The notes under the pieces were generated by a model, which saw only the letters and a list, made by a program, of their open reading frames with translations, was not told the DNA's origin and ran no database searches. From Acidobacteriota bacterium (GTDB lineage: Bacteria; Acidobacteriota; Terriglobia; Acidiferrales; UBA7541), in contig JABCZR010000004.1 of NCBI GenBank assembly GCA_013289585.1, forward strand, positions 1 to 64,000: a DNA stretch of 64,000 nt, written 5' to 3'. Positions 1 through 64,000 of this stretch are shown here, piece by piece (position 1 is the first letter of the stretch; the number at the start of each line of letters is the position of its first letter). A program made the position numbers and the translations under genes.

Positions 1-89
1 AACCGAGCACATGGTGCGGTAGGTCAGAACAAATCGCGCTCGATCAAGTGGGCTGAGAAGCAAGAAAAAGTCCGGCCGAAGGAGATGTG

Positions 90-118
90 TTTTTTCTTGA
101 CTTCCCCTTTTATAGAAC
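90..118 (+). repeat. T-tract + TTGAC/TATAGAAC element, copy 1
   Basis: A run of T is followed by CTTGACTTCCCC, then TTTTATAGAAC. A near-identical stretch lies at 18207-18237, reading CTTGACATCCCC then TTATATAGAAC. The TTGACA-like and TATAGA-like boxes are only about 8 bases apart, too close for a normal sigma-70 promoter. It is therefore listed as a dispersed repeat and not as a promoter. Confidence 0.5.
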
Positions 119-227
119 TAATCGGGACTTACGTACCGCCTGCGTCCAAGTAGAGTTAGACTTGCGGCAAAGTATTTCTCCGGGCAAGAGGATACGGCGG
201 AATCGTGCTGTGCAATAATTCGACGAT

Positions 228-480
228 ATGGTTGAAACGAAAGGGACTGCTGAATCTTCGCCGACTGTTGTGGAAGCCTACCGCGACTACGCTCCACCTC
301 CAGCCTTTCGGCGGTTAGTTCAAAACCTATTGAAAGCCGTGCCGCCGCGCTATTTTCTAGGACTCAAAACAATTATTCTGACAAACCAAGCAGGGGAATC
401 ACGTGACCGGAAGCGGCAGAAAGTGTGGAGTAGGAATCGAAAAATCAGGCTAGTAGATGCACGAGGATACTATTCCCCAT
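228..480 (+). pseudogene. 5' remnant of a putative zinc-metallopeptidase-like gene
   Basis: The first about 83 codons read like the N-terminus of a conserved hypothetical family: VVEAYRDYAPPP, then PPRYFLGLKTIILTN, then SRDRKRQKVWSRNRKIR and ARGYY. As I remember the family, full proteins continue into a helix with an HEIGHH zinc-binding motif. Here the frame stays open to 713, but the residues after ARGYYS look random and are rich in Ser, Gly and Cys. No HExxH motif follows. The 3' part was apparently lost, and the open frame ends in the palindromic repeat zone. The family assignment is from memory and is moderate; the lack of the catalytic half is seen directly. Confidence 0.45.
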
Positions 481-552
481 GCGGGCGACCGGGCAAATCC
501 TGGGTAGTCGCGAGCAGCCGATCTGGTCGCGGTTGGGAGCAATCATGCACCG

Positions 553-605
553 TTGACGGGCAACTCGGAAGTAATTCCACTTGCCTGGTTAGTCGTTTAT
601 CAGGC
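553..605 (+). repeat. dispersed palindromic repeat with CCTGGTTAG...TTATCAGG core
   Basis: Bases 583-605 form an imperfect palindrome, GCCTGGTTAG then TCG then TTTATCAGGC. The flank 553-597 recurs in inverted orientation at 15001-15047, with about 38 of 44 bases matching by eye (shared GGGCAACTCG, AAGTAATT, CACTTGCCTGG). It belongs to the same family as the units at 14947-14971, 14994-15016 and 17012-17035, and as the halves that flank the two IS30-like elements. Confidence 0.65.
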
Positions 606-697
606 ATTGGGTTCCACAACTCCAACTCAGCAGGAGCGATGTTTCTGACGGTGTGGTACAAATCTCTCGCGGTCCTAGAAACGGGGAGGGTGGAGTT

Positions 698-811
698 ATG
701 TGGTTACGCCTGAGCTTGGTCTGTCTGTATTTTGTGATGCAAATTTCCTTTCCCGGTAAGACGGGTGAGACCATGCGCCAGCGTTATGGCCCACCGGTCT
801 CTGAGACTTGA
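698..811 (+). pseudogene. short secreted ORF, probably a truncated small acidobacterial gene
   Basis: ATG at 698 is preceded by GGGGAGGGTGGAG, a good ribosome-binding site, and gives 37 residues before TGA. The protein begins with a signal-peptide-like segment (MWLRLSLVCLYFVMQISFPG) and continues ETMRQRYGPPVSET. From memory, small secreted acidobacterial proteins share a sequence like 'RYGxPxSETY...RPG', which continues for another 60 or more residues. Here TGA and TAA follow directly after SET. A possible continuation (VWRLCITKTP) sits in another frame just downstream. I read this as a frameshifted or truncated gene, but a genuine mini-protein cannot be excluded. Confidence 0.4.
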
Positions 812-1056
812 TAACGCACGGGCCGGAAGAAGTATGGAGACTGTGCATAACGAAAACTCCATCCAGCGGTTTCCCTTCAAACGTCACATTGTTACTTCCC
901 GGTCGCCTTCTTAACCCAGCCTCCAGTTCCCTTCCGCATGTCGCTGATTTCAATGGCATTCGTCACCGATAGGATTTGCGGGATCCATAGATGCCTGAGC
1001 TTTTTCCTGTACTTGGTCGTAGTCCTGGCCGGTTGGCGAGTGCCATTGTTAACGGC

Positions 1057-2316
1057 TTACCAGACATGGACGACGCTGATGCGAGGCGGGCCGGAGCGAC
1101 CCTGAATCACCTGAGTTTCGAGAACAATCTCAATACTCTTTCGTTCCCAACCCCTGGGAAGCTGGTTCAACATTTCATTCATCCGATGTGCGTCCACAAG
1201 AAACTCACCAGCAGCCACCGTACCGCCCCGGCCGATGCCAGCGGTCACGACCACATATTGATCCGTATTGGGATCGACAAAGCGTGCCACGATTGCATAG
1301 TCCTTGTAGGTTTCGGTTTGTTGTTGTTGGGCACGATCCAACACCCAGTCGCGTTTCCCGGGATTGGCGCGGTCTTCGATCCAAAACTGGGTCATCTCAT
1401 GGTTATTTGCAAAATGGAAGCGCAAAGGGGAGGTTAACCGCAAGGTCCAACTGTTGTCGAAGGCGCCTATGAATACGGAAGGACTGCGGCGGAGATCGGT
1501 CAAACTGGTCGTCGACTCACCGAGTACACGATACGTTTGTCCGTAGGTGCGAAGCATGCCGGCGACATTAACGAGAGGACTTACGTCGTCAATAATAACG
1601 GCAACCATGGTGTCGGACAGCGTGGTTTCATGCTGAGGGTCGGCGGCATCACGCAGGCGAATCGTGGAATACTGATTTTGGTCGGCGATACAAAAAAGCA
1701 CTGGCTCGGGAGATTTCACGAACGGGTCCCAAAACACTTTCAGGAGGGGAGGCCGGGAGACATACCAAAGGGCTGTCGAAGCAATCAAGACAGCTATAAG
1801 GACAACGGCAATCGGGGGCGCCCAGGCTTTTAAAGAAACTCGCTTCACGCGCAGCGAACCGGGAGCCGCCGGAGGTTGAAATACTACCGTGTCCAATGGA
1901 TTTCCGGATAATTCTCCTGACGGCGCCGCCAACCCCAGAGGATGGCCGGGCAACGAAAACTGTGGAGCGTAGGAGCCTGAAGGCAGGATAAACCGAATCT
2001 CCTGACCGTGGCTGGGGTCCTGATAATATTGCTCTATTCGTTTGCGGATTTCCGCCGCGGTGACCCGGACAATGGGGTCGGTGTTTGTGTCATAATCGGC
2101 CGGCCGGCCGAAGACTTCCACGCCGAGGATGCGCTCTTTAAGCTGGTCGGTTTCGCCAGCCAAAACACGAACGACAACATACCTCAAAAAGCTCGGATAC
2201 CTCTTGCTGGAATGGAAAAAAGGTGAAGCGAGCAACTTTTCAAGTTGTTGATGCACGGCACCCTTTTCGACTTCGGTGAAAGGTGTCCAGTTTTCCGTTG
2301 CCTGTTCTGGTACCAA
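1057..2316 (-). CDS. single-pass membrane protein of the type found beside acidobacterial TonB receptors
   Basis: The product is 419 residues. Its start is TTG at 2316, with AGGGA about six bases upstream. Residues about 1-120 form a soluble cytoplasmic part with the family features RYPSFLRYVV, LKERILGVEVFGR, DTNTDPIVRV and EIRKRIEQYY. This module recurs in Acidobacteria and is often mis-annotated as adenylate cyclase; I see no cyclase residues. A Pro/Gly-rich linker is followed by one membrane span at about 168-190 (PPIAVVLIAVLIASTALWYV). The remaining about 225 residues are outside and have an alpha/beta look, perhaps a ligand-binding fold (FWDPFVKSPEPVLFCIADQ). It is divergent from the TonB receptor across 477 bp. 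A ToxR-like one-component sensor controlling the receptor locus is a reasonable inference, not shown by the sequence. Confidence 0.75.
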   Translation of the reverse strand: MVPEQATENWTPFTEVEKGAVHQQLEKLLASPFFHSSKRYPSFLRYVVVRVLAGETDQLKERILGVEVFGRPADYDTNTDPIVRVTAAEIRKRIEQYYQDPSHGQEIRFILPSGSYAPQFSLPGHPLGLAAPSGELSGNPLDTVVFQPPAAPGSLRVKRVSLKAWAPPIAVVLIAVLIASTALWYVSRPPLLKVFWDPFVKSPEPVLFCIADQNQYSTIRLRDAADPQHETTLSDTMVAVIIDDVSPLVNVAGMLRTYGQTYRVLGESTTSLTDLRRSPSVFIGAFDNSWTLRLTSPLRFHFANNHEMTQFWIEDRANPGKRDWVLDRAQQQQTETYKDYAIVARFVDPNTDQYVVVTAGIGRGGTVAAGEFLVDAHRMNEMLNQLPRGWERKSIEIVLETQVIQGRSGPPRISVVHVW

Positions 2317-2793
2317 TGTTATCCCTGCCGCGTGACCCCGGTGACTGGCGCCTCGGCACCGCGAAACAGCGCACGGGTACGTTCAATCTTGCTGCACTTG
2401 AGAATCTGGTTGATGGGATAGTACAGCGGTTTGAAAACGCGTGCAATGTCTTAGGTGGGAATCAGCGAGTTCTTTGGAGCTGGTGGCGTAAAGCGTGAAG
2501 TCCGAGCGCTCTTTTCGGTCGCTCAGGTACCGCCACAAACCGTTGAAACTGTGGACTATAAGTCGCCCTTCCCGGTCTTATCTTGCTTATCCCCTTTCCT
2601 TTACCGGCAAACCCTTGCCAACCTTGATGCGAGTTTCCTATACGTATCACCAGTCTTTTGGATTGTGTCCTGTTGCTTCCGGACAAAATTCGGAATGCAG
2701 CGAACACCTCAAAGAAGAAGGAATATCGACGGCGGTCCTTGCAATTCGGGGTGGAGTCTGGGCGTTGGCTAGTACTCGAAGGGGGAATAGCGT
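2317..2793. other. divergent intergenic region, likely carrying both promoters
   Basis: 477 bases lie between the divergent membrane protein and the TonB receptor. No convincing gene was found; the short open frames here lack ribosome-binding sites and family signatures. The receptor has AAGGGGGA just ahead of its ATG at 2794. I could not pick a confident -35/-10 pair. Confidence 0.5.
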
Positions 2794-5700
2794 ATGTCTT
2801 TCAATCAAAGATCTTGGAAACTGCAGTTCATAGTAGGCTTTTTGGCACTTCTTCTTCTGAGCGGCAAACCGCTCTACGGTCAGTCGTCCAGCGCATTCAC
2901 AGCCACGCTGAGCGGAAGTGTGGTTGATCCGGCAGGCGCGTCTGTCAACGGCGCAAAGGTAATTCTCACGAGCCCTGAAATCGGGTTTTCGCGGACGTAT
3001 TCGACCAAAGACACCGGCCTGTATGCTTTTACGTTCCTACCTCCTGCTGCCTACGTCCTCGAAGTGGAGGCCCCGGGGTTCAAGCACTACAAGCAAGTAG
3101 GAATCACTTTGGTGGCCGGGCAGGCAGCCGAGCAGAATGTCGGCTTGGTCGTCGGAGCGGTAACCGATAAAATCGAAATCACTTCACAAGCGCCACTTCT
3201 GAATGCGGAGAACGCCAATATCTCGGAGGATATATCCGCGAGATTCGCGCAAGACCTCCCCTTGAACTTTCGAAGCGTAATCAGTTTGACGCTCATAAAT
3301 TCCTCGGTCAACAACACTGCGGAACAGCAGGTTGTGGGGGCCCCGGGTCTCGCCCAAACTGCTGACCAGGATATCTCGTTCCTGAATTTCGGCGGTACCT
3401 TCTTTGACACGGCGGAGTACTTGGTGGACGGAACCTGGGACACGCGCGCCGATTGGGGAGGCGTAATTTATGTTCCCTCGGTAGATGCCGTGCAAGAACT
3501 CAAAATCCAGACCAACGCATTTACAGCCCAGTATGGCTGGAGCAGCGGGAATGTCGTGAACATTGTAACCAAGTCCGGTTCCAACGAGTTCCACGGCGAT
3601 GCTTATGAGTTTTACGCCAACAGTAATTTAGACGCGAAATACTTTTTCAACAATGGCGCCCAGCCGGCGTTCCATCGCAACCAGTATGGCGGAACGATCG
3701 GCGGACCGATCTTGAAAAACAAACTGTATTTCTTTGCCTATTATGAAGGCCTGAGGCAGGCGTCACCGGAAACCAGCGTATACACGTTGCCTACCGCCGC
3801 GGAAAGGACCGGAAACTTCTCGGCGCTGCTGGGGTCGACCTCGGTGGGGACAGACTGTCTGGGAAGACCGATCTTGAGCGGACAAATTTACAATCCGTTC
3901 AGCACGCGGCAAATCACCGCAGGGGTGGGCGGAGCAACGTGCAGTGGATTCATACGCGATCCTTTCCCCGGCAATATCATACCGCAAGCAGATATGGACA
4001 AGATTGCTTCGGGCATTGCAGCTGCCAATTATTGGCCCACGCCTGGAAACGGCCTGGCGAGCAATTTTACGGCGACCGCTGCCGCCCCAGAACATTCCGA
4101 CGAATACTCAGGCCGCTTGGACTACAACTTAGATGACAATAACCGGATTTACGGACGCTGGTCGCAGAAATTTCAGACGAAAACAAACACGCCGCCCTTC
4201 TTCGGAGCTTCCAATCCTGGAGGCCCAGGGCTGCTTAACCCGAACAACCGGTACAGCACTAACCTTGGCATCAATCACATTTTCAACTCAACGTTTACTA
4301 TGAACTTTAATTTCGGGGTGAATCGCCACGTCGAGGGAGGGATTGGGCAGGGTTTTGGATTCAAAGCCTCGGCTCTTGGATTCCCGTCATTCATCGATGG
4401 GATTGCCCCGGCGTTCCCGCAGATATCATTTAGCGGTGGTGGCAATTATGCTGGCCTTGGCGCAAACGATGGGAATAACAATTACATCGCGCCGCAAACG
4501 CTTTGGACCACCTCGGTTGATTTCACGAAATTAAAGGGTAGGCACGCGCTAGCTTTTGGCTTTACGGATGTTTGGCTTCGGATTGACGGCGGGCACTACG
4601 GTCAGACGGCTCTGAACTTCCAAACCTCATCCACCTCTGGGCCAGATCCGAATAACCCGACAGGGGGAACCGGAAACGGATTCGCTTCCTTTCTCGTCGG
4701 AGTGGGTAGTGGAAGCAACGGCACGTCGTGCGCCCTTTGCACATCGTTTCAGGCATTCCCGGCCACGGATAAGCACTTCCTCGGCTGGTATGTTCAGGAT
4801 GGCTGGAAAGTGACGCCCAAGATCACTTTCAACTTGGGTCTTCGCTACGAAATCCAAACCGCGCCAACGGAACGACACAATGCCCAGAATTATTTTGACT
4901 TCACTGCGGAGAACCCCATAAGCACACAGGTTGGTGGGGGTGCTTTTTATCCGGGCGCACTTACCTTTAACTCACCCGGTAATAGCGGCCTTTACAAAAC
5001 CCCCTACACTAATGTGGCTCCTCGCGTCTCTGTCGCTATTCAAGCGGCCAACAAGGTTGTGGTCCGTGCTGGTTACGGCATCTTTTATGTGCCGAATTTC
5101 TACGGCCAAGGACCGAACGACGGATTTTCGCAAGCAACGCCGTGGACCACAAGTCTCAACAATGGCTTGAACCCCGCCTCGACTCTAAGCGGAAACGCAA
5201 ATGTTAATTGTGAGAACGGGGGCGTGTTTGCCCCCTGTGGCAGCGCATTCCCCAATGGCGAACGGCTGCCTACAGGCAATGCCGCGGGAGGACTGCAGGA
5301 CGTCGGCTTTGGGACAACCATAACTAACTACAACAGGAAAACTCCTTACGTGGAGCAGTGGATGGCCGGAGTTCAATACTCGTTCACCTCCAACGATCTG
5401 CTGGACGTCAGTTATGTCGGGAATCATGGCACAAGCGTTCTTGCGACTGGCGAGCAATGGCAGCTAATGCCAGTAGGGGATTTGGCGATGGGGAATGCGC
5501 TCTTCGCTCAAGTACCCAACCCCTTCTTTGGTCATATAACGTCAAGCGGCTGCGGTCTCAACAACCCGACGGTCATCTTGGCACAAACGCTGGCCCCATT
5601 TCCCGAATACTGCAGCGTGTTCGAGCCGGAACCTGCTGTCGGCACCTCGAGCTACAACGCGCTGGAAGCCACATTTACACACCGCTGGCATTCCGGCCTG

Positions 5701-6390
5701 GACCTGAACCTTTCCTACACCTTCTCCAAGTTCATGGACGACGTGCAGGGCAATTCCGGGTGGGCATTCCCAGGCTCGGGAACCAATAATCTGAATTCGT
5801 ACAATCTTGCTGCCGACTATTCGGTTGATCCGAGCAATGTCACCCATAGGTTCGTGGCCACTTACAACTACGAATTGCCATTTGGCAAAGGGAAGCAGTT
5901 TGGCGGGGGATGGAGCCGGCCCGTGGATGCCGTTCTGGGCGGCTGGCAGTGGACGGGGATCCTCACGGCGCAGTCAGGATTGCCTATTTCCATCCAACCA
6001 GCATCCAATAATGTCGGTTTCGGTTTCAACCAGCGCCCCAATGTGGTTCCGGGAGTGAACCCGATACCAGCAAACCAATCCATCAGCAACTGGCTTAATC
6101 CAGCGGCATTCTCGCAACCCCCCGCATTTACATTCGGAGACGCTCCAAGGTTTTTCTCGAATCTCCATGGGCCAAGGTACTTCAACTGGGATATGGGCAT
6201 ACAAAAGAGGTGGAATTTCATGGAGCATAAGCAGTTTCAATTCCGCTTCGAGATGTTTAACGCCCTCAACCATCCGGACTTCTTCCAACCAGACACAAAT
6301 CTGAGCGACGTAGGCAGCGGTAATTTCGGGAGGATAACCGCGGCCTACCAGCAACGAACTGTACAAGTCGCGGGGAAATTCTACTTCTAA
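2794..6390 (+). CDS. Oar-like TonB-dependent receptor with carboxypeptidase-regulatory-like domain
   Basis: The protein is 1198 residues and starts at an ATG with a strong AAGGGGGA site. Residues 1-30 are a signal peptide (hydrophobic FIVGFLALLLL, then PLYGQ). Residues about 37-118 form a carboxypeptidase-regulatory-like beta-sandwich (LSGSVVDPAGASVNGAKV). A plug domain follows at about 125-250, with the family marker SGNVVNIVTKSGSNEFHGD. The rest is a long beta-barrel rich in Asn/Gly/Tyr repeats, ending in KFYF. A C-terminal Phe is typical of outer-membrane proteins. These receptors import large ligands, often oligosaccharides, in Acidobacteria. The GH31 enzyme directly downstream on the same strand suggests a glucoside or xyloside ligand, which is inference. 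The length is normal for the family and no frameshift is seen. Confidence 0.93.
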   Translation: MSFNQRSWKLQFIVGFLALLLLSGKPLYGQSSSAFTATLSGSVVDPAGASVNGAKVILTSPEIGFSRTYSTKDTGLYAFTFLPPAAYVLEVEAPGFKHYKQVGITLVAGQAAEQNVGLVVGAVTDKIEITSQAPLLNAENANISEDISARFAQDLPLNFRSVISLTLINSSVNNTAEQQVVGAPGLAQTADQDISFLNFGGTFFDTAEYLVDGTWDTRADWGGVIYVPSVDAVQELKIQTNAFTAQYGWSSGNVVNIVTKSGSNEFHGDAYEFYANSNLDAKYFFNNGAQPAFHRNQYGGTIGGPILKNKLYFFAYYEGLRQASPETSVYTLPTAAERTGNFSALLGSTSVGTDCLGRPILSGQIYNPFSTRQITAGVGGATCSGFIRDPFPGNIIPQADMDKIASGIAAANYWPTPGNGLASNFTATAAAPEHSDEYSGRLDYNLDDNNRIYGRWSQKFQTKTNTPPFFGASNPGGPGLLNPNNRYSTNLGINHIFNSTFTMNFNFGVNRHVEGGIGQGFGFKASALGFPSFIDGIAPAFPQISFSGGGNYAGLGANDGNNNYIAPQTLWTTSVDFTKLKGRHALAFGFTDVWLRIDGGHYGQTALNFQTSSTSGPDPNNPTGGTGNGFASFLVGVGSGSNGTSCALCTSFQAFPATDKHFLGWYVQDGWKVTPKITFNLGLRYEIQTAPTERHNAQNYFDFTAENPISTQVGGGAFYPGALTFNSPGNSGLYKTPYTNVAPRVSVAIQAANKVVVRAGYGIFYVPNFYGQGPNDGFSQATPWTTSLNNGLNPASTLSGNANVNCENGGVFAPCGSAFPNGERLPTGNAAGGLQDVGFGTTITNYNRKTPYVEQWMAGVQYSFTSNDLLDVSYVGNHGTSVLATGEQWQLMPVGDLAMGNALFAQVPNPFFGHITSSGCGLNNPTVILAQTLAPFPEYCSVFEPEPAVGTSSYNALEATFTHRWHSGLDLNLSYTFSKFMDDVQGNSGWAFPGSGTNNLNSYNLAADYSVDPSNVTHRFVATYNYELPFGKGKQFGGGWSRPVDAVLGGWQWTGILTAQSGLPISIQPASNNVGFGFNQRPNVVPGVNPIPANQSISNWLNPAAFSQPPAFTFGDAPRFFSNLHGPRYFNWDMGIQKRWNFMEHKQFQFRFEMFNALNHPDFFQPDTNLSDVGSGNFGRITAAYQQRTVQVAGKFYF

Positions 6391-6426
6391 GGTCTGGTGC
6401 CAACCGCATGCCCCCTTCACCCCGGG

Positions 6427-6503
6427 GAGCGCGAGCGCCTGGCAGGCGACGATTTGGAGTCGAGGAACGATTCGCAGCCTGCCAGGCTTTCGCTCCAGCG
6501 CTC
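6427..6503. repeat. long intergenic hairpin between receptor and GH31 genes
   Basis: CCTGGCAGGC at 6438-6447 pairs perfectly with GCCTGCCAGG at 6477-6486. Outside this stem, GAGCG at 6427-6431 faces CGCTC at 6491-6495. The loop is about 29 bases. There is no T-tract after it, so it is not a classical terminator. It could stabilise the receptor mRNA and lower expression of the downstream gene, or be a small mobile palindrome. Confidence 0.55.
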
Positions 6504-6592
6504 TCGGGAATGAGCGGCCTTGGGCGAGGTCTGAGCGAGGCAATGAGATAGCGAAAGCCGGATGACTTCTGGTGCGGTGCCGGCACACAAAA

Positions 6593-9163
6593 ATGAAAAC
6601 GAAAATTCCGACTAAAGCGTGGCTGAGTCGCTGTGGGGTCGCGGTCCTCGTCCTCTTCTCGTACGTTCAATCGAGCCAAATGAGCCGCTCACAGGGCTTG
6701 GACACAATTCAGGCCAGTGGAAGAAGTTCATCGCGCGAGCAGCTTGATTCGAGCAGGGTGTTATCCGGCGGCATTGAAGCACGCTCCGGGAAGATACTTT
6801 TGCGAGTCGACGCATTGCGTGACGACTTGTTGCGAGTGCGCGAGTCGGCAAAGGGCGAATTGCCGGAAGACGCTTCGTGGGCTGTCCCGGCGCAAGTCCG
6901 GCACCAAACCGTCGAAGTGATTCCCGAGGCGGACGCCGATGCCGTTGGTTTTCGCACCAAGACTCTGCGGGTGCGGGTCGAGCGGGGGACTTTGCGCCTC
7001 AGTGTCTCCGATCTAGAAGGGAACGTGTTGCAGGAAGACGAGACCGGATGGCCCGTGGAGTTTCACGGAAACACCTATCGCGTCTACAAGAAAATGCCGC
7101 CGGACGAGCACTACTTTGGCCTGGGCGACGAAGTGGGCCCATTGGATCGGCGCGGGCAATCGTTTCGGCTTTGGAATACCGATGCCTTCCTGTTCCAGGA
7201 ATCCACGGATCCAATCTACAAAAGCATTCCGTTTTTTATGACCATGCGCGGCGGCCGTTCCGCCGGGTTCTTTCTGGACAATACGTGGTCTACCAGCTTC
7301 GATTTCGGCAGGGTTGAACACAACATTTATTCGTTTGGCGCTCAAGCAGGCCCGATTGACTACTACGTCTTCTACGGGCCGGACCCGAAGCAAGTCATTC
7401 GTACTTACGCGTCGGTGACTGGTTTGCCGCCGCTACCTCCCTTGTGGTCACTTGGATTTCAGCAGTCTCGTTTTAGCTACGAGACGGAGACACGGGTGCG
7501 CGAAATCGCAGCGCGGTTGCGGTCCGACAGGATTCCCGCCGACGTCTTGTATCTCGATATTGATTTCCAAAGAGAACATCGTCCGTTTACCGTGGACCCG
7601 GAGCGCTTCCCGCATTTTGACCGAATGTTGTCCGACCTAAAACGCGACAAGTTTCATGTCGTGGTCATCACGGATTTGCACATCGCCAAAATTCCCGGCG
7701 CAGGTTACACGCCTTACGATTCTGGAGTGGCTGAGGACCATTTCGTGAAGAATGCGAACGGCTCGACATACGTTGGGACGGTCTGGCCGGGGCCCTCGGT
7801 TTTTCCTGATTTTACGCGGCAAAAAACAAGGGAGTGGTGGGGCAAGCTCTACACCGGCTTCGTGTCCCAAGGCGTCGCAGGATTTTGGAACGACATGAAC
7901 GAACCATCTGTTTTTCTCACGGACAATTTTACGATGCCGGACAATGCGGAACACCGCATCGATGAGCCTGGGTTTCGGTCACGCACGGCAACTCACCTGG
8001 AGATTCACAATGTCTATGGAATGGAGAATTCTCGCGCAACCTACGAAGGCTTGCTGAAGCTTAATCCGGATTTGAGGCCGTTCGTGCTGACACGCGCCAC
8101 TTACGCGGGTGGGCAGCGCTACGCGGCCACCTGGACCGGCGACGACACCAGCTCCTGGAATCATCTCCGCATGACCACTCCAATGCTTCTGAATCTGGGA
8201 ATCAGTGGCTTTGGCCTCTGCGGCGCTGATGTCGGCGGCTTTATCGGTACACCCGGACCTGAATTGCTGACGCGTTGGACAGAGCTTGGTGCCTTTCAGC
8301 CCATCGATCGGAACCACGCCAATAAAGACTCCGGCGACAAGGAGGTGTGGGTCCACGGCCCCGAGCAAGAAGCCATTCGCCGTCGTTATATCGAAGAGCG
8401 CTATCGTCTTCTGCCGTATCTTTATACCGCTGTCGAAGAGATGTCTCGCACCGGTTTGCCTGTGGTGCGGCCTCTCTTTCTCGAGTTTCCCAAGGCCACC
8501 AAAGATCTGCACCCGATGGATTTGGACGTCGGCAACGAGTACCTCTTCGGACCCGACTTATTGGTCGCGCCTCCGCCGTTCCCAGAGCAACCGGACAAGT
8601 ATCGCGTAAGACTGCCGCCGCACGTTTGGTACGATTATTGGACTGGGGAGAAAATTCAGGCGCCAACTGCAGAGCCAGCTGCAGAGAAGGATGCAAACCC
8701 AGGCAACTTGCTCATTCAGCCAGTGCTGGAAACGCTTCCCGTCTATGTCCGGGAAGGTGCAATTCTGCCGCTGCAACCGGTGGTACAGAGCACGGAGGAG
8801 ACGCCGCAAGGAGCGCTGACTCTGCGCGTGTATCCCGGAAAAGACTGCCGGGGCTCGCTCTATATGGACGATGGCAAGAGCCTGGCTTACACGCGTGGCG
8901 AATTTCTGCGCGTCGAATTTTCGTGCAAAATTACACCAACCGGACTTACTCTCCATGTCGGAGAGCACCAGGGTACGTTTCATCCATGGTGGAACCGAAT
9001 TCATCTCGAGGTGTACGGATGGGATTCCCCGGCCGCGTATGTCAGTGTGGAGGGCAAACCGAACGCTCCAGCGGTTTCGATCGATGCGACCAAACACTTA
9101 CTTACGCTGGAGATCGATGACGAGATTCACGGCCACGATCTAGCGATTCGCAATTCGAACTGA
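6593..9163 (+). CDS. glycoside hydrolase family 31 alpha-glucosidase (exported)
   Basis: The ATG at 6593 gives 856 residues; a GTG at 6572 in the same frame would add seven. The N-terminus is a signal peptide (KAWLSRCGVAVLVLFSYV). A galactose-mutarotase-like N-terminal domain comes first, then the (beta/alpha)8 barrel with FGLGDEVGPLDRRG, LWNTDAF and the nucleophile motif WNDMNEP (Asp434 from this start). The acid/base motif is TWTGDDTSSW (Asp517). C-terminal beta domains follow (LPVYVREGAILPLQP, then YMDDGKS). GH31 enzymes release terminal alpha-linked glucose or xylose with retention. Both catalytic aspartates are present, so it should be active, probably in the periplasm. It is 203 bp downstream of the TonB receptor. 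The paralogue at 54877 shares the same architecture. Exact substrate is unknown. Confidence 0.93.
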   Translation: MKTKIPTKAWLSRCGVAVLVLFSYVQSSQMSRSQGLDTIQASGRSSSREQLDSSRVLSGGIEARSGKILLRVDALRDDLLRVRESAKGELPEDASWAVPAQVRHQTVEVIPEADADAVGFRTKTLRVRVERGTLRLSVSDLEGNVLQEDETGWPVEFHGNTYRVYKKMPPDEHYFGLGDEVGPLDRRGQSFRLWNTDAFLFQESTDPIYKSIPFFMTMRGGRSAGFFLDNTWSTSFDFGRVEHNIYSFGAQAGPIDYYVFYGPDPKQVIRTYASVTGLPPLPPLWSLGFQQSRFSYETETRVREIAARLRSDRIPADVLYLDIDFQREHRPFTVDPERFPHFDRMLSDLKRDKFHVVVITDLHIAKIPGAGYTPYDSGVAEDHFVKNANGSTYVGTVWPGPSVFPDFTRQKTREWWGKLYTGFVSQGVAGFWNDMNEPSVFLTDNFTMPDNAEHRIDEPGFRSRTATHLEIHNVYGMENSRATYEGLLKLNPDLRPFVLTRATYAGGQRYAATWTGDDTSSWNHLRMTTPMLLNLGISGFGLCGADVGGFIGTPGPELLTRWTELGAFQPIDRNHANKDSGDKEVWVHGPEQEAIRRRYIEERYRLLPYLYTAVEEMSRTGLPVVRPLFLEFPKATKDLHPMDLDVGNEYLFGPDLLVAPPPFPEQPDKYRVRLPPHVWYDYWTGEKIQAPTAEPAAEKDANPGNLLIQPVLETLPVYVREGAILPLQPVVQSTEETPQGALTLRVYPGKDCRGSLYMDDGKSLAYTRGEFLRVEFSCKITPTGLTLHVGEHQGTFHPWWNRIHLEVYGWDSPAAYVSVEGKPNAPAVSIDATKHLLTLEIDDEIHGHDLAIRNSN

Positions 9164-9250
9164 GAGATCTGGCGGACCGTCCAGACGACATGATGCAGGA
9201 ATGCGCTTTGCGCTATCCACGACCAGGAGCGAAGGGGAAAGGATTTCGGT

Positions 9251-10912
9251 TTGTCAGGGCTACGAATCACCAGAAGAGACCTCCTCTCTCTATTCGTTTC
9301 GCTAAGTTTGGCCGGTCCAGACACGAAGGTCAAACCCGTCCCCTTTTTCCATGTGAGCCCCTTAAAGGGTGTTAGCTTTATCCTTCGTAACTCGCCAACC
9401 TCCCGCAAGTATCTCATTGAGACCATGCCCGGAGGTGTGGCGCTCCTGGATTACAACAACGACGGGTTGTTGGACATCCTTTTTGTGAATGGCGGTCATG
9501 TGCGAGACCCCATGGTCAGACCATTCAGCTTCGATCGCCATGATCCCACCTACTGGAATCGCCTGTATCGTCAGAATAAGGACGGCTCCTTCACCGATGT
9601 CACCGAGCGCGCCGGCCTGGCAAACGCCGGTGATACGAACTACGGGATGGGAGTCGCGGTCGGAGATTACGACAACGACGGTTTTCCCGACATCTACGTA
9701 ACGAACTTCGGGAAAAATATTCTGTATCACAATAACGGCGACGGCACGTTTACGGATGTCACTGCGAAGGCCGGTGTTGAGGCGGGCGGTTGGTCCGCCT
9801 CTGCGGGGTTTCTGGATTACGATAATGACGGCAAGCTGGATTTGTTTGTTACGCGCTATCTAGATTGGAGCGTGGAGAAAAGTAAAACGTGCGGCTTCGA
9901 AACGCCCACGTATTGCCCGCCCGGTGATTTTCCGGCCACGACGAGCATCTTGTACCACAACCGCGGAGATGGCACCTTTGAGGACGTGAGCGTGCCCTCC
10001 GGCATCGCCGCGAGGAAAGGCCATGGCCTGGGAGTGGCCTTCGCCGACTACGATGGTGATGGCCATACCGACATTTTTGTCGCCAACGACGCCACTGAGC
10101 AGTTTCTTTTTCACAACAATGGGAACGGTACTTTTACCGAATGTGGTCTGGATTCAGGTGCCGCACTCACGGCCAACGGCAAAATGCCATCCGGTATGGG
10201 TGTTGTTTTTCAGGATTACGATAACGATGGCCTTCCCGACCTTCTAATCACCCAACTCCCGCATGAGCCTTACGTCGTTTATCATAACGACGGTCGCGGG
10301 TCGTTTAGCGCGCAGGAACTGGAAGCGGGGTTTGGCGTTCTCTCGGGGAGATCCTCGGGGTGGGGAATTGGGCTGGAGGATTTTGACAACGACGGATGGA
10401 AGGACGCTTTCATAGTTCAGGGCCATGTCTTCGACAATGTGGAGACGTATGACAACTCACTTCGCTATCGGGAACCTCCCTTGCTCGCGTTGAATCACAA
10501 GGGACATTTTGAGAGAGCCGACTCAGGGTCGGATATGCCCGTAGCCGGACGAGGAGCGGCATTCGGCGATTTGAACAATGACGGATGGATGGACGTGGTC
10601 ACTACATCTCTCGGCGAACGTCCACAGTTGTATTTGAACCGGGGCGGGAAACTGCACTGGCTGACCATTACGCTTCGCGGAATACGGAGCAATCGCGATG
10701 GTTACGGTGCCCGCGTCCTGGTCAATGGTCAAGTCCGCTTCGCCACGGCCACAGGCAGCTACCTCTCTTCGAATGACAAGCGATTGCATTTCGGTCTTGG
10801 TTCTGCTGAAATCGCGAACATCGAGATCAGGTGGCCCTCCGGCATCCATCAGGTTCTGCACGGTGTTAAGGCTGATCAATTCATAGTCATCGAGGAATCG
10901 GAACAGCCATGA
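9251..10912 (+). CDS. FG-GAP/VCBS repeat protein with C-terminal ASPIC/UnbV domain
   Basis: The likely start is TTG at 9251 behind GGGGAAAGGATTT, giving 553 residues. The N-terminus (ITRRDLLSLFVSLSLAG) carries a twin-arginine-like signal. Seven calcium-loop repeats of the form D-x-N/D-x-DG follow: DYNNDGLLD, DYDNDGFPD, DYDNDGKLD, DYDGDGHTD, DYDNDGLPD, DFDNDGWKD and DLNNDGWMD. They predict an integrin-alpha-like beta-propeller. The last about 110 residues match the ASPIC/UnbV domain (RSNRDGYGARV, LHFGLG, IRWPSG). The cellular role of this family is not established; such genes are often found next to TonB receptors and TPR proteins in Acidobacteria and Bacteroidetes. Its stop overlaps the next start (ATGA), so the two are translationally coupled. 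Confidence 0.88.
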   Translation: MSGLRITRRDLLSLFVSLSLAGPDTKVKPVPFFHVSPLKGVSFILRNSPTSRKYLIETMPGGVALLDYNNDGLLDILFVNGGHVRDPMVRPFSFDRHDPTYWNRLYRQNKDGSFTDVTERAGLANAGDTNYGMGVAVGDYDNDGFPDIYVTNFGKNILYHNNGDGTFTDVTAKAGVEAGGWSASAGFLDYDNDGKLDLFVTRYLDWSVEKSKTCGFETPTYCPPGDFPATTSILYHNRGDGTFEDVSVPSGIAARKGHGLGVAFADYDGDGHTDIFVANDATEQFLFHNNGNGTFTECGLDSGAALTANGKMPSGMGVVFQDYDNDGLPDLLITQLPHEPYVVYHNDGRGSFSAQELEAGFGVLSGRSSGWGIGLEDFDNDGWKDAFIVQGHVFDNVETYDNSLRYREPPLLALNHKGHFERADSGSDMPVAGRGAAFGDLNNDGWMDVVTTSLGERPQLYLNRGGKLHWLTITLRGIRSNRDGYGARVLVNGQVRFATATGSYLSSNDKRLHFGLGSAEIANIEIRWPSGIHQVLHGVKADQFIVIEESEQP

Positions 10913-11994
10913 TACATGCGTTGCTATGGGCGTTCTTGTGGTTGCAAATGCAGTCGGCGGAGCCTCCCGTGCCTGCCGAAGCCCTTACCTTGCTGCAATC
11001 CGGCCTTGATGCAGAGCAGCGCCATGATCTCGAACGGGCCATAGCTTCGTTTCGCAAGGCCGCCGATCTGGCACCATCCGCTGGTATCGTGTTCCTCAGG
11101 TTGGGCGAAGCCTACATGAAAAAGGGGGACTACACCGCGGCCATTCCTCCTTTGAAGCATGCCGCCGAATTGAATCCGGATTCTCTTCCCGCTCATCAGT
11201 TCCTCGGCTATGCGTTTCTCGCGGCAGGCTACGCAGCCGAGGCCATCCCTCATCTGGAACTAGTTCACGAATATGGCGCTCTGGGAATCGCCCAACTGCA
11301 ATCGGGCCAGCCTGCGGAGGCAGTCGGGAATCTGCGACTCGCTCTCGCGAAGAATCCGAACGATCCCGATCTTCTCTACTATCTAGGCCGTGCCGGGACT
11401 TCACTTTCCGCACAATCCTTGGACCGCTTGCTTTCGGCTTTTCCAGATTCAGCGCGAGGACATCAGGCTGTGGGGCAGAATCTATTCGTAATGAAGATGT
11501 TCCCCGAGGCCGTCAAGGAATATCAAATGGCACTGGCCTTGCGTCCCGATTTGCCCGGCCTGCGACTTGAGTTGGGACAAGTCTATGCGGCAAGCGCTGA
11601 CTGGGAAAAAGCCGAGGAGCAATTTCGTGTAGAAACAAATCTGCAACCCGGCAATGCCGAAGCTGCTTATCGCTTGGGCGATGCTTTGTTACAGCAGGGC
11701 AAGCTCAAGGAAGCCGCAGAGGAGCTGCGGCTTTCCGATTCGCTTCGCCCGGATATGCCGGAGACTTTATATTCACTGGGTAGAGCTACTGCCGTCACCG
11801 ATCCAAGCGCGGCCGAGCACGCATTGCTGCGCGTCATTGAAGTGGAGAAGGACGCTTCGCTCGCGGGAAAGGCCTATCTCGCGTTGGCAGGAATTCACCG
11901 GAAGCAAGGCAAGATCGAGCAAGCGACCCGTGAGATGCAGGAGGTTCGTCGCATCCAGGCCGCAAACAGTCGTCGCGCGCCGACGAAGCAGTAG
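10909..11994 (+). CDS. exported TPR-repeat protein coupled to the ASPIC/UnbV gene
   Basis: The protein is 361 residues. Its ATG overlaps the stop of the ASPIC/UnbV gene by four bases. A short hydrophobic N-terminus (IHALLWAFLWLQMQ) suggests export. The rest is tandem 34-residue TPR units from about residue 25 to 350, for example VFLRLGEAYMKKGDYTAAI, LLYYLGRAG and AAYRLGDALLQQGKLKEAA. TPR units bind partner proteins. The overlapping arrangement suggests that it works with the UnbV protein, perhaps at the membrane surface. No enzyme motif is present. This is the end of the + strand series that begins with the TonB receptor. Confidence 0.85.
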   Translation: MIHALLWAFLWLQMQSAEPPVPAEALTLLQSGLDAEQRHDLERAIASFRKAADLAPSAGIVFLRLGEAYMKKGDYTAAIPPLKHAAELNPDSLPAHQFLGYAFLAAGYAAEAIPHLELVHEYGALGIAQLQSGQPAEAVGNLRLALAKNPNDPDLLYYLGRAGTSLSAQSLDRLLSAFPDSARGHQAVGQNLFVMKMFPEAVKEYQMALALRPDLPGLRLELGQVYAASADWEKAEEQFRVETNLQPGNAEAAYRLGDALLQQGKLKEAAEELRLSDSLRPDMPETLYSLGRATAVTDPSAAEHALLRVIEVEKDASLAGKAYLALAGIHRKQGKIEQATREMQEVRRIQAANSRRAPTKQ

Positions 11995-12467
11995 GGGCGA
12001 CTCTCTCGAGTTTTTCAGCGAGCGGCTCGCCTTAGGCGAACTCGTCGACTAACAACTGACTGACTGCCGAGGTAGGCAGAATACGCAGTTTCCCTTCACG
12101 GGCCTGGCGGCTGCGCCAGCCAGTCTACGCTCGCTCAAGCAGACACGGGGCTGTGAGCGAACCCGAGCGGCCGCGCCTCAACTCGGTTTGGGTTGGGTGG
12201 AAATGCAAACACGTACGGCCGACGCCGGAGGCAGTAAGCCGAGGGGATTCTCCAGTGGTTCTCCCAGAGCGGTCGGATGCCGCCTGGCCCAATGCGATGC
12301 AGTACTCCCTGCATTCAATAGGCAACAGAGTAGATCCACCCTTTCACGAAGGTTTCGAAGTGGGTTCAATTCCGATCACCCGCCCCATAAACTTCGATCT
12401 CATAACGAATACGACTTCAGGCATAGTTTCTGTTTAGCGGACAAACCAGGGCTGGGCAGCCAGATGA
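11995..12467. other. intergenic region without recognisable gene
   Basis: Short inverted repeats occur (GCTCGCC TTA GGCGAAC near 12027, and GGCCTGGC ggct GCGCCAGCC near 12101) but none has a T-tract. Open frames of 60-110 codons overlap on both strands without ribosome-binding sites or family signatures. I read this as non-coding or decayed sequence. Confidence 0.5.
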
Positions 12468-12587
12468 CTACCCGGGTCCATTCGGCTGCGATATCGGACA
12501 GGCGAAGGAAGCGGGCTTAGGTGTCTGCTGCGCACCCATCGAAGCAGCCACCCATGCGACACCGACGAGCCAGAGCCCAAACCTCAT
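12468..12587 (-). pseudogene. truncated secreted protein gene (39 codons)
   Basis: ATG at 12587 has an excellent site, AAGGAGGA, nine bases upstream. The product starts with a clean signal peptide (MRFGLWLVGVAWVAASMGAQ) and continues TPKPASFACPISQPNGPG before TAG. From memory, exported acidobacterial proteins of about 180 residues begin their mature part with a similar C-P-x-T/S-x-P-N-G sequence. Here the reading frame stops straight after PNGPG, and no continuation is recognisable in the next 300 bp in any frame. The intact translation start with no body suggests a recently truncated gene. The IS30-like element lies about 100 bp upstream of its start. Confidence 0.45.
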
Positions 12588-12673
12588 AGCGATAAATCCT
12601 CCTTGGAACTCGGCCGATTCGATTCGTTTCGGCGGCAGGACATGAGGCGAATTTATCACGTTTTGGTTCAAGT

Positions 12674-12904
12674 GCCTGGTAAGTCGGGTGGTCTCAATGG
12701 GTCGACGCAACACTCTGCTCGAACCCACCTTGCATTGAAAACAAAAGTTAAAATCTCTGCCTAGGTTAGATCAGCCGGAACACTACCCTGGCTAGGTTTT
12801 GACCGAGTACAGCCAAACAGATGGGTTCTTCCGGGGAAGCATTGTCGAATCAACGCATTGGATGGTGTTGCGTCGACCGGTTGAGCTGGCAGCGCTTACC
12901 GGAC
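12674..12904. repeat. palindromic repeat unit interrupted by an IS30-like element
   Basis: The left half, GCCTGGTAAG at 12674-12683, and the right half, CTTACCGGAC at 12895-12904, are the two arms of the dispersed palindrome family. Uninterrupted copies at 14947-14971 and 14994-15016 have the arms only a few bases apart. Here the arms are separated by the 203-bp element at 12689-12891. Confidence 0.6.
12689..12891 (-). mobile_element. internally deleted IS30-family element (MITE-like), copy 1
   Basis: The element is 203 bp with imperfect terminal inverted repeats. Both inner ends read CTCAA, two variable bases, then GGTCGACGCAACAC. IS30-family ends have a similar sequence as I recall them (TCAATTGGTCAACGCAACA). 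On the minus strand, just inside the right end, the translation reads NALIRQCFPGRTHLFGCTRS. This resembles the IS30 transposase stretch NALIRQYFPKGTDL. At the left end SVASTH then a stop recalls the transposase C-terminus lying within the inverted repeat. So the element keeps both ends and scraps of the transposase 3' half. It cannot encode a transposase. A second copy at 16760-16962 is about 94% identical (12 differences, no gaps). Confidence 0.75.
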
Positions 12905-13197
12905 AAATGGTTTCCACACGTGCGCCATTGTGATCATCTGAACATGTCTTACGGCCGCTCCCAGCATTCCGACAGGTCACGCGGTTTCGCTTATTCTTGA
13001 CCCTTTTTCCCTCGGAATTTCGCAGTTATTAGTAGAGGGCAAGAACCCGGTTACCAGGGTGGAAACCGGCCAGGTGATCGTCGCGAGGCGGAAACGAATC
13101 CGTAGTCCCACGCACTATAGGTCAAGTGGCCTTCCTCTCCCGTAGCCGCTTGGGCCCCAGTCCTGGCATTTCCCTCGGAGGAGGAACTGTTTGACCT

Positions 13198-14793
13198 ATG
13201 TGCAACCAACTCAATCTTCGTGTGTCTGACTCTACGTCAAGTAAGAGCAGCTTCGCTCGCTCCCACCGTCCTGCCTTCCTGACAAGCATCGTGATCCTGG
13301 TTGGAGCCGGAACGTTGCTGGCGATCGGCAGAGGCTCCGATCTGTTTGTCCCCCGTTTTCAGGAGTTCTCTGACCCCGAAGGGCGTTTTGCGAACTTTAA
13401 CCCTGGCGGCCCCACGGACACTACCACCAATCCCTTTTTCCAGGATCTTGGGACAAACGGCCGCAGATGCGTCACTTGTCACCAAGCCAGCGACGCTTGG
13501 TCCGTAACTCCACCTCATATTCAGTTTCGATTTGACACGACCCATGGCACAGATCCTATTTTCCGCCCGGTAGACGGCGCGAACTGCCCGACAGCCGATG
13601 TTTCCACAATGGAGGAGCGGCGTGAGGCCTACAGTCTATTGCTAAGTCGGGGCTTAATCCGCATCGGAATAGCTGTTCCCGCAAACGCGGACTACCAGGT
13701 CGTCAGTGTCTACAATCGATATGGATGCAACGCAACTGATGTAATTTCGATGTACCGCCGGCCGCTGCCAACCACCAACCTTCCCTTCTTGAGCGCGGTG
13801 ATGTTTGACGGGCGGGAATCTTCGCCGGCTACCGGCACCACCAAGATCCTCTATAGCAATTACCCGACTTCGCTTCTAAGCGACCTGGCGCACCAGTCGG
13901 TGGACGCCACCAACATTCATGCGCAAGGCGACGGGACGCATCCAACCCCAGAGGAACAGCAGCAGATTGTAGACTTCGAAACGAAAATCTTTACCGCCCA
14001 GATACGCGACCGCCACGCTGGCGATCTGGACGAAGGGAGCGCGAACGGCGGGCCTATCTCTCTCGCTACCCAACCCTTCTTCCTCAGCATAAACTCCAGC
14101 GTCCACCCTCTGGTCCCCACTTTTGAGCAGCCGGGTGGGCTGGTGAGCCCGGGCGACGGCCAGTTTACCTCCAACATCTTCAACCTCTACGACAAATGGG
14201 CGCAGAACGAGTACCGCGAAGATGATGAACATGATGGGCGTAGCGCCGCACGTCGCTCCATTGCCCGCGGCGAGTTGCTTTTCAACACACTGCAAATTCC
14301 CATCTCCGGCGTTGCCGGCATCAACGACGATGTAGCAGCTGGAGGCTTGGTCGCCGGCGGCATTCCATCGCTCCTGGGAACCTGTGGCACTTGTCACGAC
14401 ACTCCGAACGTCGGCAACCACTCCTTTCCCACGCCCCTGAACATCGGCACCGGCGACCCCAGCCCGAGCAATCCCTCCGTCAATCTGGGAGGCCTCGACG
14501 TGAGGTACTTGCCGGAAATCACGGTGTGCAAAAAGGTCGCGACTACAGGTCTGCCTACCAATAACTGCAAAACTACTACCGACCTCGGCCAGGCTTTGAT
14601 TGATGGCCGGTTCGACCATGTGGGCAAGATTAAAGGACCAATCCTGCGCGGGCTTGCAGGTCGCGCGCCCTATTTCCATAATGGCTCAGCTGCCACACTG
14701 ATAGACGCGGTAAACTTCTACGACACGCGCTTTACTCTTCACCTTTCCCAGCAGGACAAGGACGATCTCGTCGCGTTCTTGAAGACACTGTAG
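13198..14793 (+). CDS. exported di-heme cytochrome c peroxidase-like protein
   Basis: The protein is 531 residues. ATG at 13198 lies 13 bases after GGAGGAGG, so the spacing is long. A hydrophobic segment at about 25-48 (PAFLTSIVILVGAGTLLAIG) is a signal peptide or anchor. Two heme c sites are visible: CVTCH at residues 91-95 and CGTCH at 396-400. Near the C-terminus, APYFHNGSAATL followed by NFYDTRF is a signature of the MauG/bacterial di-heme peroxidase group. The spacing between the two hemes, about 300 residues, is larger than in ordinary about 340-residue CcpA enzymes, so the N-terminal heme domain is expanded. Role: periplasmic electron transfer or peroxide reduction; the exact reaction is not certain. 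It stands alone between repeat-rich gaps. Confidence 0.82.
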   Translation: MCNQLNLRVSDSTSSKSSFARSHRPAFLTSIVILVGAGTLLAIGRGSDLFVPRFQEFSDPEGRFANFNPGGPTDTTTNPFFQDLGTNGRRCVTCHQASDAWSVTPPHIQFRFDTTHGTDPIFRPVDGANCPTADVSTMEERREAYSLLLSRGLIRIGIAVPANADYQVVSVYNRYGCNATDVISMYRRPLPTTNLPFLSAVMFDGRESSPATGTTKILYSNYPTSLLSDLAHQSVDATNIHAQGDGTHPTPEEQQQIVDFETKIFTAQIRDRHAGDLDEGSANGGPISLATQPFFLSINSSVHPLVPTFEQPGGLVSPGDGQFTSNIFNLYDKWAQNEYREDDEHDGRSAARRSIARGELLFNTLQIPISGVAGINDDVAAGGLVAGGIPSLLGTCGTCHDTPNVGNHSFPTPLNIGTGDPSPSNPSVNLGGLDVRYLPEITVCKKVATTGLPTNNCKTTTDLGQALIDGRFDHVGKIKGPILRGLAGRAPYFHNGSAATLIDAVNFYDTRFTLHLSQQDKDDLVAFLKTL

Positions 14794-15116
14794 GCAACGC
14801 CGACTCAAAGCAAAGTGGGCTCGCGCAGATACCTGAATGTATCTTCGGAAGATTGAATCGCGATCCCTAGTCGACGGATAAAAGGTGCGGCCGGCTGACG
14901 CGCGGCATTGCCGGTGGATGACAGAACATCTGGACGTAATCTACATGCCTGATAAACAGCGCTAACCGGACAAATGAAGTTTTACTTTACATCTCCGGTA
15001 AGGCGACTTACCAGGCAAGTGAAATTACTTGCGAGTTGCCCGTTGAACCGACCTGAATCCGATTTGCGATAGTCTGGCGCGGGTTAGGAGCTATGTGGGG
15101 GGAGTAACTCAACCGG
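14794..15116. other. intergenic region carrying several palindromic repeats
   Basis: 323 bases lie between the 3' ends of the cytochrome and Kelch genes. No gene is seen. Bases 14947-15047 carry two palindromic units and the inverted copy of the repeat at 553-597. Confidence 0.6.
14947..15047. repeat. two uninterrupted palindromic units plus inverted copy of the 553-597 repeat
   Basis: Unit one is GCCTGATAAA, CAGCG, CTAACCGGAC at 14947-14971. Unit two is TCCGGTAAGG, CGA, CTTACCAGGC at 14994-15016. The following CAAGTGAAAT and then ACTTGCGAGTTGCCCGTT match, inverted, the sequence at 553-597. The extension ACAAATGAA / GCAAGTGAAAT after each half is shared with 12905, 16975 and 18250. Confidence 0.65.
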
Positions 15117-16622
15117 TTAGCGCGGATCGTAGCGCCATAAATCGTTCAGGATAGTCGATCCTGCCTGGACTGGGATATTGTCGTAACCCCAACCTGCAAA
15201 AATCCAGAAATTTCCACTGCTGTCCATCCACGAAGAAGAGTTGTAACGCCCTCCCGGTACACTGCCGGGAGCGGGCGTCCCCTTCGTGCCATAGGTTCCG
15301 GGCTGATTTCCGATATTACTCCCGTTGATCCACATCCATTCATTGGTCGAAGGATCAAATTCCCAGAGGTCGTTCAACGTAACGCCTCCTGCGCTCGACA
15401 ATGTAGAGTCATAACCGTAACCACCGAAGAGCCAAAGTTTGCCACTACTGTCGATCCAACTGGCTGCGCTCATCCGGCCCCCGGGCACATTTGAACTAGA
15501 CGCCACCGCCTTCATTCCATATTGGCCGGGTAATCCCGCTGCCGGACCGTTGCTCCCGCTGATCCACGTCCATTCGCCAGATGTGGGATTGAAGTTCCAT
15601 AGATCATTGAGATCGCCAGGTCCGGACCCCTTCCCGTCGTTGCCGCCGAATAGCCAGAGAAATCCCCTTGAATCTATCCAACTCACCGTTCCTTCCCTTC
15701 CGTCGGGAACATTGCTCGCGGACGGCACTCCAATAGTTCCATAATTACCAGGCTGGTTGGGGTTGGACCCACCTCCGCTGACCCATTTCCATTGCCCTGT
15801 ACTAGGAGCGAATTCCCAAAGGTTGTTATACCATCCGTATCCCTGAACATATGCGACGCCACCGAACAGCCACAAATTGCCAGCCTTGTCTATCCATCCT
15901 GTGGCACCAGTAACACCAAGTGGTACGTTACTCGGTGCTGCGACTCCTTGTGTCCCGAATACAGCAGTTTGTGCTCCCTGCACCGTATTGCTTCCACTCA
16001 CCCAGGTCCACTGCTTGCTGCCGGGATCGAATTTCCATAGATCGTTCATGTAACCAAATGTGCCGGCCGAATCGAAAGCCAAGCCACCGAACAGCCACAG
16101 ATTACCGCCCGCATCAACCCAGCTGACGGCGTTTGCTCGCCCGCCGGGGACGTTGGAAGCAGATGGCGCGCCTAAAACTCCATAGACGCCTTGCTGACCG
16201 TAAACTGTATATTGCGCATTGTAATTTGTTCCAGCGGTACTGCTTCCGCTGACCCATGTCCATTCGCTGCTTGAAGGACTGAACTCCCAAAGATCATTTA
16301 AGGCGCTGAAGGTAGCATTGGCATCCAGACCAAAGCCCCCGAAGAGCCAGAAATTTCCACTCGCATCCGTCCAACTCATAGCCGAGTTCCGCCCGCCGGG
16401 AACGTTGGTGGGAGAAGCCACGTCCTGCACGCCGTAAACGGGATCCGAGTTATCCGTAGGCAAGTCGGCATCCGCTCCGCTGATCCAAGTCCACTCGTGG
16501 GCGCCGCTCGGAGGAGGGGGAGGAGGGGGGCTGGAGCCAGCTGGGGTGCCTCCTCCGCCGCAGCCAGACAGAGAAAGGACAACTCCCAATGCGATGGTGA
16601 CCTGAATTGTGGACGCCTTCAT
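15117..16622 (-). CDS. Kelch-repeat lipoprotein (six-bladed propeller)
   Basis: ATG at 16622 gives 501 residues; an upstream ATG at 16652 would add ten residues that spoil the signal peptide. The lipobox LSLSGC is followed by Gly and Pro runs (GCGGGG, then SSPPPPPPPSG), a flexible tether. Six repeats of about 75 residues follow. Each holds NVPGGR-like, SWIDSSGNLWLFGG-like, NDLWEFDPS and EWTWVSGSN elements, the Kelch / galactose-oxidase central-domain pattern. Six or seven blades would close a propeller. No catalytic copper ligands are evident, so a binding or scaffolding role on the cell surface is more likely than oxidation. The repeats are strongly similar to each other, which points to recent internal duplication. 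Confidence 0.85.
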   Translation of the reverse strand: MKASTIQVTIALGVVLSLSGCGGGGTPAGSSPPPPPPPSGAHEWTWISGADADLPTDNSDPVYGVQDVASPTNVPGGRNSAMSWTDASGNFWLFGGFGLDANATFSALNDLWEFSPSSSEWTWVSGSSTAGTNYNAQYTVYGQQGVYGVLGAPSASNVPGGRANAVSWVDAGGNLWLFGGLAFDSAGTFGYMNDLWKFDPGSKQWTWVSGSNTVQGAQTAVFGTQGVAAPSNVPLGVTGATGWIDKAGNLWLFGGVAYVQGYGWYNNLWEFAPSTGQWKWVSGGGSNPNQPGNYGTIGVPSASNVPDGREGTVSWIDSRGFLWLFGGNDGKGSGPGDLNDLWNFNPTSGEWTWISGSNGPAAGLPGQYGMKAVASSSNVPGGRMSAASWIDSSGKLWLFGGYGYDSTLSSAGGVTLNDLWEFDPSTNEWMWINGSNIGNQPGTYGTKGTPAPGSVPGGRYNSSSWMDSSGNFWIFAGWGYDNIPVQAGSTILNDLWRYDPR

Positions 16623-16744
16623 AAAAAATTCGAAATAACCTCCTTCCCGCAACGATACATCTTCCTTTGTTCAGTGTGAATTACAAACTGCGAGTTCACT
16701 TTTCGGGTCGGAATGCCGGGGCGACAGAGCGCTAACTCCGAAGC

Positions 16745-16975
16745 GCCTGATAAACGCGGTGGTCTCAATGGGTCGACGCAACACTCAGCTCGAACCCACC
16801 TTGTATTGAAAACAAAAGCTAAAATCGCTGGCTAGGTTAGATCAGCCGGAACACTACGCTGGCTAGGTCTTGACCGAGTACAGCCAAACAGATGGGTTCT
16901 TCCGAGGAAGCATTGCCAAATCAACGCATTGGATGGTGTTGCAGCGACCGGTTGAGCTGGCAGCGGTTATCGGAG
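16745..16975. repeat. second palindromic unit interrupted by an IS30-like element
   Basis: GCCTGATAAAC at 16745-16755 and GGTTATCGGAG at 16965-16975 are the two arms. They differ from the arms around copy 1 (GGTAAG/CTTACC) much more than the two inserted elements differ from each other. GCGG occurs on both sides of the element (16756-16759 and 16963-16966), a possible target duplication. Confidence 0.55.
16760..16962 (-). mobile_element. internally deleted IS30-family element (MITE-like), copy 2
   Basis: This is the same 203-bp element as at 12689-12891, in the same orientation and without insertions or deletions between the copies. The terminal inverted repeats are the same, but the right one has lost the CGTCGACC match (now CAGCGACC). 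It lies upstream of the Kelch lipoprotein start (16622, minus strand) and may affect its promoter region. Confidence 0.75.
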
Positions 16976-17011
16976 AAGTGAAATCGCCCACCAAGCCAGC
17001 CTGGGCAGTGG

Positions 17012-17035
17012 TCCGGTAAGGCGTGCTAACCAGGC
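17012..17035. repeat. palindromic repeat unit
   Basis: TCCGGTAAGG, CGTG, CTAACCAGGC form an imperfect palindrome of the same family as 14994-15016. It lies 54 bases ahead of the next gene start. Confidence 0.6.
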
Positions 17036-17089
17036 ATCTGAGCTGATGTAGGATAGACGGCCAGAGTCGATGTTGGTAGGTCCAACGCT

Positions 17090-18019
17090 ATGGGCTTCCA
17101 GTTTGCTCGCACTGCCTTAGGTCTTTTGGTCTTGCTGCGTATTGGTCAGGTTCCTTTCGCCCAAGAGGACGCCAAAAACGCAATCGTCGCAATTCGAGTG
17201 ACTGATATTTCGGGTGCTGCGGTTGAAGATGCGAAAGTACGTTTTGTTGAGCAAGGCACCGCGAACCGCGAGGTTAAACGAACGGACAAGACGGGTCGGG
17301 CTTTGGCTGAGCTGAAACCCGGAAAATATGAGGTCAAAGTAACGGCCTCGCGCTTTAAGTCCGTAGTCATCCGCTATATCGAAGCCTCCGCAGCAGAGGA
17401 CAGAAAATTTGAAGTCAGTCTTGAGGCTCTTCCCCCAGTTGCTTATATTGGTGACCCAGTCGAGCCACCTATCGAGCAGGAGCATATCGAACCCCGCGAT
17501 ACCGAAATCCACGAACCCTTCGCGCTCGGAAACACCCGAACACAAGACATTCAGGGCAAACAAATCGAGGTCAGGCTAATTCCGAAGAAAAAGTCCATCA
17601 AAGCCGGTGAGGTTCTTGAGGTCCGAGTTGAAATTTGGAATGTCAGCTCGAAGACTTTCTTCATTAAGAAGGCCATTTATGATTTATGTGCGGTTTCGCC
17701 GTTATCGTTGCGGCTCGAATTAGGACCGCTGCCCAAGCCTCAAGTAGGACACGGCTGCGCTTCCGACTGCGTCTTCACCGCCAAGGAAGGTTTTGCAACA
17801 AGATTGCTCTACCATTGGACAACCCTCTCGCCGGGGAATTTCTACGGCACTGTTATCGCTCTAGACCCTGATAACTTTCCACAACTCAATACGCCGGGTC
17901 GATGGCGACTGCGTGGCACATACAAATCGATTGGCGACCTGTCATCGTCGCTATGCTTTGACACAGCCCCAATCCCCAACATTATTGATGCCCCCTCGGA
18001 CAACCAGAAAAAGCTATAG
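17090..18019 (+). CDS. secreted protein with a carboxypeptidase-regulatory-like domain
   Basis: The protein is 309 residues with a signal peptide (ALGLLVLLRIGQVPFAQ). Residues about 30-110 resemble a carboxypeptidase-regulatory-like beta-sandwich (IVAIRVTDISGAAVEDAKV, then KTGRALAELKPGKYEVKVTA). After an acidic Pro-rich linker, residues about 160-290 form a second beta-rich domain that looks Ig-like (SIKAGEVLEVRVEIWNVSSK). It contains four cysteines (CAVSP, CASDC, CFDTA). No catalytic motif is seen. It is probably periplasmic or surface-exposed; function unknown. It is not obviously in an operon. Confidence 0.7.
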   Translation: MGFQFARTALGLLVLLRIGQVPFAQEDAKNAIVAIRVTDISGAAVEDAKVRFVEQGTANREVKRTDKTGRALAELKPGKYEVKVTASRFKSVVIRYIEASAAEDRKFEVSLEALPPVAYIGDPVEPPIEQEHIEPRDTEIHEPFALGNTRTQDIQGKQIEVRLIPKKKSIKAGEVLEVRVEIWNVSSKTFFIKKAIYDLCAVSPLSLRLELGPLPKPQVGHGCASDCVFTAKEGFATRLLYHWTTLSPGNFYGTVIALDPDNFPQLNTPGRWRLRGTYKSIGDLSSSLCFDTAPIPNIIDAPSDNQKKL

Positions 18020-18184
18020 GCCTCGAGCCTCAGATAGAACCATGGTTGCCACCTGACAACCGCACTGCTTGTTGCGTCACAAGTCGAACGACGTCGTCAC
18101 GCCAACGAGATGAGTCTGGAGAAACGGAACAATCGCGGATCCTCACTTCAATACACGGGCTGGATTTCAGAAGGAATTTCTTTG

Positions 18185-18214
18185 CTCCCTCCAGTCACGG
18201 GAGGACTTTTTTTT
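18185..18214 (+). terminator. possible rho-independent terminator
   Basis: CTCCC (18185-18189), a nine-base loop and GGGAG (18199-18203) are followed by GAC and eight T. The stem is short but GC-only except for one pair. It could end transcription from the gene finishing at 18019, although the distance of 165 bp is long. Confidence 0.35.
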
Positions 18215-18237
18215 CTTGACATCCCCTTATATAGAAC
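18207..18237 (+). repeat. T-tract + TTGAC/TATAGAAC element, copy 2
   Basis: This is the second copy of the element at 90-118: a T-run, CTTGACATCCCC, then TTATATAGAAC. It runs directly into GCGGTTACCG, a half of the dispersed palindrome, so the two repeat types may form one composite unit. Confidence 0.5.
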
Positions 18238-18453
18238 GCGGTTACCGTACAGGTGAAATCGGCCCGATCCTCAAAGGCAAATGTCCGATTTCACGTGTAT
18301 GAGCGGCAGCCGCTCGAAGGAAAGAACAGCAGGAGTGGCGTCACTTCTACGGTTTGTGCGCGGTGTTGGATTGTTCGCCAAACAGAAAGGGCCTCAAACG
18401 GGCGGTTACCGGACAAATTCCGGTCGCCGAGATTTTAGGTCTACAATCATTGC

Positions 18454-19197
18454 GTGGACCACCACACCGTCGCGGTCGTTAGTATTGCGGGTACCTGTCT
18501 TGATGTGCTGGGTAGTCTCTATCTAGCGTACGACCTGTTGGGAGGACAACACGGTCCGTTGCGCCTGCTTACCCGTGCCGTAACGTACGCCGTTGTCTTC
18601 GGCATCGGCTATGGACTTGGCCTGGGTCTCTTCTTTGGGCTGGCTTCCGGTTTGGCCAGCGGTATTACCCTGTCGATTGAATTCAGCCGGGCATCTCGTG
18701 GGCTGGATCATTACTCATTGCCTTGGGAAGGACTGTTTGCCGCTGCTCGAGGGTTTGCTTTCGGAGCCGGACTGTATCCGATGGTGGGCTTCGGATTCGC
18801 CATTGCGTTTGCCATTCTGGTCACCGCCGGCCAAATCCTTGCCTACTCTCGAGGAATGCGTCCTGCGGCCGAATATGCAGCGTCTCGGCGTCCACGGCTT
18901 ACGCGTCGTCAGTTTTGGGGAACGGTGTTGCGTACCGTCGGCTACACGGCCACAGCGCTAATCTGTAGCGCGTTCATCCATCATGTGGAGCACGCCTGGC
19001 TATTTGCGATTCGCGTGGGCCTGGTGACAGGCATTGTCACCGGCGTGGGAATTACGGTGAATCCTTACATCGAATATTACGCCGACAATCTCCAGGAGCG
19101 ACGATTAGGCGTATTCGGCATTGGGCTCATTCTTTGCGGTTTTACCCTGCAATCCCTTCAGTATTGGCTGTCACTATTTGATGTACGTCTGACTTAG
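18454..19197 (+). CDS. polytopic membrane protein of unknown function
   Basis: The best start is GTG at 18454, giving 247 residues. About six or seven membrane spans are visible: VAVVSIAGTCLDVLGSLYLA, AVTYAVVFGIGYGLGLGLFF, GLASGLASGITLSIEF, MVGFGFAIAFAILVTAGQIL, TVGYTATALICSAFI, LVTGIVTGVGITVNP and LGVFGIGLILCGFTLQ. Spans two and three are rich in Gly-x-Gly small-residue packing. A basic loop (ASRRPRLTRRQF) probably faces the cytoplasm. I do not recognise the family and see no transport or enzyme motif. It is a single gene with no close neighbour on the same strand. Confidence 0.7.
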   Translation: MDHHTVAVVSIAGTCLDVLGSLYLAYDLLGGQHGPLRLLTRAVTYAVVFGIGYGLGLGLFFGLASGLASGITLSIEFSRASRGLDHYSLPWEGLFAAARGFAFGAGLYPMVGFGFAIAFAILVTAGQILAYSRGMRPAAEYAASRRPRLTRRQFWGTVLRTVGYTATALICSAFIHHVEHAWLFAIRVGLVTGIVTGVGITVNPYIEYYADNLQERRLGVFGIGLILCGFTLQSLQYWLSLFDVRLT

Positions 19198-19319
19198 GAA
19201 ATCGTCCTTTCGCGCTTCTTTTTTATTCAAGAAGAGTGGTCAGCCGTTCACACGAAGGGGGCGCGGCGCGTCGGGCAGAATGAAGCTGGCGTTCGCACCT
19301 TTAAACGAAAGGTTTATGT

Positions 19320-19556
19320 ATGTCGGGCAAACAAAAACAAACAGCAATCATAACCGGAGCAGCGGGTGGTATTGGCACGGGCTTAGTCGAAGCGTTTCTG
19401 GAACAAGGTTATAGTGTCGCAGCAACGTCTCGCGGCGCCAATCGAAGGCTGACTACCTGAGGCAGCCTGGTCTTCCTCGATGGCGATATCGGCATTCAGC
19501 AAACTGCTGCCTATGCTGTCGAAGCAGCAATCAATACCTTCGGAACCATCGATTGA
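19320..19556 (+). pseudogene. truncated short-chain dehydrogenase/reductase
   Basis: The frame opens at ATG 19320 with AAAGG upstream. It reads the classic SDR nucleotide-binding start (TAIITGAAGGIGTGLVEAFL), then TGA at 19458-19460. Reading on in the same frame gives GSLVFLDGDIGIQQTAAYAV and EAAINTFGTID, again SDR-like, and then a second TGA at 19554. The catalytic part (NNAG, Ser, YxxxK) is absent, and the next gene begins 15 bases later. So the gene has one in-frame nonsense codon and a 3' deletion that fused it to the SnoaL-like gene's leader. Confidence 0.75.
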
Positions 19557-19571
19557 AATTGGAGGCTCAAG

Positions 19572-19991
19572 ATGAACGGTCAACAAAAGAAGGAGCAGTA
19601 TTCTGGAGCGCGAGATCAAGAGATCCGCGCGGCACTGGATCAGCATTGGGCGGCGTCGGATGCCAACGATTTTGAAACGGAGCACCGCATCTATCACGAG
19701 GACGCGGTGCTGGAATACCCGCAGTCAGGCGAGCGAACCCGCGGCCGACGCAACATACGGGGCCAACGTGCCAGCCAGCCGAACAAAAAGCGGTTTTCTA
19801 TCCGACGAATCATCGGCGGCGGCGATCTTTGGGTCACCGAATTCATCCTGACCTATGACGGCAAGCCGTCCTACACCGTGAGCATCATGGAGTTCAGGGA
19901 CGACAAGGTTGCGCGGGAAACACAGTACTTTGCGGATCCTTTCCTGGCTCCCGCATCGCGCGCTCAATGGGTCGAACGGATGGACACATAA
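19572..19991 (+). CDS. SnoaL/NTF2-like fold protein
   Basis: The protein is 139 residues and its ATG follows GGAGGCTCAAG, a strong site. The pattern ALDQHWAASDANDFETEHRIYHEDAVLEYPQ..., GRRNIRGQR and IMEFRDDKVARETQYFADPF is typical of the cone-shaped NTF2/SnoaL superfamily. In that group, a His or Asp in the pocket may act on small ligands or the protein may simply bind them. It lies directly after the truncated dehydrogenase; such pairs often work on the same small molecule, but here the partner is dead. Substrate unknown. Confidence 0.8.
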   Translation: MNGQQKKEQYSGARDQEIRAALDQHWAASDANDFETEHRIYHEDAVLEYPQSGERTRGRRNIRGQRASQPNKKRFSIRRIIGGGDLWVTEFILTYDGKPSYTVSIMEFRDDKVARETQYFADPFLAPASRAQWVERMDT

Positions 19992-20150
19992 TCGAGAAGC
20001 GCGAGAATTCGCTGACGACACCGCCATTTGTGGTATGGAGCAGAATTGCCGAGAACAGAGATTGTCGGCAGAGACCGGCTAAGTCTTGAAAAATCGAACT
20101 TTGTGATATGGGGTATCGTCACGGCACATCCTCCGATGGAGGGACAAGAG

Positions 20151-20624
20151 ATGGATTGGAAGCGGTTGGTCCACTTTGCGCTGGTGGGTAGCAGTGATTT
20201 GGAACAATATGCCATCCTGCTGGTACGCGTTTCGATCGGGCTGTTCTTCGCCATCTCCGGGGCAAACAAATTGTTTGCCGCCGGCGGCACGAAACCTGTT
20301 TACGATACGCTTGTCAAGGCCAAAGTCCCGTTTCCGCGCCAGATGGCTTATTTCGTGTCGAGTGTCGAGTTCATTGGCGGATCCTTGGTGGCCGTGGGGT
20401 TTCTTTCGAGCCCGGCCTGTGTGGCTTTATTGATCGATATGATTGTCGCCACCCTGACCAGCGCGCTTTCCACCTTGCCTAAGGGACTTTCGCCTCTTAG
20501 CTGGCTCGACGATTTACTCTACCTTCCGGAAGTCCTGTACGTGCTCTTCTTTATCTGGCTGATCTGCTCTGGCCCGGGAAAGTTCAGTGTCGATTACTGG
20601 CTCGCCGGCAAGTTACTGAGGTGA
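20151..20624 (+). CDS. DoxX-family membrane protein
   Basis: ATG at 20151 with GGAGGG seven bases upstream gives 157 residues. A longer open frame to 20028 has no site and adds unlikely residues. Four membrane segments are visible: ILLVRVSIGLFFAISGANKLF, MAYFVSSVEFIGGSLVAVGFL, CVALLIDMIVATLTSAL and VLYVLFFIWLICSG. The RVSIGLFFAISGANKLF segment and the FIGGSLVAVGFLS segment are the usual DoxX markers. Members take part in quinone or thiosulfate/peroxide stress-related membrane processes, with poorly defined chemistry. The 3' end overlaps that of the convergent oxidoreductase by 12 bases. Confidence 0.82.
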   Translation: MDWKRLVHFALVGSSDLEQYAILLVRVSIGLFFAISGANKLFAAGGTKPVYDTLVKAKVPFPRQMAYFVSSVEFIGGSLVAVGFLSSPACVALLIDMIVATLTSALSTLPKGLSPLSWLDDLLYLPEVLYVLFFIWLICSGPGKFSVDYWLAGKLLR

Positions 20625-21641
20625 TCGATCGACGCGATCGGGGACTTTCGCGGCGCGGTAGATGGCTTCGATGAGGGCGAGGCTGCGGCGGCCTTCTAGG
20701 CCATCGCAGGCGGGAGCGCGATTTTGCTGGATGGCTTGGAGGAAATCCTCGAGGACGGCCTGGTGGCCGCGGAAATCGGTGACGGCGGCGGTGGAGGCGC
20801 TCTGGTTTTCGTCGAGAGCGGCGGAGTCGAGGGTGGCGGGCGCGTTGCGAAGATTGGCGGCGATGATGCGATCGTGTTCGAGGATGACGGTGCCTTCGGT
20901 GCCGGTGATTTCGACGCGGCGGGGATAACCGGGATAAGCGGCAGTGGTGGCGTGAAAGACGCCCAAGGCGCCGCTGGCAAATTCGAGGATGGCGGCGGCG
21001 GTGTCTTCGGCTTCGATTTTGTGAAGCAGAGTGGCGGTGCGGGCCTGCACGCGAACGACATCGCCGAGCAGCCAGAGAAGCAGATCAACGGTATGAACGC
21101 CCTGGTTGATGAGGGCGCCGCCGCCGTCGAGAGCCAGCGTGCCGCGCCAGCGCGAATTGGAGTAATACTCGGGCGGGCGATACCACTTCACGCGAGCGTC
21201 AACGAATAAAAGCTTGCCGAGGAGGCCTTGATCAAGCCAGGTCTTGAGCTGGCGGATGTGCGGCTTCCTGCGGTCCTGAAAAATCACGCCAAGCTGGACA
21301 CGGGATTGTTTTGCGGCGTCGATAAGGGCGTCGGCGCGCGCGGTGCTGATTTCGATCGGTTTTTCCGCGAGAACGTGGAGGCCGTGGCGAGCGGCGGCGA
21401 TGCCCTGCGCGGCGTGGAGGCCGGAGGGACTGCCGATGATCACGAGATCCATGGGGCGGTGTTTTAAGAAGGCGTCGAAGTTTTGATAAGGCGTGCCGCC
21501 GTGTTCACGGCAGAGACGTGAGGTTTTTTCGGCGTTGGTTCCGTGGATGGCTGAGATTTCGACTCCGGGGATGGCGCGGGCAGCGCGAGCGTGGGTCTCG
21601 GTGATGTTGCCGCCGCCAATGAGGCCGATGTGGTAGGGCAT
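20613..21641 (-). CDS. Gfo/Idh/MocA-family NAD(P)-dependent oxidoreductase
   Basis: The protein is 342 residues. An N-terminal Rossmann fold (YHIGLIGGGNITETHARAA, residues 2-20) binds NAD(P). The usual catalytic Lys motif is present as AEKPIEIS (about residues 93-100), and GGGALINQGVHTVDLLLWL carries the conserved His of the second motif. Enzymes of this family oxidise or reduce sugars and inositols. It is divergent from manD across 374 bp, so a sugar or sugar-acid substrate related to the hexuronate cluster is plausible. Its codons are extremely GC-biased, which creates long false open frames on the opposite strand. Confidence 0.87.
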   Translation of the reverse strand: MPYHIGLIGGGNITETHARAARAIPGVEISAIHGTNAEKTSRLCREHGGTPYQNFDAFLKHRPMDLVIIGSPSGLHAAQGIAAARHGLHVLAEKPIEISTARADALIDAAKQSRVQLGVIFQDRRKPHIRQLKTWLDQGLLGKLLFVDARVKWYRPPEYYSNSRWRGTLALDGGGALINQGVHTVDLLLWLLGDVVRVQARTATLLHKIEAEDTAAAILEFASGALGVFHATTAAYPGYPRRVEITGTEGTVILEHDRIIAANLRNAPATLDSAALDENQSASTAAVTDFRGHQAVLEDFLQAIQQNRAPACDGLEGRRSLALIEAIYRAAKVPDRVDRSPQ

Positions 21642-22015
21642 GGGATGTGATCAGAGATCAGAGATCAGTAAGAAGAGAAGAATAGTTGGGTTTGGGGTTT
21701 TTTCCAAATGATGCGGGGAGTGGCCGGCACAATAAGCGCAGTCAAAATCCGGTTGCGGCAAGCACTATCGCCGCTGAAGGATGACAAGGCCGCTCTGGTG
21801 GCAGGTTAGGGAGAACGTACGTGCCGCATTCGGCGTTGGAGAGAAGCGCTTGCGGCGAGCACTACTCTCAGTTACGCTCCCGGCTTCGCGAGAGGCGGTA
21901 AGCGACTGGAGGGCTGCGGGCCGCTAAAATCCGCCACAAGCTAAGGAACGGGATGCGGTGAAGATCGCGGCGATGGCGATTTTGAAAATAGGACGACAAG
22001 GGATATAAAGCACAA
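21642..22015. other. divergent intergenic region with short direct repeats
   Basis: The region contains three tandem GATCAGA units at 21649-21668 and a spaced direct repeat, TTGCGGC(A/G)AGCACTA, at 21753-21767 and 21850-21864. The pair is 97 bp apart and could be a regulator site, but no matching regulator gene is in the window. Otherwise I see no gene. Confidence 0.5.
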
Positions 22016-23224
22016 ATGCGAATCACCGAAGCCAAAGTGATTGTTTGCAGTCCGGGGCGGAATTTCGTAACGCTGAAAGTTACGACCGAAGACGGGATTT
22101 ACGGCCTCGGGGATGCGACGCTGAACGGCCGGGAACTTGCGGTCGCCAGCTATCTCTCCGACCACGTCATTCCGCTGCTGATCGGGCGCGATGCGCGGCG
22201 GATCGAGGACATCTGGCAATACCTTTATAAGGGCGCGTACTGGCGCCGCGGCCCGATTACCATGTGTTCGATCGCGGCGGTGGATACCGCGCTTTGGGAC
22301 ATCAAGGGCAAGGCGCTGAATGTGCCCGTCTATCAGTTATTGGGAGGGGCTTCGCGCGAAGGCGTTCTTGTTTATGGGCACGCCAGCGGGTCAGACATCG
22401 AGGAAACCGTTCAGGCCGTCGCTCACTACCAAAAGCTCGGATACAAGGCGATTCGCGCGCAAAGCGGCATTCCCGGGTTGCAAAGCGTTTATGGCGTTGG
22501 CCGCGGCAAAATGTACTATGAGCCTGCAGAAAAAGATGCACCGCATGAAGAGGCCTGGAGTTCGGAACTGTACTTGAATTTCGTTCCGCAGTTATTCGCG
22601 CGGCTACGGAAGGAATTTGGCGAAGATCTTCCCTTGCTGCACGATGCGCATCACCGGCTAACGCCGATCGAAGCGGCACGGCTGGGCAAGAGCCTCGAAC
22701 CTTTTCACCTGTTCTGGCTCGAGGATCCTGTTCCAGCAGAGCTGCAGGAAAGTCTGCGCCTTATCAGGCGGCACACCACTACGCCTATAGCGATCGGCGA
22801 AGTTTTCAATTCGATCTACGATTGCCAGCAACTCATCCAGGAGCAGCTCATCGACTACATCCGGGCCGCTGTGGTGCACGCCGGGGGGATTTCACATTTG
22901 AGGAAAATTGCGAGCCTGGCAGAACTTTATCAAGTGCGAACCGGATGTCATGGAGCCACCGACATGAGTCCCGTGTGCATGGCTGCCGCGCTGCATTTCG
23001 ATTTGAGCGTTCACAATTTTGGCATCCAGGAATATATGCGGCATTCGGAGGACACCGATCGCGTCTTTCCCCATTCGTACAGTTTTTCCGGGGGAATGAT
23101 GCATCCTGGCGATGCGCCGGGTCTCGGCGCGGATATCGATGAATCTCTTGCTTCCAAGTATCCCTATCAGCGGACCTACCTGCCTGTGAATCGCAAACTC
23201 GACGGAACGATGCACAGTTGGTAG
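22016..23224 (+). CDS. manD: D-mannonate dehydratase (enolase superfamily)
   Basis: The protein is 402 residues, the usual length. It removes water from D-mannonate to give 2-keto-3-deoxygluconate in the cytoplasm. The N-terminal capping domain ([20 protein letters not shown]) precedes the barrel. The magnesium ligands stand at Asp210, Glu236 and Glu262, with His212 in LLHDAHH. Arg147 and Tyr159 sit in [16 protein letters not shown]. As I remember the characterised Novosphingobium enzyme, these are exactly its metal-binding and catalytic positions, including the numbering. That supports true mannonate dehydratase activity over the weak side activities seen in divergent RspA members. It leads a + strand run with the transporter, KDG kinase and KDPG aldolase. 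Confidence 0.92.
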
Positions 23225-23245
23225 AAAGCAGCTTCCCTCTAAACC

Positions 23246-24529
23246 ATGGACTCCGTGCAGCCAACTGCAACATCCGGCCTCTCGCGCCCCGGCTATTTTC
23301 GCTGGGTGATTTGTGTCCTCCTGCTGCTCGGCACAACAAAGAACTACATGGATCGCTGGGTGCTCTCCGCACTGAAGACCACTCTGCAACATGATCTCGG
23401 TTGGAGCGAGATCGACTACAGCCACATCGTAATTGCATTTCAAGCGGCTTACGCGGTTGGCATGCTCGCTGTAGGCAGATTTATCGACCGTGTCGGTACG
23501 CGGCTCGGTTATGCCATCGTCATGGTGTTTTGGAGCCTCGCTTCCATGGCTCACGCCGTGGGGAGTTCGCTCTCCAGTTTCTTCCTCGCGCGGGTCGCGC
23601 TTGGCTTCGGCGAATCGGGGATTTTTCCCGCCAGCATAAAAGCTGTTGCCGAATGGTTTCCCGCGAAGGAACGGGCGCTCGCCACAGGAATTTTCAATGC
23701 CGGGACGAATGTGGGCGTAATTCTCGCAGGGCTGTCCGTTCCGTGGATCACGCACCATTTTGGCTGGCGCTGGGCTTTCGTGATTATCGGTTCGCTCGGT
23801 TTCGCCTGGCTGGCATTGTGGCTCTTGCTGTATCAGAAACCAGAAGACCACCCGCGCTGTTCCAAAGCCGAGCTCGAATACATCCAGGGCGACACTCCGC
23901 AGCCTACCGAGAAGATCAAGTGGCTGCGCCTGCTGCCGTACCGGCAGACGTGGGCAATTGCTTGCGGAAAATTCCTGACCGACCCGATCTGGTGGTTCTA
24001 TCTTTTTTGGGTGCCCGATTTTCTCGAACGCCAGCACGGGGTGCACCTGGCGCAATTGGGTCCTCCGATCATCGTGATTTATGTGATTTCCGATATTGGC
24101 AGCGTTGCCGGAGGGTGGTTCTCGTCCTTTTTGATCCAGCGGGGAGTTTCCGTAAACGCGGGGCGCAAGATGGCCATGCTCGTGTGCGCAATCGGCATCG
24201 TGCCCATCGTGTTTGCCTATCGCGTGTCCGGCTTGTGGCAGGCAGTCCTGCTGATTGGTCTCGCTGCTGCGGGGCATCAAGGCTTCTCCGCAAATCTTTA
24301 CACTTTGACTTCGGATTTGTTTCCGAAACGGGCGGTGGCCTCCGTCATGGGGATAGCTGGAATGGCGGGCGCAGTTGGCGGGATGCTCATCGCTGACATC
24401 GTTGGCTATGTTTTACAGTGGACCGGGAGCTACAGGATTCCGTTTTTCATTGCCGGCTCCGCGTATTTGGTGGCTCTTGCCATGATTCACGTTCTGACTC
24501 CCCGGCTAGAGCCAGCCGGCCTTGTTTGA
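23246..24529 (+). CDS. MFS anion:cation symporter, hexuronate-transporter type
   Basis: The protein is 427 residues with about twelve membrane spans. The first span contains TTKNYMDRWVLSAL, equivalent to the N-YxDR motif of the anion:cation symporter subgroup to which ExuT belongs. The loop after span two has GRFIDRVGTRLGY, the MFS D-R-x-G-x-R motif A, and FGESGIFPASIKAVAEWFPAKER is the span-four signature of this subgroup. It starts 21 bp after manD and precedes the KDG kinase, so uptake of glucuronate, galacturonate or a related aldonate is the likely job. Specificity cannot be read from sequence. Confidence 0.87.
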   Translation: MDSVQPTATSGLSRPGYFRWVICVLLLLGTTKNYMDRWVLSALKTTLQHDLGWSEIDYSHIVIAFQAAYAVGMLAVGRFIDRVGTRLGYAIVMVFWSLASMAHAVGSSLSSFFLARVALGFGESGIFPASIKAVAEWFPAKERALATGIFNAGTNVGVILAGLSVPWITHHFGWRWAFVIIGSLGFAWLALWLLLYQKPEDHPRCSKAELEYIQGDTPQPTEKIKWLRLLPYRQTWAIACGKFLTDPIWWFYLFWVPDFLERQHGVHLAQLGPPIIVIYVISDIGSVAGGWFSSFLIQRGVSVNAGRKMAMLVCAIGIVPIVFAYRVSGLWQAVLLIGLAAAGHQGFSANLYTLTSDLFPKRAVASVMGIAGMAGAVGGMLIADIVGYVLQWTGSYRIPFFIAGSAYLVALAMIHVLTPRLEPAGLV

Positions 24530-24623
24530 CAAGCTCAAATGTGAATCTGGAATCATTCTGTGTAATTCGTGAGATTGTAGGGGGCGAAAGTTTTCATTTT
24601 GAAGAGGCGGTCGAGGTGAGTGC

Positions 24624-25718
24624 ATGGGGTTGACGATCAAGCCGAAGAAAGAGTGCCGGTGGGACCTGATCAGTTTGGGCGAGGTCATGGTGCGCTTCGA
24701 CCCGGGCGAGCGGCGGATTTCAACGGCGCGATCTTTTGAGGTGTGCGAAGGGGGCGGGGAATACAACGTGGCGCGCGGGCTAAAGCGCTGCTTCGGGTTG
24801 GACACAGCGGTGGTCACCGCGTTTACAGATGATCCGGTGGGAAAGCTGCTTCAGGATCTCATTTACCAGGGCGGAGTGGACCAATCGCTGGTGCGCTGGG
24901 TGGAACACGATGGCGTGGGCCGAACGGCGCGCAACGGGCTCAATTTTACAGAGCGCGGATTCGGCGTGCGTGCCGCGCTCGGAAGCTACGATCGCGGGCA
25001 CACTGCCGTCTCGCAGTTGAAGCCGGGAGAGATCGATTGGGACCAGATTTTTGGAAAACAAGGTGCGCGGTGGTTTCATACGGGCGGGATTTTTTGCGCG
25101 CTTTCGGAGACGACCCCGGAGGTTACGTTGGAAGCCATGCAAGCAGCGAGGCGGCATGGCACGGTCGTTTCGTATGACTTGAATTATCGCGCTTCGTTGT
25201 GGAAGTCTCACGGCGGGAAGAAACAGGCGCAGGATGTGAACCGCCGCATTGCGCCCTTCGTGGACGTCATGCTGGGCAATGAAGAGGACTTCTCGGCAGC
25301 GCTGGGTTATGACGTGCCGGGAATGGACGCGGATCACTCCACATTCGAAGTGGAAGGCTTCAAACAAATGATCACGAAAGCTGTCAAAGACTTTCCCTTC
25401 CAGATTGTGGCGACGACTCTCCGGAAAGCCAGGACCGCCACTCAAAATGATTGGGGCGCGATCTGCTATTGCGACGGCAAATTCCATCAGGCAAAGAATC
25501 GCGAGAATCTTGAAATTTTCGACCGCGTCGGAGGAGGCGATTCCTTCGCCTCCGGGCTGATTTACGGATTCCTGGCGGGACAGGAGCCGCAATGGTCAGT
25601 GGAATGCGGCGCCGCGCACGGCGCGCTGGCGATGACCACGCCGGGAGATACTTCGATGGTGACCCTGCAGGAAGTCCTGCAGGTGATGAAGGGAGCCGGG
25701 GCGCGCATCGCGCGGTGA
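24624..25718 (+). CDS. kdgK: 2-keto-3-deoxygluconate kinase (PfkB family)
   Basis: The protein is 364 residues. ATG at 24624 follows GAGGTGAG. It transfers phosphate from ATP to 2-keto-3-deoxygluconate, giving the 6-phosphate. The PfkB fold is clear: ISLGEVMVRFDPG at the start, GGGEYNVARGL for substrate binding, and the C-terminal signature DRVGGGDSFASGL with catalytic Asp306. Context between manD/transporter and KDPG aldolase supports the KDG assignment over other PfkB sugars. It is slightly longer than the about 310-residue E. coli enzyme, because of an extended N-terminus and an insertion around residues 210-250. Confidence 0.9.
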   Translation: MGLTIKPKKECRWDLISLGEVMVRFDPGERRISTARSFEVCEGGGEYNVARGLKRCFGLDTAVVTAFTDDPVGKLLQDLIYQGGVDQSLVRWVEHDGVGRTARNGLNFTERGFGVRAALGSYDRGHTAVSQLKPGEIDWDQIFGKQGARWFHTGGIFCALSETTPEVTLEAMQAARRHGTVVSYDLNYRASLWKSHGGKKQAQDVNRRIAPFVDVMLGNEEDFSAALGYDVPGMDADHSTFEVEGFKQMITKAVKDFPFQIVATTLRKARTATQNDWGAICYCDGKFHQAKNRENLEIFDRVGGGDSFASGLIYGFLAGQEPQWSVECGAAHGALAMTTPGDTSMVTLQEVLQVMKGAGARIAR

Positions 25719-25749
25719 AGAAAGCTGGCAGAAGAAAAGGTGGGCGCCG

Positions 25750-26436
25750 ATGGATAAACAGCAGGTTCGGGATCGGATCATTGAAGTGGGAATTGTGCCG
25801 GTCGTGCGCGCGTCGTCGCCGGCGGAAGCACGTGTCGCGGCCGATGCTGTTTGTCAGGGTGGAATCCCCATCGTGGAGATCACCCTGACCGTGCCTGGTG
25901 CCGTCGAGGTCATCCGCGAGCTGGCAAAGAATAGTGCTGGTGATGTCCTGATCGGAGCTGGGACGGTGCTCAACGCGGATTCCGCGCGCCGGTGCCTGGA
26001 TGCGGGAGCACAATTCCTGGTCAGTCCTGGTTTGAATCTTCAGACTGTCGAACTCGCGGTGCGGGAGGGGAAGCTGATCATGGCCGGAGCGTTGACGCCC
26101 ACGGAAGTGATGGCTGCGTGGGAGGCGGGTGCCGACTTCGTCAAGGTTTTCCCGTGCGGCCAGGTAGGAGGAGCGAAATACATCAAGTGTCTGAGGGGAC
26201 CGTTCCCGCAGATTCCGTTTGTGCCGACCGGCGGGGTCGATCTGAAAACGGCGGGTGAATTCATCGAAGCGGGCGCCGCAGCGCTGGGAATCGGGGGAGA
26301 ATTGGTGCAGGCCGAGGCGCTGAAATCCAACAAACCGGAAATCATTGTTGAGAATGCGAAGAAATTCCTTGCGATTGTGAAGCAAGCGCGTGAGCAGATG
26401 AAGTTCCCGGATATGTCTGCCAAACGCAGCCACTAA
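25750..26436 (+). CDS. eda: KDPG/KHG aldolase
   Basis: The protein is 228 residues and starts 31 bp after the kinase. It splits 2-keto-3-deoxy-6-phosphogluconate into pyruvate and glyceraldehyde-3-phosphate by a Schiff-base mechanism. The general-acid Glu is in IPIVEITLTVPGA (Glu43). The Schiff-base Lys is in GADFVKVFP (Lys132). Phosphate-binding loops TGGVDLKTAGEFI and AALGIGGELV are intact. With manD, the MFS transporter and kdgK it completes the lower hexuronate pathway. Confidence 0.93.
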   Translation: MDKQQVRDRIIEVGIVPVVRASSPAEARVAADAVCQGGIPIVEITLTVPGAVEVIRELAKNSAGDVLIGAGTVLNADSARRCLDAGAQFLVSPGLNLQTVELAVREGKLIMAGALTPTEVMAAWEAGADFVKVFPCGQVGGAKYIKCLRGPFPQIPFVPTGGVDLKTAGEFIEAGAAALGIGGELVQAEALKSNKPEIIVENAKKFLAIVKQAREQMKFPDMSAKRSH

Positions 26437-26474
26437 GGGAAGATTGCAGAACTGTTTCTGCCGGCCGTGGCCCG

Positions 26475-27251
26475 TTATTGATTGACACCGCTGGCCATGA
26501 TGCCGCCATCCACTACCAGCAGGTGGCCGGTCACGAAGCTCGCGGAATCCGAGGCCAGAAACACCGCCGCTCCCACCAACTCTTCAGGCTTGCCGAACCT
26601 GTGCATCGGTGTGCGCATCAGGAACTCGCGGCCGCGTTCCGTACCGTCGAGAAGAGCCGCGTTCAAGTCCGTGCGCAAAACACCTGGGATGAGAGCATTC
26701 ACACAAACGCCCGAAGTTGCCCATTCGATCGCGAGCGATTTAGTGAGGGAAGCGACAGCCGCCTTGCTGGCGGCATAGGCAGCCACCTCATAGAGCCCGA
26801 CAAGCGAGGAAAGCGAGCCGATATTGATAATACGGCCGTAGCGCTCCTCGATCATGTGCCGTCCAAAGACGCGGCAAGCGCGCAAGGTCCCGTTCAGGTT
26901 CGTTTCCATGATGGCGTTCCATTCAGCTTCGGGAACCTCAAGGGTGGGCATGCGCATGATGCGGCCGGCGCAGTTCACGAGGATTTGAACGCTGTTGAAC
27001 TCCGTGCAAACGGACTGCAGGAGCCGTTCGACGCTGGCGACGTCAGTAACGTCGCAAGTCTGGGCCAGGGAGCGGCGCCCGAGCGCCGCAACCTCGGCGG
27101 AGGCGGCTTGCACAAGTTCTTTGCGGCGGCCTGTCGGTATGACATTGGCCCCAGCCTGTGCCAGACCGCGAGCGAGAGCCAGCCCGATGCCGCTGGTTCC
27201 ACCGATAACCACTGCCGTCTTGTTCGTCAGATCGAGAAGCGGATGCCCCAT
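26475..27251 (-). CDS. short-chain dehydrogenase/reductase, possible fructuronate/gluconate-type oxidoreductase
   Basis: The protein is 258 residues, classical SDR length. The cofactor motif is TAVVIGGTSGIGLALARGL; the NNAG equivalent is VNCAGRIMRM; the catalytic Ser is in INIGSLSSLVG and the YxxxK motif in AAYAASKAAVASL. The C-terminus VVDGGIMASG is typical. It converges on the aldolase gene. Members with this look include gluconate 5-dehydrogenase, KduD-type enzymes and SDR-type mannonate oxidoreductases. As no UxuB/UxaB is present nearby, it might produce mannonate for ManD, but that is inference from position only. Confidence 0.85.
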   Translation of the reverse strand: MGHPLLDLTNKTAVVIGGTSGIGLALARGLAQAGANVIPTGRRKELVQAASAEVAALGRRSLAQTCDVTDVASVERLLQSVCTEFNSVQILVNCAGRIMRMPTLEVPEAEWNAIMETNLNGTLRACRVFGRHMIEERYGRIINIGSLSSLVGLYEVAAYAASKAAVASLTKSLAIEWATSGVCVNALIPGVLRTDLNAALLDGTERGREFLMRTPMHRFGKPEELVGAAVFLASDSASFVTGHLLVVDGGIMASGVNQ

Positions 27252-27576
27252 GCAAGAATCCTCCGATTCGAAACTGAGTGGAATAGTGACTGAACCACCG
27301 AATCCAATTGTAATGTGAGACGCGAATTCCGCGCGCTACGTTTTGCCAAGACGAAAGGACTGCCTCCGAGCCCGCAATCGTCCCCTTTCCAAAAGGGCGC
27401 CTTCTTATCGCGCGATGTAGTTCGTGAGACACAATGTCCACCGGCCCACACATTGCCGAGAGGCTGCACGGAACCGAATTCCAAGCATTTTCTTGAGAAA
27501 TTGCATTGGACTCTCTCCTGCAAGGTACCCGGCTGGGTTCACTCGGGATATAGTTGGCGGTTCTTGAAGAGGAACA
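27252..27576. other. divergent intergenic region ahead of the envelope operon
   Basis: 325 bases lie between the divergent SDR gene and the propeller gene. No small gene or clear hairpin-terminator is seen. The promoter of the long + strand operon must lie here; I could not fix it. The first gene has GAAGAGGAA as ribosome-binding site. Confidence 0.5.
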
Positions 27577-29502
27577 ATGGGTGGAAACCGGAAACTGCCA
27601 TTCGCGACGCTGATCGGGGCGGCCCTTGCTGCGATTGCTCTGGGAGGCGTTTTTGTCGGATGGCGCGCATCGCGAGCTTTACATCAGTCTGCGCAAGAGG
27701 TTCATTCCGAGCGGGAGATTCGCTTCCAGGTGCGGCCGTTTTTGCCTCCCGGCAATGTGAGTTTTGAGGCCGTAAGCTCGCCCGATGTTTTCCTCCGGGC
27801 CGGGCGCTTCCAGAATCATCTTTATATCGCCGGGCCCGCGGGGCTCTCCGAATACGATGTAGGCGGCATCTTGCTTCGGCAGTTTGAAGTGGGGAGAGAA
27901 CTGCCGTCTTCCCCGCTGGTGGACATGGCGGTAGGCACTCTCGGGGATTCGGCGGAGCCGGAACTCATCCTGGGTACTGCGGCGGAGGGGATCCTGGCCT
28001 TCGACGGAAGGCGATTCCGGCAAATCTATGCGGCAGACGCCGAGGCGCGATCCATTACTGCCATCCTGCCCGTGTCCGCAGGGCATTTGCTGATCGGCAC
28101 AAAGAGGCGAGGCGTACTTCTCTACGACGGCAAGCAGATTCGGGAACTGCATCCGACGCTGAGCAATCTCTACGTTCAAGTGCTGGCGGGGAGTGAAGTG
28201 GACTTGTGGGTTGGCACGTTGAGCCAAGGCGTACTGCACTGGCACGCCGGTACCAGTGAATCGTTTGGCGAAGAGCAAGGACTGCCAGACCGGCAAGTGC
28301 AGGCGATCGCCCTTGCCGGTGACAAGAGCTACGTTGGGACACCCGTGGGAGTGGCCGAATTCGATCGTGGACGATTCTCGCGAGTGCTCAGAGCAGGCTT
28401 ACTGGTTACTTCGATCCTTGTGAATGGCGACGACTTGCTCGTTGGCACGGAGGATCAAGGCGTCGTACGCGTTCCCCTCGCCGCCAGGCGGCCTAGTCTC
28501 AACGCGCAAGGGGCCACAAAACTCGCGGAGGTGCAACGGTTTCTTGGGACCGCCGACGGGGTATACGTCTTAACGCGCAACGGCTTGTTCGAACTGCCGG
28601 CGCATGGATTTGGGTGGAGAGAGGTCTTGAAGCCCCGTCCGGCGGTTCTGAGCGATCGAAATATCTCGGCGCTGGCGGCGGACAAGGACGGCCAACTGTG
28701 GATCGGCTACTTCGACCGCGGGCTCGATCTCTTGCCAAGCGCTTCCACGCGGGTCCTGCATGTCGAGAATGAACACGTCTTCTGCGTGAACAGGATCTGG
28801 CCGGATGCGAAATCTGGGACAGTGGCAGTGGCCACCGCGAATGGCCTCATTCGCATGGGAGCTTCGGGCAGCCAGGAACAGGTGCTAACCCGTGCGGATG
28901 GACTCATCGCCGACCACGTCACGGACGTTGCGCCGTACCACGATGGCTTGGCGATCGCCACGCCGGCAGGGCTGACATTTCTCGACTCCAATGGCGCGCG
29001 CAGCATGTACGCGTTTCACGGCCTCGTAAACAATCACGTTTACGCTCTGGGAGTTTCCGGCGACGACCTGATGGTGGGGACGCTAGGCGGCTTATCTGAA
29101 ATTGGCCGGGGAGAGATTCGCACGAACTACACAGCCGGCGCATCCGGACTCAAACAGAACTGGATTACCGCGGTTGTTCCCGTGGGCGACGAATGGATGG
29201 TGGGAACGTACGGGAGCGGGATCATGGGATTGGACCGCGCCGGGCGGTTCCATGCATTTGAGAAAGCAACCGCAGAAGTGGAAATCAATCCTAACGCCAT
29301 GCTGGTAACGGCGCGTCTGGTTCTTGCCGGGACGCTGGGAGACGGCCTGTATGTCTATGACCGTGAAAAAGGGCGCTGGTCGGTAATCCATGAGGGGTTG
29401 CCTTCACTGAACGTCACGGCGCTGGCCGAGAGCAAAGGATATATCTACGTTGGGACAGACAACGGGCTGGCGCGAATTCAGGAACCGAGACTGCAGCCAT
29501 GA
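27577..29502 (+). CDS. membrane-anchored beta-propeller protein
   Basis: The protein is 641 residues. One membrane span near the start (ATLIGAALAAIALGGVFVGW, about 9-30) anchors it, with the rest outside. The body is made of short repeats of about 40-45 residues with the pattern 'ltal...dg.lwvGT..gGl..y'. Examples are LLIGTKRRGVLLYDGK, LWVGTLSQGVLHW, SYVGTPVGVAEFDRG, LLVGTEDQGVVRV, LWIGYFDRGLDLL, LMVGTLGGLSEIGRG, WMVGTYGSGIMGLDR and YVGTDNGLARI. This is the propeller of two-component-type ligand sensors, but no kinase or DNA-binding part follows. It probably acts as a periplasmic sensor or scaffold for the following genes. Its stop overlaps the next start (ATGA). Confidence 0.82.
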   Translation: MGGNRKLPFATLIGAALAAIALGGVFVGWRASRALHQSAQEVHSEREIRFQVRPFLPPGNVSFEAVSSPDVFLRAGRFQNHLYIAGPAGLSEYDVGGILLRQFEVGRELPSSPLVDMAVGTLGDSAEPELILGTAAEGILAFDGRRFRQIYAADAEARSITAILPVSAGHLLIGTKRRGVLLYDGKQIRELHPTLSNLYVQVLAGSEVDLWVGTLSQGVLHWHAGTSESFGEEQGLPDRQVQAIALAGDKSYVGTPVGVAEFDRGRFSRVLRAGLLVTSILVNGDDLLVGTEDQGVVRVPLAARRPSLNAQGATKLAEVQRFLGTADGVYVLTRNGLFELPAHGFGWREVLKPRPAVLSDRNISALAADKDGQLWIGYFDRGLDLLPSASTRVLHVENEHVFCVNRIWPDAKSGTVAVATANGLIRMGASGSQEQVLTRADGLIADHVTDVAPYHDGLAIATPAGLTFLDSNGARSMYAFHGLVNNHVYALGVSGDDLMVGTLGGLSEIGRGEIRTNYTAGASGLKQNWITAVVPVGDEWMVGTYGSGIMGLDRAGRFHAFEKATAEVEINPNAMLVTARLVLAGTLGDGLYVYDREKGRWSVIHEGLPSLNVTALAESKGYIYVGTDNGLARIQEPRLQP

Positions 29503-31886
29503 ACAAAACATTCGCCACGATTTTCTCCCTGTTAATCACACCTATCCTGGCGTTTGCGGACGGCGGAGTACTGATTCCGCGAGACAAAGCGCAACCCGAT
29601 TCCGCGATTCTCTCCCTGGAAGAGATGGAAATTACCGTGCAGATCGACAACGGCGACGCCCGCGTTTTTGTGCGGCAGGTGTTTGCGAATCACACGGCTT
29701 CGATTGAAGAGGGCAATTATGTGTTCGCGCTGCCGACGCGGGCCACGGTTTCCGATTTCGCCGTCTGGGACGGACCCACGCGAATTCCCGCGGTGATCCT
29801 GGAGCGCAAACGCGCCGAAGAGATTTACAACCAGTTGAAACAACAGTCCATCGATCCGGGACTGTTGCAGATGGGAGAGCGTGACGCGGAGGAGGCCAAG
29901 CGCAGCGCCATCTTCAGCGCACGCATTGTGCCGATTCCCGCGTACGGCACGAAGCGTCTGGAATTCGAGTATCACGAATCGATCCCAGTTGAAAATCTCA
30001 AGTCGTACTTCGCGATCCCATTGCGGCCGGACGCCTACCAAGCGCAGGCCGCCAGGCATCTTCGCATCAACTTCGAACTCCGCTCCGCCCATGCCATGAA
30101 CAACTTTCAAGCTGCCGCGAAAGCATTTCCGCTCAAACTCGATGAAAATTCGCCGCACCTGATCAAGGGCCACTTCGAAGGGCAAAACGTCAGCTTGACG
30201 GAAGATTTTGTGGCCACTTTCGACCTGGATCGGGCCGGGACCGATACGCTCCAGGTGATTACGCACAGGAATCCTATAAGCGCTCAGCCTTCTCCCACGG
30301 AGACAGCTCCGATTCGAAGCAACAATGAACCCGGTTTCTTTGCGGCGGAAACTCTGTTGGGCAGCGGGAAGAGCCGGAGCTCGGCGTCCGGAGACACGGC
30401 CAAGGATGCCGGCGGCTCGAAAACTTTGATCATCCTTTTGGACACCTCGCTCTCCATGCAGTGGGAAAAGCTGGAGCGAAGTTATCAGGCGCTGGAGACG
30501 CTTCTGCGAACGCTGAAACCGGACGACAAGTTCAACCTGATTCTCTTCAACAGCCAGACGCAGAGCTTTCAGCCCGCTCCCATCCTGGCGGACAGCGCGG
30601 CCATTCAACGGGCACTTGATTTGGTGCGGGCGAGCAGGTTGCGCGGCGGTACGGACTTGCAACGAGCCCTGGACGAGGGATTGCGGCAATCTTCGAATTC
30701 CGCCGGAAAGCTGTATCTCGTGCTGCTGAGCGACGGCGGAGCGACCCGCGGCACCATTCAGAATGGCAAGCTGGCGGCGTGGTATGAGACTGCCTGGAAG
30801 CGTCTTCCGGAAGCCAGCCGCCCGAAGACTTACATCTTTGGCGTGGGTGACGATGCGAATCTGCCATTGCTGAAGATGCTGGCTCGCGAGGATGGAGTGC
30901 TGGAAAGCGTGCTCTCGACGGAGCCAATAGACTTCAAGCTGAGTTCATTCCTTTCCAAGATCGGCCGGAGCCCAGTTGGCCAGTTGCAACTCAACATAAC
31001 GCCGGAAACAGCAGTGGATTCCTTGTACGCGCTGCAGGATTCCGCATTTGCCGGTTCGATGGCCACGTGGGTCGGGCGGTTTCAGAAAGCACAGCCAGAT
31101 ACGGCGTTTACCGTTCGCGGCGTGCGCGATGGCGAACCCTTTGTGATTTCCACGAAAGTGAATCTTCCGCGCGAATCTCTCGATCACCCGCAGCTTCCTC
31201 GTTTGTGGGCGCGCGCCCGTGTGGATGCGTTGCTGGAAAAAATCCAAAGGGAAGGCGAAGACCAGGCCTCGATCGACGAGATCATCCGGCTGGCGCGGCA
31301 GTACAAGTTTGTAACGCCCTATACTTCATTTCTTGCTGTGCCGCGCGCGTTGCTGAGGCCCAGGGTGATTCGCCCGGGTGACCCGGTACTGCGTGTGAAA
31401 ACTGATGAATCCATCGTTTCGGTGGTCGCGCTCTTCCCGTTCGGGCTGGTCCAGAAACTCCGGTACCTGTCCGACGAAGACACCTGGCAAACGCGATTTT
31501 TTGCGCCAAAAGATATGCAGGACGGAACGTACAGCGTGCGGCTTGTTTTGCGGAATCGCGCCGGGCACACGTATCGAGAAGCAAAAACGTTTGTCATCGC
31601 CAGCAAAACGCCGATTGTACAAATCAAGCTGGACCAGAAGCGTTACCGGCGTGGACAGGTGTTGGACCTGAAAGTGGCTGCGTCTCAGAGCACGCGGACG
31701 CTGGTGGCTCGCCTGGAGGGAGCGGCTCCCGTTGGGCTGAAGTGGGATTCAAAGGCGGGAGTGAATACGGGGCAATTGTTTATTCCCAACCAAATGATTC
31801 CCGGAACGTATCGGCTCACGGTCACCGCAGAAGATATTGCTCACAACATGGGATCCCAGGGGGTGGACATTGAAATCGTTCCGTGA
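29499..31886 (+). CDS. exported VIT-domain and von Willebrand A-domain protein
   Basis: The protein is 795 residues with signal peptide MNKTFATIFSLLITPILAFA. Residues about 25-155 form the VIT domain (VFVRQVFANHTA, then YVFALPTRATVSDF). Residues about 305-480 form a von Willebrand A domain with an intact metal site DTSLS (Asp315, Ser317, Ser319) plus GGTDL and LSDGG loops. The C-terminal about 170 residues look Ig- or macroglobulin-like (DGTYSVRLVLRNRAGHTYRE, then IPGTYRLTVTAEDIAHN). VIT plus VWA pairs mediate protein-protein contacts outside the cytoplasm. It is coupled to the propeller gene by a 4-base overlap and to the giant TPR gene by a 17-base overlap. Confidence 0.9.
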   Translation: MNKTFATIFSLLITPILAFADGGVLIPRDKAQPDSAILSLEEMEITVQIDNGDARVFVRQVFANHTASIEEGNYVFALPTRATVSDFAVWDGPTRIPAVILERKRAEEIYNQLKQQSIDPGLLQMGERDAEEAKRSAIFSARIVPIPAYGTKRLEFEYHESIPVENLKSYFAIPLRPDAYQAQAARHLRINFELRSAHAMNNFQAAAKAFPLKLDENSPHLIKGHFEGQNVSLTEDFVATFDLDRAGTDTLQVITHRNPISAQPSPTETAPIRSNNEPGFFAAETLLGSGKSRSSASGDTAKDAGGSKTLIILLDTSLSMQWEKLERSYQALETLLRTLKPDDKFNLILFNSQTQSFQPAPILADSAAIQRALDLVRASRLRGGTDLQRALDEGLRQSSNSAGKLYLVLLSDGGATRGTIQNGKLAAWYETAWKRLPEASRPKTYIFGVGDDANLPLLKMLAREDGVLESVLSTEPIDFKLSSFLSKIGRSPVGQLQLNITPETAVDSLYALQDSAFAGSMATWVGRFQKAQPDTAFTVRGVRDGEPFVISTKVNLPRESLDHPQLPRLWARARVDALLEKIQREGEDQASIDEIIRLARQYKFVTPYTSFLAVPRALLRPRVIRPGDPVLRVKTDESIVSVVALFPFGLVQKLRYLSDEDTWQTRFFAPKDMQDGTYSVRLVLRNRAGHTYREAKTFVIASKTPIVQIKLDQKRYRRGQVLDLKVAASQSTRTLVARLEGAAPVGLKWDSKAGVNTGQLFIPNQMIPGTYRLTVTAEDIAHNMGSQGVDIEIVP

Positions 31887-34800
31887 TTTCTCACCCAAAA
31901 GTCGCGTGTGGTTTGCGGGAGCCGTTCTGGCGCTGGTGGCTGCAGGCTGGGCGGTGACCGCAAGAGGCGCGCTGCCTTACTGGATCCTCAACGTTGAAGC
32001 AGGAACGGCAATCGAACGCGTGTTTTTCCGCATGATGGCTCTTCCCTACGGCAATGCGCTCTTCCGCAGGCCTCCGGCGGAAACGCGGCCTGCGCTCGGG
32101 GAGCTTATTCAGCAGAAACCGGCGGACGCCGAGCTCTATTCCCTGCGGGGATTGGAAGATGAGCAGCAACTGGACTTCGCTGCCGCGGAATCCGATTGGA
32201 AGATGAACGTGGAAAAATCGGCCGACAAAACAGCCGCGCAACTTGCTCTCGCGGATTTTTACCATCGCAGGCTGCGGCCACAGGATGAAATCGCAGAACT
32301 CTCGATTGTGGCCAGCGGCCCTGCGGACGCTGCCGAAAATCTTCTATCTGCGGGTGAGCAGCGGTCCTGGCGCGCGTTCGAACGCATTTTCGCCATTATC
32401 CAGACGCAAGGCCTTTCGAAAGAGGTGTCGATCGCGAAGTACCGCGCCTGGATTGCCCGGTACCCGAAAGAGCCGCAACTCTACTCGCGCTTCCTGGCGT
32501 ATCTGATCAGCCAGATGGAATTCAGCGCCGCAAATCAATTGATCGCCGACTATCAGAAACAGTTTCCCGGCGACGAAATTTTCCAGGTGAAGGCCAAGGC
32601 TCTGGTTGACTACCGCCAGGGATCCATACAACAAGGCCTCGCCGTGTATGAAAAAAGTTTTCAGCCGCTCTGGGACCCGGAGCTGGTGAAAAGCTATTTT
32701 GAACTTCTTGGACAGACGCAGAATCTGCGCAAGTTTCTCGATGAGTCTCGCGCCGCGCTCAATGCGAATCCGGAAGATTTGAGGGCGACCGCGCGCGTCT
32801 TCTATTACTATCAGCAGCAAGGAAAGCTGGACGCCGCCCAGCAAGCCATCACGACTTTGCGTTTGCACAAGGAAGCGGCCAAGTCCAACTGGACGCCGGA
32901 AGAACTTTATGTCTGCGGTCGTCTGCTGGAGGACATCCATTCCTACCCCGAGGCCGCGCGGTATTACTTTGCGCTCTACAACAGCAAAGGAGCGAACGAC
33001 TCGCAGCAGCGCGCACTCAGCCGCCTGACGCATTTGCTGCTCACCGCCCCAGAGACGCCCATACGTCTGGGGAGCGGGGAACTGTCCATGTACAAAGATA
33101 TCGCCACGCTGGATCAGGGCCCAGGCTATTTGAACGGAATCCTCTCCTTGATCTTGAACACGACCGGTCCCGCAAGCGAGTACTCGGAGGAAGAGCGGCG
33201 CGCGGTCCCTTACTTTCATCGTTCGCGTGCCGCTGAACTGCTTGCCTTGCTGGACAAAAACTTCCCGGAAGCGACAAGCCGCCCGGAACTCCATGCAAAA
33301 CTGCTGGATTTTTATTCCAGCAATGCAAAAAGCGATGCCGTGCTGAAGGGCGGCAAGGAATTCCTGGCAACATTTCCGAAGGCTTCCGAGCGCACCACGG
33401 TGGCACTGCTCATGGCGGACGCGGATGCGAGGCTCGGCAGGTCGCAGGATGAATTCGCAATCTACGACGCCATCCTGCAGGAACTGGCTGCTAAAGCGGA
33501 CCGAATCCCGCTCGGTGTGCGTGCCGCCGCAGTGGACGAATTCAACCAGCAACCGGGCGCCTATTTTCCAGAAGCAGCGGATAGCGAAGCGGGCGACGAC
33601 TCCGCGAATTCGAACGATCGCGGAAGTGGAAGCATCCGAGTGCACGGGGCCGAGCAGAGCGCCGCTTTCCGATTGAAAACAGCGCAAGTCACCGCCGATG
33701 GAGGACCGCGATCGCCTGAATATTCTCGAGTTCTCGAGCGTTACCTGGCCCGGCTGGTCGAATTGAAGGAGATTCCGCAAGCTCTGGGCGTGCTCCGCCG
33801 CGAAATCGATCACAATCCCGCCGACCCCGGACTGTACGAGCGGCTGGCGGTTTTTCTGGAGCAGAACAAGCTTGGCACGGAACAGGAAGAGATCTACCGG
33901 AGAGCCATCGCCCGATTTCCGGAGCGCTCCTGGTATGCCAAACTGGCGCGATATTACCTGAGATACAAAAAAAATGTGGAATTCGAAAAGCTCACGCAGG
34001 AAGCCGTTAAACAATTCGACGGCAGCGCGCTGCCGAATTACTTTCAATCCGTTGTTGGCGGAACCCCGGAGATGTACGTCCGGCTGAATCAGTATGCGAA
34101 CATGCGGTTTCCGCACAATCTCTACTTCGTGAACAACCTGCTCCAGGCGTATCACAGCAGGCCAACCTGGAATCAAGCGGCATGGGAGGCGTTGCTGCGC
34201 CAACACTGGTTTGAAGAATCCGAACTGCGCAACGAGTATTTCGAGTTCCTGAGTTTTCACGGGATGCTCGAAGCGGAATTGAATACCTTGCGACAGTCGG
34301 CTCCTCCCCAGGACAAGGGCAGTTGGGAGGAATTTGTCCGCAAGAATCCGGCCGCGGGCCAATACCTCGCGCAGGCTGAGCTCTGGCGTTCTCACTTTGA
34401 AGAGGGCGCGCCGGTGCTGAAGGCGCTGGCCGGCGAGTATCCTGCGGAACCGGAACTCGGCCGGACGGCGTCTTCCGTGTTTCGTTCTCTCGCGTACTTC
34501 GAGCCCGGTGATACGAATGTGGCCGTGAAGATTGAGGGAAACTTGCTGGCCGCAAATCCCGGCAGCACGGAAATTCTTGCGCGAATTGGAGATATCTATT
34601 CAGACCGGGATCTTTTCGGGGAAGCAGCTCCGTACTGGGAGCGTATTCCCAAGGTCGCGCCGGGAGAATCGGGGGGTTACCTGGAAGCGGCTGCCATTTA
34701 CTGGGATTACTATGATTTTGACAACGCGCTGCGGCTTCTCGAAGAGGGACGGAAAAAACTCGGGAATAAAGATCTTTATGGATACGAAGAAGGGGCGATC

Positions 34801-37800
34801 TATGAAGGCAAGCGCGATTATCCCAATGCGATTCGCGAATATGCGAACGCCGCGCTGACGGCCGGAGGCGAATCGCCCGCATTGAACCGGCTTCTGGAGC
34901 TGGCACGCCGGCCCAAATTCCGCGAGCTGATCAACCAGGAGACGGAGAGGCTGGCGAACGCTTCTCGATACGCGATGCCGGCCGTGAACCTGCGCGTGCG
35001 CGTGCTGGAGACGGAGAACCGCAAGCCGGAATTGGTGGAATTCCTTGATGCAGCGGTCGCCAACGCGGCGACGATCGAACAAGCGGCGGAGATCGAGGCT
35101 CTTGCACAACAGAAATCTCTGGAAAGCGTGCGGCAGCATGCCTTGGAAAAGCAGGCCGCGCTAGCGACGGATCCCGTCACGCGATTGCAGTTGCGCTATG
35201 CCCTCGTGCGTCTTTATGAAAGCCGGAAGGATTTTACTTTGGCCCAGAGAAATATCGAAGTTTTGTACCGGGAGAATACAAAGATTCTCGGTGTGGTGCG
35301 TGCCACGGTTGATTTCTACTGGCGGGTGAAACTCTATCCGCAAGCCATTGCTGTTCTGGAGCAAGCGGCGAAAGACGCCTATCCGGAACTTGGCAAACAG
35401 TTCACCTTCGAAGCGGCGCGAAAATCCACCGAGGCGCACCGGTACGTACAGGCGCGCGGCTTACTCGAGCCGCTGTTGAAGGATGCTCCTTATGACAGCC
35501 AGTATCTGGCGGCGATGGCCGACACCTTCGCGCAAGCCGGCGACCAGCAGGGATTGAAGCAGTTTTACCTGGACAAGATCGCGTTATTCCGAACCGCTCC
35601 GCTCTCTCCTGATGACCGGAAAAACAGGATCGCCACGCTTCGCCGCGGGCTGATTCCCGCGCTGACCAAGCTGAAGGACTATACGGGCGCAGCCGACCAA
35701 TACATCGAGATCATCAACAACTTTCCGGAAGACGATGGGCTTGTGGCGGAAGCGGCGTTGTATTCCCTTCGCTACAAACGGCAAGCGCAGCTTGTCGATT
35801 TTTATGCCAAGACGGTCGTGCAGTCTCCGCGGGATTTCCGCTGGCCCATGGTGCTGGCGCGTATCCAGACGAGCCTGGAAAATTTCCCCGCGGCGATTGA
35901 CGCTTACGGGAAAGCCATCACGATTCGTCCCGACCGCACGGATTTGCACATCGCTCGCGCCACGCTTTCGGAGCGGTTGATGAGGTTTGACGATGCCGTC
36001 AACGACTACGAACGGATCTACCAGCTGGCGTACAAGGACCCGAAGTGCATGGAGAAAATCGCCGAAGTGCGCGCGCGGCAGGGCAAGAATGAGGAAGCAG
36101 TGGCGGCGCTTAAGACCGCTCTGATCGATGTGGGCCTCGAACGCGCGGAAAACTATTTTGAAGTAGCCCGCCGATTGGAGGGCTGGGGAATCCTGGAGCA
36201 GGCGCGGTCGTTCGCGGAGCAGGGTGTCAATAGCGCCGGCGGCGAACTTCTCGCATCCACTCAATATCACGAAGGAGCGAAACTCTATACGCGGATCATG
36301 ACGCGCCTTCGCCAGCAGGAGAAAGCGTATGCGACGCTTCGAACGGCGCTCGCTGCCGCTTCTTCCTCGCTTCCGGTCGTCAAAGAGCAGGTGGCTAAAG
36401 AGGGGATTGCCGGAATTTCCGATAAGGAATGGCGCGAGCACACTCTGCAAGTTCGCAAGAGCAACGCGAACAACGGCATGACGGGAGCTCTGACCGAAAT
36501 GGGTTCGGTTGTGGCGCGTTATTTCACTCCGGAGGAAAAAGTTCTGTTTGCTGGATTTGGGCAGGGACTTCGCACGCCGATGAATTTCGAAGAGGCCAAC
36601 CTATTTGCCTTCCCACTTGCCCACAGCGCCGATCTCGCCGAATTAGAAGTCCGTTGGCGTTACGAATTCATGATGACCGCCCCGGCGAATACCACAGTTC
36701 TCCTAGGACAAATGTCCAGCCTCATCGAACTCCAGCGGAAGCGGCTGAAGTTTGCGGAACTTGGCTCGCAGTTGGAACGCTTTGCTCCTCGCGTTGCGGC
36801 CGGAGCCGGTGTTTTCCCCGCCGCCGCGGAAGCCTATCGTGCCGCAGGCGATTCCGAGAACGATTTGCGCATGCTTTCAAGTATCTCCCCGATTTATCTT
36901 GGCGGTGAAGTGCAGAAACACTTTTTTGAACTGCTTCTCGAAAAACATCCGCAGCGGCTCGTGGAGCTCGCCTCTTTTTGGAATCCAGTTGGGGAACAGG
37001 CTGCAGATTTTGCCGTCGCAAACGGGGACGCACAGCTGGCACATGCAGTGGTCGCTGCCCGAGGTGGCCCGAGGCCGGCGGTGTGGAGAAAATCCTACCT
37101 GGCGCTCGTGGGGCTTTATTTCGCGGAGACTTCCCCGGCGGTCAACAACGCCTTTCTCAACGCGCTCGGCGATGCGCCGATCGGAGAACGTCTTGGCAAA
37201 ACCGTAGACCGCGACGCGCAGCTCGCCGGCGACGTCTGGTTTTACTATGGATCGCGCTACGGCGAATATTTGGGAGATACCAGACAGGACGCGCCCGAAG
37301 ATTACTTGCCTGCGTTATTAGAGCAAAGCCCCGCCTCCTCGTCCGGCTATCAAACGCTTGCTGATTACTACGCCGAGAGCGGCGACACGCGTTCCGCAAT
37401 TGCAGACTACAAGCACGCGCTGGAACTGTCGCCGGGCCACGCAGACGTTCACGAGCGGCTTGCCCTGGCTTATTACAAAGACGGCAAGCGCGCCGAAGCC
37501 ATTGCCGAATGGAAACTCGCTTTTTCCATTTTGTTGAAACAAGTGAATAGCGCGCGAGTGCAGGAAAGTTTTTGGTCCGATTTCTCCCGGGCTTGCTACG
37601 ATCTTCACTCACGGCGCCTGTTCGCTGCACTGAAGCCGGAAGTGGACGGCGTGGTGCGCGCGTACCTCAGCCGCGACGGCAACTACCGCTCGAACGCGAT
37701 ACTGCGCAGCAGCTATACGGCTATGGGCGATCCCGCCGCGGCGACCACCTGGCTTCTGGATGTATCCTCATCCAGCCCGGCCTCCATTTCCGTCCTGGCT

Positions 37801-39303
37801 GATGTTGTGGACGCGCAATGGATTCCTCTGGCGCAACGCGGGCCAATCTACCAGCGAATCCTGGAAGGCAATCAAAAGGAGCTCGCCAGAACGGAAGGCC
37901 TCGAACGGGAGAACGCACAGAGCGGACTACGCTCATGGCAGATTCGCTGGATACGATACCTGATCGAGACGAAACAGTTCCGCCAAGCGGGCGATTCTAT
38001 CGACGCACTCCAGAGAGAATCGCAATCCTTAGATGCATCCGCGCTTGTTCCGTTCGAACTGCGAATTGCCGCCCAAGCCGGTACTCTGGATGAAAAAATT
38101 TCAGAGTACCGGTCCGATCCTGAAAATGCGCCGAGTGCGGAGACCTTGAGAGCCGCGGCGCGGCAAATCTTTGAATTCGGAGACAAACAGTCCGCCCGCA
38201 AGATCCTAGAGTTCGTTTTTGCACGCGATCTCGACGAGCACAAACTGGTTGCGGCAAATTTCCTTGGCCTTGCGGAGATTCGCATTGCCGCAGGCGATAC
38301 GCCAGGCGCCGTGGTGCTTCTCAAGCGTCTCGTGGCTGTTGCGGGCGATCCGTATCAGAACATGGATTCGGCGGCAGCGCTTTTGGAGAAGACCGGGCAC
38401 AATGCGGAAGCTCTCGGGTTTCTCGGTCCATTGGTCAATTCCACTCCCTGGGAACCGGCGTATCACCTGCGCCTGGCTAAAGCGCAAATCTCCGCGAAGA
38501 CGGATGCGAATATTGCGCGAGACGGTCTGGCGAGAATTGCTACGGCTTCGCAGAATCCGTACAACTATCGTGTCGATGCCGCGCTGGTCCTTTCCGGCTC
38601 CCGACAAGCGGCAGATTTTGGCAGCGCGGAGTTGAAGCTTCTCGCCGGGGATTCCAGGAGCGTTACACTCACTGCCGCCGATCATCCGTTTTTTTATGAT
38701 GCGCGCGTAAAGGCGGCGCAAAACTCCGGCAACCCGCACCAGAAAATGCAAATATTGACAAAAGCTCTGGAGGACACGCCCGGGCGGGACGATGCTCGAA
38801 TTCCGTTGTTTCATGCCGCTGTTGCCGTGCATTCCGATGAGTTCGCCCTGGGGTCCATTGAACAAGTGCTGCGCGACCAGCGGTTCCGCCAGGTGGCCTC
38901 AAATGACACCAGCAACGAAGAAGAGATTCTGAATTCCGATCCGAGCATGGAAGAGCAGGATGAAGAGCTCTCACCACTTTACGGCGCGACAAAATTGCTG
39001 CCTGCAGAGCAGGCGCAACTTGCGGAGGCGGTTGGGCTGATTTTCGTCCGACTCCAGCGCTTCAACGAGGCACTTACCTATTTACAGGCGGCTCGAACGT
39101 TCGAAAAAACTCCCGCGCGGCGAAAAGTCCTTGCTGGAGAGATCAGCGACGCGAAAGCGCGGCTGCGACGCCAGCAGCTCAACGCCGCTAGGCAGCCCAT
39201 ACTTCATGCGGAGCTGGAGCAGGACCGTCTGGTGCGGCCGCGGCTTGTGACGCACGCAACAGCTTCCGCAAAGCCAGCCGCAACGTCTGGAGAAAGACAA
39301 TGA
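31870..39303 (+). CDS. giant TPR-repeat envelope protein (about 2477 residues)
   Basis: A TTG at 31870 with AGGGGGTGG just upstream is the best start. An ATG at 31837 in the same frame would overlap the VIT gene by 50 bases and has no good site. One membrane span lies at the N-terminus (VWFAGAVLALVAAGWAVTA). The rest is a long superhelix of TPR-like helix pairs. Recognisable units include PADAELYSLRGLEDEQQLDF, TEILARIGDIYSDRDLFGEA, FPAAIDAYGKAITIRPDRTD and DTRSAIADYKHALELSPGHA. One acidic low-complexity linker lies at about 575-605 (DSEAGDDSANSNDRGSGS). No catalytic domain is seen. A repeat protein of this length could span tens of nanometres and act as a scaffold for the transpeptidase and SpoIID proteins encoded after it. 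It is coupled to the next gene (ATGA). Confidence 0.87.
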   Translation: MKSFRDFSPKSRVWFAGAVLALVAAGWAVTARGALPYWILNVEAGTAIERVFFRMMALPYGNALFRRPPAETRPALGELIQQKPADAELYSLRGLEDEQQLDFAAAESDWKMNVEKSADKTAAQLALADFYHRRLRPQDEIAELSIVASGPADAAENLLSAGEQRSWRAFERIFAIIQTQGLSKEVSIAKYRAWIARYPKEPQLYSRFLAYLISQMEFSAANQLIADYQKQFPGDEIFQVKAKALVDYRQGSIQQGLAVYEKSFQPLWDPELVKSYFELLGQTQNLRKFLDESRAALNANPEDLRATARVFYYYQQQGKLDAAQQAITTLRLHKEAAKSNWTPEELYVCGRLLEDIHSYPEAARYYFALYNSKGANDSQQRALSRLTHLLLTAPETPIRLGSGELSMYKDIATLDQGPGYLNGILSLILNTTGPASEYSEEERRAVPYFHRSRAAELLALLDKNFPEATSRPELHAKLLDFYSSNAKSDAVLKGGKEFLATFPKASERTTVALLMADADARLGRSQDEFAIYDAILQELAAKADRIPLGVRAAAVDEFNQQPGAYFPEAADSEAGDDSANSNDRGSGSIRVHGAEQSAAFRLKTAQVTADGGPRSPEYSRVLERYLARLVELKEIPQALGVLRREIDHNPADPGLYERLAVFLEQNKLGTEQEEIYRRAIARFPERSWYAKLARYYLRYKKNVEFEKLTQEAVKQFDGSALPNYFQSVVGGTPEMYVRLNQYANMRFPHNLYFVNNLLQAYHSRPTWNQAAWEALLRQHWFEESELRNEYFEFLSFHGMLEAELNTLRQSAPPQDKGSWEEFVRKNPAAGQYLAQAELWRSHFEEGAPVLKALAGEYPAEPELGRTASSVFRSLAYFEPGDTNVAVKIEGNLLAANPGSTEILARIGDIYSDRDLFGEAAPYWERIPKVAPGESGGYLEAAAIYWDYYDFDNALRLLEEGRKKLGNKDLYGYEEGAIYEGKRDYPNAIREYANAALTAGGESPALNRLLELARRPKFRELINQETERLANASRYAMPAVNLRVRVLETENRKPELVEFLDAAVANAATIEQAAEIEALAQQKSLESVRQHALEKQAALATDPVTRLQLRYALVRLYESRKDFTLAQRNIEVLYRENTKILGVVRATVDFYWRVKLYPQAIAVLEQAAKDAYPELGKQFTFEAARKSTEAHRYVQARGLLEPLLKDAPYDSQYLAAMADTFAQAGDQQGLKQFYLDKIALFRTAPLSPDDRKNRIATLRRGLIPALTKLKDYTGAADQYIEIINNFPEDDGLVAEAALYSLRYKRQAQLVDFYAKTVVQSPRDFRWPMVLARIQTSLENFPAAIDAYGKAITIRPDRTDLHIARATLSERLMRFDDAVNDYERIYQLAYKDPKCMEKIAEVRARQGKNEEAVAALKTALIDVGLERAENYFEVARRLEGWGILEQARSFAEQGVNSAGGELLASTQYHEGAKLYTRIMTRLRQQEKAYATLRTALAAASSSLPVVKEQVAKEGIAGISDKEWREHTLQVRKSNANNGMTGALTEMGSVVARYFTPEEKVLFAGFGQGLRTPMNFEEANLFAFPLAHSADLAELEVRWRYEFMMTAPANTTVLLGQMSSLIELQRKRLKFAELGSQLERFAPRVAAGAGVFPAAAEAYRAAGDSENDLRMLSSISPIYLGGEVQKHFFELLLEKHPQRLVELASFWNPVGEQAADFAVANGDAQLAHAVVAARGGPRPAVWRKSYLALVGLYFAETSPAVNNAFLNALGDAPIGERLGKTVDRDAQLAGDVWFYYGSRYGEYLGDTRQDAPEDYLPALLEQSPASSSGYQTLADYYAESGDTRSAIADYKHALELSPGHADVHERLALAYYKDGKRAEAIAEWKLAFSILLKQVNSARVQESFWSDFSRACYDLHSRRLFAALKPEVDGVVRAYLSRDGNYRSNAILRSSYTAMGDPAAATTWLLDVSSSSPASISVLADVVDAQWIPLAQRGPIYQRILEGNQKELARTEGLERENAQSGLRSWQIRWIRYLIETKQFRQAGDSIDALQRESQSLDASALVPFELRIAAQAGTLDEKISEYRSDPENAPSAETLRAAARQIFEFGDKQSARKILEFVFARDLDEHKLVAANFLGLAEIRIAAGDTPGAVVLLKRLVAVAGDPYQNMDSAAALLEKTGHNAEALGFLGPLVNSTPWEPAYHLRLAKAQISAKTDANIARDGLARIATASQNPYNYRVDAALVLSGSRQAADFGSAELKLLAGDSRSVTLTAADHPFFYDARVKAAQNSGNPHQKMQILTKALEDTPGRDDARIPLFHAAVAVHSDEFALGSIEQVLRDQRFRQVASNDTSNEEEILNSDPSMEEQDEELSPLYGATKLLPAEQAQLAEAVGLIFVRLQRFNEALTYLQAARTFEKTPARRKVLAGEISDAKARLRRQQLNAARQPILHAELEQDRLVRPRLVTHATASAKPAATSGERQ

Positions 39304-41006
39304 AACGCGCGATCCTTCTAGTTCTCATCACGGCAGCGTGCATTGGCGCGAGCTGGGGAGCCTATCAGGCGGCTTCATCATTGCAAACCGCGGCTCCGCC
39401 ACTTTCCCGCTTTGTCCCCTCGGGGGCTTTGCTCTATCTCCAGGCCAAGGACTTCTCCTCGCTGCTATCGGATTGGGACAAATCCGGCGAGAAACAAATC
39501 TGGCTGAAGAGCAATAACTACGAGGTGTTTTCACGTTCGCGGCTCTTCCTTCGCCTGAAGGACGCGAGCAATGAATTTTCGACCGCAGCCGGCATTCCCC
39601 CGGATACGAAACTGCTCCGTCAGGTCGCTGGCCGACAGAGTGCGCTGGCCATCTTCGATATCGGAAAACTTGAGTTCCTCTACATCACGCGGTTGCCTTC
39701 GGCCAGTTCCATGCAATCCGCCCTGTGGCAGACGCGTTCGAAGTTTGAAACGCGCAGTGCGGGCGGTGCGACATTCTTCCTACGGCGCGATCCGGAGTCA
39801 GGGAGGGAAGTCGCCTTCGGCGTCGCCGGGGACTATTTGCTCCTTGCTACGCGAGAGGACTTGTTGGCCGGTGCGCTGCAGCTTCTGGCGAGCGGCGATG
39901 CGCGTTCGATAGAGACGGAACCGTGGTGGTCACATTCCGTTGCTGCAGCGCCTGCGGAAGGCGATTTGCGAATGGTCTTAAATCTCGAAAAAATTGTGCC
40001 AAGCCCCTATTTTCGCTCTTACTGGGTCCAACAAAATATCACCGACATGAAGCAATACTCCGCAGCAATCTCCGACCTGATTCGTTCTGGAAAGGAATAC
40101 CGGGAAGAGCGGGTTCTTCTGCGGAAAACACCCGCAACCGGCGACGCCTCTGGGAACGGAGGGCCGGCCGGTGTCGCGGATATTTTGCGCCTGGTTCCTG
40201 CACAAGCCGGAGTCTATGAGGCGAAGGCGAACCCGACACCGGCGGATAGCCTTGCGCTCATCGAAACCAAGATTCTCGCACCGCACCTGGGGCCGGGCGT
40301 CGCGGAAAAGCTCGCGCCGGAAGTTCAACTCAACGGTGGAGAGACGGGCTCGAGCACGGATTTGGAGACGCGCATCGATCAGCCTCCAGTGAAGGCTTCC
40401 GTCGCGGTCGATAGTGCTGCACCTCTCCAGGATCTGCTCGCCGGGAATCCGGTTTCGGCTGTGTTGCAGATACAATCCACGGAACTGGACAAGGATGGAG
40501 TCTTTGTCCGCATTCATTCCGCGGTGGTATTGCTGGGCCAGTCGGACTGGAATGAATCGGCTGTGCGTTCGTCGCTCGTTGATTTTGTACGTCCCAGCTT
40601 CACCACGGGATTGCTGGGGGTCGAGTGGCAGAAGAATTCCGGGTATATCGAACTCAATGGCCTGTGGAGGCTGGCTGCGGCAGCGCGAGGAAAGTATCTG
40701 TTCATTTCCGACAATTCGGATTTGCTTATCGCCTTGCTGGCCAACACGAATCAAAAGCCGACACTGACGCCCGCCGTTTTTGCAGCAAGATTCGATCATC
40801 AGCGGGAAAGAGAAAATTTCGGACGCTTGACGGGACTCCTGGATAAGCCTAACGGTAGCGCAGGGGCGGGAAGCGCTCCGGATTTCTTCTCCGAAAATAT
40901 CGGCAGCCTGAGTCTTGCGCTCGCCGGCGTGTCCTCAGAAAAAATCATAGTTCGCGACCTAGGCGACAGGGTAAATCAGACGGTCACGTACCAATGGGTT
41001 CGTTAA
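39300..41006 (+). CDS. membrane-anchored protein, DUF3352/DUF2138-like
   Basis: The protein is 568 residues. Its ATG overlaps the giant TPR stop by four bases. An N-terminal signal or anchor (AILLVLITAACIGASWGAY) is followed by PPLSRFVPSGALLYLQAKDFSSLLSDW, the characteristic opening of DUF3352/DUF2138-type proteins ('vP.dal.yl...d...ll..w'). Later FGVAGDYLLLATREDLLAGAL and ARGKYLFISDNSDLLIALL repeat a 'gdyLvias..dll' pattern twice, pointing to two related halves. The length is close to that of E. coli YfaA (DUF2138) as I remember it. No catalytic motif is seen. It is predicted to be periplasmic and to belong with the transpeptidase-like gene, which overlaps its 3' end by 13 bases. Confidence 0.72.
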   Translation: MKRAILLVLITAACIGASWGAYQAASSLQTAAPPLSRFVPSGALLYLQAKDFSSLLSDWDKSGEKQIWLKSNNYEVFSRSRLFLRLKDASNEFSTAAGIPPDTKLLRQVAGRQSALAIFDIGKLEFLYITRLPSASSMQSALWQTRSKFETRSAGGATFFLRRDPESGREVAFGVAGDYLLLATREDLLAGALQLLASGDARSIETEPWWSHSVAAAPAEGDLRMVLNLEKIVPSPYFRSYWVQQNITDMKQYSAAISDLIRSGKEYREERVLLRKTPATGDASGNGGPAGVADILRLVPAQAGVYEAKANPTPADSLALIETKILAPHLGPGVAEKLAPEVQLNGGETGSSTDLETRIDQPPVKASVAVDSAAPLQDLLAGNPVSAVLQIQSTELDKDGVFVRIHSAVVLLGQSDWNESAVRSSLVDFVRPSFTTGLLGVEWQKNSGYIELNGLWRLAAAARGKYLFISDNSDLLIALLANTNQKPTLTPAVFAARFDHQRERENFGRLTGLLDKPNGSAGAGSAPDFFSENIGSLSLALAGVSSEKIIVRDLGDRVNQTVTYQWVR

Positions 41007-41857
41007 TCAAGGCTGGCGTAGCCTCGTACCTTTCGTTGCTGCTTCTCGCTTGCTCGCTTGGCTCCCATCCGGCGCAGTCCGCATCCGCCACGCCGCCTCG
41101 TACTCTCTTTTCGCAATCGGCCGTCGAGGTCTTGGAACGTGATTTCTCGGGGAGCAGTGTCTCCTATCTGTTGCTCGATGCGAATTCAGGCGCACTGCTG
41201 GCGAGTCAATGGGAACACTATGACAATCCCGTTCCACTGGGGTCCCTGGTGAAACCGTTTGCGGCTCTCGCCTACGCTGGAGCGCATGAATTTCGCTACC
41301 CCGCCTATGAATGCAAAGGCCAGTCGAGCGGTTGCTGGCAAGTGCATGCTCACGGAAAACTGGATATCGTTTCAGCCATTTCTGCTTCCTGTAACTCTTA
41401 TTTTCTTTCATTGGCTGAGAGTGTCACTGCAGAGCAGCTTCTACCTGTAACTAGAGCTTACGGACTGGAATCCCCTGACCCGGATTTCACCAGGTCGAGC
41501 CTCATCGGTCTCGGTGAACGATGGAGGGTTTCGCCAATACGGATGGCGCGTGCGTACCTCGAACTGTATCGCCGGCGCACCCAGCCCGGTGTTCGGGAAA
41601 TATTGGCCGGGATGCTGCAATCGGAGCAGCGCGGAACCGGCGCAGCCGTTGGCCGCGGGCTGAAGCATTCAGACGCGTTCGTAAAGACGGGGACCGCGCC
41701 ATGCATGCACGCATTGCGGGCGCCCGCCGACGGATTTGTCATAGCTTTGGTGCCTGCTCAACAGCCAGAGATTCTTCTGATGATCCGAGTTCACGGAGTC
41801 GCGGGAGCTAAGGCCGCGGAAACCGCCGGCCGCATGCTAAGCCGGATGGAGGAATAG
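40994..41857 (+). CDS. minimal penicillin-binding-protein-like transpeptidase lipoprotein (DUF2300 N-half type)
   Basis: The protein is 287 residues. A lipobox (SLLLLAC, Cys20) suggests a lipoprotein. All three motifs of serine penicillin-binding enzymes are present in order: SLVK (Ser84-Lys87), SCN (Ser132-Asn134) and KTG (Lys231-Gly233). The whole domain is only about 230 residues, smaller than normal transpeptidase domains. The stretch PLGSLVKPFAALAYAG, then ECKGQSSGC, then SASCNSYF resembles the first half of DUF2300 proteins as I remember them. In those proteins a SpoIID-like half follows in the same chain; here it is a separate gene starting five bases after the stop. Action on peptidoglycan peptides in the periplasm is inferred; a beta-lactam-binding but inactive protein is possible. 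Confidence 0.78.
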   Translation: MGSLIKAGVASYLSLLLLACSLGSHPAQSASATPPRTLFSQSAVEVLERDFSGSSVSYLLLDANSGALLASQWEHYDNPVPLGSLVKPFAALAYAGAHEFRYPAYECKGQSSGCWQVHAHGKLDIVSAISASCNSYFLSLAESVTAEQLLPVTRAYGLESPDPDFTRSSLIGLGERWRVSPIRMARAYLELYRRRTQPGVREILAGMLQSEQRGTGAAVGRGLKHSDAFVKTGTAPCMHALRAPADGFVIALVPAQQPEILLMIRVHGVAGAKAAETAGRMLSRMEE

Positions 41858-41861
41858 GCGC

Positions 41862-42962
41862 GTGCGCTGGAAGTGGATGCTGTTCCTTTTCTCCGCTCTA
41901 CTGAGCAGTTCATTGGCGAACGCACAAAATGTTCGAATTGGAGTGCTTGGAATCTTCCATCCTCGTCAGCTCGATCTTACTTCCGGCAATGGCAACGCAA
42001 TCGTCGTGACTGCCGCCGGCAAGACTTTTTTTCTGCAGCCGGGATCGCCTGCCGGCAATCTTCAAATTCACGCTTCCGGAAACGAGTTGTTCCTGAAAAT
42101 CGCGGACAAGGAGTTACATGCAAGCGAGATTCACGCCGCGGGACGCAATCAGGACGCCACGGATTTCATGCTAAGTGTGCCCGGAAAGATCGAGCGACGC
42201 TATCGGGGAACTCTCGACGTCAAAGTCGTGGATAGCGAACTGGTCCCGGTGGTCACGATGGATCTCGAGACCGCGGTGGCTTCCGTGGTGCAAGCCGAAT
42301 CGCTCGCCGGCACTTCTTTCGAAGCATTGAAGGCGCAAGCAGTGGTGACGCGCTCGTATCTTGTCGCTGGAGGCGGGCGTCACGCGGAGTTTGATTTCTG
42401 CGATCTCACGCACTGCCAGTCTCTGCAAGAAGCGCCGCGACCCGGGAGCCCGGCCGCGCTCGCTACGGAGGCGACGCGAGACCTCATAATTACCTTTGAC
42501 GAAAAAGCTGTGGCGGCCATGTTCACGCGCAGCTGCGGAGGCCATACTCTCACCCCCGCCGATATTGGCATCTCTTCCCGCGGGTATCCGTATTTTTCCG
42601 TCGATTGCGATTTCTGCCACAAAAATCCCGTACGCTGGAGCCGGGGTCTCTCGCGGGAAGATGCCGCGATTCTTTCCGATCATCATGAAGCCGCGCGATT
42701 GTCTGTGGATAGGCGGCTTGGTTGGAACGCGATCCCTAGCAACAATTTCAAAGCGCGCGAAACCGAAACCGAAATTGTTTTGCAAGGTGTTGGACAGGGA
42801 CACGGCGTCGGACTCTGCCAGCGCGGCGCAAGGGCCATGGCCGAAGAAGGCGCGGACTTTCGCAAAATCATCGACCATTACTTTCCGAACACCACTCTTG
42901 TCCGGCGCGCCGCCCTTACCGTTCCAATCCAGCTGGATCGCAAACTAGCTTTGCCAGATTGA
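41862..42962 (+). CDS. SpoIID/LytB-domain protein (DUF2300 C-half type)
   Basis: GTG at 41862 with GGAGGA upstream gives 366 residues. Signal peptide: WMLFLFSALLSSSLANAQ. SpoIID-family proteins are peptidoglycan lytic transglycosylases or their helpers. The core is clear: MDLETAVASVVQAESLAG, FEALKAQAVVTRSYL (Glu146 takes the place of the catalytic Glu of SpoIID), FCDLTHCQ, FTRSCGGHTL and GQGHGVGLCQRGARAMAEEG near the C-terminus. The gene sits directly behind the transpeptidase-like gene, so one strand-cutting and one peptide-acting enzyme are co-produced. This is not a sporulation context; no other spo gene is in the window. Confidence 0.9.
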   Translation: MRWKWMLFLFSALLSSSLANAQNVRIGVLGIFHPRQLDLTSGNGNAIVVTAAGKTFFLQPGSPAGNLQIHASGNELFLKIADKELHASEIHAAGRNQDATDFMLSVPGKIERRYRGTLDVKVVDSELVPVVTMDLETAVASVVQAESLAGTSFEALKAQAVVTRSYLVAGGGRHAEFDFCDLTHCQSLQEAPRPGSPAALATEATRDLIITFDEKAVAAMFTRSCGGHTLTPADIGISSRGYPYFSVDCDFCHKNPVRWSRGLSREDAAILSDHHEAARLSVDRRLGWNAIPSNNFKARETETEIVLQGVGQGHGVGLCQRGARAMAEEGADFRKIIDHYFPNTTLVRRAALTVPIQLDRKLALPD

Positions 42963-43112
42963 TTTCGGCGGCAGCATCATGGCGATTCCGTCCAACTCCA
43001 AGGCCAGCGTCAAAGTTTTGTTGCTTGCCTGAGCGGAGGGTCAATGGCAGTTTATCTGGAGACGGTCCGGCATTTCGCGCGTTCGAATGGCGGGCATCGT
43101 GGGGAGGCATTT

Positions 43113-43508
43113 ATGACGTTACCGGCGGACAGCGGAATCGTCCAGAAGCCGAGCAGTCATTCTGTAGATCAAACCGTGGAACAACTCAAAGGGATCCTGC
43201 AAGCGAAAGGAGTAACGCTCTTCGCACTGGTTGATCATAGTGGTGAAGCGGAGAAGGTGGGACTGAAAATGCGTCCCACCAAGCTGCTGATTTTTGGCAG
43301 CCCCAAGGCCGGCACGCCCTTGATGCTGGCCTCGCCGAGCAGCGCTCTCGATCTGCCTCTTAAGCTTTTGATCTGGGAGGACACCCAAGGAAAAGTCTGG
43401 GTTTCCTACAACAGTCCGGAGTATCTGCTCGAGCGGCACGGCATCCCGCGGGAGCTATTACCGAACATCGCCGTCATCGAAGCTCTGGCTGCCGCGGCGG
43501 GTAAGTAG
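43113..43508 (+). CDS. DUF302-domain protein
   Basis: ATG at 43113 preceded by GGGGAGG gives 131 residues; the frame is open further upstream without a site. The DUF302 pattern is plain: VDQTVEQLKGILQAKGVTLFALVDHSGEA, RPTKLLIFGSPKAGTPLM, PLKLLIWEDTQGKVWVSYN and YLLERHGI. The family is a small alpha/beta fold of unknown function, often linked to metal or redox genes. No signal peptide is seen, so it is cytoplasmic. It follows the envelope operon after 150 bp and is probably a separate unit. It converges on the DNA glycosylase gene. Confidence 0.85.
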   Translation: MTLPADSGIVQKPSSHSVDQTVEQLKGILQAKGVTLFALVDHSGEAEKVGLKMRPTKLLIFGSPKAGTPLMLASPSSALDLPLKLLIWEDTQGKVWVSYNSPEYLLERHGIPRELLPNIAVIEALAAAAGK

Positions 43509-43581
43509 TGACACTCTCGCAGAGTATTCGCATCGCAGAATGCTCATCGATCCAATTCCTGCCATGCAGAAGTTAAACCAA

Positions 43582-44514
43582 TTAGTCATTCCCCGTTTTA
43601 TCGGGAATCCTCTTAGGATTTTGAACAAGCAACTCGAGTTCCTCAGGAGTCTTGGGCCAATCCTCGCGCAGCAGCCGTGACAAGGCACGGTCGGCGAGGA
43701 GCTTTCCACCTGTCTGGCAGTTCGGGCAGTAGTTGGTTTCATTCGACGCATAACGAATACGCTGAACCTTGCCGTTGCAGCGCGGACAGGGCTGCTTGTA
43801 GCGGCCGTGAACCGCCATGCCTTCGCGAAACGCCGTTACTTTTTCGGGGAATCCTTCGCCGGTTTCCGAGCGCAAGCGTTGAAGCCAGTTGGTCAGAGTA
43901 GATCTCACGGCCGCGAACAACCGCGCAACTTCGGGCGGCGTGAGTTTTTGCGTGAGTGCAAGCGGTGAGAGCCGTGCCTCGAAGAGAATCTCGTCGGAGT
44001 ACGCATTTCCAATGCCGCTGAACAATCGCGGATCGGTGAGCGCGCGTTTCAGCGTGTGGTTGGCCGATGTGAGGATCGCGCCAAAGCGGTCAAGATCCGT
44101 CTCAAGAACTTCCAGACCGCCGGGGTCGAGCGCGCGGAGTTCGTCTTCTCCGTTGACCACGTGGAGCGACGCGCGCTTTTTTGATCCTGCCTCAGTCCAA
44201 AGCAGGGTTCCGTTCGGAAAATCGAACGCGGCGAGGCCGCGGGGCCGCGAAACCTTAGCGCCGCGTGCCCGCCAGTGCAGCCGGCCGGCGATCATCAGAT
44301 GCAAAACCAGCCAGACATCATTTTCAAGGCCGATACAAATCCGTTTGCCCATTCTGCGCAGTTGCACTACCGTCTTGCCTTCCGCACTGCTAAGCGGCGG
44401 CTCTACGGTGCGCAACAGAAAGGGGCTTACGACTCGCGTGCGCTCGATCGTTTGACCGAGAATTCGCTTTTCTAACGCTTCGATGTATACGACTATGTCG
44501 GGAAGTTCCGGCAC
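43582..44514 (-). CDS. formamidopyrimidine-DNA glycosylase / endonuclease VIII family protein
   Basis: The family requires an N-terminal Pro-Glu after Met removal, so the start is the GTG at 44514 (gives [18 protein letters not shown]). The long open frame upstream is spurious. The enzyme has 310 residues. The N-terminal proline acts as the nucleophile that excises oxidised bases and nicks DNA. A Lys in [11 protein letters not shown] lies where the beta-hairpin lysine is expected. The H2TH region is [19 protein letters not shown]. The zinc finger CPRCNGKVQ...[10 protein letters not shown] is intact, with a C-x2-C / C-x2-C arrangement. Fpg versus Nei cannot be decided by eye. It is divergent from the PLP enzyme. 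Confidence 0.88.
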
Positions 44515-44629
44515 GGAATTTGGCCTCTGCGCACGGCGCCGATAATCGTACATCCTCGGACCCTTGCGCGAAAACCGAGCCGCAAGGTGTTCATGGGTGG
44601 GCGCCGGGAAAAAAAAGGGAGCATCGTCC

Positions 44630-45895
44630 ATGATATTCAGCGAAAAATGGCAGCGCCGCACGTTTCTGGGCAGTCTCGGAGCTCTGGTGGGCACCCTCTT
44701 CAGCCCCAGAAAGCTTTTCTCCAGTTCTGTGGCGGCTCCTATACCTGCTGAAAAGATCATCGGCTTTGGCGCAACCGGCAATGTATACCAGGAGCTAGGA
44801 GTAACCACGGTCATCAACGGTCAGGGCACCATGACCGTACTTGGCGGGTCGCTGATGCGTCCGGAGGTCGAAGCGGTTATGGCCCTGGGCTCGCTCCATT
44901 TCGTGAGCGTACCCGAGCTCGAAATCGCTGCCGGCAAACGCATCGCGGAGATGCTCAAGTTGCCGCAAGGCAACACCGCCCTCGTCACCTCCGGCGCCGC
45001 CGCCGCGATGCAATCCGGATTGGCAGGCATTCTCACGGGAGACAATCCAAAATTTATCGCGCAACTCCCCGATCTCACCGGAATGAAATCCGAAGTGATC
45101 ATCCAGAAATCACATCGCAATCCTTTTGATCACCAGCTCCGCTCGACCGGGATAAAACTGATTGAAATTGAATCCCAGGAAGATCTCCGCAAGGCCGTCA
45201 ATCCAAAGACCGCCATGATGCACTTCACGAATTTTGCCAACGCAGCAGGCCAGATCAAAGTGGCCGAATGGGCTCGGCTATCCAAGGAATACAACGTGCC
45301 ATGTTTCATCGATGCCGCCGCCGATACGCCGCCGGTCTCTCATCTGTGGGACTACACCGTCATGGGTTATGACCTCGCGGCCTTCAGCGGCGGCAAGGCC
45401 ATCCGCGGCCCGCAATGCGCCGGACTGCTCATTGGAAGAAAGGATCTCGTAGCCTATGCGTTGCTCAACAACAGCCCGCACGAAGACACCCTTGGCCGGA
45501 GCCAGAAAGTCGGAAAGGAGGAAATCGTCGGTATGATCAAGGCGCTCGAATCCTATCTCAGCGAAGATCACGAAGCCTTGAACAAGGAATGGCAGCGCCG
45601 CCTGGAAGTCGTCTCGAGCGCGGTCACCAAAGTCCCTGGGGTCTCCGCCTCGTATTTCGTCCCGGATATAGCCAATCACGTTCCGCACTTGGAAATCACC
45701 TGGGATCCACGCCGTATCTCGATTACCCCGCACGACGCGAGTTCGGCCCTGCGCAACTCCAAACCGTCCATCGTACTTCCCGAGGGAGAGGACGGCAGGA
45801 AGGGACTCACGATGAACTCCTTCATGCTGCAACCCGGGGAAGAAAAGATCATCGCCGGGAAGCTAGTTGAACTGTTGAAGGCAAACGCGGTGTGA
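44630..45895 (+). CDS. SelA-like PLP-dependent enzyme with Tat signal
   Basis: ATG at 44630 behind AAGGGAG gives 421 residues. The N-terminus carries a twin-arginine signal ([19 protein letters not shown]), which is unusual because related SelA-fold enzymes are cytoplasmic. The fold-type-I PLP features are clear: [42 protein letters not shown] and the cofactor lysine in [19 protein letters not shown] (Lys256). The nearest families are selenocysteine synthase SelA-like proteins and D-glucosaminate-6-phosphate ammonia-lyase DgaE. No selenium genes are near. With a PLP enzyme exported in folded form, an action on an amino sugar or amino acid outside the cytoplasm is possible. It is followed by an MFS transporter gene. 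Confidence 0.82.
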
Positions 45896-45985
45896 ATAAA
45901 GCGAGCCTTAGCACCGCAACTGGATTTGCGTTAGCCCTTCGGTGTTTGTACTTTTCCACGTTTGCTGTAACTCAGCGAAGATCCC

Positions 45986-47263
45986 GTGCCTGAGCGAGCC
46001 ACAAGCCGCGTGCGTTGGTTCCTGGTGGTTGGCCTGTTTGTCCTCAGTGCCGTAGCCTATGTCGACCGCATCAATATCGCCATCGCTGGCAGTTCTATCG
46101 CTTCCGAATTCCACCTGACGAACGTTCAGTTAGGCTCGTTGACCAGCGCTTTCCTGGTCGGCTATGCGCTTTTCCAGACGCTGGGAGGGTGGCTCGCGGA
46201 TCGCTTGGGGCCTCGGCGCGTTCTTACTGCGGGAGTCTTATGGTGGGGAATCTTCACCGCGCTGACCACCGCTGTTTCTCCGAAGATCGCTTTTGCGGTT
46301 TTCTACCTCGCGGCCGTGCGTTTTCTTCTGGGGGCCGGGGAAGCCGTGATGTTCCCGGCCTCGAATCAATTCGTATCACGGTGGATTCCTACGCAGGAGC
46401 GAGGAATCGCAAATGGCATCATATTCGCCGGCGTTGGCGTCGGTGCTGGCGTCACTCCCGGCCTCATCTCCTACATCATGGTTCATTACGGCTGGCGTTG
46501 GTCTTTCTGGGGGAGTGCGTTCCTCGGCCTGCTTGCTGGAGCGGCCTGGTATTTTTTCGCGCGAGACACGCCGGCGCAACATTCGAGTGTTTCCCCCGAA
46601 GAGCTTGGACACATTCAAGCGGGCCGAACCGCTCCGGCCTTGACTGTCCTTGAGCCTGGCATGCGAATTTCTTGGAACGTCATCCTCGCAAGCAGAGAAG
46701 TATGGGCCGTGACCGTCAGCTATTTCTGCTTCGGCTATATTGCCTGGATCTTCTTCACCTGGTTTTTCATCTACCTTCGCACGATTCGCGGATTGGATTT
46801 AAAGGCCAGCGCTTCCTACACTACAATCCTCTTCCTGACCATGGCCGCGTGCAGTCCGCTCGGCGGGGCAATCAGCGACTATCTAACCAGGAGATGGGGC
46901 AAACGCGCCGGACGCTGCGGCATCGCGGTTTTTGCGCTGCTGCTGACCGCCATTTTTCTTGTCCTCGGTTCGCAAGTGCAAAGTGCGCGCCTTGCCAGCG
47001 TCATCCTCGCGGGCGGGGCGGGGGCCCTCTATCTCTCCCAAAGTTCCTTTTGGTCGGTAACGGCCGATATCGCGGCCGGGTCTTCCGGATCTGTTTCCGG
47101 TTTTATGAACATGGCCAATCAGATCGGTGGTGCGTTCACCGCCTCGCTCACTCCCGCGATCGCTTCCCGGCTTGGCTGGAGCGCTTCTTTCCATGTCGCA
47201 GCTGGTTTAGCCGTCGTGGGCGCGCTGGCCTGGTTTTTTGTCGATCCCGAGCGCACTCTGTAG
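45986..47263 (+). CDS. MFS transporter, anion:cation symporter subgroup
   Basis: GTG at 45986 gives 425 residues with twelve spans. The markers are VAYVDRINIAIAGSSIASEF in the first span, GGWLADRLGPRRVLTAG in the loop (motif A), and GAGEAVMFPASNQFVSRWIPTQER in span four. Substrates of this subgroup are small organic acids such as hexuronates, phthalate or dipeptide-like compounds. It lies 90 bp behind the SelA-like gene and likely shares its transcript, so it may import that enzyme's product. It converges on the AttH-like gene. Confidence 0.86.
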   Translation: MPERATSRVRWFLVVGLFVLSAVAYVDRINIAIAGSSIASEFHLTNVQLGSLTSAFLVGYALFQTLGGWLADRLGPRRVLTAGVLWWGIFTALTTAVSPKIAFAVFYLAAVRFLLGAGEAVMFPASNQFVSRWIPTQERGIANGIIFAGVGVGAGVTPGLISYIMVHYGWRWSFWGSAFLGLLAGAAWYFFARDTPAQHSSVSPEELGHIQAGRTAPALTVLEPGMRISWNVILASREVWAVTVSYFCFGYIAWIFFTWFFIYLRTIRGLDLKASASYTTILFLTMAACSPLGGAISDYLTRRWGKRAGRCGIAVFALLLTAIFLVLGSQVQSARLASVILAGGAGALYLSQSSFWSVTADIAAGSSGSVSGFMNMANQIGGAFTASLTPAIASRLGWSASFHVAAGLAVVGALAWFFVDPERTL

Positions 47264-47272
47264 TCGCTGAGA

Positions 47273-48367
47273 CTAGCCGCCCGGCGCGAGTTGCACCGGG
47301 CGATCATATCCCGTCATTTCCAGGTATCCCACCCCGTCTATCGGTTTTGTATTGCGCTTTCCGTTCAGAACGATGGCGCCCTCCCAATAGTTCGGCATGA
47401 ATTTTGTTTTCCCGGTCAGCTCCTGGGATTCGAGTGGCGATTTTGCTTCAAGTTCAATTCCCAGCCTTGGAATCGCGATCTGCCATTGGACTGGATACAC
47501 GGCGCCAGTGACACGGCTCTTCCATCTCTCTCCAAGTGGCTGCAGAACAAAATCGCTCGCGCGCAAATGCGTCGTCCTGCCTTGCGCATCAATGTAGGTG
47601 CCTGCTGAATACGCATCGATGGATCTATCGGCATGGCGAATGCGAAAGAGCATCAGTTCCGTGTTGTCCGCAAGCTGCAGACTCATCCAGTCCCAGCCTG
47701 TCTGATCCGGCGCAAGCTGGTGCGTGAAGAACTCGTGATCCATCCAGCTCGTGCCGTTCACGTCGTATTTCTTTCCGCCCAGCTCGATCGACCCCGATGT
47801 CGTCAGACGCGTCAGAGAAATGTAGTGTGAAGCCTGGCCCGCGCCTTCGGCTTTCTGGCTCACGCCATTTTCGCCCTGCAGTACCGGTGGCTTTTCCGAT
47901 CGCAGCGTCAGATGCAGTTGAAATCGTTGATCCACCGCCAGCAGTTTCTGTTCGTTGCCATCCCACAGAATCTGCCAATTGCCATTCCAGATGCGGCCCT
48001 GCGATTCGCTGGTGCCGGCGATTCCCGGCCCTGCTCGATTGCTCCGTTCCGCGTGGTAAAACGTCCCGCCATCCAAATCGCTCAATGCAAGATGCGCGAC
48101 GTAGAGATCCTTCACCTCCCAGGCGCCGGTTTTCGCCGCATCGCGGCTCACCGCTTGCCGAAAGAAAGTCAATTCGAAGCCGAAGCGATGGCCGTCGCTC
48201 GACCTCAAATTTCCGGTGTAATACCACCATTCCGTCTGAAAATCCGGATGGCTGAAATGATCGTGCGGAAATTCATAACGGTAGCCCGGCAATGCCGTGC
48301 GGTATTGCGCCGCGAGCGTCTGGAAGAAAAGCAGCGCTGCAGCGAGGCACGCCAGCCTACTCTTCAT
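47273..48367 (-). CDS. AttH-like / CrtC-type lipocalin-domain protein of an Att ABC system
   Basis: The ATG at 48367 overlaps the permease stop by 11 bases and gives 364 residues. An upstream ATG at 48379 is less likely. Signal peptide: SRLACLAAALLFFQTLAAQ. The family markers are FPHDHFSHPDFQTEWWYYTGNL, FGFELTFFRQ, GTSWMDHEFFTHQL and GWDWMSLQLADNTELMLF, typical of AttH and of the carotenoid hydratase CrtC N-domain (two tandem lipocalin-like halves). It is the last gene of an ATPase-permease-AttH operon, exactly the content of AttEFGH systems. The role is probably periplasmic handling of a lipid or hydrophobic cargo moved by the ABC unit. Confidence 0.88.
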   Translation of the reverse strand: MKSRLACLAAALLFFQTLAAQYRTALPGYRYEFPHDHFSHPDFQTEWWYYTGNLRSSDGHRFGFELTFFRQAVSRDAAKTGAWEVKDLYVAHLALSDLDGGTFYHAERSNRAGPGIAGTSESQGRIWNGNWQILWDGNEQKLLAVDQRFQLHLTLRSEKPPVLQGENGVSQKAEGAGQASHYISLTRLTTSGSIELGGKKYDVNGTSWMDHEFFTHQLAPDQTGWDWMSLQLADNTELMLFRIRHADRSIDAYSAGTYIDAQGRTTHLRASDFVLQPLGERWKSRVTGAVYPVQWQIAIPRLGIELEAKSPLESQELTGKTKFMPNYWEGAIVLNGKRNTKPIDGVGYLEMTGYDRPVQLAPGG

Positions 48368-50912
48368 GTACAACCTCAAGCGAATTCAGCCGCACCGCCA
48401 CTTCCGCCGGATACAGACCGGCAAGCACCGTCGCAGCGTACACCATCGTCAACGCAGCGACGAGAATCTCCACCGGCCAGTGGAATCGAATCGTCCAGCC
48501 AAACGATTGCTTGTTGATCACATAGATGAGCACCAGCGACAGCGCGAAACCGAGCGCGAGCCCGGCAACATTCGCCAGCAGCCCCAGCAATCCTGCTTCG
48601 ACGAGAATCAATTTTCGAATTTGTCCCGTCGCTCCGCCAAGGAAACGCAGCAACCCCAGCTCGCGGCGCCGGTCGATCACCAGCGCAAGGAGGGCCCCGG
48701 CGATCCCCATCACCGCGACGATAACCGCCACGGCCTCCAACGCATAAGTGATGGCAAACGTGCGGTCAAAGATCCGAATCGCCTCAGCGCGGATGTCGCG
48801 ATTCGAAAAGAGCAACACACGGTGGCCTGCCGTTGCCTGTTCAATTTCTGCTCGCACCGTTTCCAGTTTTGCCTCGGGGGCAACGTAGATGGCGAGATTG
48901 GATGGTGCGGGATCCGGGAGATAGCGCAGCATCGTCTTGCGGTCCATCAGCACGCTGCCGCGCTCGCTAGAATAATCGTAGTAGACATCGGCGATTCGGA
49001 AAGTGACCTGCTTTTCGCCAAGCGAGAGCGTGATGGAATCTCCAGTTTTTACTCCGTGCTTGTAGGTAAACGGTTCGCTAACCACGACGGCGTCCGAATC
49101 ACGCAGTTCCGCAAGCACCTGCTCCCGTGGACGCCCGGAGAAATACTCGGAGTTCGGTTCCGTGCGCAACACATCCAGGTCCACGGACACCAGTGTCGCA
49201 GGCATTTCCTGATAGAAAATCTCGTAAGCGCGAAGTCGCTCCACCGCTGCCACCCCTGGCAATTTCTCAATCGTTTCCGCCAGACCGGGCGAAATTGTCG
49301 GGTGACGGTCAGCTGCTGCTGAGCTGCCAGGCCGCAAATAGAGATCGGCGGGCAACCGGTCCTCCATCCACACCGCGACCGTCTCGCGGAAGCTTCCCAC
49401 CATGATGCCCACTGCCGTCATCATGGCGATGGCTGTAGAAAGTGCGCTAACCAGAACGGAAGTGCGGCGCAGCGAACCCGCAAGGCTCCGCGAAGCCAGC
49501 ATCGCTTCAACTCCGAATAGCTTGCCCAGAAGTTTCGAACTGAACATCGTGATGGCATGAACGAATGCTGGGATCGCCGAAGCGGAAGCTACCACGAGCA
49601 GAATCGCTGCCAGATAGCCAAACAGCGGCTTGCCTCTGATGGCCGGCGCTCGCGAAGCCGCCACCGCCGCCAGACCAAGCGCCAACGCCAGCCACAAATC
49701 CCGGCCTTTCTCTATATTTACGTCATACTCACGCCGTCCTCGCCCCATCGCCTCCACGGGAGAAACAAGAGCAGCCTCTCGCGCTGGCGAATACGCGGAG
49801 GCCACCGCAATTCCCACGCCAATCGCCAGCGCCAGCAGTGCGGACGTAAAACTCAATTCGATTGCTCCCGGCTGGCTGCTGACGTAGAGCGATTCAACGG
49901 TGGCAGACATTAGCTTCACCGCCCCTGTCGCCATGAAGTGCCCCAGCGGAAGTCCGACCAACGCTCCAGCAAGCCCAAAGCAGCCCGCCTCTCCCACAAA
50001 CGCGAAGAGAATTGCGCTTCGGCTCGCGCCTAGCGCGCGCACTATCCCGATCTCCGGCCGCCGTCGAACCACCGAAACAGAAATCGTGTTGTAAATGAGG
50101 AACGCTCCAACTACGAGCGAAACATAACTCAGCAGCTGCAGATTCCAGCGGAAGGCCGCCAGCATTTTGCGATTCTCGTTCGTCCCCGTTCCTTGGGGAT
50201 GGATTTCAACTCCGGCCGGAAGCGCGCCGCGCAAACGCTGCTGCCATTCATTCAGCCCGGGTGCGTTCGGCACTTTCAGCAGGATGCGATCCACGCGGCC
50301 GTACCGTGCCAGCGCGTGTTGCGCTGCAGCGATGTCCATCACAATCGCGGATTCGGCGCCGTTCGAATCGGGATACACGCCCCGAACCGTGTACTCCCGA
50401 ACTTGATCGTTGATCAGCAGTTGGATGTGGGCGCCAACGTTGTACCCGAGACTTGTCCCCAGCCAAATACTGTCGTTGTCTCCAAAATGCTCGAGGGGTC
50501 CTTGTGGATTCTCTTGAACTCGCGGTGCTGCGCCGCTCGCGGAATCCAATTGCGCGAAGCTCTCTCCTTCCCCAACGAAATCCAGTCCGATGAGAGGAAG
50601 CGACTTTTTCGAATCGACGATTACCGCATAGTTCTCCATGCGCGGCGAAATCCGTATCGAATAGGGCAAAGAAACCAGCGTGCCAACCACATCTTCCGGC
50701 ACCCCTCCCGATGCCGTCACTTCCAGGTCATTGTCACCCGCAAGCGCTTCCATCGAAGAGCGAAACGACCCCGTAGCCGCCGCGCCCGCCAGGTCGATGG
50801 CCAGCACGACAGCGACCCCGAGTGCCACTGCGAACACAGTGAGCGCAGCTCGGACCGGCTCTTGCAGGAGCGGCCGAACCATCAGGCGGTAAAAGAGCAG
50901 AAGTCGCGGCAT
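48357..50912 (-). CDS. FtsX-like ABC permease, AttF-AttG type in one chain
   Basis: ATG at 50912 comes one base after the ATPase stop (TGAGATG), giving 851 residues; an ATG at 50945 would overlap by 32 bases. The protein has an N-terminal span, a long periplasmic domain, then two groups of FtsX-type spans with a second periplasmic domain between them. Spans include LTVFAVALGVAVVLAIDLAG, LLSYVSLVVGAFLIYNTISV, LGLAGALVGLPLGHF and ALEAVAVIVAVMGIAGALLAL. The 'RRPEIGIVRALGAS' and 'RRRELGLLRFLGGA' coupling motifs occur once in each half, which shows a fused pair of MacB/LolC-type half-permeases. The family exports or extracts lipids, lipoproteins or peptides. Confidence 0.9.
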   Translation of the reverse strand: MPRLLLFYRLMVRPLLQEPVRAALTVFAVALGVAVVLAIDLAGAAATGSFRSSMEALAGDNDLEVTASGGVPEDVVGTLVSLPYSIRISPRMENYAVIVDSKKSLPLIGLDFVGEGESFAQLDSASGAAPRVQENPQGPLEHFGDNDSIWLGTSLGYNVGAHIQLLINDQVREYTVRGVYPDSNGAESAIVMDIAAAQHALARYGRVDRILLKVPNAPGLNEWQQRLRGALPAGVEIHPQGTGTNENRKMLAAFRWNLQLLSYVSLVVGAFLIYNTISVSVVRRRPEIGIVRALGASRSAILFAFVGEAGCFGLAGALVGLPLGHFMATGAVKLMSATVESLYVSSQPGAIELSFTSALLALAIGVGIAVASAYSPAREAALVSPVEAMGRGRREYDVNIEKGRDLWLALALGLAAVAASRAPAIRGKPLFGYLAAILLVVASASAIPAFVHAITMFSSKLLGKLFGVEAMLASRSLAGSLRRTSVLVSALSTAIAMMTAVGIMVGSFRETVAVWMEDRLPADLYLRPGSSAAADRHPTISPGLAETIEKLPGVAAVERLRAYEIFYQEMPATLVSVDLDVLRTEPNSEYFSGRPREQVLAELRDSDAVVVSEPFTYKHGVKTGDSITLSLGEKQVTFRIADVYYDYSSERGSVLMDRKTMLRYLPDPAPSNLAIYVAPEAKLETVRAEIEQATAGHRVLLFSNRDIRAEAIRIFDRTFAITYALEAVAVIVAVMGIAGALLALVIDRRRELGLLRFLGGATGQIRKLILVEAGLLGLLANVAGLALGFALSLVLIYVINKQSFGWTIRFHWPVEILVAALTMVYAATVLAGLYPAEVAVRLNSLEVVHEE

Positions 50913-50913
50913 C

Positions 50914-51591
50914 TCAGCGCCTGGTAATCCCTTCGATTTTTCCATCGCGCAGCTGCACCACCATGTCAGCGAGCGCCGCCGCTTCCACGCTATGCGTAGC
51001 CATGATCGTTGCAGTGTTCTGCTGGCGCGTCAGCCGCCGCAACAATTCGAGAATTACGTTGCCGGTCGTGGTATCGAGGTTGCCGGTGGGTTCGTCAGCC
51101 AGCAGGATGCTTGGAGAGTGGATCAGCGCGCGAGCAATAGCCACGCGCTGCATTTGCCCACCGGAAAGCTGGTGTGGATAACGGTGGCCCAGATCGTCCA
51201 GCTCCACCCAGGCCAGCCGCTCCCGCGCGGCCTCGCGCGCATTCGGTTTTCCCGCAAGGAGCAGCGGCAGCTCCACATTTTCAAAAACCGTCAGCGTGTG
51301 CAGCAATTGGAACGACTGGAAAATGAAGCCGACCTTCTCACGCCGCAATCGCGTCAGGCCGGCATCCTCCAGGGACGAAGTCGAAACTCCATCCACCAGT
51401 ACCTGACCGGCTGTCGGAAAATCCATTGCGCCGGCTAGATTCAGCAGCGTTGACTTTCCGCATCCGCTGCGTCCCACCAGCGCCACAAATTCCCCGCGCT
51501 TCACATCCAGGGAGAGATTGCTGAGCGCCGGAATGCGCTGGCCATCGCTTAAATAATCTTTCGAAACGTTTTGCAAAGACAGTATCAGCAT
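50914..51591 (-). CDS. ABC transporter ATP-binding protein of the Att/LolD/MacB type
   Basis: The protein is 225 residues, the standard length for this group. Walker A is GRSGCGKST (residues 40-48), the signature LSGGQMQRVAIARAL starts at 142, and Walker B is ILLADEPTGNLD (162-173). The DEPTGNLD motif and short length place it with the LolD/MacB/FtsE subfamily that powers FtsX-like permeases. It is the first gene of the ATPase-permease-AttH operon on the minus strand. Confidence 0.93.
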   Translation of the reverse strand: MLILSLQNVSKDYLSDGQRIPALSNLSLDVKRGEFVALVGRSGCGKSTLLNLAGAMDFPTAGQVLVDGVSTSSLEDAGLTRLRREKVGFIFQSFQLLHTLTVFENVELPLLLAGKPNAREAARERLAWVELDDLGHRYPHQLSGGQMQRVAIARALIHSPSILLADEPTGNLDTTTGNVILELLRRLTRQQNTATIMATHSVEAAALADMVVQLRDGKIEGITRR

Positions 51592-51700
51592 GTGAATGTG
51601 TGCGCCGGGCGACGCTCTTCTAGACTACGGCGATTCGTAGCTCAACGCACACTCGCCGCATCCAAACGCTTGCAAATGGATCGAAATCGGGTTCCTGCGT

Positions 51701-52255
51701 TCAGGATTTGAGCGAAGCCAGGGCCTTCTCGATGGCCGACGTCACTTGCGGCGAATCGGGCGTCACCGCGGATTCGAAGCGCGCAAGGATATGCCCGTCT
51801 GGGCCGATCAGGAACTTCGTGAAATTCCATTTGATCTCTCCGCCCGTTTGCGGGTTCGCCGCCTTATCGGTCAGGAACTGGTAGAGCGGCGTCGTGTCGT
51901 CGCCCTTCACGGACACTTTGGCCATCATTGGGAACGTCACATTATATTTTGAACTGCAAAACGTCTTGATCTCCGCATTTGTCCCCGGCTCTTGGCCGCC
52001 AAAGTTGTTCGCGGGAATCCCCACGATCACAAAACCCTGGCCCTTGTACTTTTCATAGATTGACTCCAGCGCTGTGTATTGCGGCGTGTACCCGCAGCGG
52101 CTGGCAACGTTCACCAGCAGGACCACTTTCCCCTTGTACGCCGCGAGCGGCGCCGGCTGTCCATCGATTGTGTTCAGCGTGAAGTCGTAAACCGTCTTGT
52201 CCGCGGCCATCAACGTGGCCGCGCAGAATAGCAGGCAAAACAACAGCTTGGTCAT
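51701..52255 (-). CDS. exported glutathione peroxidase-like protein
   Basis: ATG at 52255 preceded by AGGGAGG gives 184 residues. The longer open frame to 52492 lacks a site. Signal peptide: TKLLFCLLFCAATLMAA. It reduces peroxides, more often with thioredoxin than with glutathione in bacteria. The peroxidatic Cys54 is in LVNVASRCGYTPQY, the Gln of the catalytic set in NNFGGQEPG, and the Trp/Asn in IKWNFTKFLI. Cys replaces selenocysteine. A second Cys in TFCSSKYNVTFPM is in the usual resolving-cysteine position. Periplasmic location is predicted. It is divergent from the symporter gene across 270 bp. Confidence 0.92.
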   Translation of the reverse strand: MTKLLFCLLFCAATLMAADKTVYDFTLNTIDGQPAPLAAYKGKVVLLVNVASRCGYTPQYTALESIYEKYKGQGFVIVGIPANNFGGQEPGTNAEIKTFCSSKYNVTFPMMAKVSVKGDDTTPLYQFLTDKAANPQTGGEIKWNFTKFLIGPDGHILARFESAVTPDSPQVTSAIEKALASLKS

Positions 52256-52525
52256 GATTCCTCCCTTTATCTTTTTACTATGTTCCCTCTCCGGCGGCAA
52301 TTCACGCCGATACCCGGTTTGGCGCATCTTCGGATACCACTCTGTTGCTCCAATGTTCCCCGCTATCGAAACGGGCATTGAGCCTGAGTTTCGGCTGGTA
52401 TAGACTTCGCACGCACAATTCTTCACGACCATTTCGTCCCGGTCATCGTCAGTGCCGCAAAGGAACTTTGCTAGGCAGGGGCCGCCCCGCATCTGCTACG
52501 CGCGGCGGAAGTCAGGGAGGCATGG

Positions 52526-54211
52526 ATGCTCTTTGCATCTTCGGTCACGGTCACCCACCGGACCTTGGGAAGCTTGGATCTCGTCATCATCGGGGTCTAT
52601 TTCGCCCTCGTCTTCGGCATCGGTTATTATTTTTCGAGAAAAGAACGCACCTCGGAAGAATACTTCCTCGCCGGCCGCAACATCGGCTGGTTCGCCATTG
52701 GCGCATCCCTCTTCGTTTCAAACATCTCCACTGAGCATTTCATCGGTCTCGCGGGTTCTGGAGCGACTTCAGGCCTGGCCGTCGGCCATTTCGAATGGCT
52801 CGCATGCCTCATGCTGCTCCTGCTTGGCTGGGTTTTCGTGCCCTTCTATCTGCGTTCGAACGTATTCACCATGCCGGAGTTTTTGGAACGTCGCTTCAAC
52901 CGCAATTGCGCCACTTACCTCGCGACGATTTCCGTGATCGCCTATATCTTCACGAAAATCTCCGTGCACCTTTATGCTGCCGCGATTGTGCTCGAGCGCG
53001 TGGTGGGCTGGAGCCCCTTGACCGCGGCAGTCATTCTCGTTGTCGCGACCGGCATCTACACGATCGCGGGCGGATTGGCCGCCGTGATTTACACCGATCT
53101 TGTGCAGACCCTGATCCTCCTTGCCGGCGCCATCGCCTTGACCATCATTGGCCTCGACAAGGTGGGAGGGTTTGCGGGATTGCGCGCCGCCGTCCCCGCT
53201 GACTATTTCCATATGATGAAACCCGCGACGGACGCGGAGTTTCCCTGGACAGGTATTTTCTTCGGCGCACCGATTCTCGGCATCTGGTACTGGTGTACAG
53301 ACCAGGTGATTGTCCAGCGCGTTCTTTCCGCAAAAGACGAAGGCCACGCCAAGGCCGGCACCATCTTCGCTGGCTTCCTCAAAATCCTGCCGGTTTTCGT
53401 CCTGGTTCTCCCCGGCTTGATCGCCTTTGCGCTCTACCCCGAGCTCTTCCACGTCGTCGGCGGAAAAGTCACCAACGGCGACATCGCCTATCCTACGATG
53501 ATCGTGAATTTGCTTCCAGCCGGGCTCGTGGGATTGATGATTGCCGCGCTCCTCGCTGCTCTGATGGGCGCCATGAGCGCTGTTTTCAATTCCGCCTCGA
53601 CGATGGTGACGCTCGATTTTTACAAGAAGTTCCGCCCGGCTGCCACCGAAAAGCAGCTTGTCTTTTTCGGAAGGGTCGCAACAGCAGCCATGGTCGTTCT
53701 CGGTCTCTTGTGGGTTCCGTATATTAAGTATCTGAGCCCACAGCTGTATATTTATCTGCAGAGCGTGCAGGCTTACATCAGTCCACCGATTGCCGTGTGC
53801 TTCATTTTCGGGATTCTTTGGCCGCGTTTGAATGGACAGGGAGCGATCAGTTCGCTGCTGCTGGGATTTGTCCTCGGCGCGGTTCGGTTCATTTTCGAAG
53901 TGCTGGATAAAACGCAGCACTACTCCTCCGGCGCCATCCGCTGGCTCGTGGACATGAATTTCCTGCACTACGCCATTTTGATGTTCGTCGTCTGCGCCGC
54001 TGTGCTGATCCTGGTAAGCATGATGTACCCCGCTCCCGAGCGGAAAAAGATTGCCGGTTTGACCTTTGCTACCGTCGGCGAAAAACTTGACGCTGCCGAT
54101 GTCAATACGCCGCACCTCCAGCGCGAGACGCATTCGGAACGCATTTTCAATCTGGCCTTCACCGGCGTGCTGGTCGCTACCGTCGTAGGCTTGTGGATTT
54201 ACTTCCGCTAA
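52526..54211 (+). CDS. sodium:solute symporter (SSS/SGLT family)
   Basis: ATG at 52526 with GGGAGG upstream gives 561 residues with about fourteen spans. The family features are FLAGRNIGWFAIGASLFVSNIS, STEHFIGLAGSGATSGLAVG, GIYTIAGGLAAVIYTDLVQT (SSS signature), WCTDQVIVQRVLSAK and AALMGAMSAVFNSASTMVTLDFYKK. It imports a sugar or related solute with sodium. The long C-terminal part and WYWCTDQ motif are like SGLT-type sugar carriers, which fits the GH31 gene 0.7 kb downstream, but a substrate cannot be assigned. Confidence 0.9.
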   Translation: MLFASSVTVTHRTLGSLDLVIIGVYFALVFGIGYYFSRKERTSEEYFLAGRNIGWFAIGASLFVSNISTEHFIGLAGSGATSGLAVGHFEWLACLMLLLLGWVFVPFYLRSNVFTMPEFLERRFNRNCATYLATISVIAYIFTKISVHLYAAAIVLERVVGWSPLTAAVILVVATGIYTIAGGLAAVIYTDLVQTLILLAGAIALTIIGLDKVGGFAGLRAAVPADYFHMMKPATDAEFPWTGIFFGAPILGIWYWCTDQVIVQRVLSAKDEGHAKAGTIFAGFLKILPVFVLVLPGLIAFALYPELFHVVGGKVTNGDIAYPTMIVNLLPAGLVGLMIAALLAALMGAMSAVFNSASTMVTLDFYKKFRPAATEKQLVFFGRVATAAMVVLGLLWVPYIKYLSPQLYIYLQSVQAYISPPIAVCFIFGILWPRLNGQGAISSLLLGFVLGAVRFIFEVLDKTQHYSSGAIRWLVDMNFLHYAILMFVVCAAVLILVSMMYPAPERKKIAGLTFATVGEKLDAADVNTPHLQRETHSERIFNLAFTGVLVATVVGLWIYFR

Positions 54212-54232
54212 GCGCCACTTCGAAAACGAGCC

Positions 54233-54787
54233 ATGACTATGCCGCCCATTCGAACGCTGAAACCCAACGTCACCCAGGAGGAAGCCGTCCGAACTTTCTC
54301 CGCTCTAGGCTTCTCCGCGCTCTATTGGCGTATGCGCATTGGGCGTTTGCAAAAAATCGCCGGCGCCTACGTTCCTTTCCGTTTCTACCGCGTTCGCTAC
54401 GATCTTGGCAGAACGCCGCACATGCGTCTGTTCGCTCTCGATGCCGTGGATGGTTCGCTCGACCTGTTCGAATTCCCCCACATTCCGGAGGAACGCGAAC
54501 TTCTGCCCGTAGATGGCCGTAATCGCCTGGCGCCCGCACTTCCGGAAGATCGCGGCGTTGAACTGCTGCGCGAAAAAGTCTTGCGCATCGTTTTTCAGCA
54601 AGGCTTCTTCAAGCTTCGCCAGCTTCGTCTTGATATCACCCGCGAGCCCTCCGAGATCTATCTTCCCTATTGGCTTGGTTTTTATGGTGGCGGAGAAACG
54701 GTGCGTTGCCGCGTGATGGATGCCGTGCGGCGCCGCATCGAGGGCGCCAAGGCCTCGGCATTTTTTGAACAGTGGCTCGCTGCTTGA
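54233..54787 (+). CDS. conserved hypothetical cytoplasmic protein
   Basis: The protein is 184 residues; a second ATG two codons in is equally possible. It starts 21 bp after the symporter gene, with which it may be co-transcribed. It has no signal peptide or membrane span. It is rich in Arg and aromatic residues (FRFYRVRYDL, EIYLPYWLGFYGGGETVRCRVMDAVRRRIEGAK). The IYLPYWLGFYG part looks like a conserved core, and the protein is probably a compact alpha+beta domain. I do not recognise the family. Confidence 0.65.
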   Translation: MTMPPIRTLKPNVTQEEAVRTFSALGFSALYWRMRIGRLQKIAGAYVPFRFYRVRYDLGRTPHMRLFALDAVDGSLDLFEFPHIPEERELLPVDGRNRLAPALPEDRGVELLREKVLRIVFQQGFFKLRQLRLDITREPSEIYLPYWLGFYGGGETVRCRVMDAVRRRIEGAKASAFFEQWLAA

Positions 54788-54876
54788 AGCGGCGGGGCGA
54801 TGCGGGCTATACCCGCACAAGTTAAGATACACGCATGGCCGCTCTTCACATTTGCTGGACTTCGGGGAGGAGTGAT

Positions 54877-57336
54877 ATGGCTGCGCTCGCTCGGCGCGTC
54901 GGAATGGGAATGTTGCTTTGCGCCATGGCTGGCGGCGCTACCTTTGCGCAGGGCTGGCAGCACATTGGCAAGGTCCAGCGCGTCGAAAAATTGAAAGATG
55001 GCGTCGAGCTGTCCGCCGGAGCCGCCAAAGTCCGCGTCACGGTGTTCAACGAGGGCATCTTCCGTGTGCGTGTTGCGCCGAACGGCACATTTCCGAAGGA
55101 TTTCTCCTGGGCCGTGATTGGATCTCCCGATCCACTCGCACTACAGATTGAAGAAAATCAAAAAGAAGTGCGTGTCATTTCGGGCAGAATCGTTGCAACA
55201 ATCCAGAAATCGCCTCTTCTTATTAATTTTACCGATGCCTCCGGAAATATTCTTCTCGCGGACGAGCCGAGTTTGCCCATGGCCTGGAACGGCCAGCGCA
55301 TCCATGCATGGAAAAAGATGCCGCTGGAAGAAAACTACTATGGACTCGGCGACAAGGCCGGGCCCATGAATCGTCGCAATCGCGCCTTCACAAACTGGAA
55401 CACTGATGCTTTCGGCTGGCAGGAGTCCACGGATCCGCTTTACAAAACCATTCCTTTTTTTATCGGCCTGCTCAAAGGCGTCGCCTACGGCCTCTTCTTT
55501 GACAACACCTTCCGCAGCAGCTTCGATTTCGGCAAGGAATCACCCGACTACTTTTCCTTCGGCGCGGAAGGCGGCGAGCTCAACTACTACTTCATCGCCG
55601 GCCCGGAGCCGAAAAAAATCATCGAGCAATACACCGCTCTGACCGGGCGTGCCCCGCTCCCTCCTTTCTGGACTCTCGGCTATCAACAGTGTCGCTACAG
55701 CTACTATCCCGAAGCCCGCGTCCGGGAAATCGCCCATCTTCTGCGCGAAAAGAAAATTCCCGCCGACGTAATCTACCTCGATATCGACTATCAGGAAGGC
55801 TATGCGCCCTTCACCATCAACCGGAAATATTTCCCGAACTTTGAAGGCATGGTTTCCGACCTGCGCCAGCAGGGCTTTCGCATCATTGCCATCACCGACT
55901 TGCACATCAAACGAAACCCGGACCACGGCTACCCTCCCTTCGATTCGGGAATAAAAAATGATGTCTTCGTCAAAAATTCCGATAGTTCCGTTTACGTCGG
56001 GACCGTCTGGCCGGGTGACAGTGTTTTTCCTGATTTCACTCTCACTCGCGTGCGCGAGTGGTGGGGCAGCCTTTACAAGGATTTCGCCGGGATGGGCATT
56101 GCCGGCTATTGGAACGATATGAACGAGCCCGCCGTCTTCCGCTTTCCGCAGAAGACCATGCCGCTCGACGTCGTTCATCGCCTCGATGACGGCACAACTC
56201 TCGATCACCGCGCCGTCCACAATGTTTTTGGCATGCAAAATGTCCGCGCCACCTACGAAGGCTTAAGAAAATTGCAGCCGGACGAGCGGCCCTTTGTTCT
56301 CACGCGTGCCGCTTACGCAGGCGCCCAGCGCTACGCCGCCACCTGGACCGGCGACAATCTGGCAACCTGGAATCACCTCACCATGAGTACGCCGACGCTC
56401 CTCAGCATGGGTCTTTCCGGCTACTCCCTTGTCGGCGATGACATCGGCGGATTCGGCAGCTCGCCACCCGCGGATTTATTGACGCGCTGGTATGAAGTCG
56501 GCGCGTTCAATCCGATCTATCGCAATCATGCTGGAAAAGGCACCGCAGACCATGAGCCGTGGGCCAGCGGTCCTGAACAGGAAGCCATTCGAAAGAAATA
56601 CATCGAAATGCGTTACCGGCTGCTTCCCTACATTTATACGATCACCGAAGAAACCACGCGCACGGGCATGCCGCTCATGCGCCCCGTTTTCCTTGAATAC
56701 CCTCAAGCTCAGGAATTCTACGGTGACGACCATGATTTTCTTTTCGGCCCCGATTTGTTCGTCTCCCCCGTAGTCTCCGAAACGACCGACGCGCAGGGTG
56801 TAGCGCTCCCGCCGGGCGAGTGGTACGACTACTGGACTTCGGAGAAACACACAACTCAGGACCAGATTAAGCTTCACCCGCGTTTGGACGAACTTCCGCT
56901 CTACGTGCGCGCCGGCGCCATTGTTCCGCTGCAGCCCCTGGTGCAGTACACCGACGAAAAACCGAACGGACCGCTCGAGCTTCGCGTCTATTTGCCCGGC
57001 AGCAATTTAGCTTCTTCCGTCAACGACTGCCACGGCTCCCTCTATCTGGACGACGGCCACACTTTCGCCTACCAGAAGGGCGAGATCCTGCGGTTCAATT
57101 ACTCGTGCCAGGTTTCACAAGGTTCGGTGACGCTTACCAGCACCGCGGAAAAGAGCGCCTTTCAACCGTGGTGGAAAAGCGCTGAAGTGACCTTATATGG
57201 CACGGCCTCACTCCCCAAGGAAGTGCGCATCGGCGACGAACTCACCCACGAGTGGCGCTACGACGATCAGGCACACGCGGTCACCCTCACCGTTCCCAAC
57301 GCCGTAAACAATTGGAGCGTCCATCTGACTTTCTAG
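54877..57336 (+). CDS. glycoside hydrolase family 31 alpha-glucosidase (exported), second copy
   Basis: ATG at 54877 behind GGGGAGGAG gives 819 residues; an ATG at 54835 lacks a site. Signal peptide: LARRVGMGMLLCAMAGGATFAQ. The architecture is as in the enzyme at 6593: YYGLGDKAGPMNRRNRAF, nucleophile motif WNDMNEP (Asp414), acid/base motif TWTGDNLATW (Asp493) and C-terminal beta domains. The two products share long stretches (KTIPFF/KSIPFF, DVIYLDID, RATYEGL) and are paralogues. Convergent with a GH13 amylase gene, so this side may process starch-like alpha-glucans. Both catalytic residues are present. Confidence 0.93.
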   Translation: MAALARRVGMGMLLCAMAGGATFAQGWQHIGKVQRVEKLKDGVELSAGAAKVRVTVFNEGIFRVRVAPNGTFPKDFSWAVIGSPDPLALQIEENQKEVRVISGRIVATIQKSPLLINFTDASGNILLADEPSLPMAWNGQRIHAWKKMPLEENYYGLGDKAGPMNRRNRAFTNWNTDAFGWQESTDPLYKTIPFFIGLLKGVAYGLFFDNTFRSSFDFGKESPDYFSFGAEGGELNYYFIAGPEPKKIIEQYTALTGRAPLPPFWTLGYQQCRYSYYPEARVREIAHLLREKKIPADVIYLDIDYQEGYAPFTINRKYFPNFEGMVSDLRQQGFRIIAITDLHIKRNPDHGYPPFDSGIKNDVFVKNSDSSVYVGTVWPGDSVFPDFTLTRVREWWGSLYKDFAGMGIAGYWNDMNEPAVFRFPQKTMPLDVVHRLDDGTTLDHRAVHNVFGMQNVRATYEGLRKLQPDERPFVLTRAAYAGAQRYAATWTGDNLATWNHLTMSTPTLLSMGLSGYSLVGDDIGGFGSSPPADLLTRWYEVGAFNPIYRNHAGKGTADHEPWASGPEQEAIRKKYIEMRYRLLPYIYTITEETTRTGMPLMRPVFLEYPQAQEFYGDDHDFLFGPDLFVSPVVSETTDAQGVALPPGEWYDYWTSEKHTTQDQIKLHPRLDELPLYVRAGAIVPLQPLVQYTDEKPNGPLELRVYLPGSNLASSVNDCHGSLYLDDGHTFAYQKGEILRFNYSCQVSQGSVTLTSTAEKSAFQPWWKSAEVTLYGTASLPKEVRIGDELTHEWRYDDQAHAVTLTVPNAVNNWSVHLTF

Positions 57337-57355
57337 TTGTTGTTCCCGCGCAACT

Positions 57356-59368
57356 TCAATTCAACGAAAATATGGAGATCGATTGCGCTGGCATGGTCAT
57401 GTGAATTTCACCGCTCGCCAACTCCGCCTTCGCCTCGCCAAACATCAACTGGATTTCCGCCGCCTTTTGCACCGGCGTATCTTTCAGCGGAATGCGAAGT
57501 TCGCGGGGCTTCCCGGAATTGTTGAACGCCACCACCAGCCGTTCCTCCTCCGACTCACGAACAAACACATACGAAGCTTCACCCGACGCAAGATGCCACA
57601 GCCGCCCGCCGCGCAGCGCTTCATGCTCTACGCGGAACTTGAGCAGCGCCTGCACGTAAGCAAAGACCTCCTGCTGTTCGCGTGTCCGCCCCGCTCGCGT
57701 AAACGCATCGTTCGAATCGCCGATCCACCCTCCCGGAAAATCGCGCCGGTTGTCCGGATCTGCTCCCCCCGGCATCCCGATCTCATCGCCGTAATAAATT
57801 TCGGGGATCCCGCGCAGCGTTAGCGTCAATCCAAACGCAAGCTTTTGCTTTGCAAGGCTGCTGCCCTCGGCGCTAGCGAAGCGCGGCACATCGTGATTCG
57901 CAAAAAACGGAACCAGCATCTCGGGATGCACGTACAGGGAATCATGCCGCAACACGTCCGCGATTCGTCCCACCGGTGCATTCTGCAGCAGCACTTCGCG
58001 GATCGTGAAGTACATCGGAAAATCAAACTCCGTCGAGAGCCCGCTATCGATGCCATCGTAACGCTTCACTCCGCCCACAAAAAAAGATGTCACGCTCGGA
58101 TCCGGATGAAACACTTCACCAACGGTCGTCAGGTACGGATAAATTCTGCGTAATCCCGCGTGCCAATCCGCCCAGAATTTGCGGCTGACGTAGGGAAACG
58201 TGTCCACTCGAAAGCCGTCCAATCCCGAAGCTTCCGTCCACCAGATGCTGTTCTGCAGAAGATATTGCGCCACCATCGGATTTTCCGTGTTCATGTCCGG
58301 CAGCACACCGAAGAACCAGCCCTCGGTAAGATTTTTCTTCATCCACAACGAGGCGTGCGGATCAACCAGCGCTTCGAACGGATCGTTACTCGCTGTCTGC
58401 CCGCTCGGCCGCCCATAAAAACTTCCCTTCACTGGCGAAAAAGAATCCAGATGATGTTGCAACGTGCCGTGGAACCAGTCCGGCAGCGGCGGATTTGCAA
58501 CCCACGGATGCTTTGGCCCAACGTGATTCGGCACCGCATCAAAAAATACCTTTATGTGCTGCTGATGCGCCGCAGCCACCAGCTCTTGATAATCCTGCAG
58601 CGTTCCCAGGTGCGGCTCAACCGCATAGAGATCCACCGCCCCGTAACCGTGATAGTCCTGTGTTGCGCCATTCTTGACAATCGGCGTGAGCCACAGCGCC
58701 GTCACGCCGAGCTCCTTCAGATACGGCAAGTGATTTGTGATTCCTCGCAGGTCCCCGCCGTGATACGCCCGCGGCTTCGCTCGATCGTGCGAACCCGGCG
58801 CTTCCGCGGGCTCATCGTTCGTCGGATCACCGTTCGCGAATCGGTCTGGCATGATGAGGTACATCACGTCGTCTTTCGAAAGCCCTTGAAACTTTCCCAG
58901 TGCCGGCGCGCGTGCGGCCAGCGGTAATTCGAACGACGTCGTCCCCTTCGGCGCCATGATCCGGCAGACCGCCGTTCCCGTCTTCGTGTCCGCTCCGATT
59001 TTCAGCCACACAAAAAGATACTTCCCGCCTGCCGTAGCCTGCGTGCGTGCAACCGTCAGCGTCGCAAGATTGCAGGAAACGTGAGTCGCTTCCAGGTCGC
59101 GTCCCGAAACCAGCACCAACAAGTCCGGTGTGAGCCCCACCCACCAGTTCGGCGGCTCGACCTTCGTCACACTCGGAGCAGCATCATTGGCCGTCTGCTG
59201 CGGGCCGGCTTTGAGCGCCGAATCATTTCCCCCGGCCAAAAGAAGGAGTAACAGTAGAAACGCTCGAGCGAGAAAGTGTTCGTCCAGGCGGCGACGGAGA
59301 AGTGGAGAAAATTGCTTCACGCCGAAAGCATAAGGAAAAAAACACCGCGATGCCACTATGCGCACCAT
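57356..59368 (-). CDS. exported GH13 alpha-amylase / cyclomaltodextrinase-like enzyme
   Basis: The protein is 670 residues from ATG 59368; a GTG 48 bases further on (residue 17) is an alternative start. Signal segment: FLARAFLLLLLLLAGG. Residues about 65-155 are an Ig-like N-domain (VEPPNWWVGLTPDLLVLVSG) as in bacterial neopullulanase/cyclomaltodextrinase proteins. The barrel has DVMYLIMPDRFANGD, DAVPNH, nucleophile GFRVDTF (Asp389), acid/base VGEVFH (Glu418) and FFANHD (Asp493). It should cut alpha-1,4-glucans. It starts 18 bp after the CBM9-like gene and is likely its operon partner. It faces the GH31 gene. Confidence 0.92.
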   Translation of the reverse strand: MVRIVASRCFFPYAFGVKQFSPLLRRRLDEHFLARAFLLLLLLLAGGNDSALKAGPQQTANDAAPSVTKVEPPNWWVGLTPDLLVLVSGRDLEATHVSCNLATLTVARTQATAGGKYLFVWLKIGADTKTGTAVCRIMAPKGTTSFELPLAARAPALGKFQGLSKDDVMYLIMPDRFANGDPTNDEPAEAPGSHDRAKPRAYHGGDLRGITNHLPYLKELGVTALWLTPIVKNGATQDYHGYGAVDLYAVEPHLGTLQDYQELVAAAHQQHIKVFFDAVPNHVGPKHPWVANPPLPDWFHGTLQHHLDSFSPVKGSFYGRPSGQTASNDPFEALVDPHASLWMKKNLTEGWFFGVLPDMNTENPMVAQYLLQNSIWWTEASGLDGFRVDTFPYVSRKFWADWHAGLRRIYPYLTTVGEVFHPDPSVTSFFVGGVKRYDGIDSGLSTEFDFPMYFTIREVLLQNAPVGRIADVLRHDSLYVHPEMLVPFFANHDVPRFASAEGSSLAKQKLAFGLTLTLRGIPEIYYGDEIGMPGGADPDNRRDFPGGWIGDSNDAFTRAGRTREQQEVFAYVQALLKFRVEHEALRGGRLWHLASGEASYVFVRESEEERLVVAFNNSGKPRELRIPLKDTPVQKAAEIQLMFGEAKAELASGEIHMTMPAQSISIFSLN

Positions 59369-59385
59369 TCGTCAGCGCCGCGCAT

Positions 59386-60060
59386 TTAGTGCTCCCGCTG
59401 CGATGGAGAAGCGGCAAAAATTAATCGTCCGAACGCTTTCGGAACGTGGAAATTCGGTACGGGGGTACGCGTCGGTTGCCATGCGGAATAAAAGCGAGGC
59501 TCTGTTGCTCCTTCGACGCGGTAAAAATTCACCCTCCACGTTGCCGCCGGATCAAACTGCGCGATTAGCGCTTTCATCGGCAGAGCCAGCTCTGCCGTCC
59601 ACGTCTTGGAGGTTGCATTTAAGACCACACGGCGCCGCAAGCCGCTTTTCAAATCGTGTTTTTCCCCCGGCGCAATCTCCAGATCAATCCACATCCCATT
59701 CGGGCTGACCTCGAATTCTTTGTAGCGTCGTGGCTCCGCAGGATTCGGCTGAAGAAAAACCTCCGCTACATCGTGGTCCCAAAGCTGGTCGCGCCGGCCA
59801 TTGGGTTCACTGTCAGCGAATACCGTGATCGCGCGATACCTCGCTTCGAATCGCAAATAGAGTGTTTCCGGCGTCCATAGTAGCCGCACCTCCGTCTCGC
59901 GCTCTGGATCCGCATTCTTCCCCTGCCAGTCGGCGCTGAACCGAACCTCTCCAGCAGTTTCCCACGAGGTTTGAATTGGAAATCCTTCGCTGTCGGCCGG
60001 CTCTACCATTCGAACCGCCACGGCCGTCCGTGCGTTGGGCAAAGAGCCTTGTTCAGTCAT
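59386..60060 (-). CDS. CBM9-like carbohydrate-binding domain protein
   Basis: ATG at 60060 gives 224 residues; the frame is open to 60246 but the upstream part looks non-coding and ATG 60060 has only a weak site. The pattern is that of family-9-like carbohydrate-binding modules: SADWQGKNADPERETEVRLLWTPETLYLRFEA, DQLWDHDVAEVFLQP, YKEFEVSPNGMWIDL and WTAELALPMKAL, with RVNFYRVEG near the end. These domains bind sugar ends or act as stand-alone proteins. No signal peptide is evident with this start. It lies just ahead of the amylase gene. Confidence 0.78.
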   Translation of the reverse strand: MTEQGSLPNARTAVAVRMVEPADSEGFPIQTSWETAGEVRFSADWQGKNADPERETEVRLLWTPETLYLRFEARYRAITVFADSEPNGRRDQLWDHDVAEVFLQPNPAEPRRYKEFEVSPNGMWIDLEIAPGEKHDLKSGLRRRVVLNATSKTWTAELALPMKALIAQFDPAATWRVNFYRVEGATEPRFYSAWQPTRTPVPNFHVPKAFGRLIFAASPSQREH

Positions 60061-60308
60061 CGGAAGAGTTTGCACCCAGGCGCGCAACACAGGATAACGG
60101 TTGCATGGTCTTTCACAAGCGAAAATCACTCCAGCTTGAAAAAAAAGTTCTCGCGCTGCGCCATTTTTACGCTCGGCACTACAGACTTTTTGCGCACCAT
60201 GAGTTTCTCTTCTCACTTCCGGCTTTCCAGCCCGTGCTAGCATCAAATTGAGTCCGTTTTCAACGCTTTCTGAAGCTATCGACGCAGCGGAAATCCAGGA
60301 GCGCAGGA

Positions 60309-61133
60309 ATGATCGAACCAGTCAACGCCAAGGAATTCGTCACTCAACCCGAGCAGCGCAACCCGGATCAATTCGAACACGTCAAGTTCCGCATCGACGG
60401 CGGCGTTGCCAGAATGACCCTCAACCGCCCGGAACATAATCTTCTCAATGAAGCCATGCTCCGCGAAATCGCGAGCGGCATCACTCATGCCGGCGAGCGC
60501 GCCGAAGTAAAACTCATTGTTCTCGATTCCGCCTGCAAAGTCTTTTGTGGCGGCATCGACATCGGCGAATACACTTCCCAGCGCGTTTTTCAGATGCTCG
60601 ACGCCTTCCATGCCGCTTTTGCCGGAATGATGGAGGTAGGCAAGCCCGTCGTTTGCGTTGTCAATGGTCCGGCCATCGGCGGCGGCGCGGAGCTTGCAGC
60701 CTTCGGCGATCTCGTGATTGCTACTCCCAAAGCCCGTTTTGCCCAGCCCGAAATCAGCATCGGTATTTTCCCCCCGCTCGCCTCCACGATTTTGCCTTAT
60801 CTCGTCGGGCCCAAAGTCGCCCTCGAGCTTGTACTTACCGGTGAACCGGTCACCGCCGAGCGCGCCTTGGAACTCGGCATGATCAATCGTCTCGTCCCGG
60901 AAGGCCAGCTCGAACAAACCGTCAACGATCTCGTCAACCGCATCAATGGCCACTCCGGTCCCGTCCTGACCATGGCCAAGAAAGCCATTCTCGGCGGCAT
61001 GGGCTTGTCGCTGCGCGAGGGCCTCAAGCATTCCATGAATATTTTCTTGAACGAACTCTATCGTCTCGAGGATTCACAGGAAGGCTTGCGCGCCCTGATC
61101 GAAAAGCGAAAACCGAATTGGAAGAATCGCTGA
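60309..61133 (+). CDS. enoyl-CoA hydratase/isomerase family protein, possibly dienoyl-CoA hydratase type
   Basis: The protein is 274 residues, normal length, with AGGAG ahead of the ATG. Crotonase-fold markers: LNRPEHNLLNEAML, oxyanion-hole KVFCGGIDIGEYT and GPAIGGGAELAAFGD, and FAQPEISIGIFPPLAS. Both Glu residues of true hydratases are kept (GGAEL and AQPEI). The stretch with a Cys-Gly-Gly-Ile-Asp hole and IFPP recalls cyclohexa-1,5-diene-1-carbonyl-CoA hydratases as I know them. No other ring-degradation gene is in the window, so this remains a guess. It stands alone before the cobalamin riboswitch. Confidence 0.85.
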   Translation: MIEPVNAKEFVTQPEQRNPDQFEHVKFRIDGGVARMTLNRPEHNLLNEAMLREIASGITHAGERAEVKLIVLDSACKVFCGGIDIGEYTSQRVFQMLDAFHAAFAGMMEVGKPVVCVVNGPAIGGGAELAAFGDLVIATPKARFAQPEISIGIFPPLASTILPYLVGPKVALELVLTGEPVTAERALELGMINRLVPEGQLEQTVNDLVNRINGHSGPVLTMAKKAILGGMGLSLREGLKHSMNIFLNELYRLEDSQEGLRALIEKRKPNWKNR

Positions 61134-61175
61134 ACCGCGGCTGCGCCCGCCAGACAGACAATGTCCTGCCGTGCA

Positions 61176-61204
61176 TTGACACTCCGGCACTCGCGGCATA
61201 CACT
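61176..61204 (+). promoter_or_regulatory. sigma-70-type promoter of the cobalamin operon
   Basis: TTGACA at 61176-61181, a 17-base spacer, and TACACT at 61199-61204. The match to -35 and -10 with ideal spacing is the best in the window. Transcription would start at about 61211-61213, right at the riboswitch. Confidence 0.8.
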
Positions 61205-61212
61205 CGAAATTC

Positions 61213-61306
61213 AATTTGCAGGCAAGGGAAGCGGGGAAGGCCGTGTGAATCGGCCGCGGTCCCGCCACTGTAATCGGCTGAAAAGCCGTAAGCCAGGCCA
61301 CCCTCT
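61213..61306 (+). promoter_or_regulatory. cobalamin (B12) riboswitch
   Basis: The leader shows the conserved B12-element parts in order: AAGGGAAGCGGGG, GTGTGAATC, then CGGTCCCGCCACTGTAA (with GCCACTG at 61264-61270), a small hairpin GGCTG AAAA GCC, and GCCAGGCCACC near the end. It sits between a strong promoter and a terminator ahead of btuF. Binding of adenosylcobalamin should favour the terminator and shut off B12 uptake. Confidence 0.93.
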
Positions 61307-61352
61307 CATGCCGCAGAGTGCTCCGCTCTTCGCGAGAAAGAGCGACGCCGAA

Positions 61353-61381
61353 AGCCCCAGGGTGTCTCGTGGGGCTTTTTT
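61353..61381 (+). terminator. riboswitch-controlled intrinsic terminator
   Basis: AGCCCCA (61353-61359) pairs with TGGGGCT (61370-61376), followed by six T. An upstream hairpin CGCTCTT...AAGAGCG (about 61324-61343) could be part of the switching region. It lies 37 bases before the btuF start, as in attenuation by B12 riboswitches. Confidence 0.85.
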
Positions 61382-61417
61382 GTTGCTCGATGGAAATTCC
61401 GTTGCCGGGAGAAATGC

Positions 61418-62500
61418 GTGAACGCAGTCGCAAATCCGCGCGTTCGAATCGCAGTTTGCGCCGCACTTGCCGCGTGGCTGGTCTTCGCAGTGCCTTCGCG
61501 CGCCCAAACTCCTACGCCAGTTTCCGCTGCTTCTCCTCTCTTCCGCGAAGTCACCGACGAAGCGGGCCGCACCGTCCGCATTCCTCAGCCGGTCCGCCGC
61601 ATCGTTTCTCTCGCCCCGAGTCTGACGGAAACTATTTACGCGCTCGGCCTTCAGGACCGCCTCGTCGGCGATACCGATTACTGCGATTACCCCGCCGATG
61701 CCAAAACAAAAACCAAAGTCGGCGGCGCCATCAATCCAAGCCTCGAACAGATTGCCGCCCTGCACCCCGATCTCGTTCTCGTAACCAAAGGGCTGAATCG
61801 TCTCGAGACCGTCCATTCACTGGATACCCTCGGAATTCCTTCCTACGCCACGGATCCTCACACCGTCGGCCAAATCATCACTTCCTCAAGAATTCTTGCC
61901 GATGTCCTCGGCGCTCCTGAAGCAGGCGCGGCCATCGCCAGCGAAATGCAGCACCGGCTCGCGGACTTGCAGGAGCGCCTCGGCGCCCTTCCGCCCAAGC
62001 GCGTGCTCTTCGCCGTCTGGACCGAGCCGCTCATCTCCGTCGGAAAAGACACTTTCATCGCCGATGCCCTCCGCCACGCGGGAGCCATATCTATCGTCGA
62101 TTCCTCGCAGGATTGGCCCCAGGTCAATCTCGAAGAAGTAGCCCGGCTTCAACCCGATTTTCTGGTTTTCGCCACCTCTCATTCGGAAACCACTCCTCAT
62201 GACGTCGAAGCGCTCGCCACTCTTCCTGCGTGGAAGACTATCGACGCCGTTCGTAATCGCCGCTACGCCGTAATTAGTGACGCCGTGAACCGTCCCGCCC
62301 CGCGCATCGTTGCGGCCATTGAGGATCTCGCGCGGCAGCTTCATCCGGAAGCGTTCGCTGAAAAATCAGACGGCGCTAAAGAAAACATGGAGAAGCAAAG
62401 TCCGCCAAACGCTCCTCCGTCTTTCCCATACTCGTTTCTTGAAGCCAATTCCTCCAGGGCGGAACGAATGAATACTGGAGGCTGCGCATGCGCCCGCTGA
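61418..62500 (+). CDS. btuF: periplasmic cobalamin-binding protein
   Basis: GTG at 61418 with GGGAGAA upstream gives 360 residues. Signal peptide: VRIAVCAALAAWLVFAVPSRAQ. Type-III periplasmic binding fold with the B12/iron family features RRIVSLAPSLTETIYALGLQDRLVGDTDYCDYP, INPSLEQIAALHPDLVLV and PRIVAAIEDLARQLHPEAF. Its control by a B12 riboswitch and position before btuC/btuD show cobalamin or cobinamide uptake. The last about 40 residues (rich in Pro, Ser, Asn) form an odd tail, and the gene overlaps the permease gene by 13 bases. Confidence 0.93.
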   Translation: MNAVANPRVRIAVCAALAAWLVFAVPSRAQTPTPVSAASPLFREVTDEAGRTVRIPQPVRRIVSLAPSLTETIYALGLQDRLVGDTDYCDYPADAKTKTKVGGAINPSLEQIAALHPDLVLVTKGLNRLETVHSLDTLGIPSYATDPHTVGQIITSSRILADVLGAPEAGAAIASEMQHRLADLQERLGALPPKRVLFAVWTEPLISVGKDTFIADALRHAGAISIVDSSQDWPQVNLEEVARLQPDFLVFATSHSETTPHDVEALATLPAWKTIDAVRNRRYAVISDAVNRPAPRIVAAIEDLARQLHPEAFAEKSDGAKENMEKQSPPNAPPSFPYSFLEANSSRAERMNTGGCACAR

Positions 62501-63528
62501 CCCTCCGTCGGCTCTTTCTTCAGTGTCTCGTCCTTGTTCTGATCCTGTTCGTTGTCGTGGTCATCGCTATCAAATTTGGCGCGGTGCCCGTTTCTCTCTA
62601 TGCGCTCGGCCGCGATGTACTTCGCGTACTTTTTGGCCGGAGCAGCCAGATCTCCAGCGACTACGGCCTCATCGTCTGGAACATCCGTTGGCCGCGCATT
62701 CTCCTCGGCATCATCGTTGGCGCTTCGCTCTCCGTTGCTGGCACCAGCTTTCAAGCTCTATTGCGAAATCCCTTGGCCGATCCCTATGTGCTTGGCGTTT
62801 CCAGTGGGGCAGCTCTGGGCGCCATCTTGGCCCTCATTGCCGAACCGTTCCTTGCCTTGTCGCCGGCGCTCAGCGCCCTCCTCACGCCGATGGGCGCGTT
62901 TGTCGGAGCCGCAGCAACTATCGCCGCGGTCTACTTCCTCGGCCGTCGCGAAGGGCAGATCGACAGCACCACTCTTCTTCTTGGTGGCGTCATCACCGCC
63001 TCGTTCCTTTCCGCCATCATCATGTTCCTGATGACCACCGTAACCAGCGGCAACACCCGCGGCATGGCCTTCTGGCTGATGGGCAATCTTTCGACTTCCT
63101 TTCAGAAAAGTGTCTACTGGTTTCTCGGGATTGGTTTTTTCCTTGCCGCAGGCGCGATCTACACAACCGCCACCGATTTGAATTTGCTGCTCGCCGGTGA
63201 AAAAGAAGCCATGCACCTCGGCGTGGATGTGCCGCGCGTGCGTTTGGTCGTTTATATCGCTGCATCCTTGCTGACCGGGCTGGCAGTTTCCGTCAGTGGT
63301 GCCGTCGGCTACGTCGGTCTGATCGTTCCCCACATCATGCGTCTTGTTTTTGGTTCCGACCATCGCACCTTATTGCCGACGGCCGCGCTTGGTGGAGCGA
63401 TTGCCGTAGTTTTCGCCGATACCGTCGCGCGCACCGTCGTCGCCCCATCGGAACTCGCCGTTGGCGCCGTGACCGCCATCGTCGGCGCGCCGCTCTTCAT
63501 CTATCTCCTCCGCAAGGGAGCGTCATGA
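62488..63528 (+). CDS. btuC: cobalamin ABC transporter permease (FecCD family)
   Basis: The protein is 346 residues with about ten spans, the normal BtuC size. Markers: RWPRILLGIIVGASLSVAGTSFQALLRNPLADPYVLGVSSGAALGA region (positions about 68-112), TLLLGGVI, GAVGYVGLIVPHIMRLVFG near the C-terminus, and the end PLFIYLLRKG. It overlaps btuF by 13 bases and btuD by four (ATGA), so the three are translationally coupled and under the riboswitch. Confidence 0.95.
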   Translation: MRPLTLRRLFLQCLVLVLILFVVVVIAIKFGAVPVSLYALGRDVLRVLFGRSSQISSDYGLIVWNIRWPRILLGIIVGASLSVAGTSFQALLRNPLADPYVLGVSSGAALGAILALIAEPFLALSPALSALLTPMGAFVGAAATIAAVYFLGRREGQIDSTTLLLGGVITASFLSAIIMFLMTTVTSGNTRGMAFWLMGNLSTSFQKSVYWFLGIGFFLAAGAIYTTATDLNLLLAGEKEAMHLGVDVPRVRLVVYIAASLLTGLAVSVSGAVGYVGLIVPHIMRLVFGSDHRTLLPTAALGGAIAVVFADTVARTVVAPSELAVGAVTAIVGAPLFIYLLRKGAS

Positions 63529-64000
63529 GCAGCGGCTCCGCTCTCGCGCGCACTCCCGGCGAGCCGGCCCGCTCAGGCGCCGACGTCCGCCTCAGCGTCG
63601 AACAAGTCAGCTACGCTTATTCCGCGAATCCTTCGCAGGCGCCGCTCTTCACCCTTGAAGCCACCAGCTTCCAGGCCAAGCCCGGCGAAATCGTGGCCAT
63701 TCTCGGCCCCAACGCCAGCGGCAAGTCCACCTTGCTCCAATTGATTGCTGGTGCTCTCGCGCCTCTCTCCGGCCGCATCCTGCTCGATGGCTTTGTCACT
63801 CATTCGCTGACGCCGAAAACCCGCGCCCAACGTATCGCCGTGGTTCAACAAGAAAGCCGTTTGCTCTTCCCCGCCCGTGCCTGGGAATTTGTTTTGCAAG
63901 GCCGTCACGCCCATCGGCGCGCCCTGCGCTTCGAATCGGAAGACGACATCATCATCGCAAGAAATGCTCTCGCTCAAGTCGGCGCCGCCGATCTCAGCGA
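63525..64000 (+). CDS. btuD: cobalamin ABC transporter ATP-binding protein (partial, runs off the window)
   Basis: ATG at 63525 overlaps the permease stop. The open frame continues to the window end without a stop, 158 codons. Walker A reads GPNASGKSTLL (Asn-Ala-Ser in place of the more usual Asn-Gly-Ala), and the Q-loop is IAVVQQESRLLFPARAWEFV. Walker B and the signature motif lie beyond the window. The N-terminus has about 20 extra residues (SALARTPGEPARSG) before the first strand. Confidence 0.92.
   Translation, partial: MSSGSALARTPGEPARSGADVRLSVEQVSYAYSANPSQAPLFTLEATSFQAKPGEIVAILGPNASGKSTLLQLIAGALAPLSGRILLDGFVTHSLTPKTRAQRIAVVQQESRLLFPARAWEFVLQGRHAHRRALRFESEDDIIIARNALAQVGAADLS

Follow-up and report, generated by a model that had tools for sequence, protein, structure and literature searches.

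The stretch of DNA analysed here (64,000 nucleotides of an Acidobacteriota genome, hereafter the window) harbors six consecutive open reading frames on the plus strand at positions 27577-42962, which the ORF listing presents as coupled genes and which we call A to F. The question that this locus raises is whether these genes represent one envelope machine and how it is related to the type II alpha-2-macroglobulin system, i.e., the mag operon of Pseudomonas aeruginosa and the yfa operon of E. coli; the first-pass annotation had proposed a yfa-like cluster in which DUF2300 is split in two and the macroglobulin is replaced.

Gene A (27577-29502, 641 residues) codes for a membrane-anchored beta-propeller with Reg_prop repeats (PF07494, E = 4.4e-12) and an N-terminal hydrophobic stretch; gene B (29499-31886, 795 residues) for an exported VIT-VWA protein (PF08487, PF13768) with a C-terminal Ig-like region; and gene C (31870-39303, 2477 residues) for a giant membrane-anchored protein matching TPR families. 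The longest open frame of C begins at 31837, and the length of 2477 residues holds only with the TTG start at 31870, 3' of the GGGGGTGG run. Gene D (39300-41006, 568 residues) specifies a membrane-anchored protein with alpha/beta domains, as predicted from its AF2 model and Foldseek/VIA; gene E (40994-41857, 287 residues) a small stand-alone transpeptidase-fold protein, recognized by PF00905 and its motifs; and gene F (41862-42962, 366 residues, GTG start) a SpoIID/LytB-type protein (PF08486, TIGR02669). The domain content initially read from the letters (Reg_prop; VIT and VWA; TPR; no Pfam family for D; Transpeptidase; SpoIID) was recovered by the searches, and the overlaps of 4, 17, 4, and 13 bases between genes A to E are correct by the ORF coordinates; the gap between E and F, given as five bases, is actually of four (41858-41861). 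Export signals or anchors had been attributed to all six proteins: five of them have a strongly hydrophobic N-terminal window, but F passed none of these windows, and its putative signal peptide is read by eye. Simple patterns retrieved neither a sigma-70-like site at the start of the operon nor a terminator-like site just 3' of it. A terminator-like site is listed on the minus strand at 27373-27357, and a promoter-like site on the plus strand at 42951-42980. No defence family was retrieved by PADLOC at E ≤ 0.01, and no tRNA was found within the 64,000-nt window.

The coupling of the six genes is confirmed, and the set is conserved in many Acidobacteriota. After the removal of nine duplicates, 112 non-redundant loci were obtained; C is followed by D in 103 out of the 108 that are testable, B is present in 80 out of 82 testable loci that have C, and A lies upstream in 29 out of 33. 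The region behind D was counted in the 99 loci with at least 2.6 kb of sequence there (shorter ones were left out): 55 harbor both E and F, seven E alone, two F alone, and 35 neither. The near-relative search gave a match in 10 of the 89 genomes of the family, and in these relatives the order A-B-C-D-E-F is kept as far as the contigs extend, with the exception of G047; the same order was also found in other families of the phylum, so that the conservation of gene order anticipated by the first-pass annotation was observed at both levels. The set of relatives comprised the best 80 of 99 confirmed; a match in G007 (locus L022, E = 8.3e-4) was dropped as a false positive, judged from its frame, and locus L161 was excluded from alignment A4 on account of its stop codons. 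The window is one of 71 non-redundant loci in which C and D overlap by four bases. Since the order is kept in relatives across the phylum and this overlap recurs in 71 loci, the operon arrangement is not due to chance. The neighbouring genes at 24624, 25750, 26475, and 43044 had no match in the ten relatives' stretches compared.

According to these data, A-B-C-D represents a core of fixed order that is kept together, while E and F are putative wall-enzyme genes attached to it in about half of the loci. The presence of E and F clusters on the tree of D (constructed without L021 and without the loci having less than 2.6 kb behind D, except L053, which was kept), with 10 changes for the four states vs. 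36.5 in shuffles. Moreover, no SpoIID match at all was retrieved from G047 and G337, two genomes lacking E and F beside the core. This, together with the absence of both genes beside the core in 35 out of 99 loci, implies that the wall enzymes are not the whole function of the system.

B matches VIT (PF08487, E = 4.2e-18, 66 bits vs. a cut-off of 26.5), as had been expected, and VWA (PF13768, E = 3.9e-12, 46.9 bits vs. 27); it shares with VIT-VWA proteins the order of the two domains and a full MIDAS, which is conserved among 87 distinct members, the window included (DxSxS in 87, the T in 86, and the second D in 87). It lies far under the cut-off of the marine sortase target family TIGR03788 (153.6 of 551.65 bits). 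A weakly matches PorZ (E = 0.0085 and 0.00089). The latter matches might suggest that the core, with the propeller, VIT-VWA, and TPR proteins as assembly parts, makes up a structure for the surface or for secretion, with E and F merely opening the wall locally for its passage, a possibility in keeping with the core standing without E and F alongside in many of the 35 loci (out of 99) that lack both, and with giant TPR and VWA proteins being frequent in assembly machines. However, none of the six proteins matched a channel, secretin, sortase, or pilin family, and the PorZ scores of 16.8 and 17.8 bits fall far short of the respective curated thresholds of 27 and 260 bits; we consider this explanation unlikely, even if it survives better than the other alternatives.

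Genes E and F code for candidate wall enzymes. E matches PF00905 with 40.2 bits (cut-off 22.1) and carries SLVK at 84, SCN at 132, and KTG at 231; among 67 distinct members, the window included, SxxK and SCN are present in all 67 and KTG in 62. The motifs SxxK, SxN, and KTG are typical of class B penicillin-binding proteins (PBP2/SpoVD type), with which E shares the transpeptidase domain and SxxK, SCN, and KTG, its best NCBIfam match being PBP2 (43.3 of 455 bits); E differs from them in being only 287 residues long and in matching YfaQ as a single sequence. It had been described as a lipoprotein, and a lipobox-like cysteine is indeed present in the E of the window, but this is not a trait of the family, since it occurs in 5 of the 67 members (7 of 67 with a looser pattern); E as a conserved lipoprotein was thus ruled out. 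F, for which a SpoIID domain had been foreseen, matches PF08486 (E = 1.4e-13, 51.7 bits vs. a cut-off of 23), being the sole match of this family in the genome, and TIGR02669 (134.9 bits vs. 83.3); Glu146 and Cys225 are invariant in 60 out of 60 distinct members, the window included. The conserved Glu is catalytic in SpoIID of B. subtilis. F resembles the SpoIID/LytB lytic transglycosylases, exceeding the cut-offs of both families and retaining the Glu, whereas it differs from them in that its gene is coupled to a scaffold operon and to a transpeptidase that stands alone, and it lies far below the cut-off of the sporulation equivalog TIGR02870 (94.2 of 234.75 bits). Outside sporulation, a SpoIID homologue degrades peptidoglycan (PMC6635528).

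The comparison with the yfa proteins supports the idea that E and F are the counterparts of the two parts of YfaQ, in the same order: the family profile of E aligned with residues 42-199 of E. coli YfaQ (hhalign probability 92.3, E = 5.5e-7) and that of F with residues 183-398 (probability 95.0, E = 4e-8). When single sequences were compared as a specificity control, E matched YfaQ, and none of the seven other transpeptidases of the genome did; the F sequence taken singly gave no YfaQ match beyond the signal region (E = 0.016), and it is the family profile that matches. The proposal that E and F are a split DUF2300 is thus supported by the fit of the profiles to the YfaQ parts, but not by PF10062 (DUF2300) itself, which retrieved nothing from the window's own genome while the E. 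coli control was positive.

The second half of the yfa analogy concerns D, which had been equated with DUF2138. The protein of the window matched no Pfam or NCBIfam family; PF09909 (DUF2138) gave no match in its own genome, with a positive E. coli control, nor in any of 396 genomes of the phylum, nor in any of 39 members of the D family at E ≤ 1. D and YfaA are alike in length (568 and 562 residues) and both have an N-terminal hydrophobic helix, and their profiles give a colinear hhalign alignment of 180 columns that is non-significant (E = 0.033, probability 1.5). In column shuffles, 7 of 150 and 2 of 100 scored at least as high as the real D and YfaA profiles, whose similarity is borderline at best. 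In the order of predicted secondary-structure elements, 4 of 100 shuffles were as good, the YfaA model (pLDDT 33.5) being too weak for such a comparison. Given the lack of a PF09909 match and the shuffles reaching the observed score, the assignment of D to DUF2138 is not supported and is kept within the rival explanation discussed below. The AF2 model of D (pLDDT 83.9, pTM 0.79) had as its best Foldseek/VIA match TP0453, followed by PknH and others. The Z-scores are 11.1-11.8 for TP0453 (205-218 residues, rmsd 4.5-5.0), with a Foldseek TM-score by query length of just 0.22-0.24, and 8.9 over 118 residues for PknH; the other matches have Z-scores of 5-8, which according to the tool may reflect merely a common arrangement. 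Parts of D may resemble in fold the periplasmic domains of the TP0453, PknH sensor, and RseB-MucB type. A sequence search of the PDB matched D to nothing apart from an unrelated entry at E = 0.46. PF11832 (DUF3352) matched one of the 39 D-family members (E = 4.5e-4), and neither D nor any other protein of its genome; no paper naming DUF3352 was found in the literature search.

As for the macroglobulin, no such family exceeded its cut-off in the operon, in agreement with the description of a cluster without alpha-2-macroglobulin, but the genome has one elsewhere: its single PF00207 match is on another contig, unlinked, with the CAEQ motif of a type I macroglobulin. The place of the macroglobulin would be taken by the VIT-VWA and TPR proteins. 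This receives slight help from the VIT proteins of the phylum that match the B profile and that carry VIT and DUF2135, the YfaP domain, on one chain in all four examined, as well as from a sub-threshold match to the MG2 domain (PF01835) in the C-terminal part of B, which scores 13.2 bits vs. a cut-off of 32.8 (E = 0.12); B itself lacks the DUF2135 tail. DUF1175 was found in none of the six proteins, and DUF2135 neither in them nor in their own genome.

Like the mag/yfa system, the Acidobacteriota operon is a compact envelope operon sharing a partner of about 560 residues with an N-terminal hydrophobic helix; it differs in having no macroglobulin gene and no DUF1175, DUF2135, DUF2138, or PF10062 match and in adding the propeller, the VIT-VWA protein, and the 2477-residue TPR protein. 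By the tests made, it falls outside that system, although the two appear distantly linked, mag/yfa serving wall protection in Pseudomonas and E. coli; the yfa analogy was half right, holding for E and F against YfaQ and lacking support for D against DUF2138. That the operon is instead a true mag/yfa system, with D a diverged DUF2138 (YfaA/MagB), E plus F a split YfaQ, and the macroglobulin alone exchanged, would account for the YfaQ matches and for the resemblances of D to YfaA in length, helix, colinear alignment, and secondary-structure order, but it appears improbable in view of the empty PF09909 searches, the column shuffles, and the six proteins lacking DUF1175 and DUF2135. The least probable alternative is that E and F are wall enzymes of an ordinary kind, a pair linked to division or growth that sits by chance behind an unrelated scaffold operon: their possible absence while A-D remains and the localization of SpoIID at the division septum in Chlamydiales (PMC6635528) would fit, but 55 of 99 loci, spread over a wide distance, have both genes behind D, the E frame usually begins a few bases before D stops among the relatives' loci, and the presence of E and F clusters on the D tree.

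Our preferred reading, to which we assign a probability of roughly 0.4, is that an inner-membrane-anchored periplasmic scaffold recruits wall enzymes and works like the mag/yfa complex without belonging to it. C would be this scaffold, holding A, B, and D as binding or sensing subunits, B through its MIDAS metal site; E would trim or cross-link stem peptides and F would cut glycan strands, probably stripped ones. The putative complex would thereby open, remodel, or repair peptidoglycan where the core marks it, acting like the mag/yfa complex, in which a single fused protein, YfaQ, would correspond to E and F together. In the latter system, MagB and MagE are, as we assume from gene order, DUF2138 and DUF2300, respectively. 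A further version of the preferred reading, in which the core, with its sensor-like D, detects or grips wall damage and the exchangeable wall enzymes are its effectors, so that the operon is a macroglobulin-free mag counterpart protecting against wall attack, is possible but doubtful. MagD enters into complexes with MagA, MagB, and MagF (PMC5764988), but it protected neither against TseH nor against B. thailandensis (PMC12663445), which suggests that the role of the model system is itself partial.

The literature search retrieved no description of the job of this operon and no paper combining two of alpha-2-macroglobulin, DUF2300, and DUF2138. The present analysis points out a conserved operon of a phylum that is abundant yet little studied, and it offers an independent route to the question of what the non-macroglobulin proteins of the mag/yfa system do. 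If the operon does combine a split YfaQ with a VIT-VWA/TPR scaffold and no macroglobulin, the two systems may share the wall-enzyme part as their working end.

The six genes lying on the forward strand at positions 27577-42962, which the first-pass annotation had described as a coupled operon, are indeed arranged in this way, with overlaps of 4, 17, 4, and 13 bases and a final gap of 4 according to the ORF reading. They encode a propeller protein (A), a VIT-VWA protein (B), a giant TPR protein of 2477 residues (C), a 568-residue protein (D), a 287-residue transpeptidase-fold protein (E), and a 366-residue SpoIID-type protein (F). Probing Pfam and NCBIfam retrieved Reg_prop for A, VIT and VWA for B, TPR for C, Transpeptidase for E, SpoIID for F, and no family for D; the C-terminus of B gave a below-threshold Pfam match to MG2 (E 0.12). 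The TPR gene requires a TTG start at 31870, preceded by a G-rich run resembling a ribosome-binding site. Elsewhere in the window, genes for an MFS transporter, a PfkB sugar kinase, a KDPG aldolase, and a short-chain dehydrogenase (23246-27251) apparently form a sugar-acid catabolic cluster, and a Cobalamin riboswitch scoring above the Rfam gathering cut-off occupies 61209-61323 (+).

D was matched in 29 of 396 genomes of the phylum and in 11 of 89 same-family genomes, one of these 11 being judged false. Near relatives share the same six-gene order to the limit of the contigs, except for genome G047, which harbors only A-D; in the ten stretches fetched from them, four tested neighbor genes, among them the kinase, aldolase, and dehydrogenase of the upstream cluster, retrieved no match. 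The named-genome scan confirmed 99 relatives; the best 80 were retained, and all except two of these carry Acidobacteriota labels. Records L084 and L155 are labelled Betaproteobacteria and Rhodanobacteraceae, yet carry operon genes, and are probably mislabelled or mixed assemblies. Over 112 non-redundant loci, C lies upstream of D in 103 of the 108 testable ones; where C is present, it is accompanied by B in 80 of 82 cases and by A in 29 of 33. At locus L072 (368-5146), the VIT-VWA gene is preceded by two tandem propeller genes, one of 955 residues. The original observation is confirmed and strengthened.

The presence of E and F is more variable. Counting only loci with at least 2.6 kb behind D (n = 99), 55 have both genes, 7 have only E, 2 have only F, and 35 have neither; since these four states require 10 changes on the D tree (99 rows) vs 36.5 in shuffles, E and F were gained or lost in blocks. 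Among eight genomes searched, a SpoIID match was absent from the core-only G047 and G337 and found in the remaining six. One clade (L109, L111, L112, L136, L147, L148, and L151) has a short E (about 204-226 residues) and no F beside the core. Judging from conserved motifs, E and F look like active enzymes: SxxK and SCN are kept in 67/67 distinct E members, KTG in 62/67, and the Glu of F in 60/60. In its own genome, F is the only PF08486 match, and E is one of eight for PF00905.

It had been proposed that E and F represent a split DUF2300 protein. PF10062 (DUF2300) has no match in the genome, whereas E. coli YfaQ shows it in two stretches, plus one SpoIID match. The proposal gains support as remote homology, because in profile comparisons E aligned with YfaQ residues 42-199 (prob 92.3, E 5.5e-7) and F with residues 183-398 (prob 95.0, E 4e-8), and E also matched YfaQ as a single sequence (E 6.9e-5), while none of the other seven transpeptidases encoded in this genome did so (best E 0.075). 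F as a single sequence gave no match to YfaQ.

As for the suggestion that D is a DUF2138 (YfaA-like) protein, every sequence test failed, the shuffle control against YfaA being borderline (observed score reached by 7/150 and 2/100 shuffles). Its predicted model is confident (pLDDT 83.9), the best structural neighbor being TP0453 (Z 11.1-11.8), followed by PknH (8.9), Dip2269 (8.0), TM1622 (6.9), Tsi3 (6.8), RseB and MucB (about 5-6), and DcrB (5.5); the lower values may reflect a common arrangement only. Several of these neighbors are domains that bind ligands or partners in the periplasm. Five D genes lack C and are located elsewhere: those of L064, L069, and L082 belong to genomes of the same family (f34), and the stand-alone paralogues L058:12375-16225 and L063:12291-15855, lacking a TPR gene, follow NfeD-like and SPFH-like genes (Pfam-confirmed for L058 only).

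Among 199 genomes of the phylum, 5 contain the YfaP domain, DUF2135. Four ORFs out of six matches were inspected (L222:9890-13393, L223:9045-12323, L224:9597-12587, and L225:6697-9687), and in each of them DUF2135 forms the C-terminal end of a protein that has a VIT domain and is also matched by the B profile, with no VWA family at E<=1e-5. This domain fusion hints at a tie between VIT proteins and the yfa/mag parts list that does not depend on E and F. The genome has one alpha-2-macroglobulin gene, which is not linked with the operon and encodes 2042 residues including the thioester motif CAEQ (G000:C8:120742-121002; L198:4837-10965).

According to PMC5764988, MagA, MagB, and MagF bind MagD, and MagB retains it at the inner membrane; PMC12663445 describes P. 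aeruginosa without MagD as susceptible to certain T6SS effectors directed at the wall, although not to every attacker, and PMC6635528 reports lytic transglycosylase activity for a SpoIID outside sporulation. By analogy, we infer scaffold, sensing, and protection steps, in which C would be an anchored TPR scaffold carrying binding subunits and would recruit, to selected places in the wall, one enzyme acting on stem peptides and another that cuts glycan. The yfa-like interpretation is partly supported, by the split YfaQ as remote homology and not by DUF2138 in D: the operon would work like the mag/yfa system, yet the tests applied here place it outside that system.
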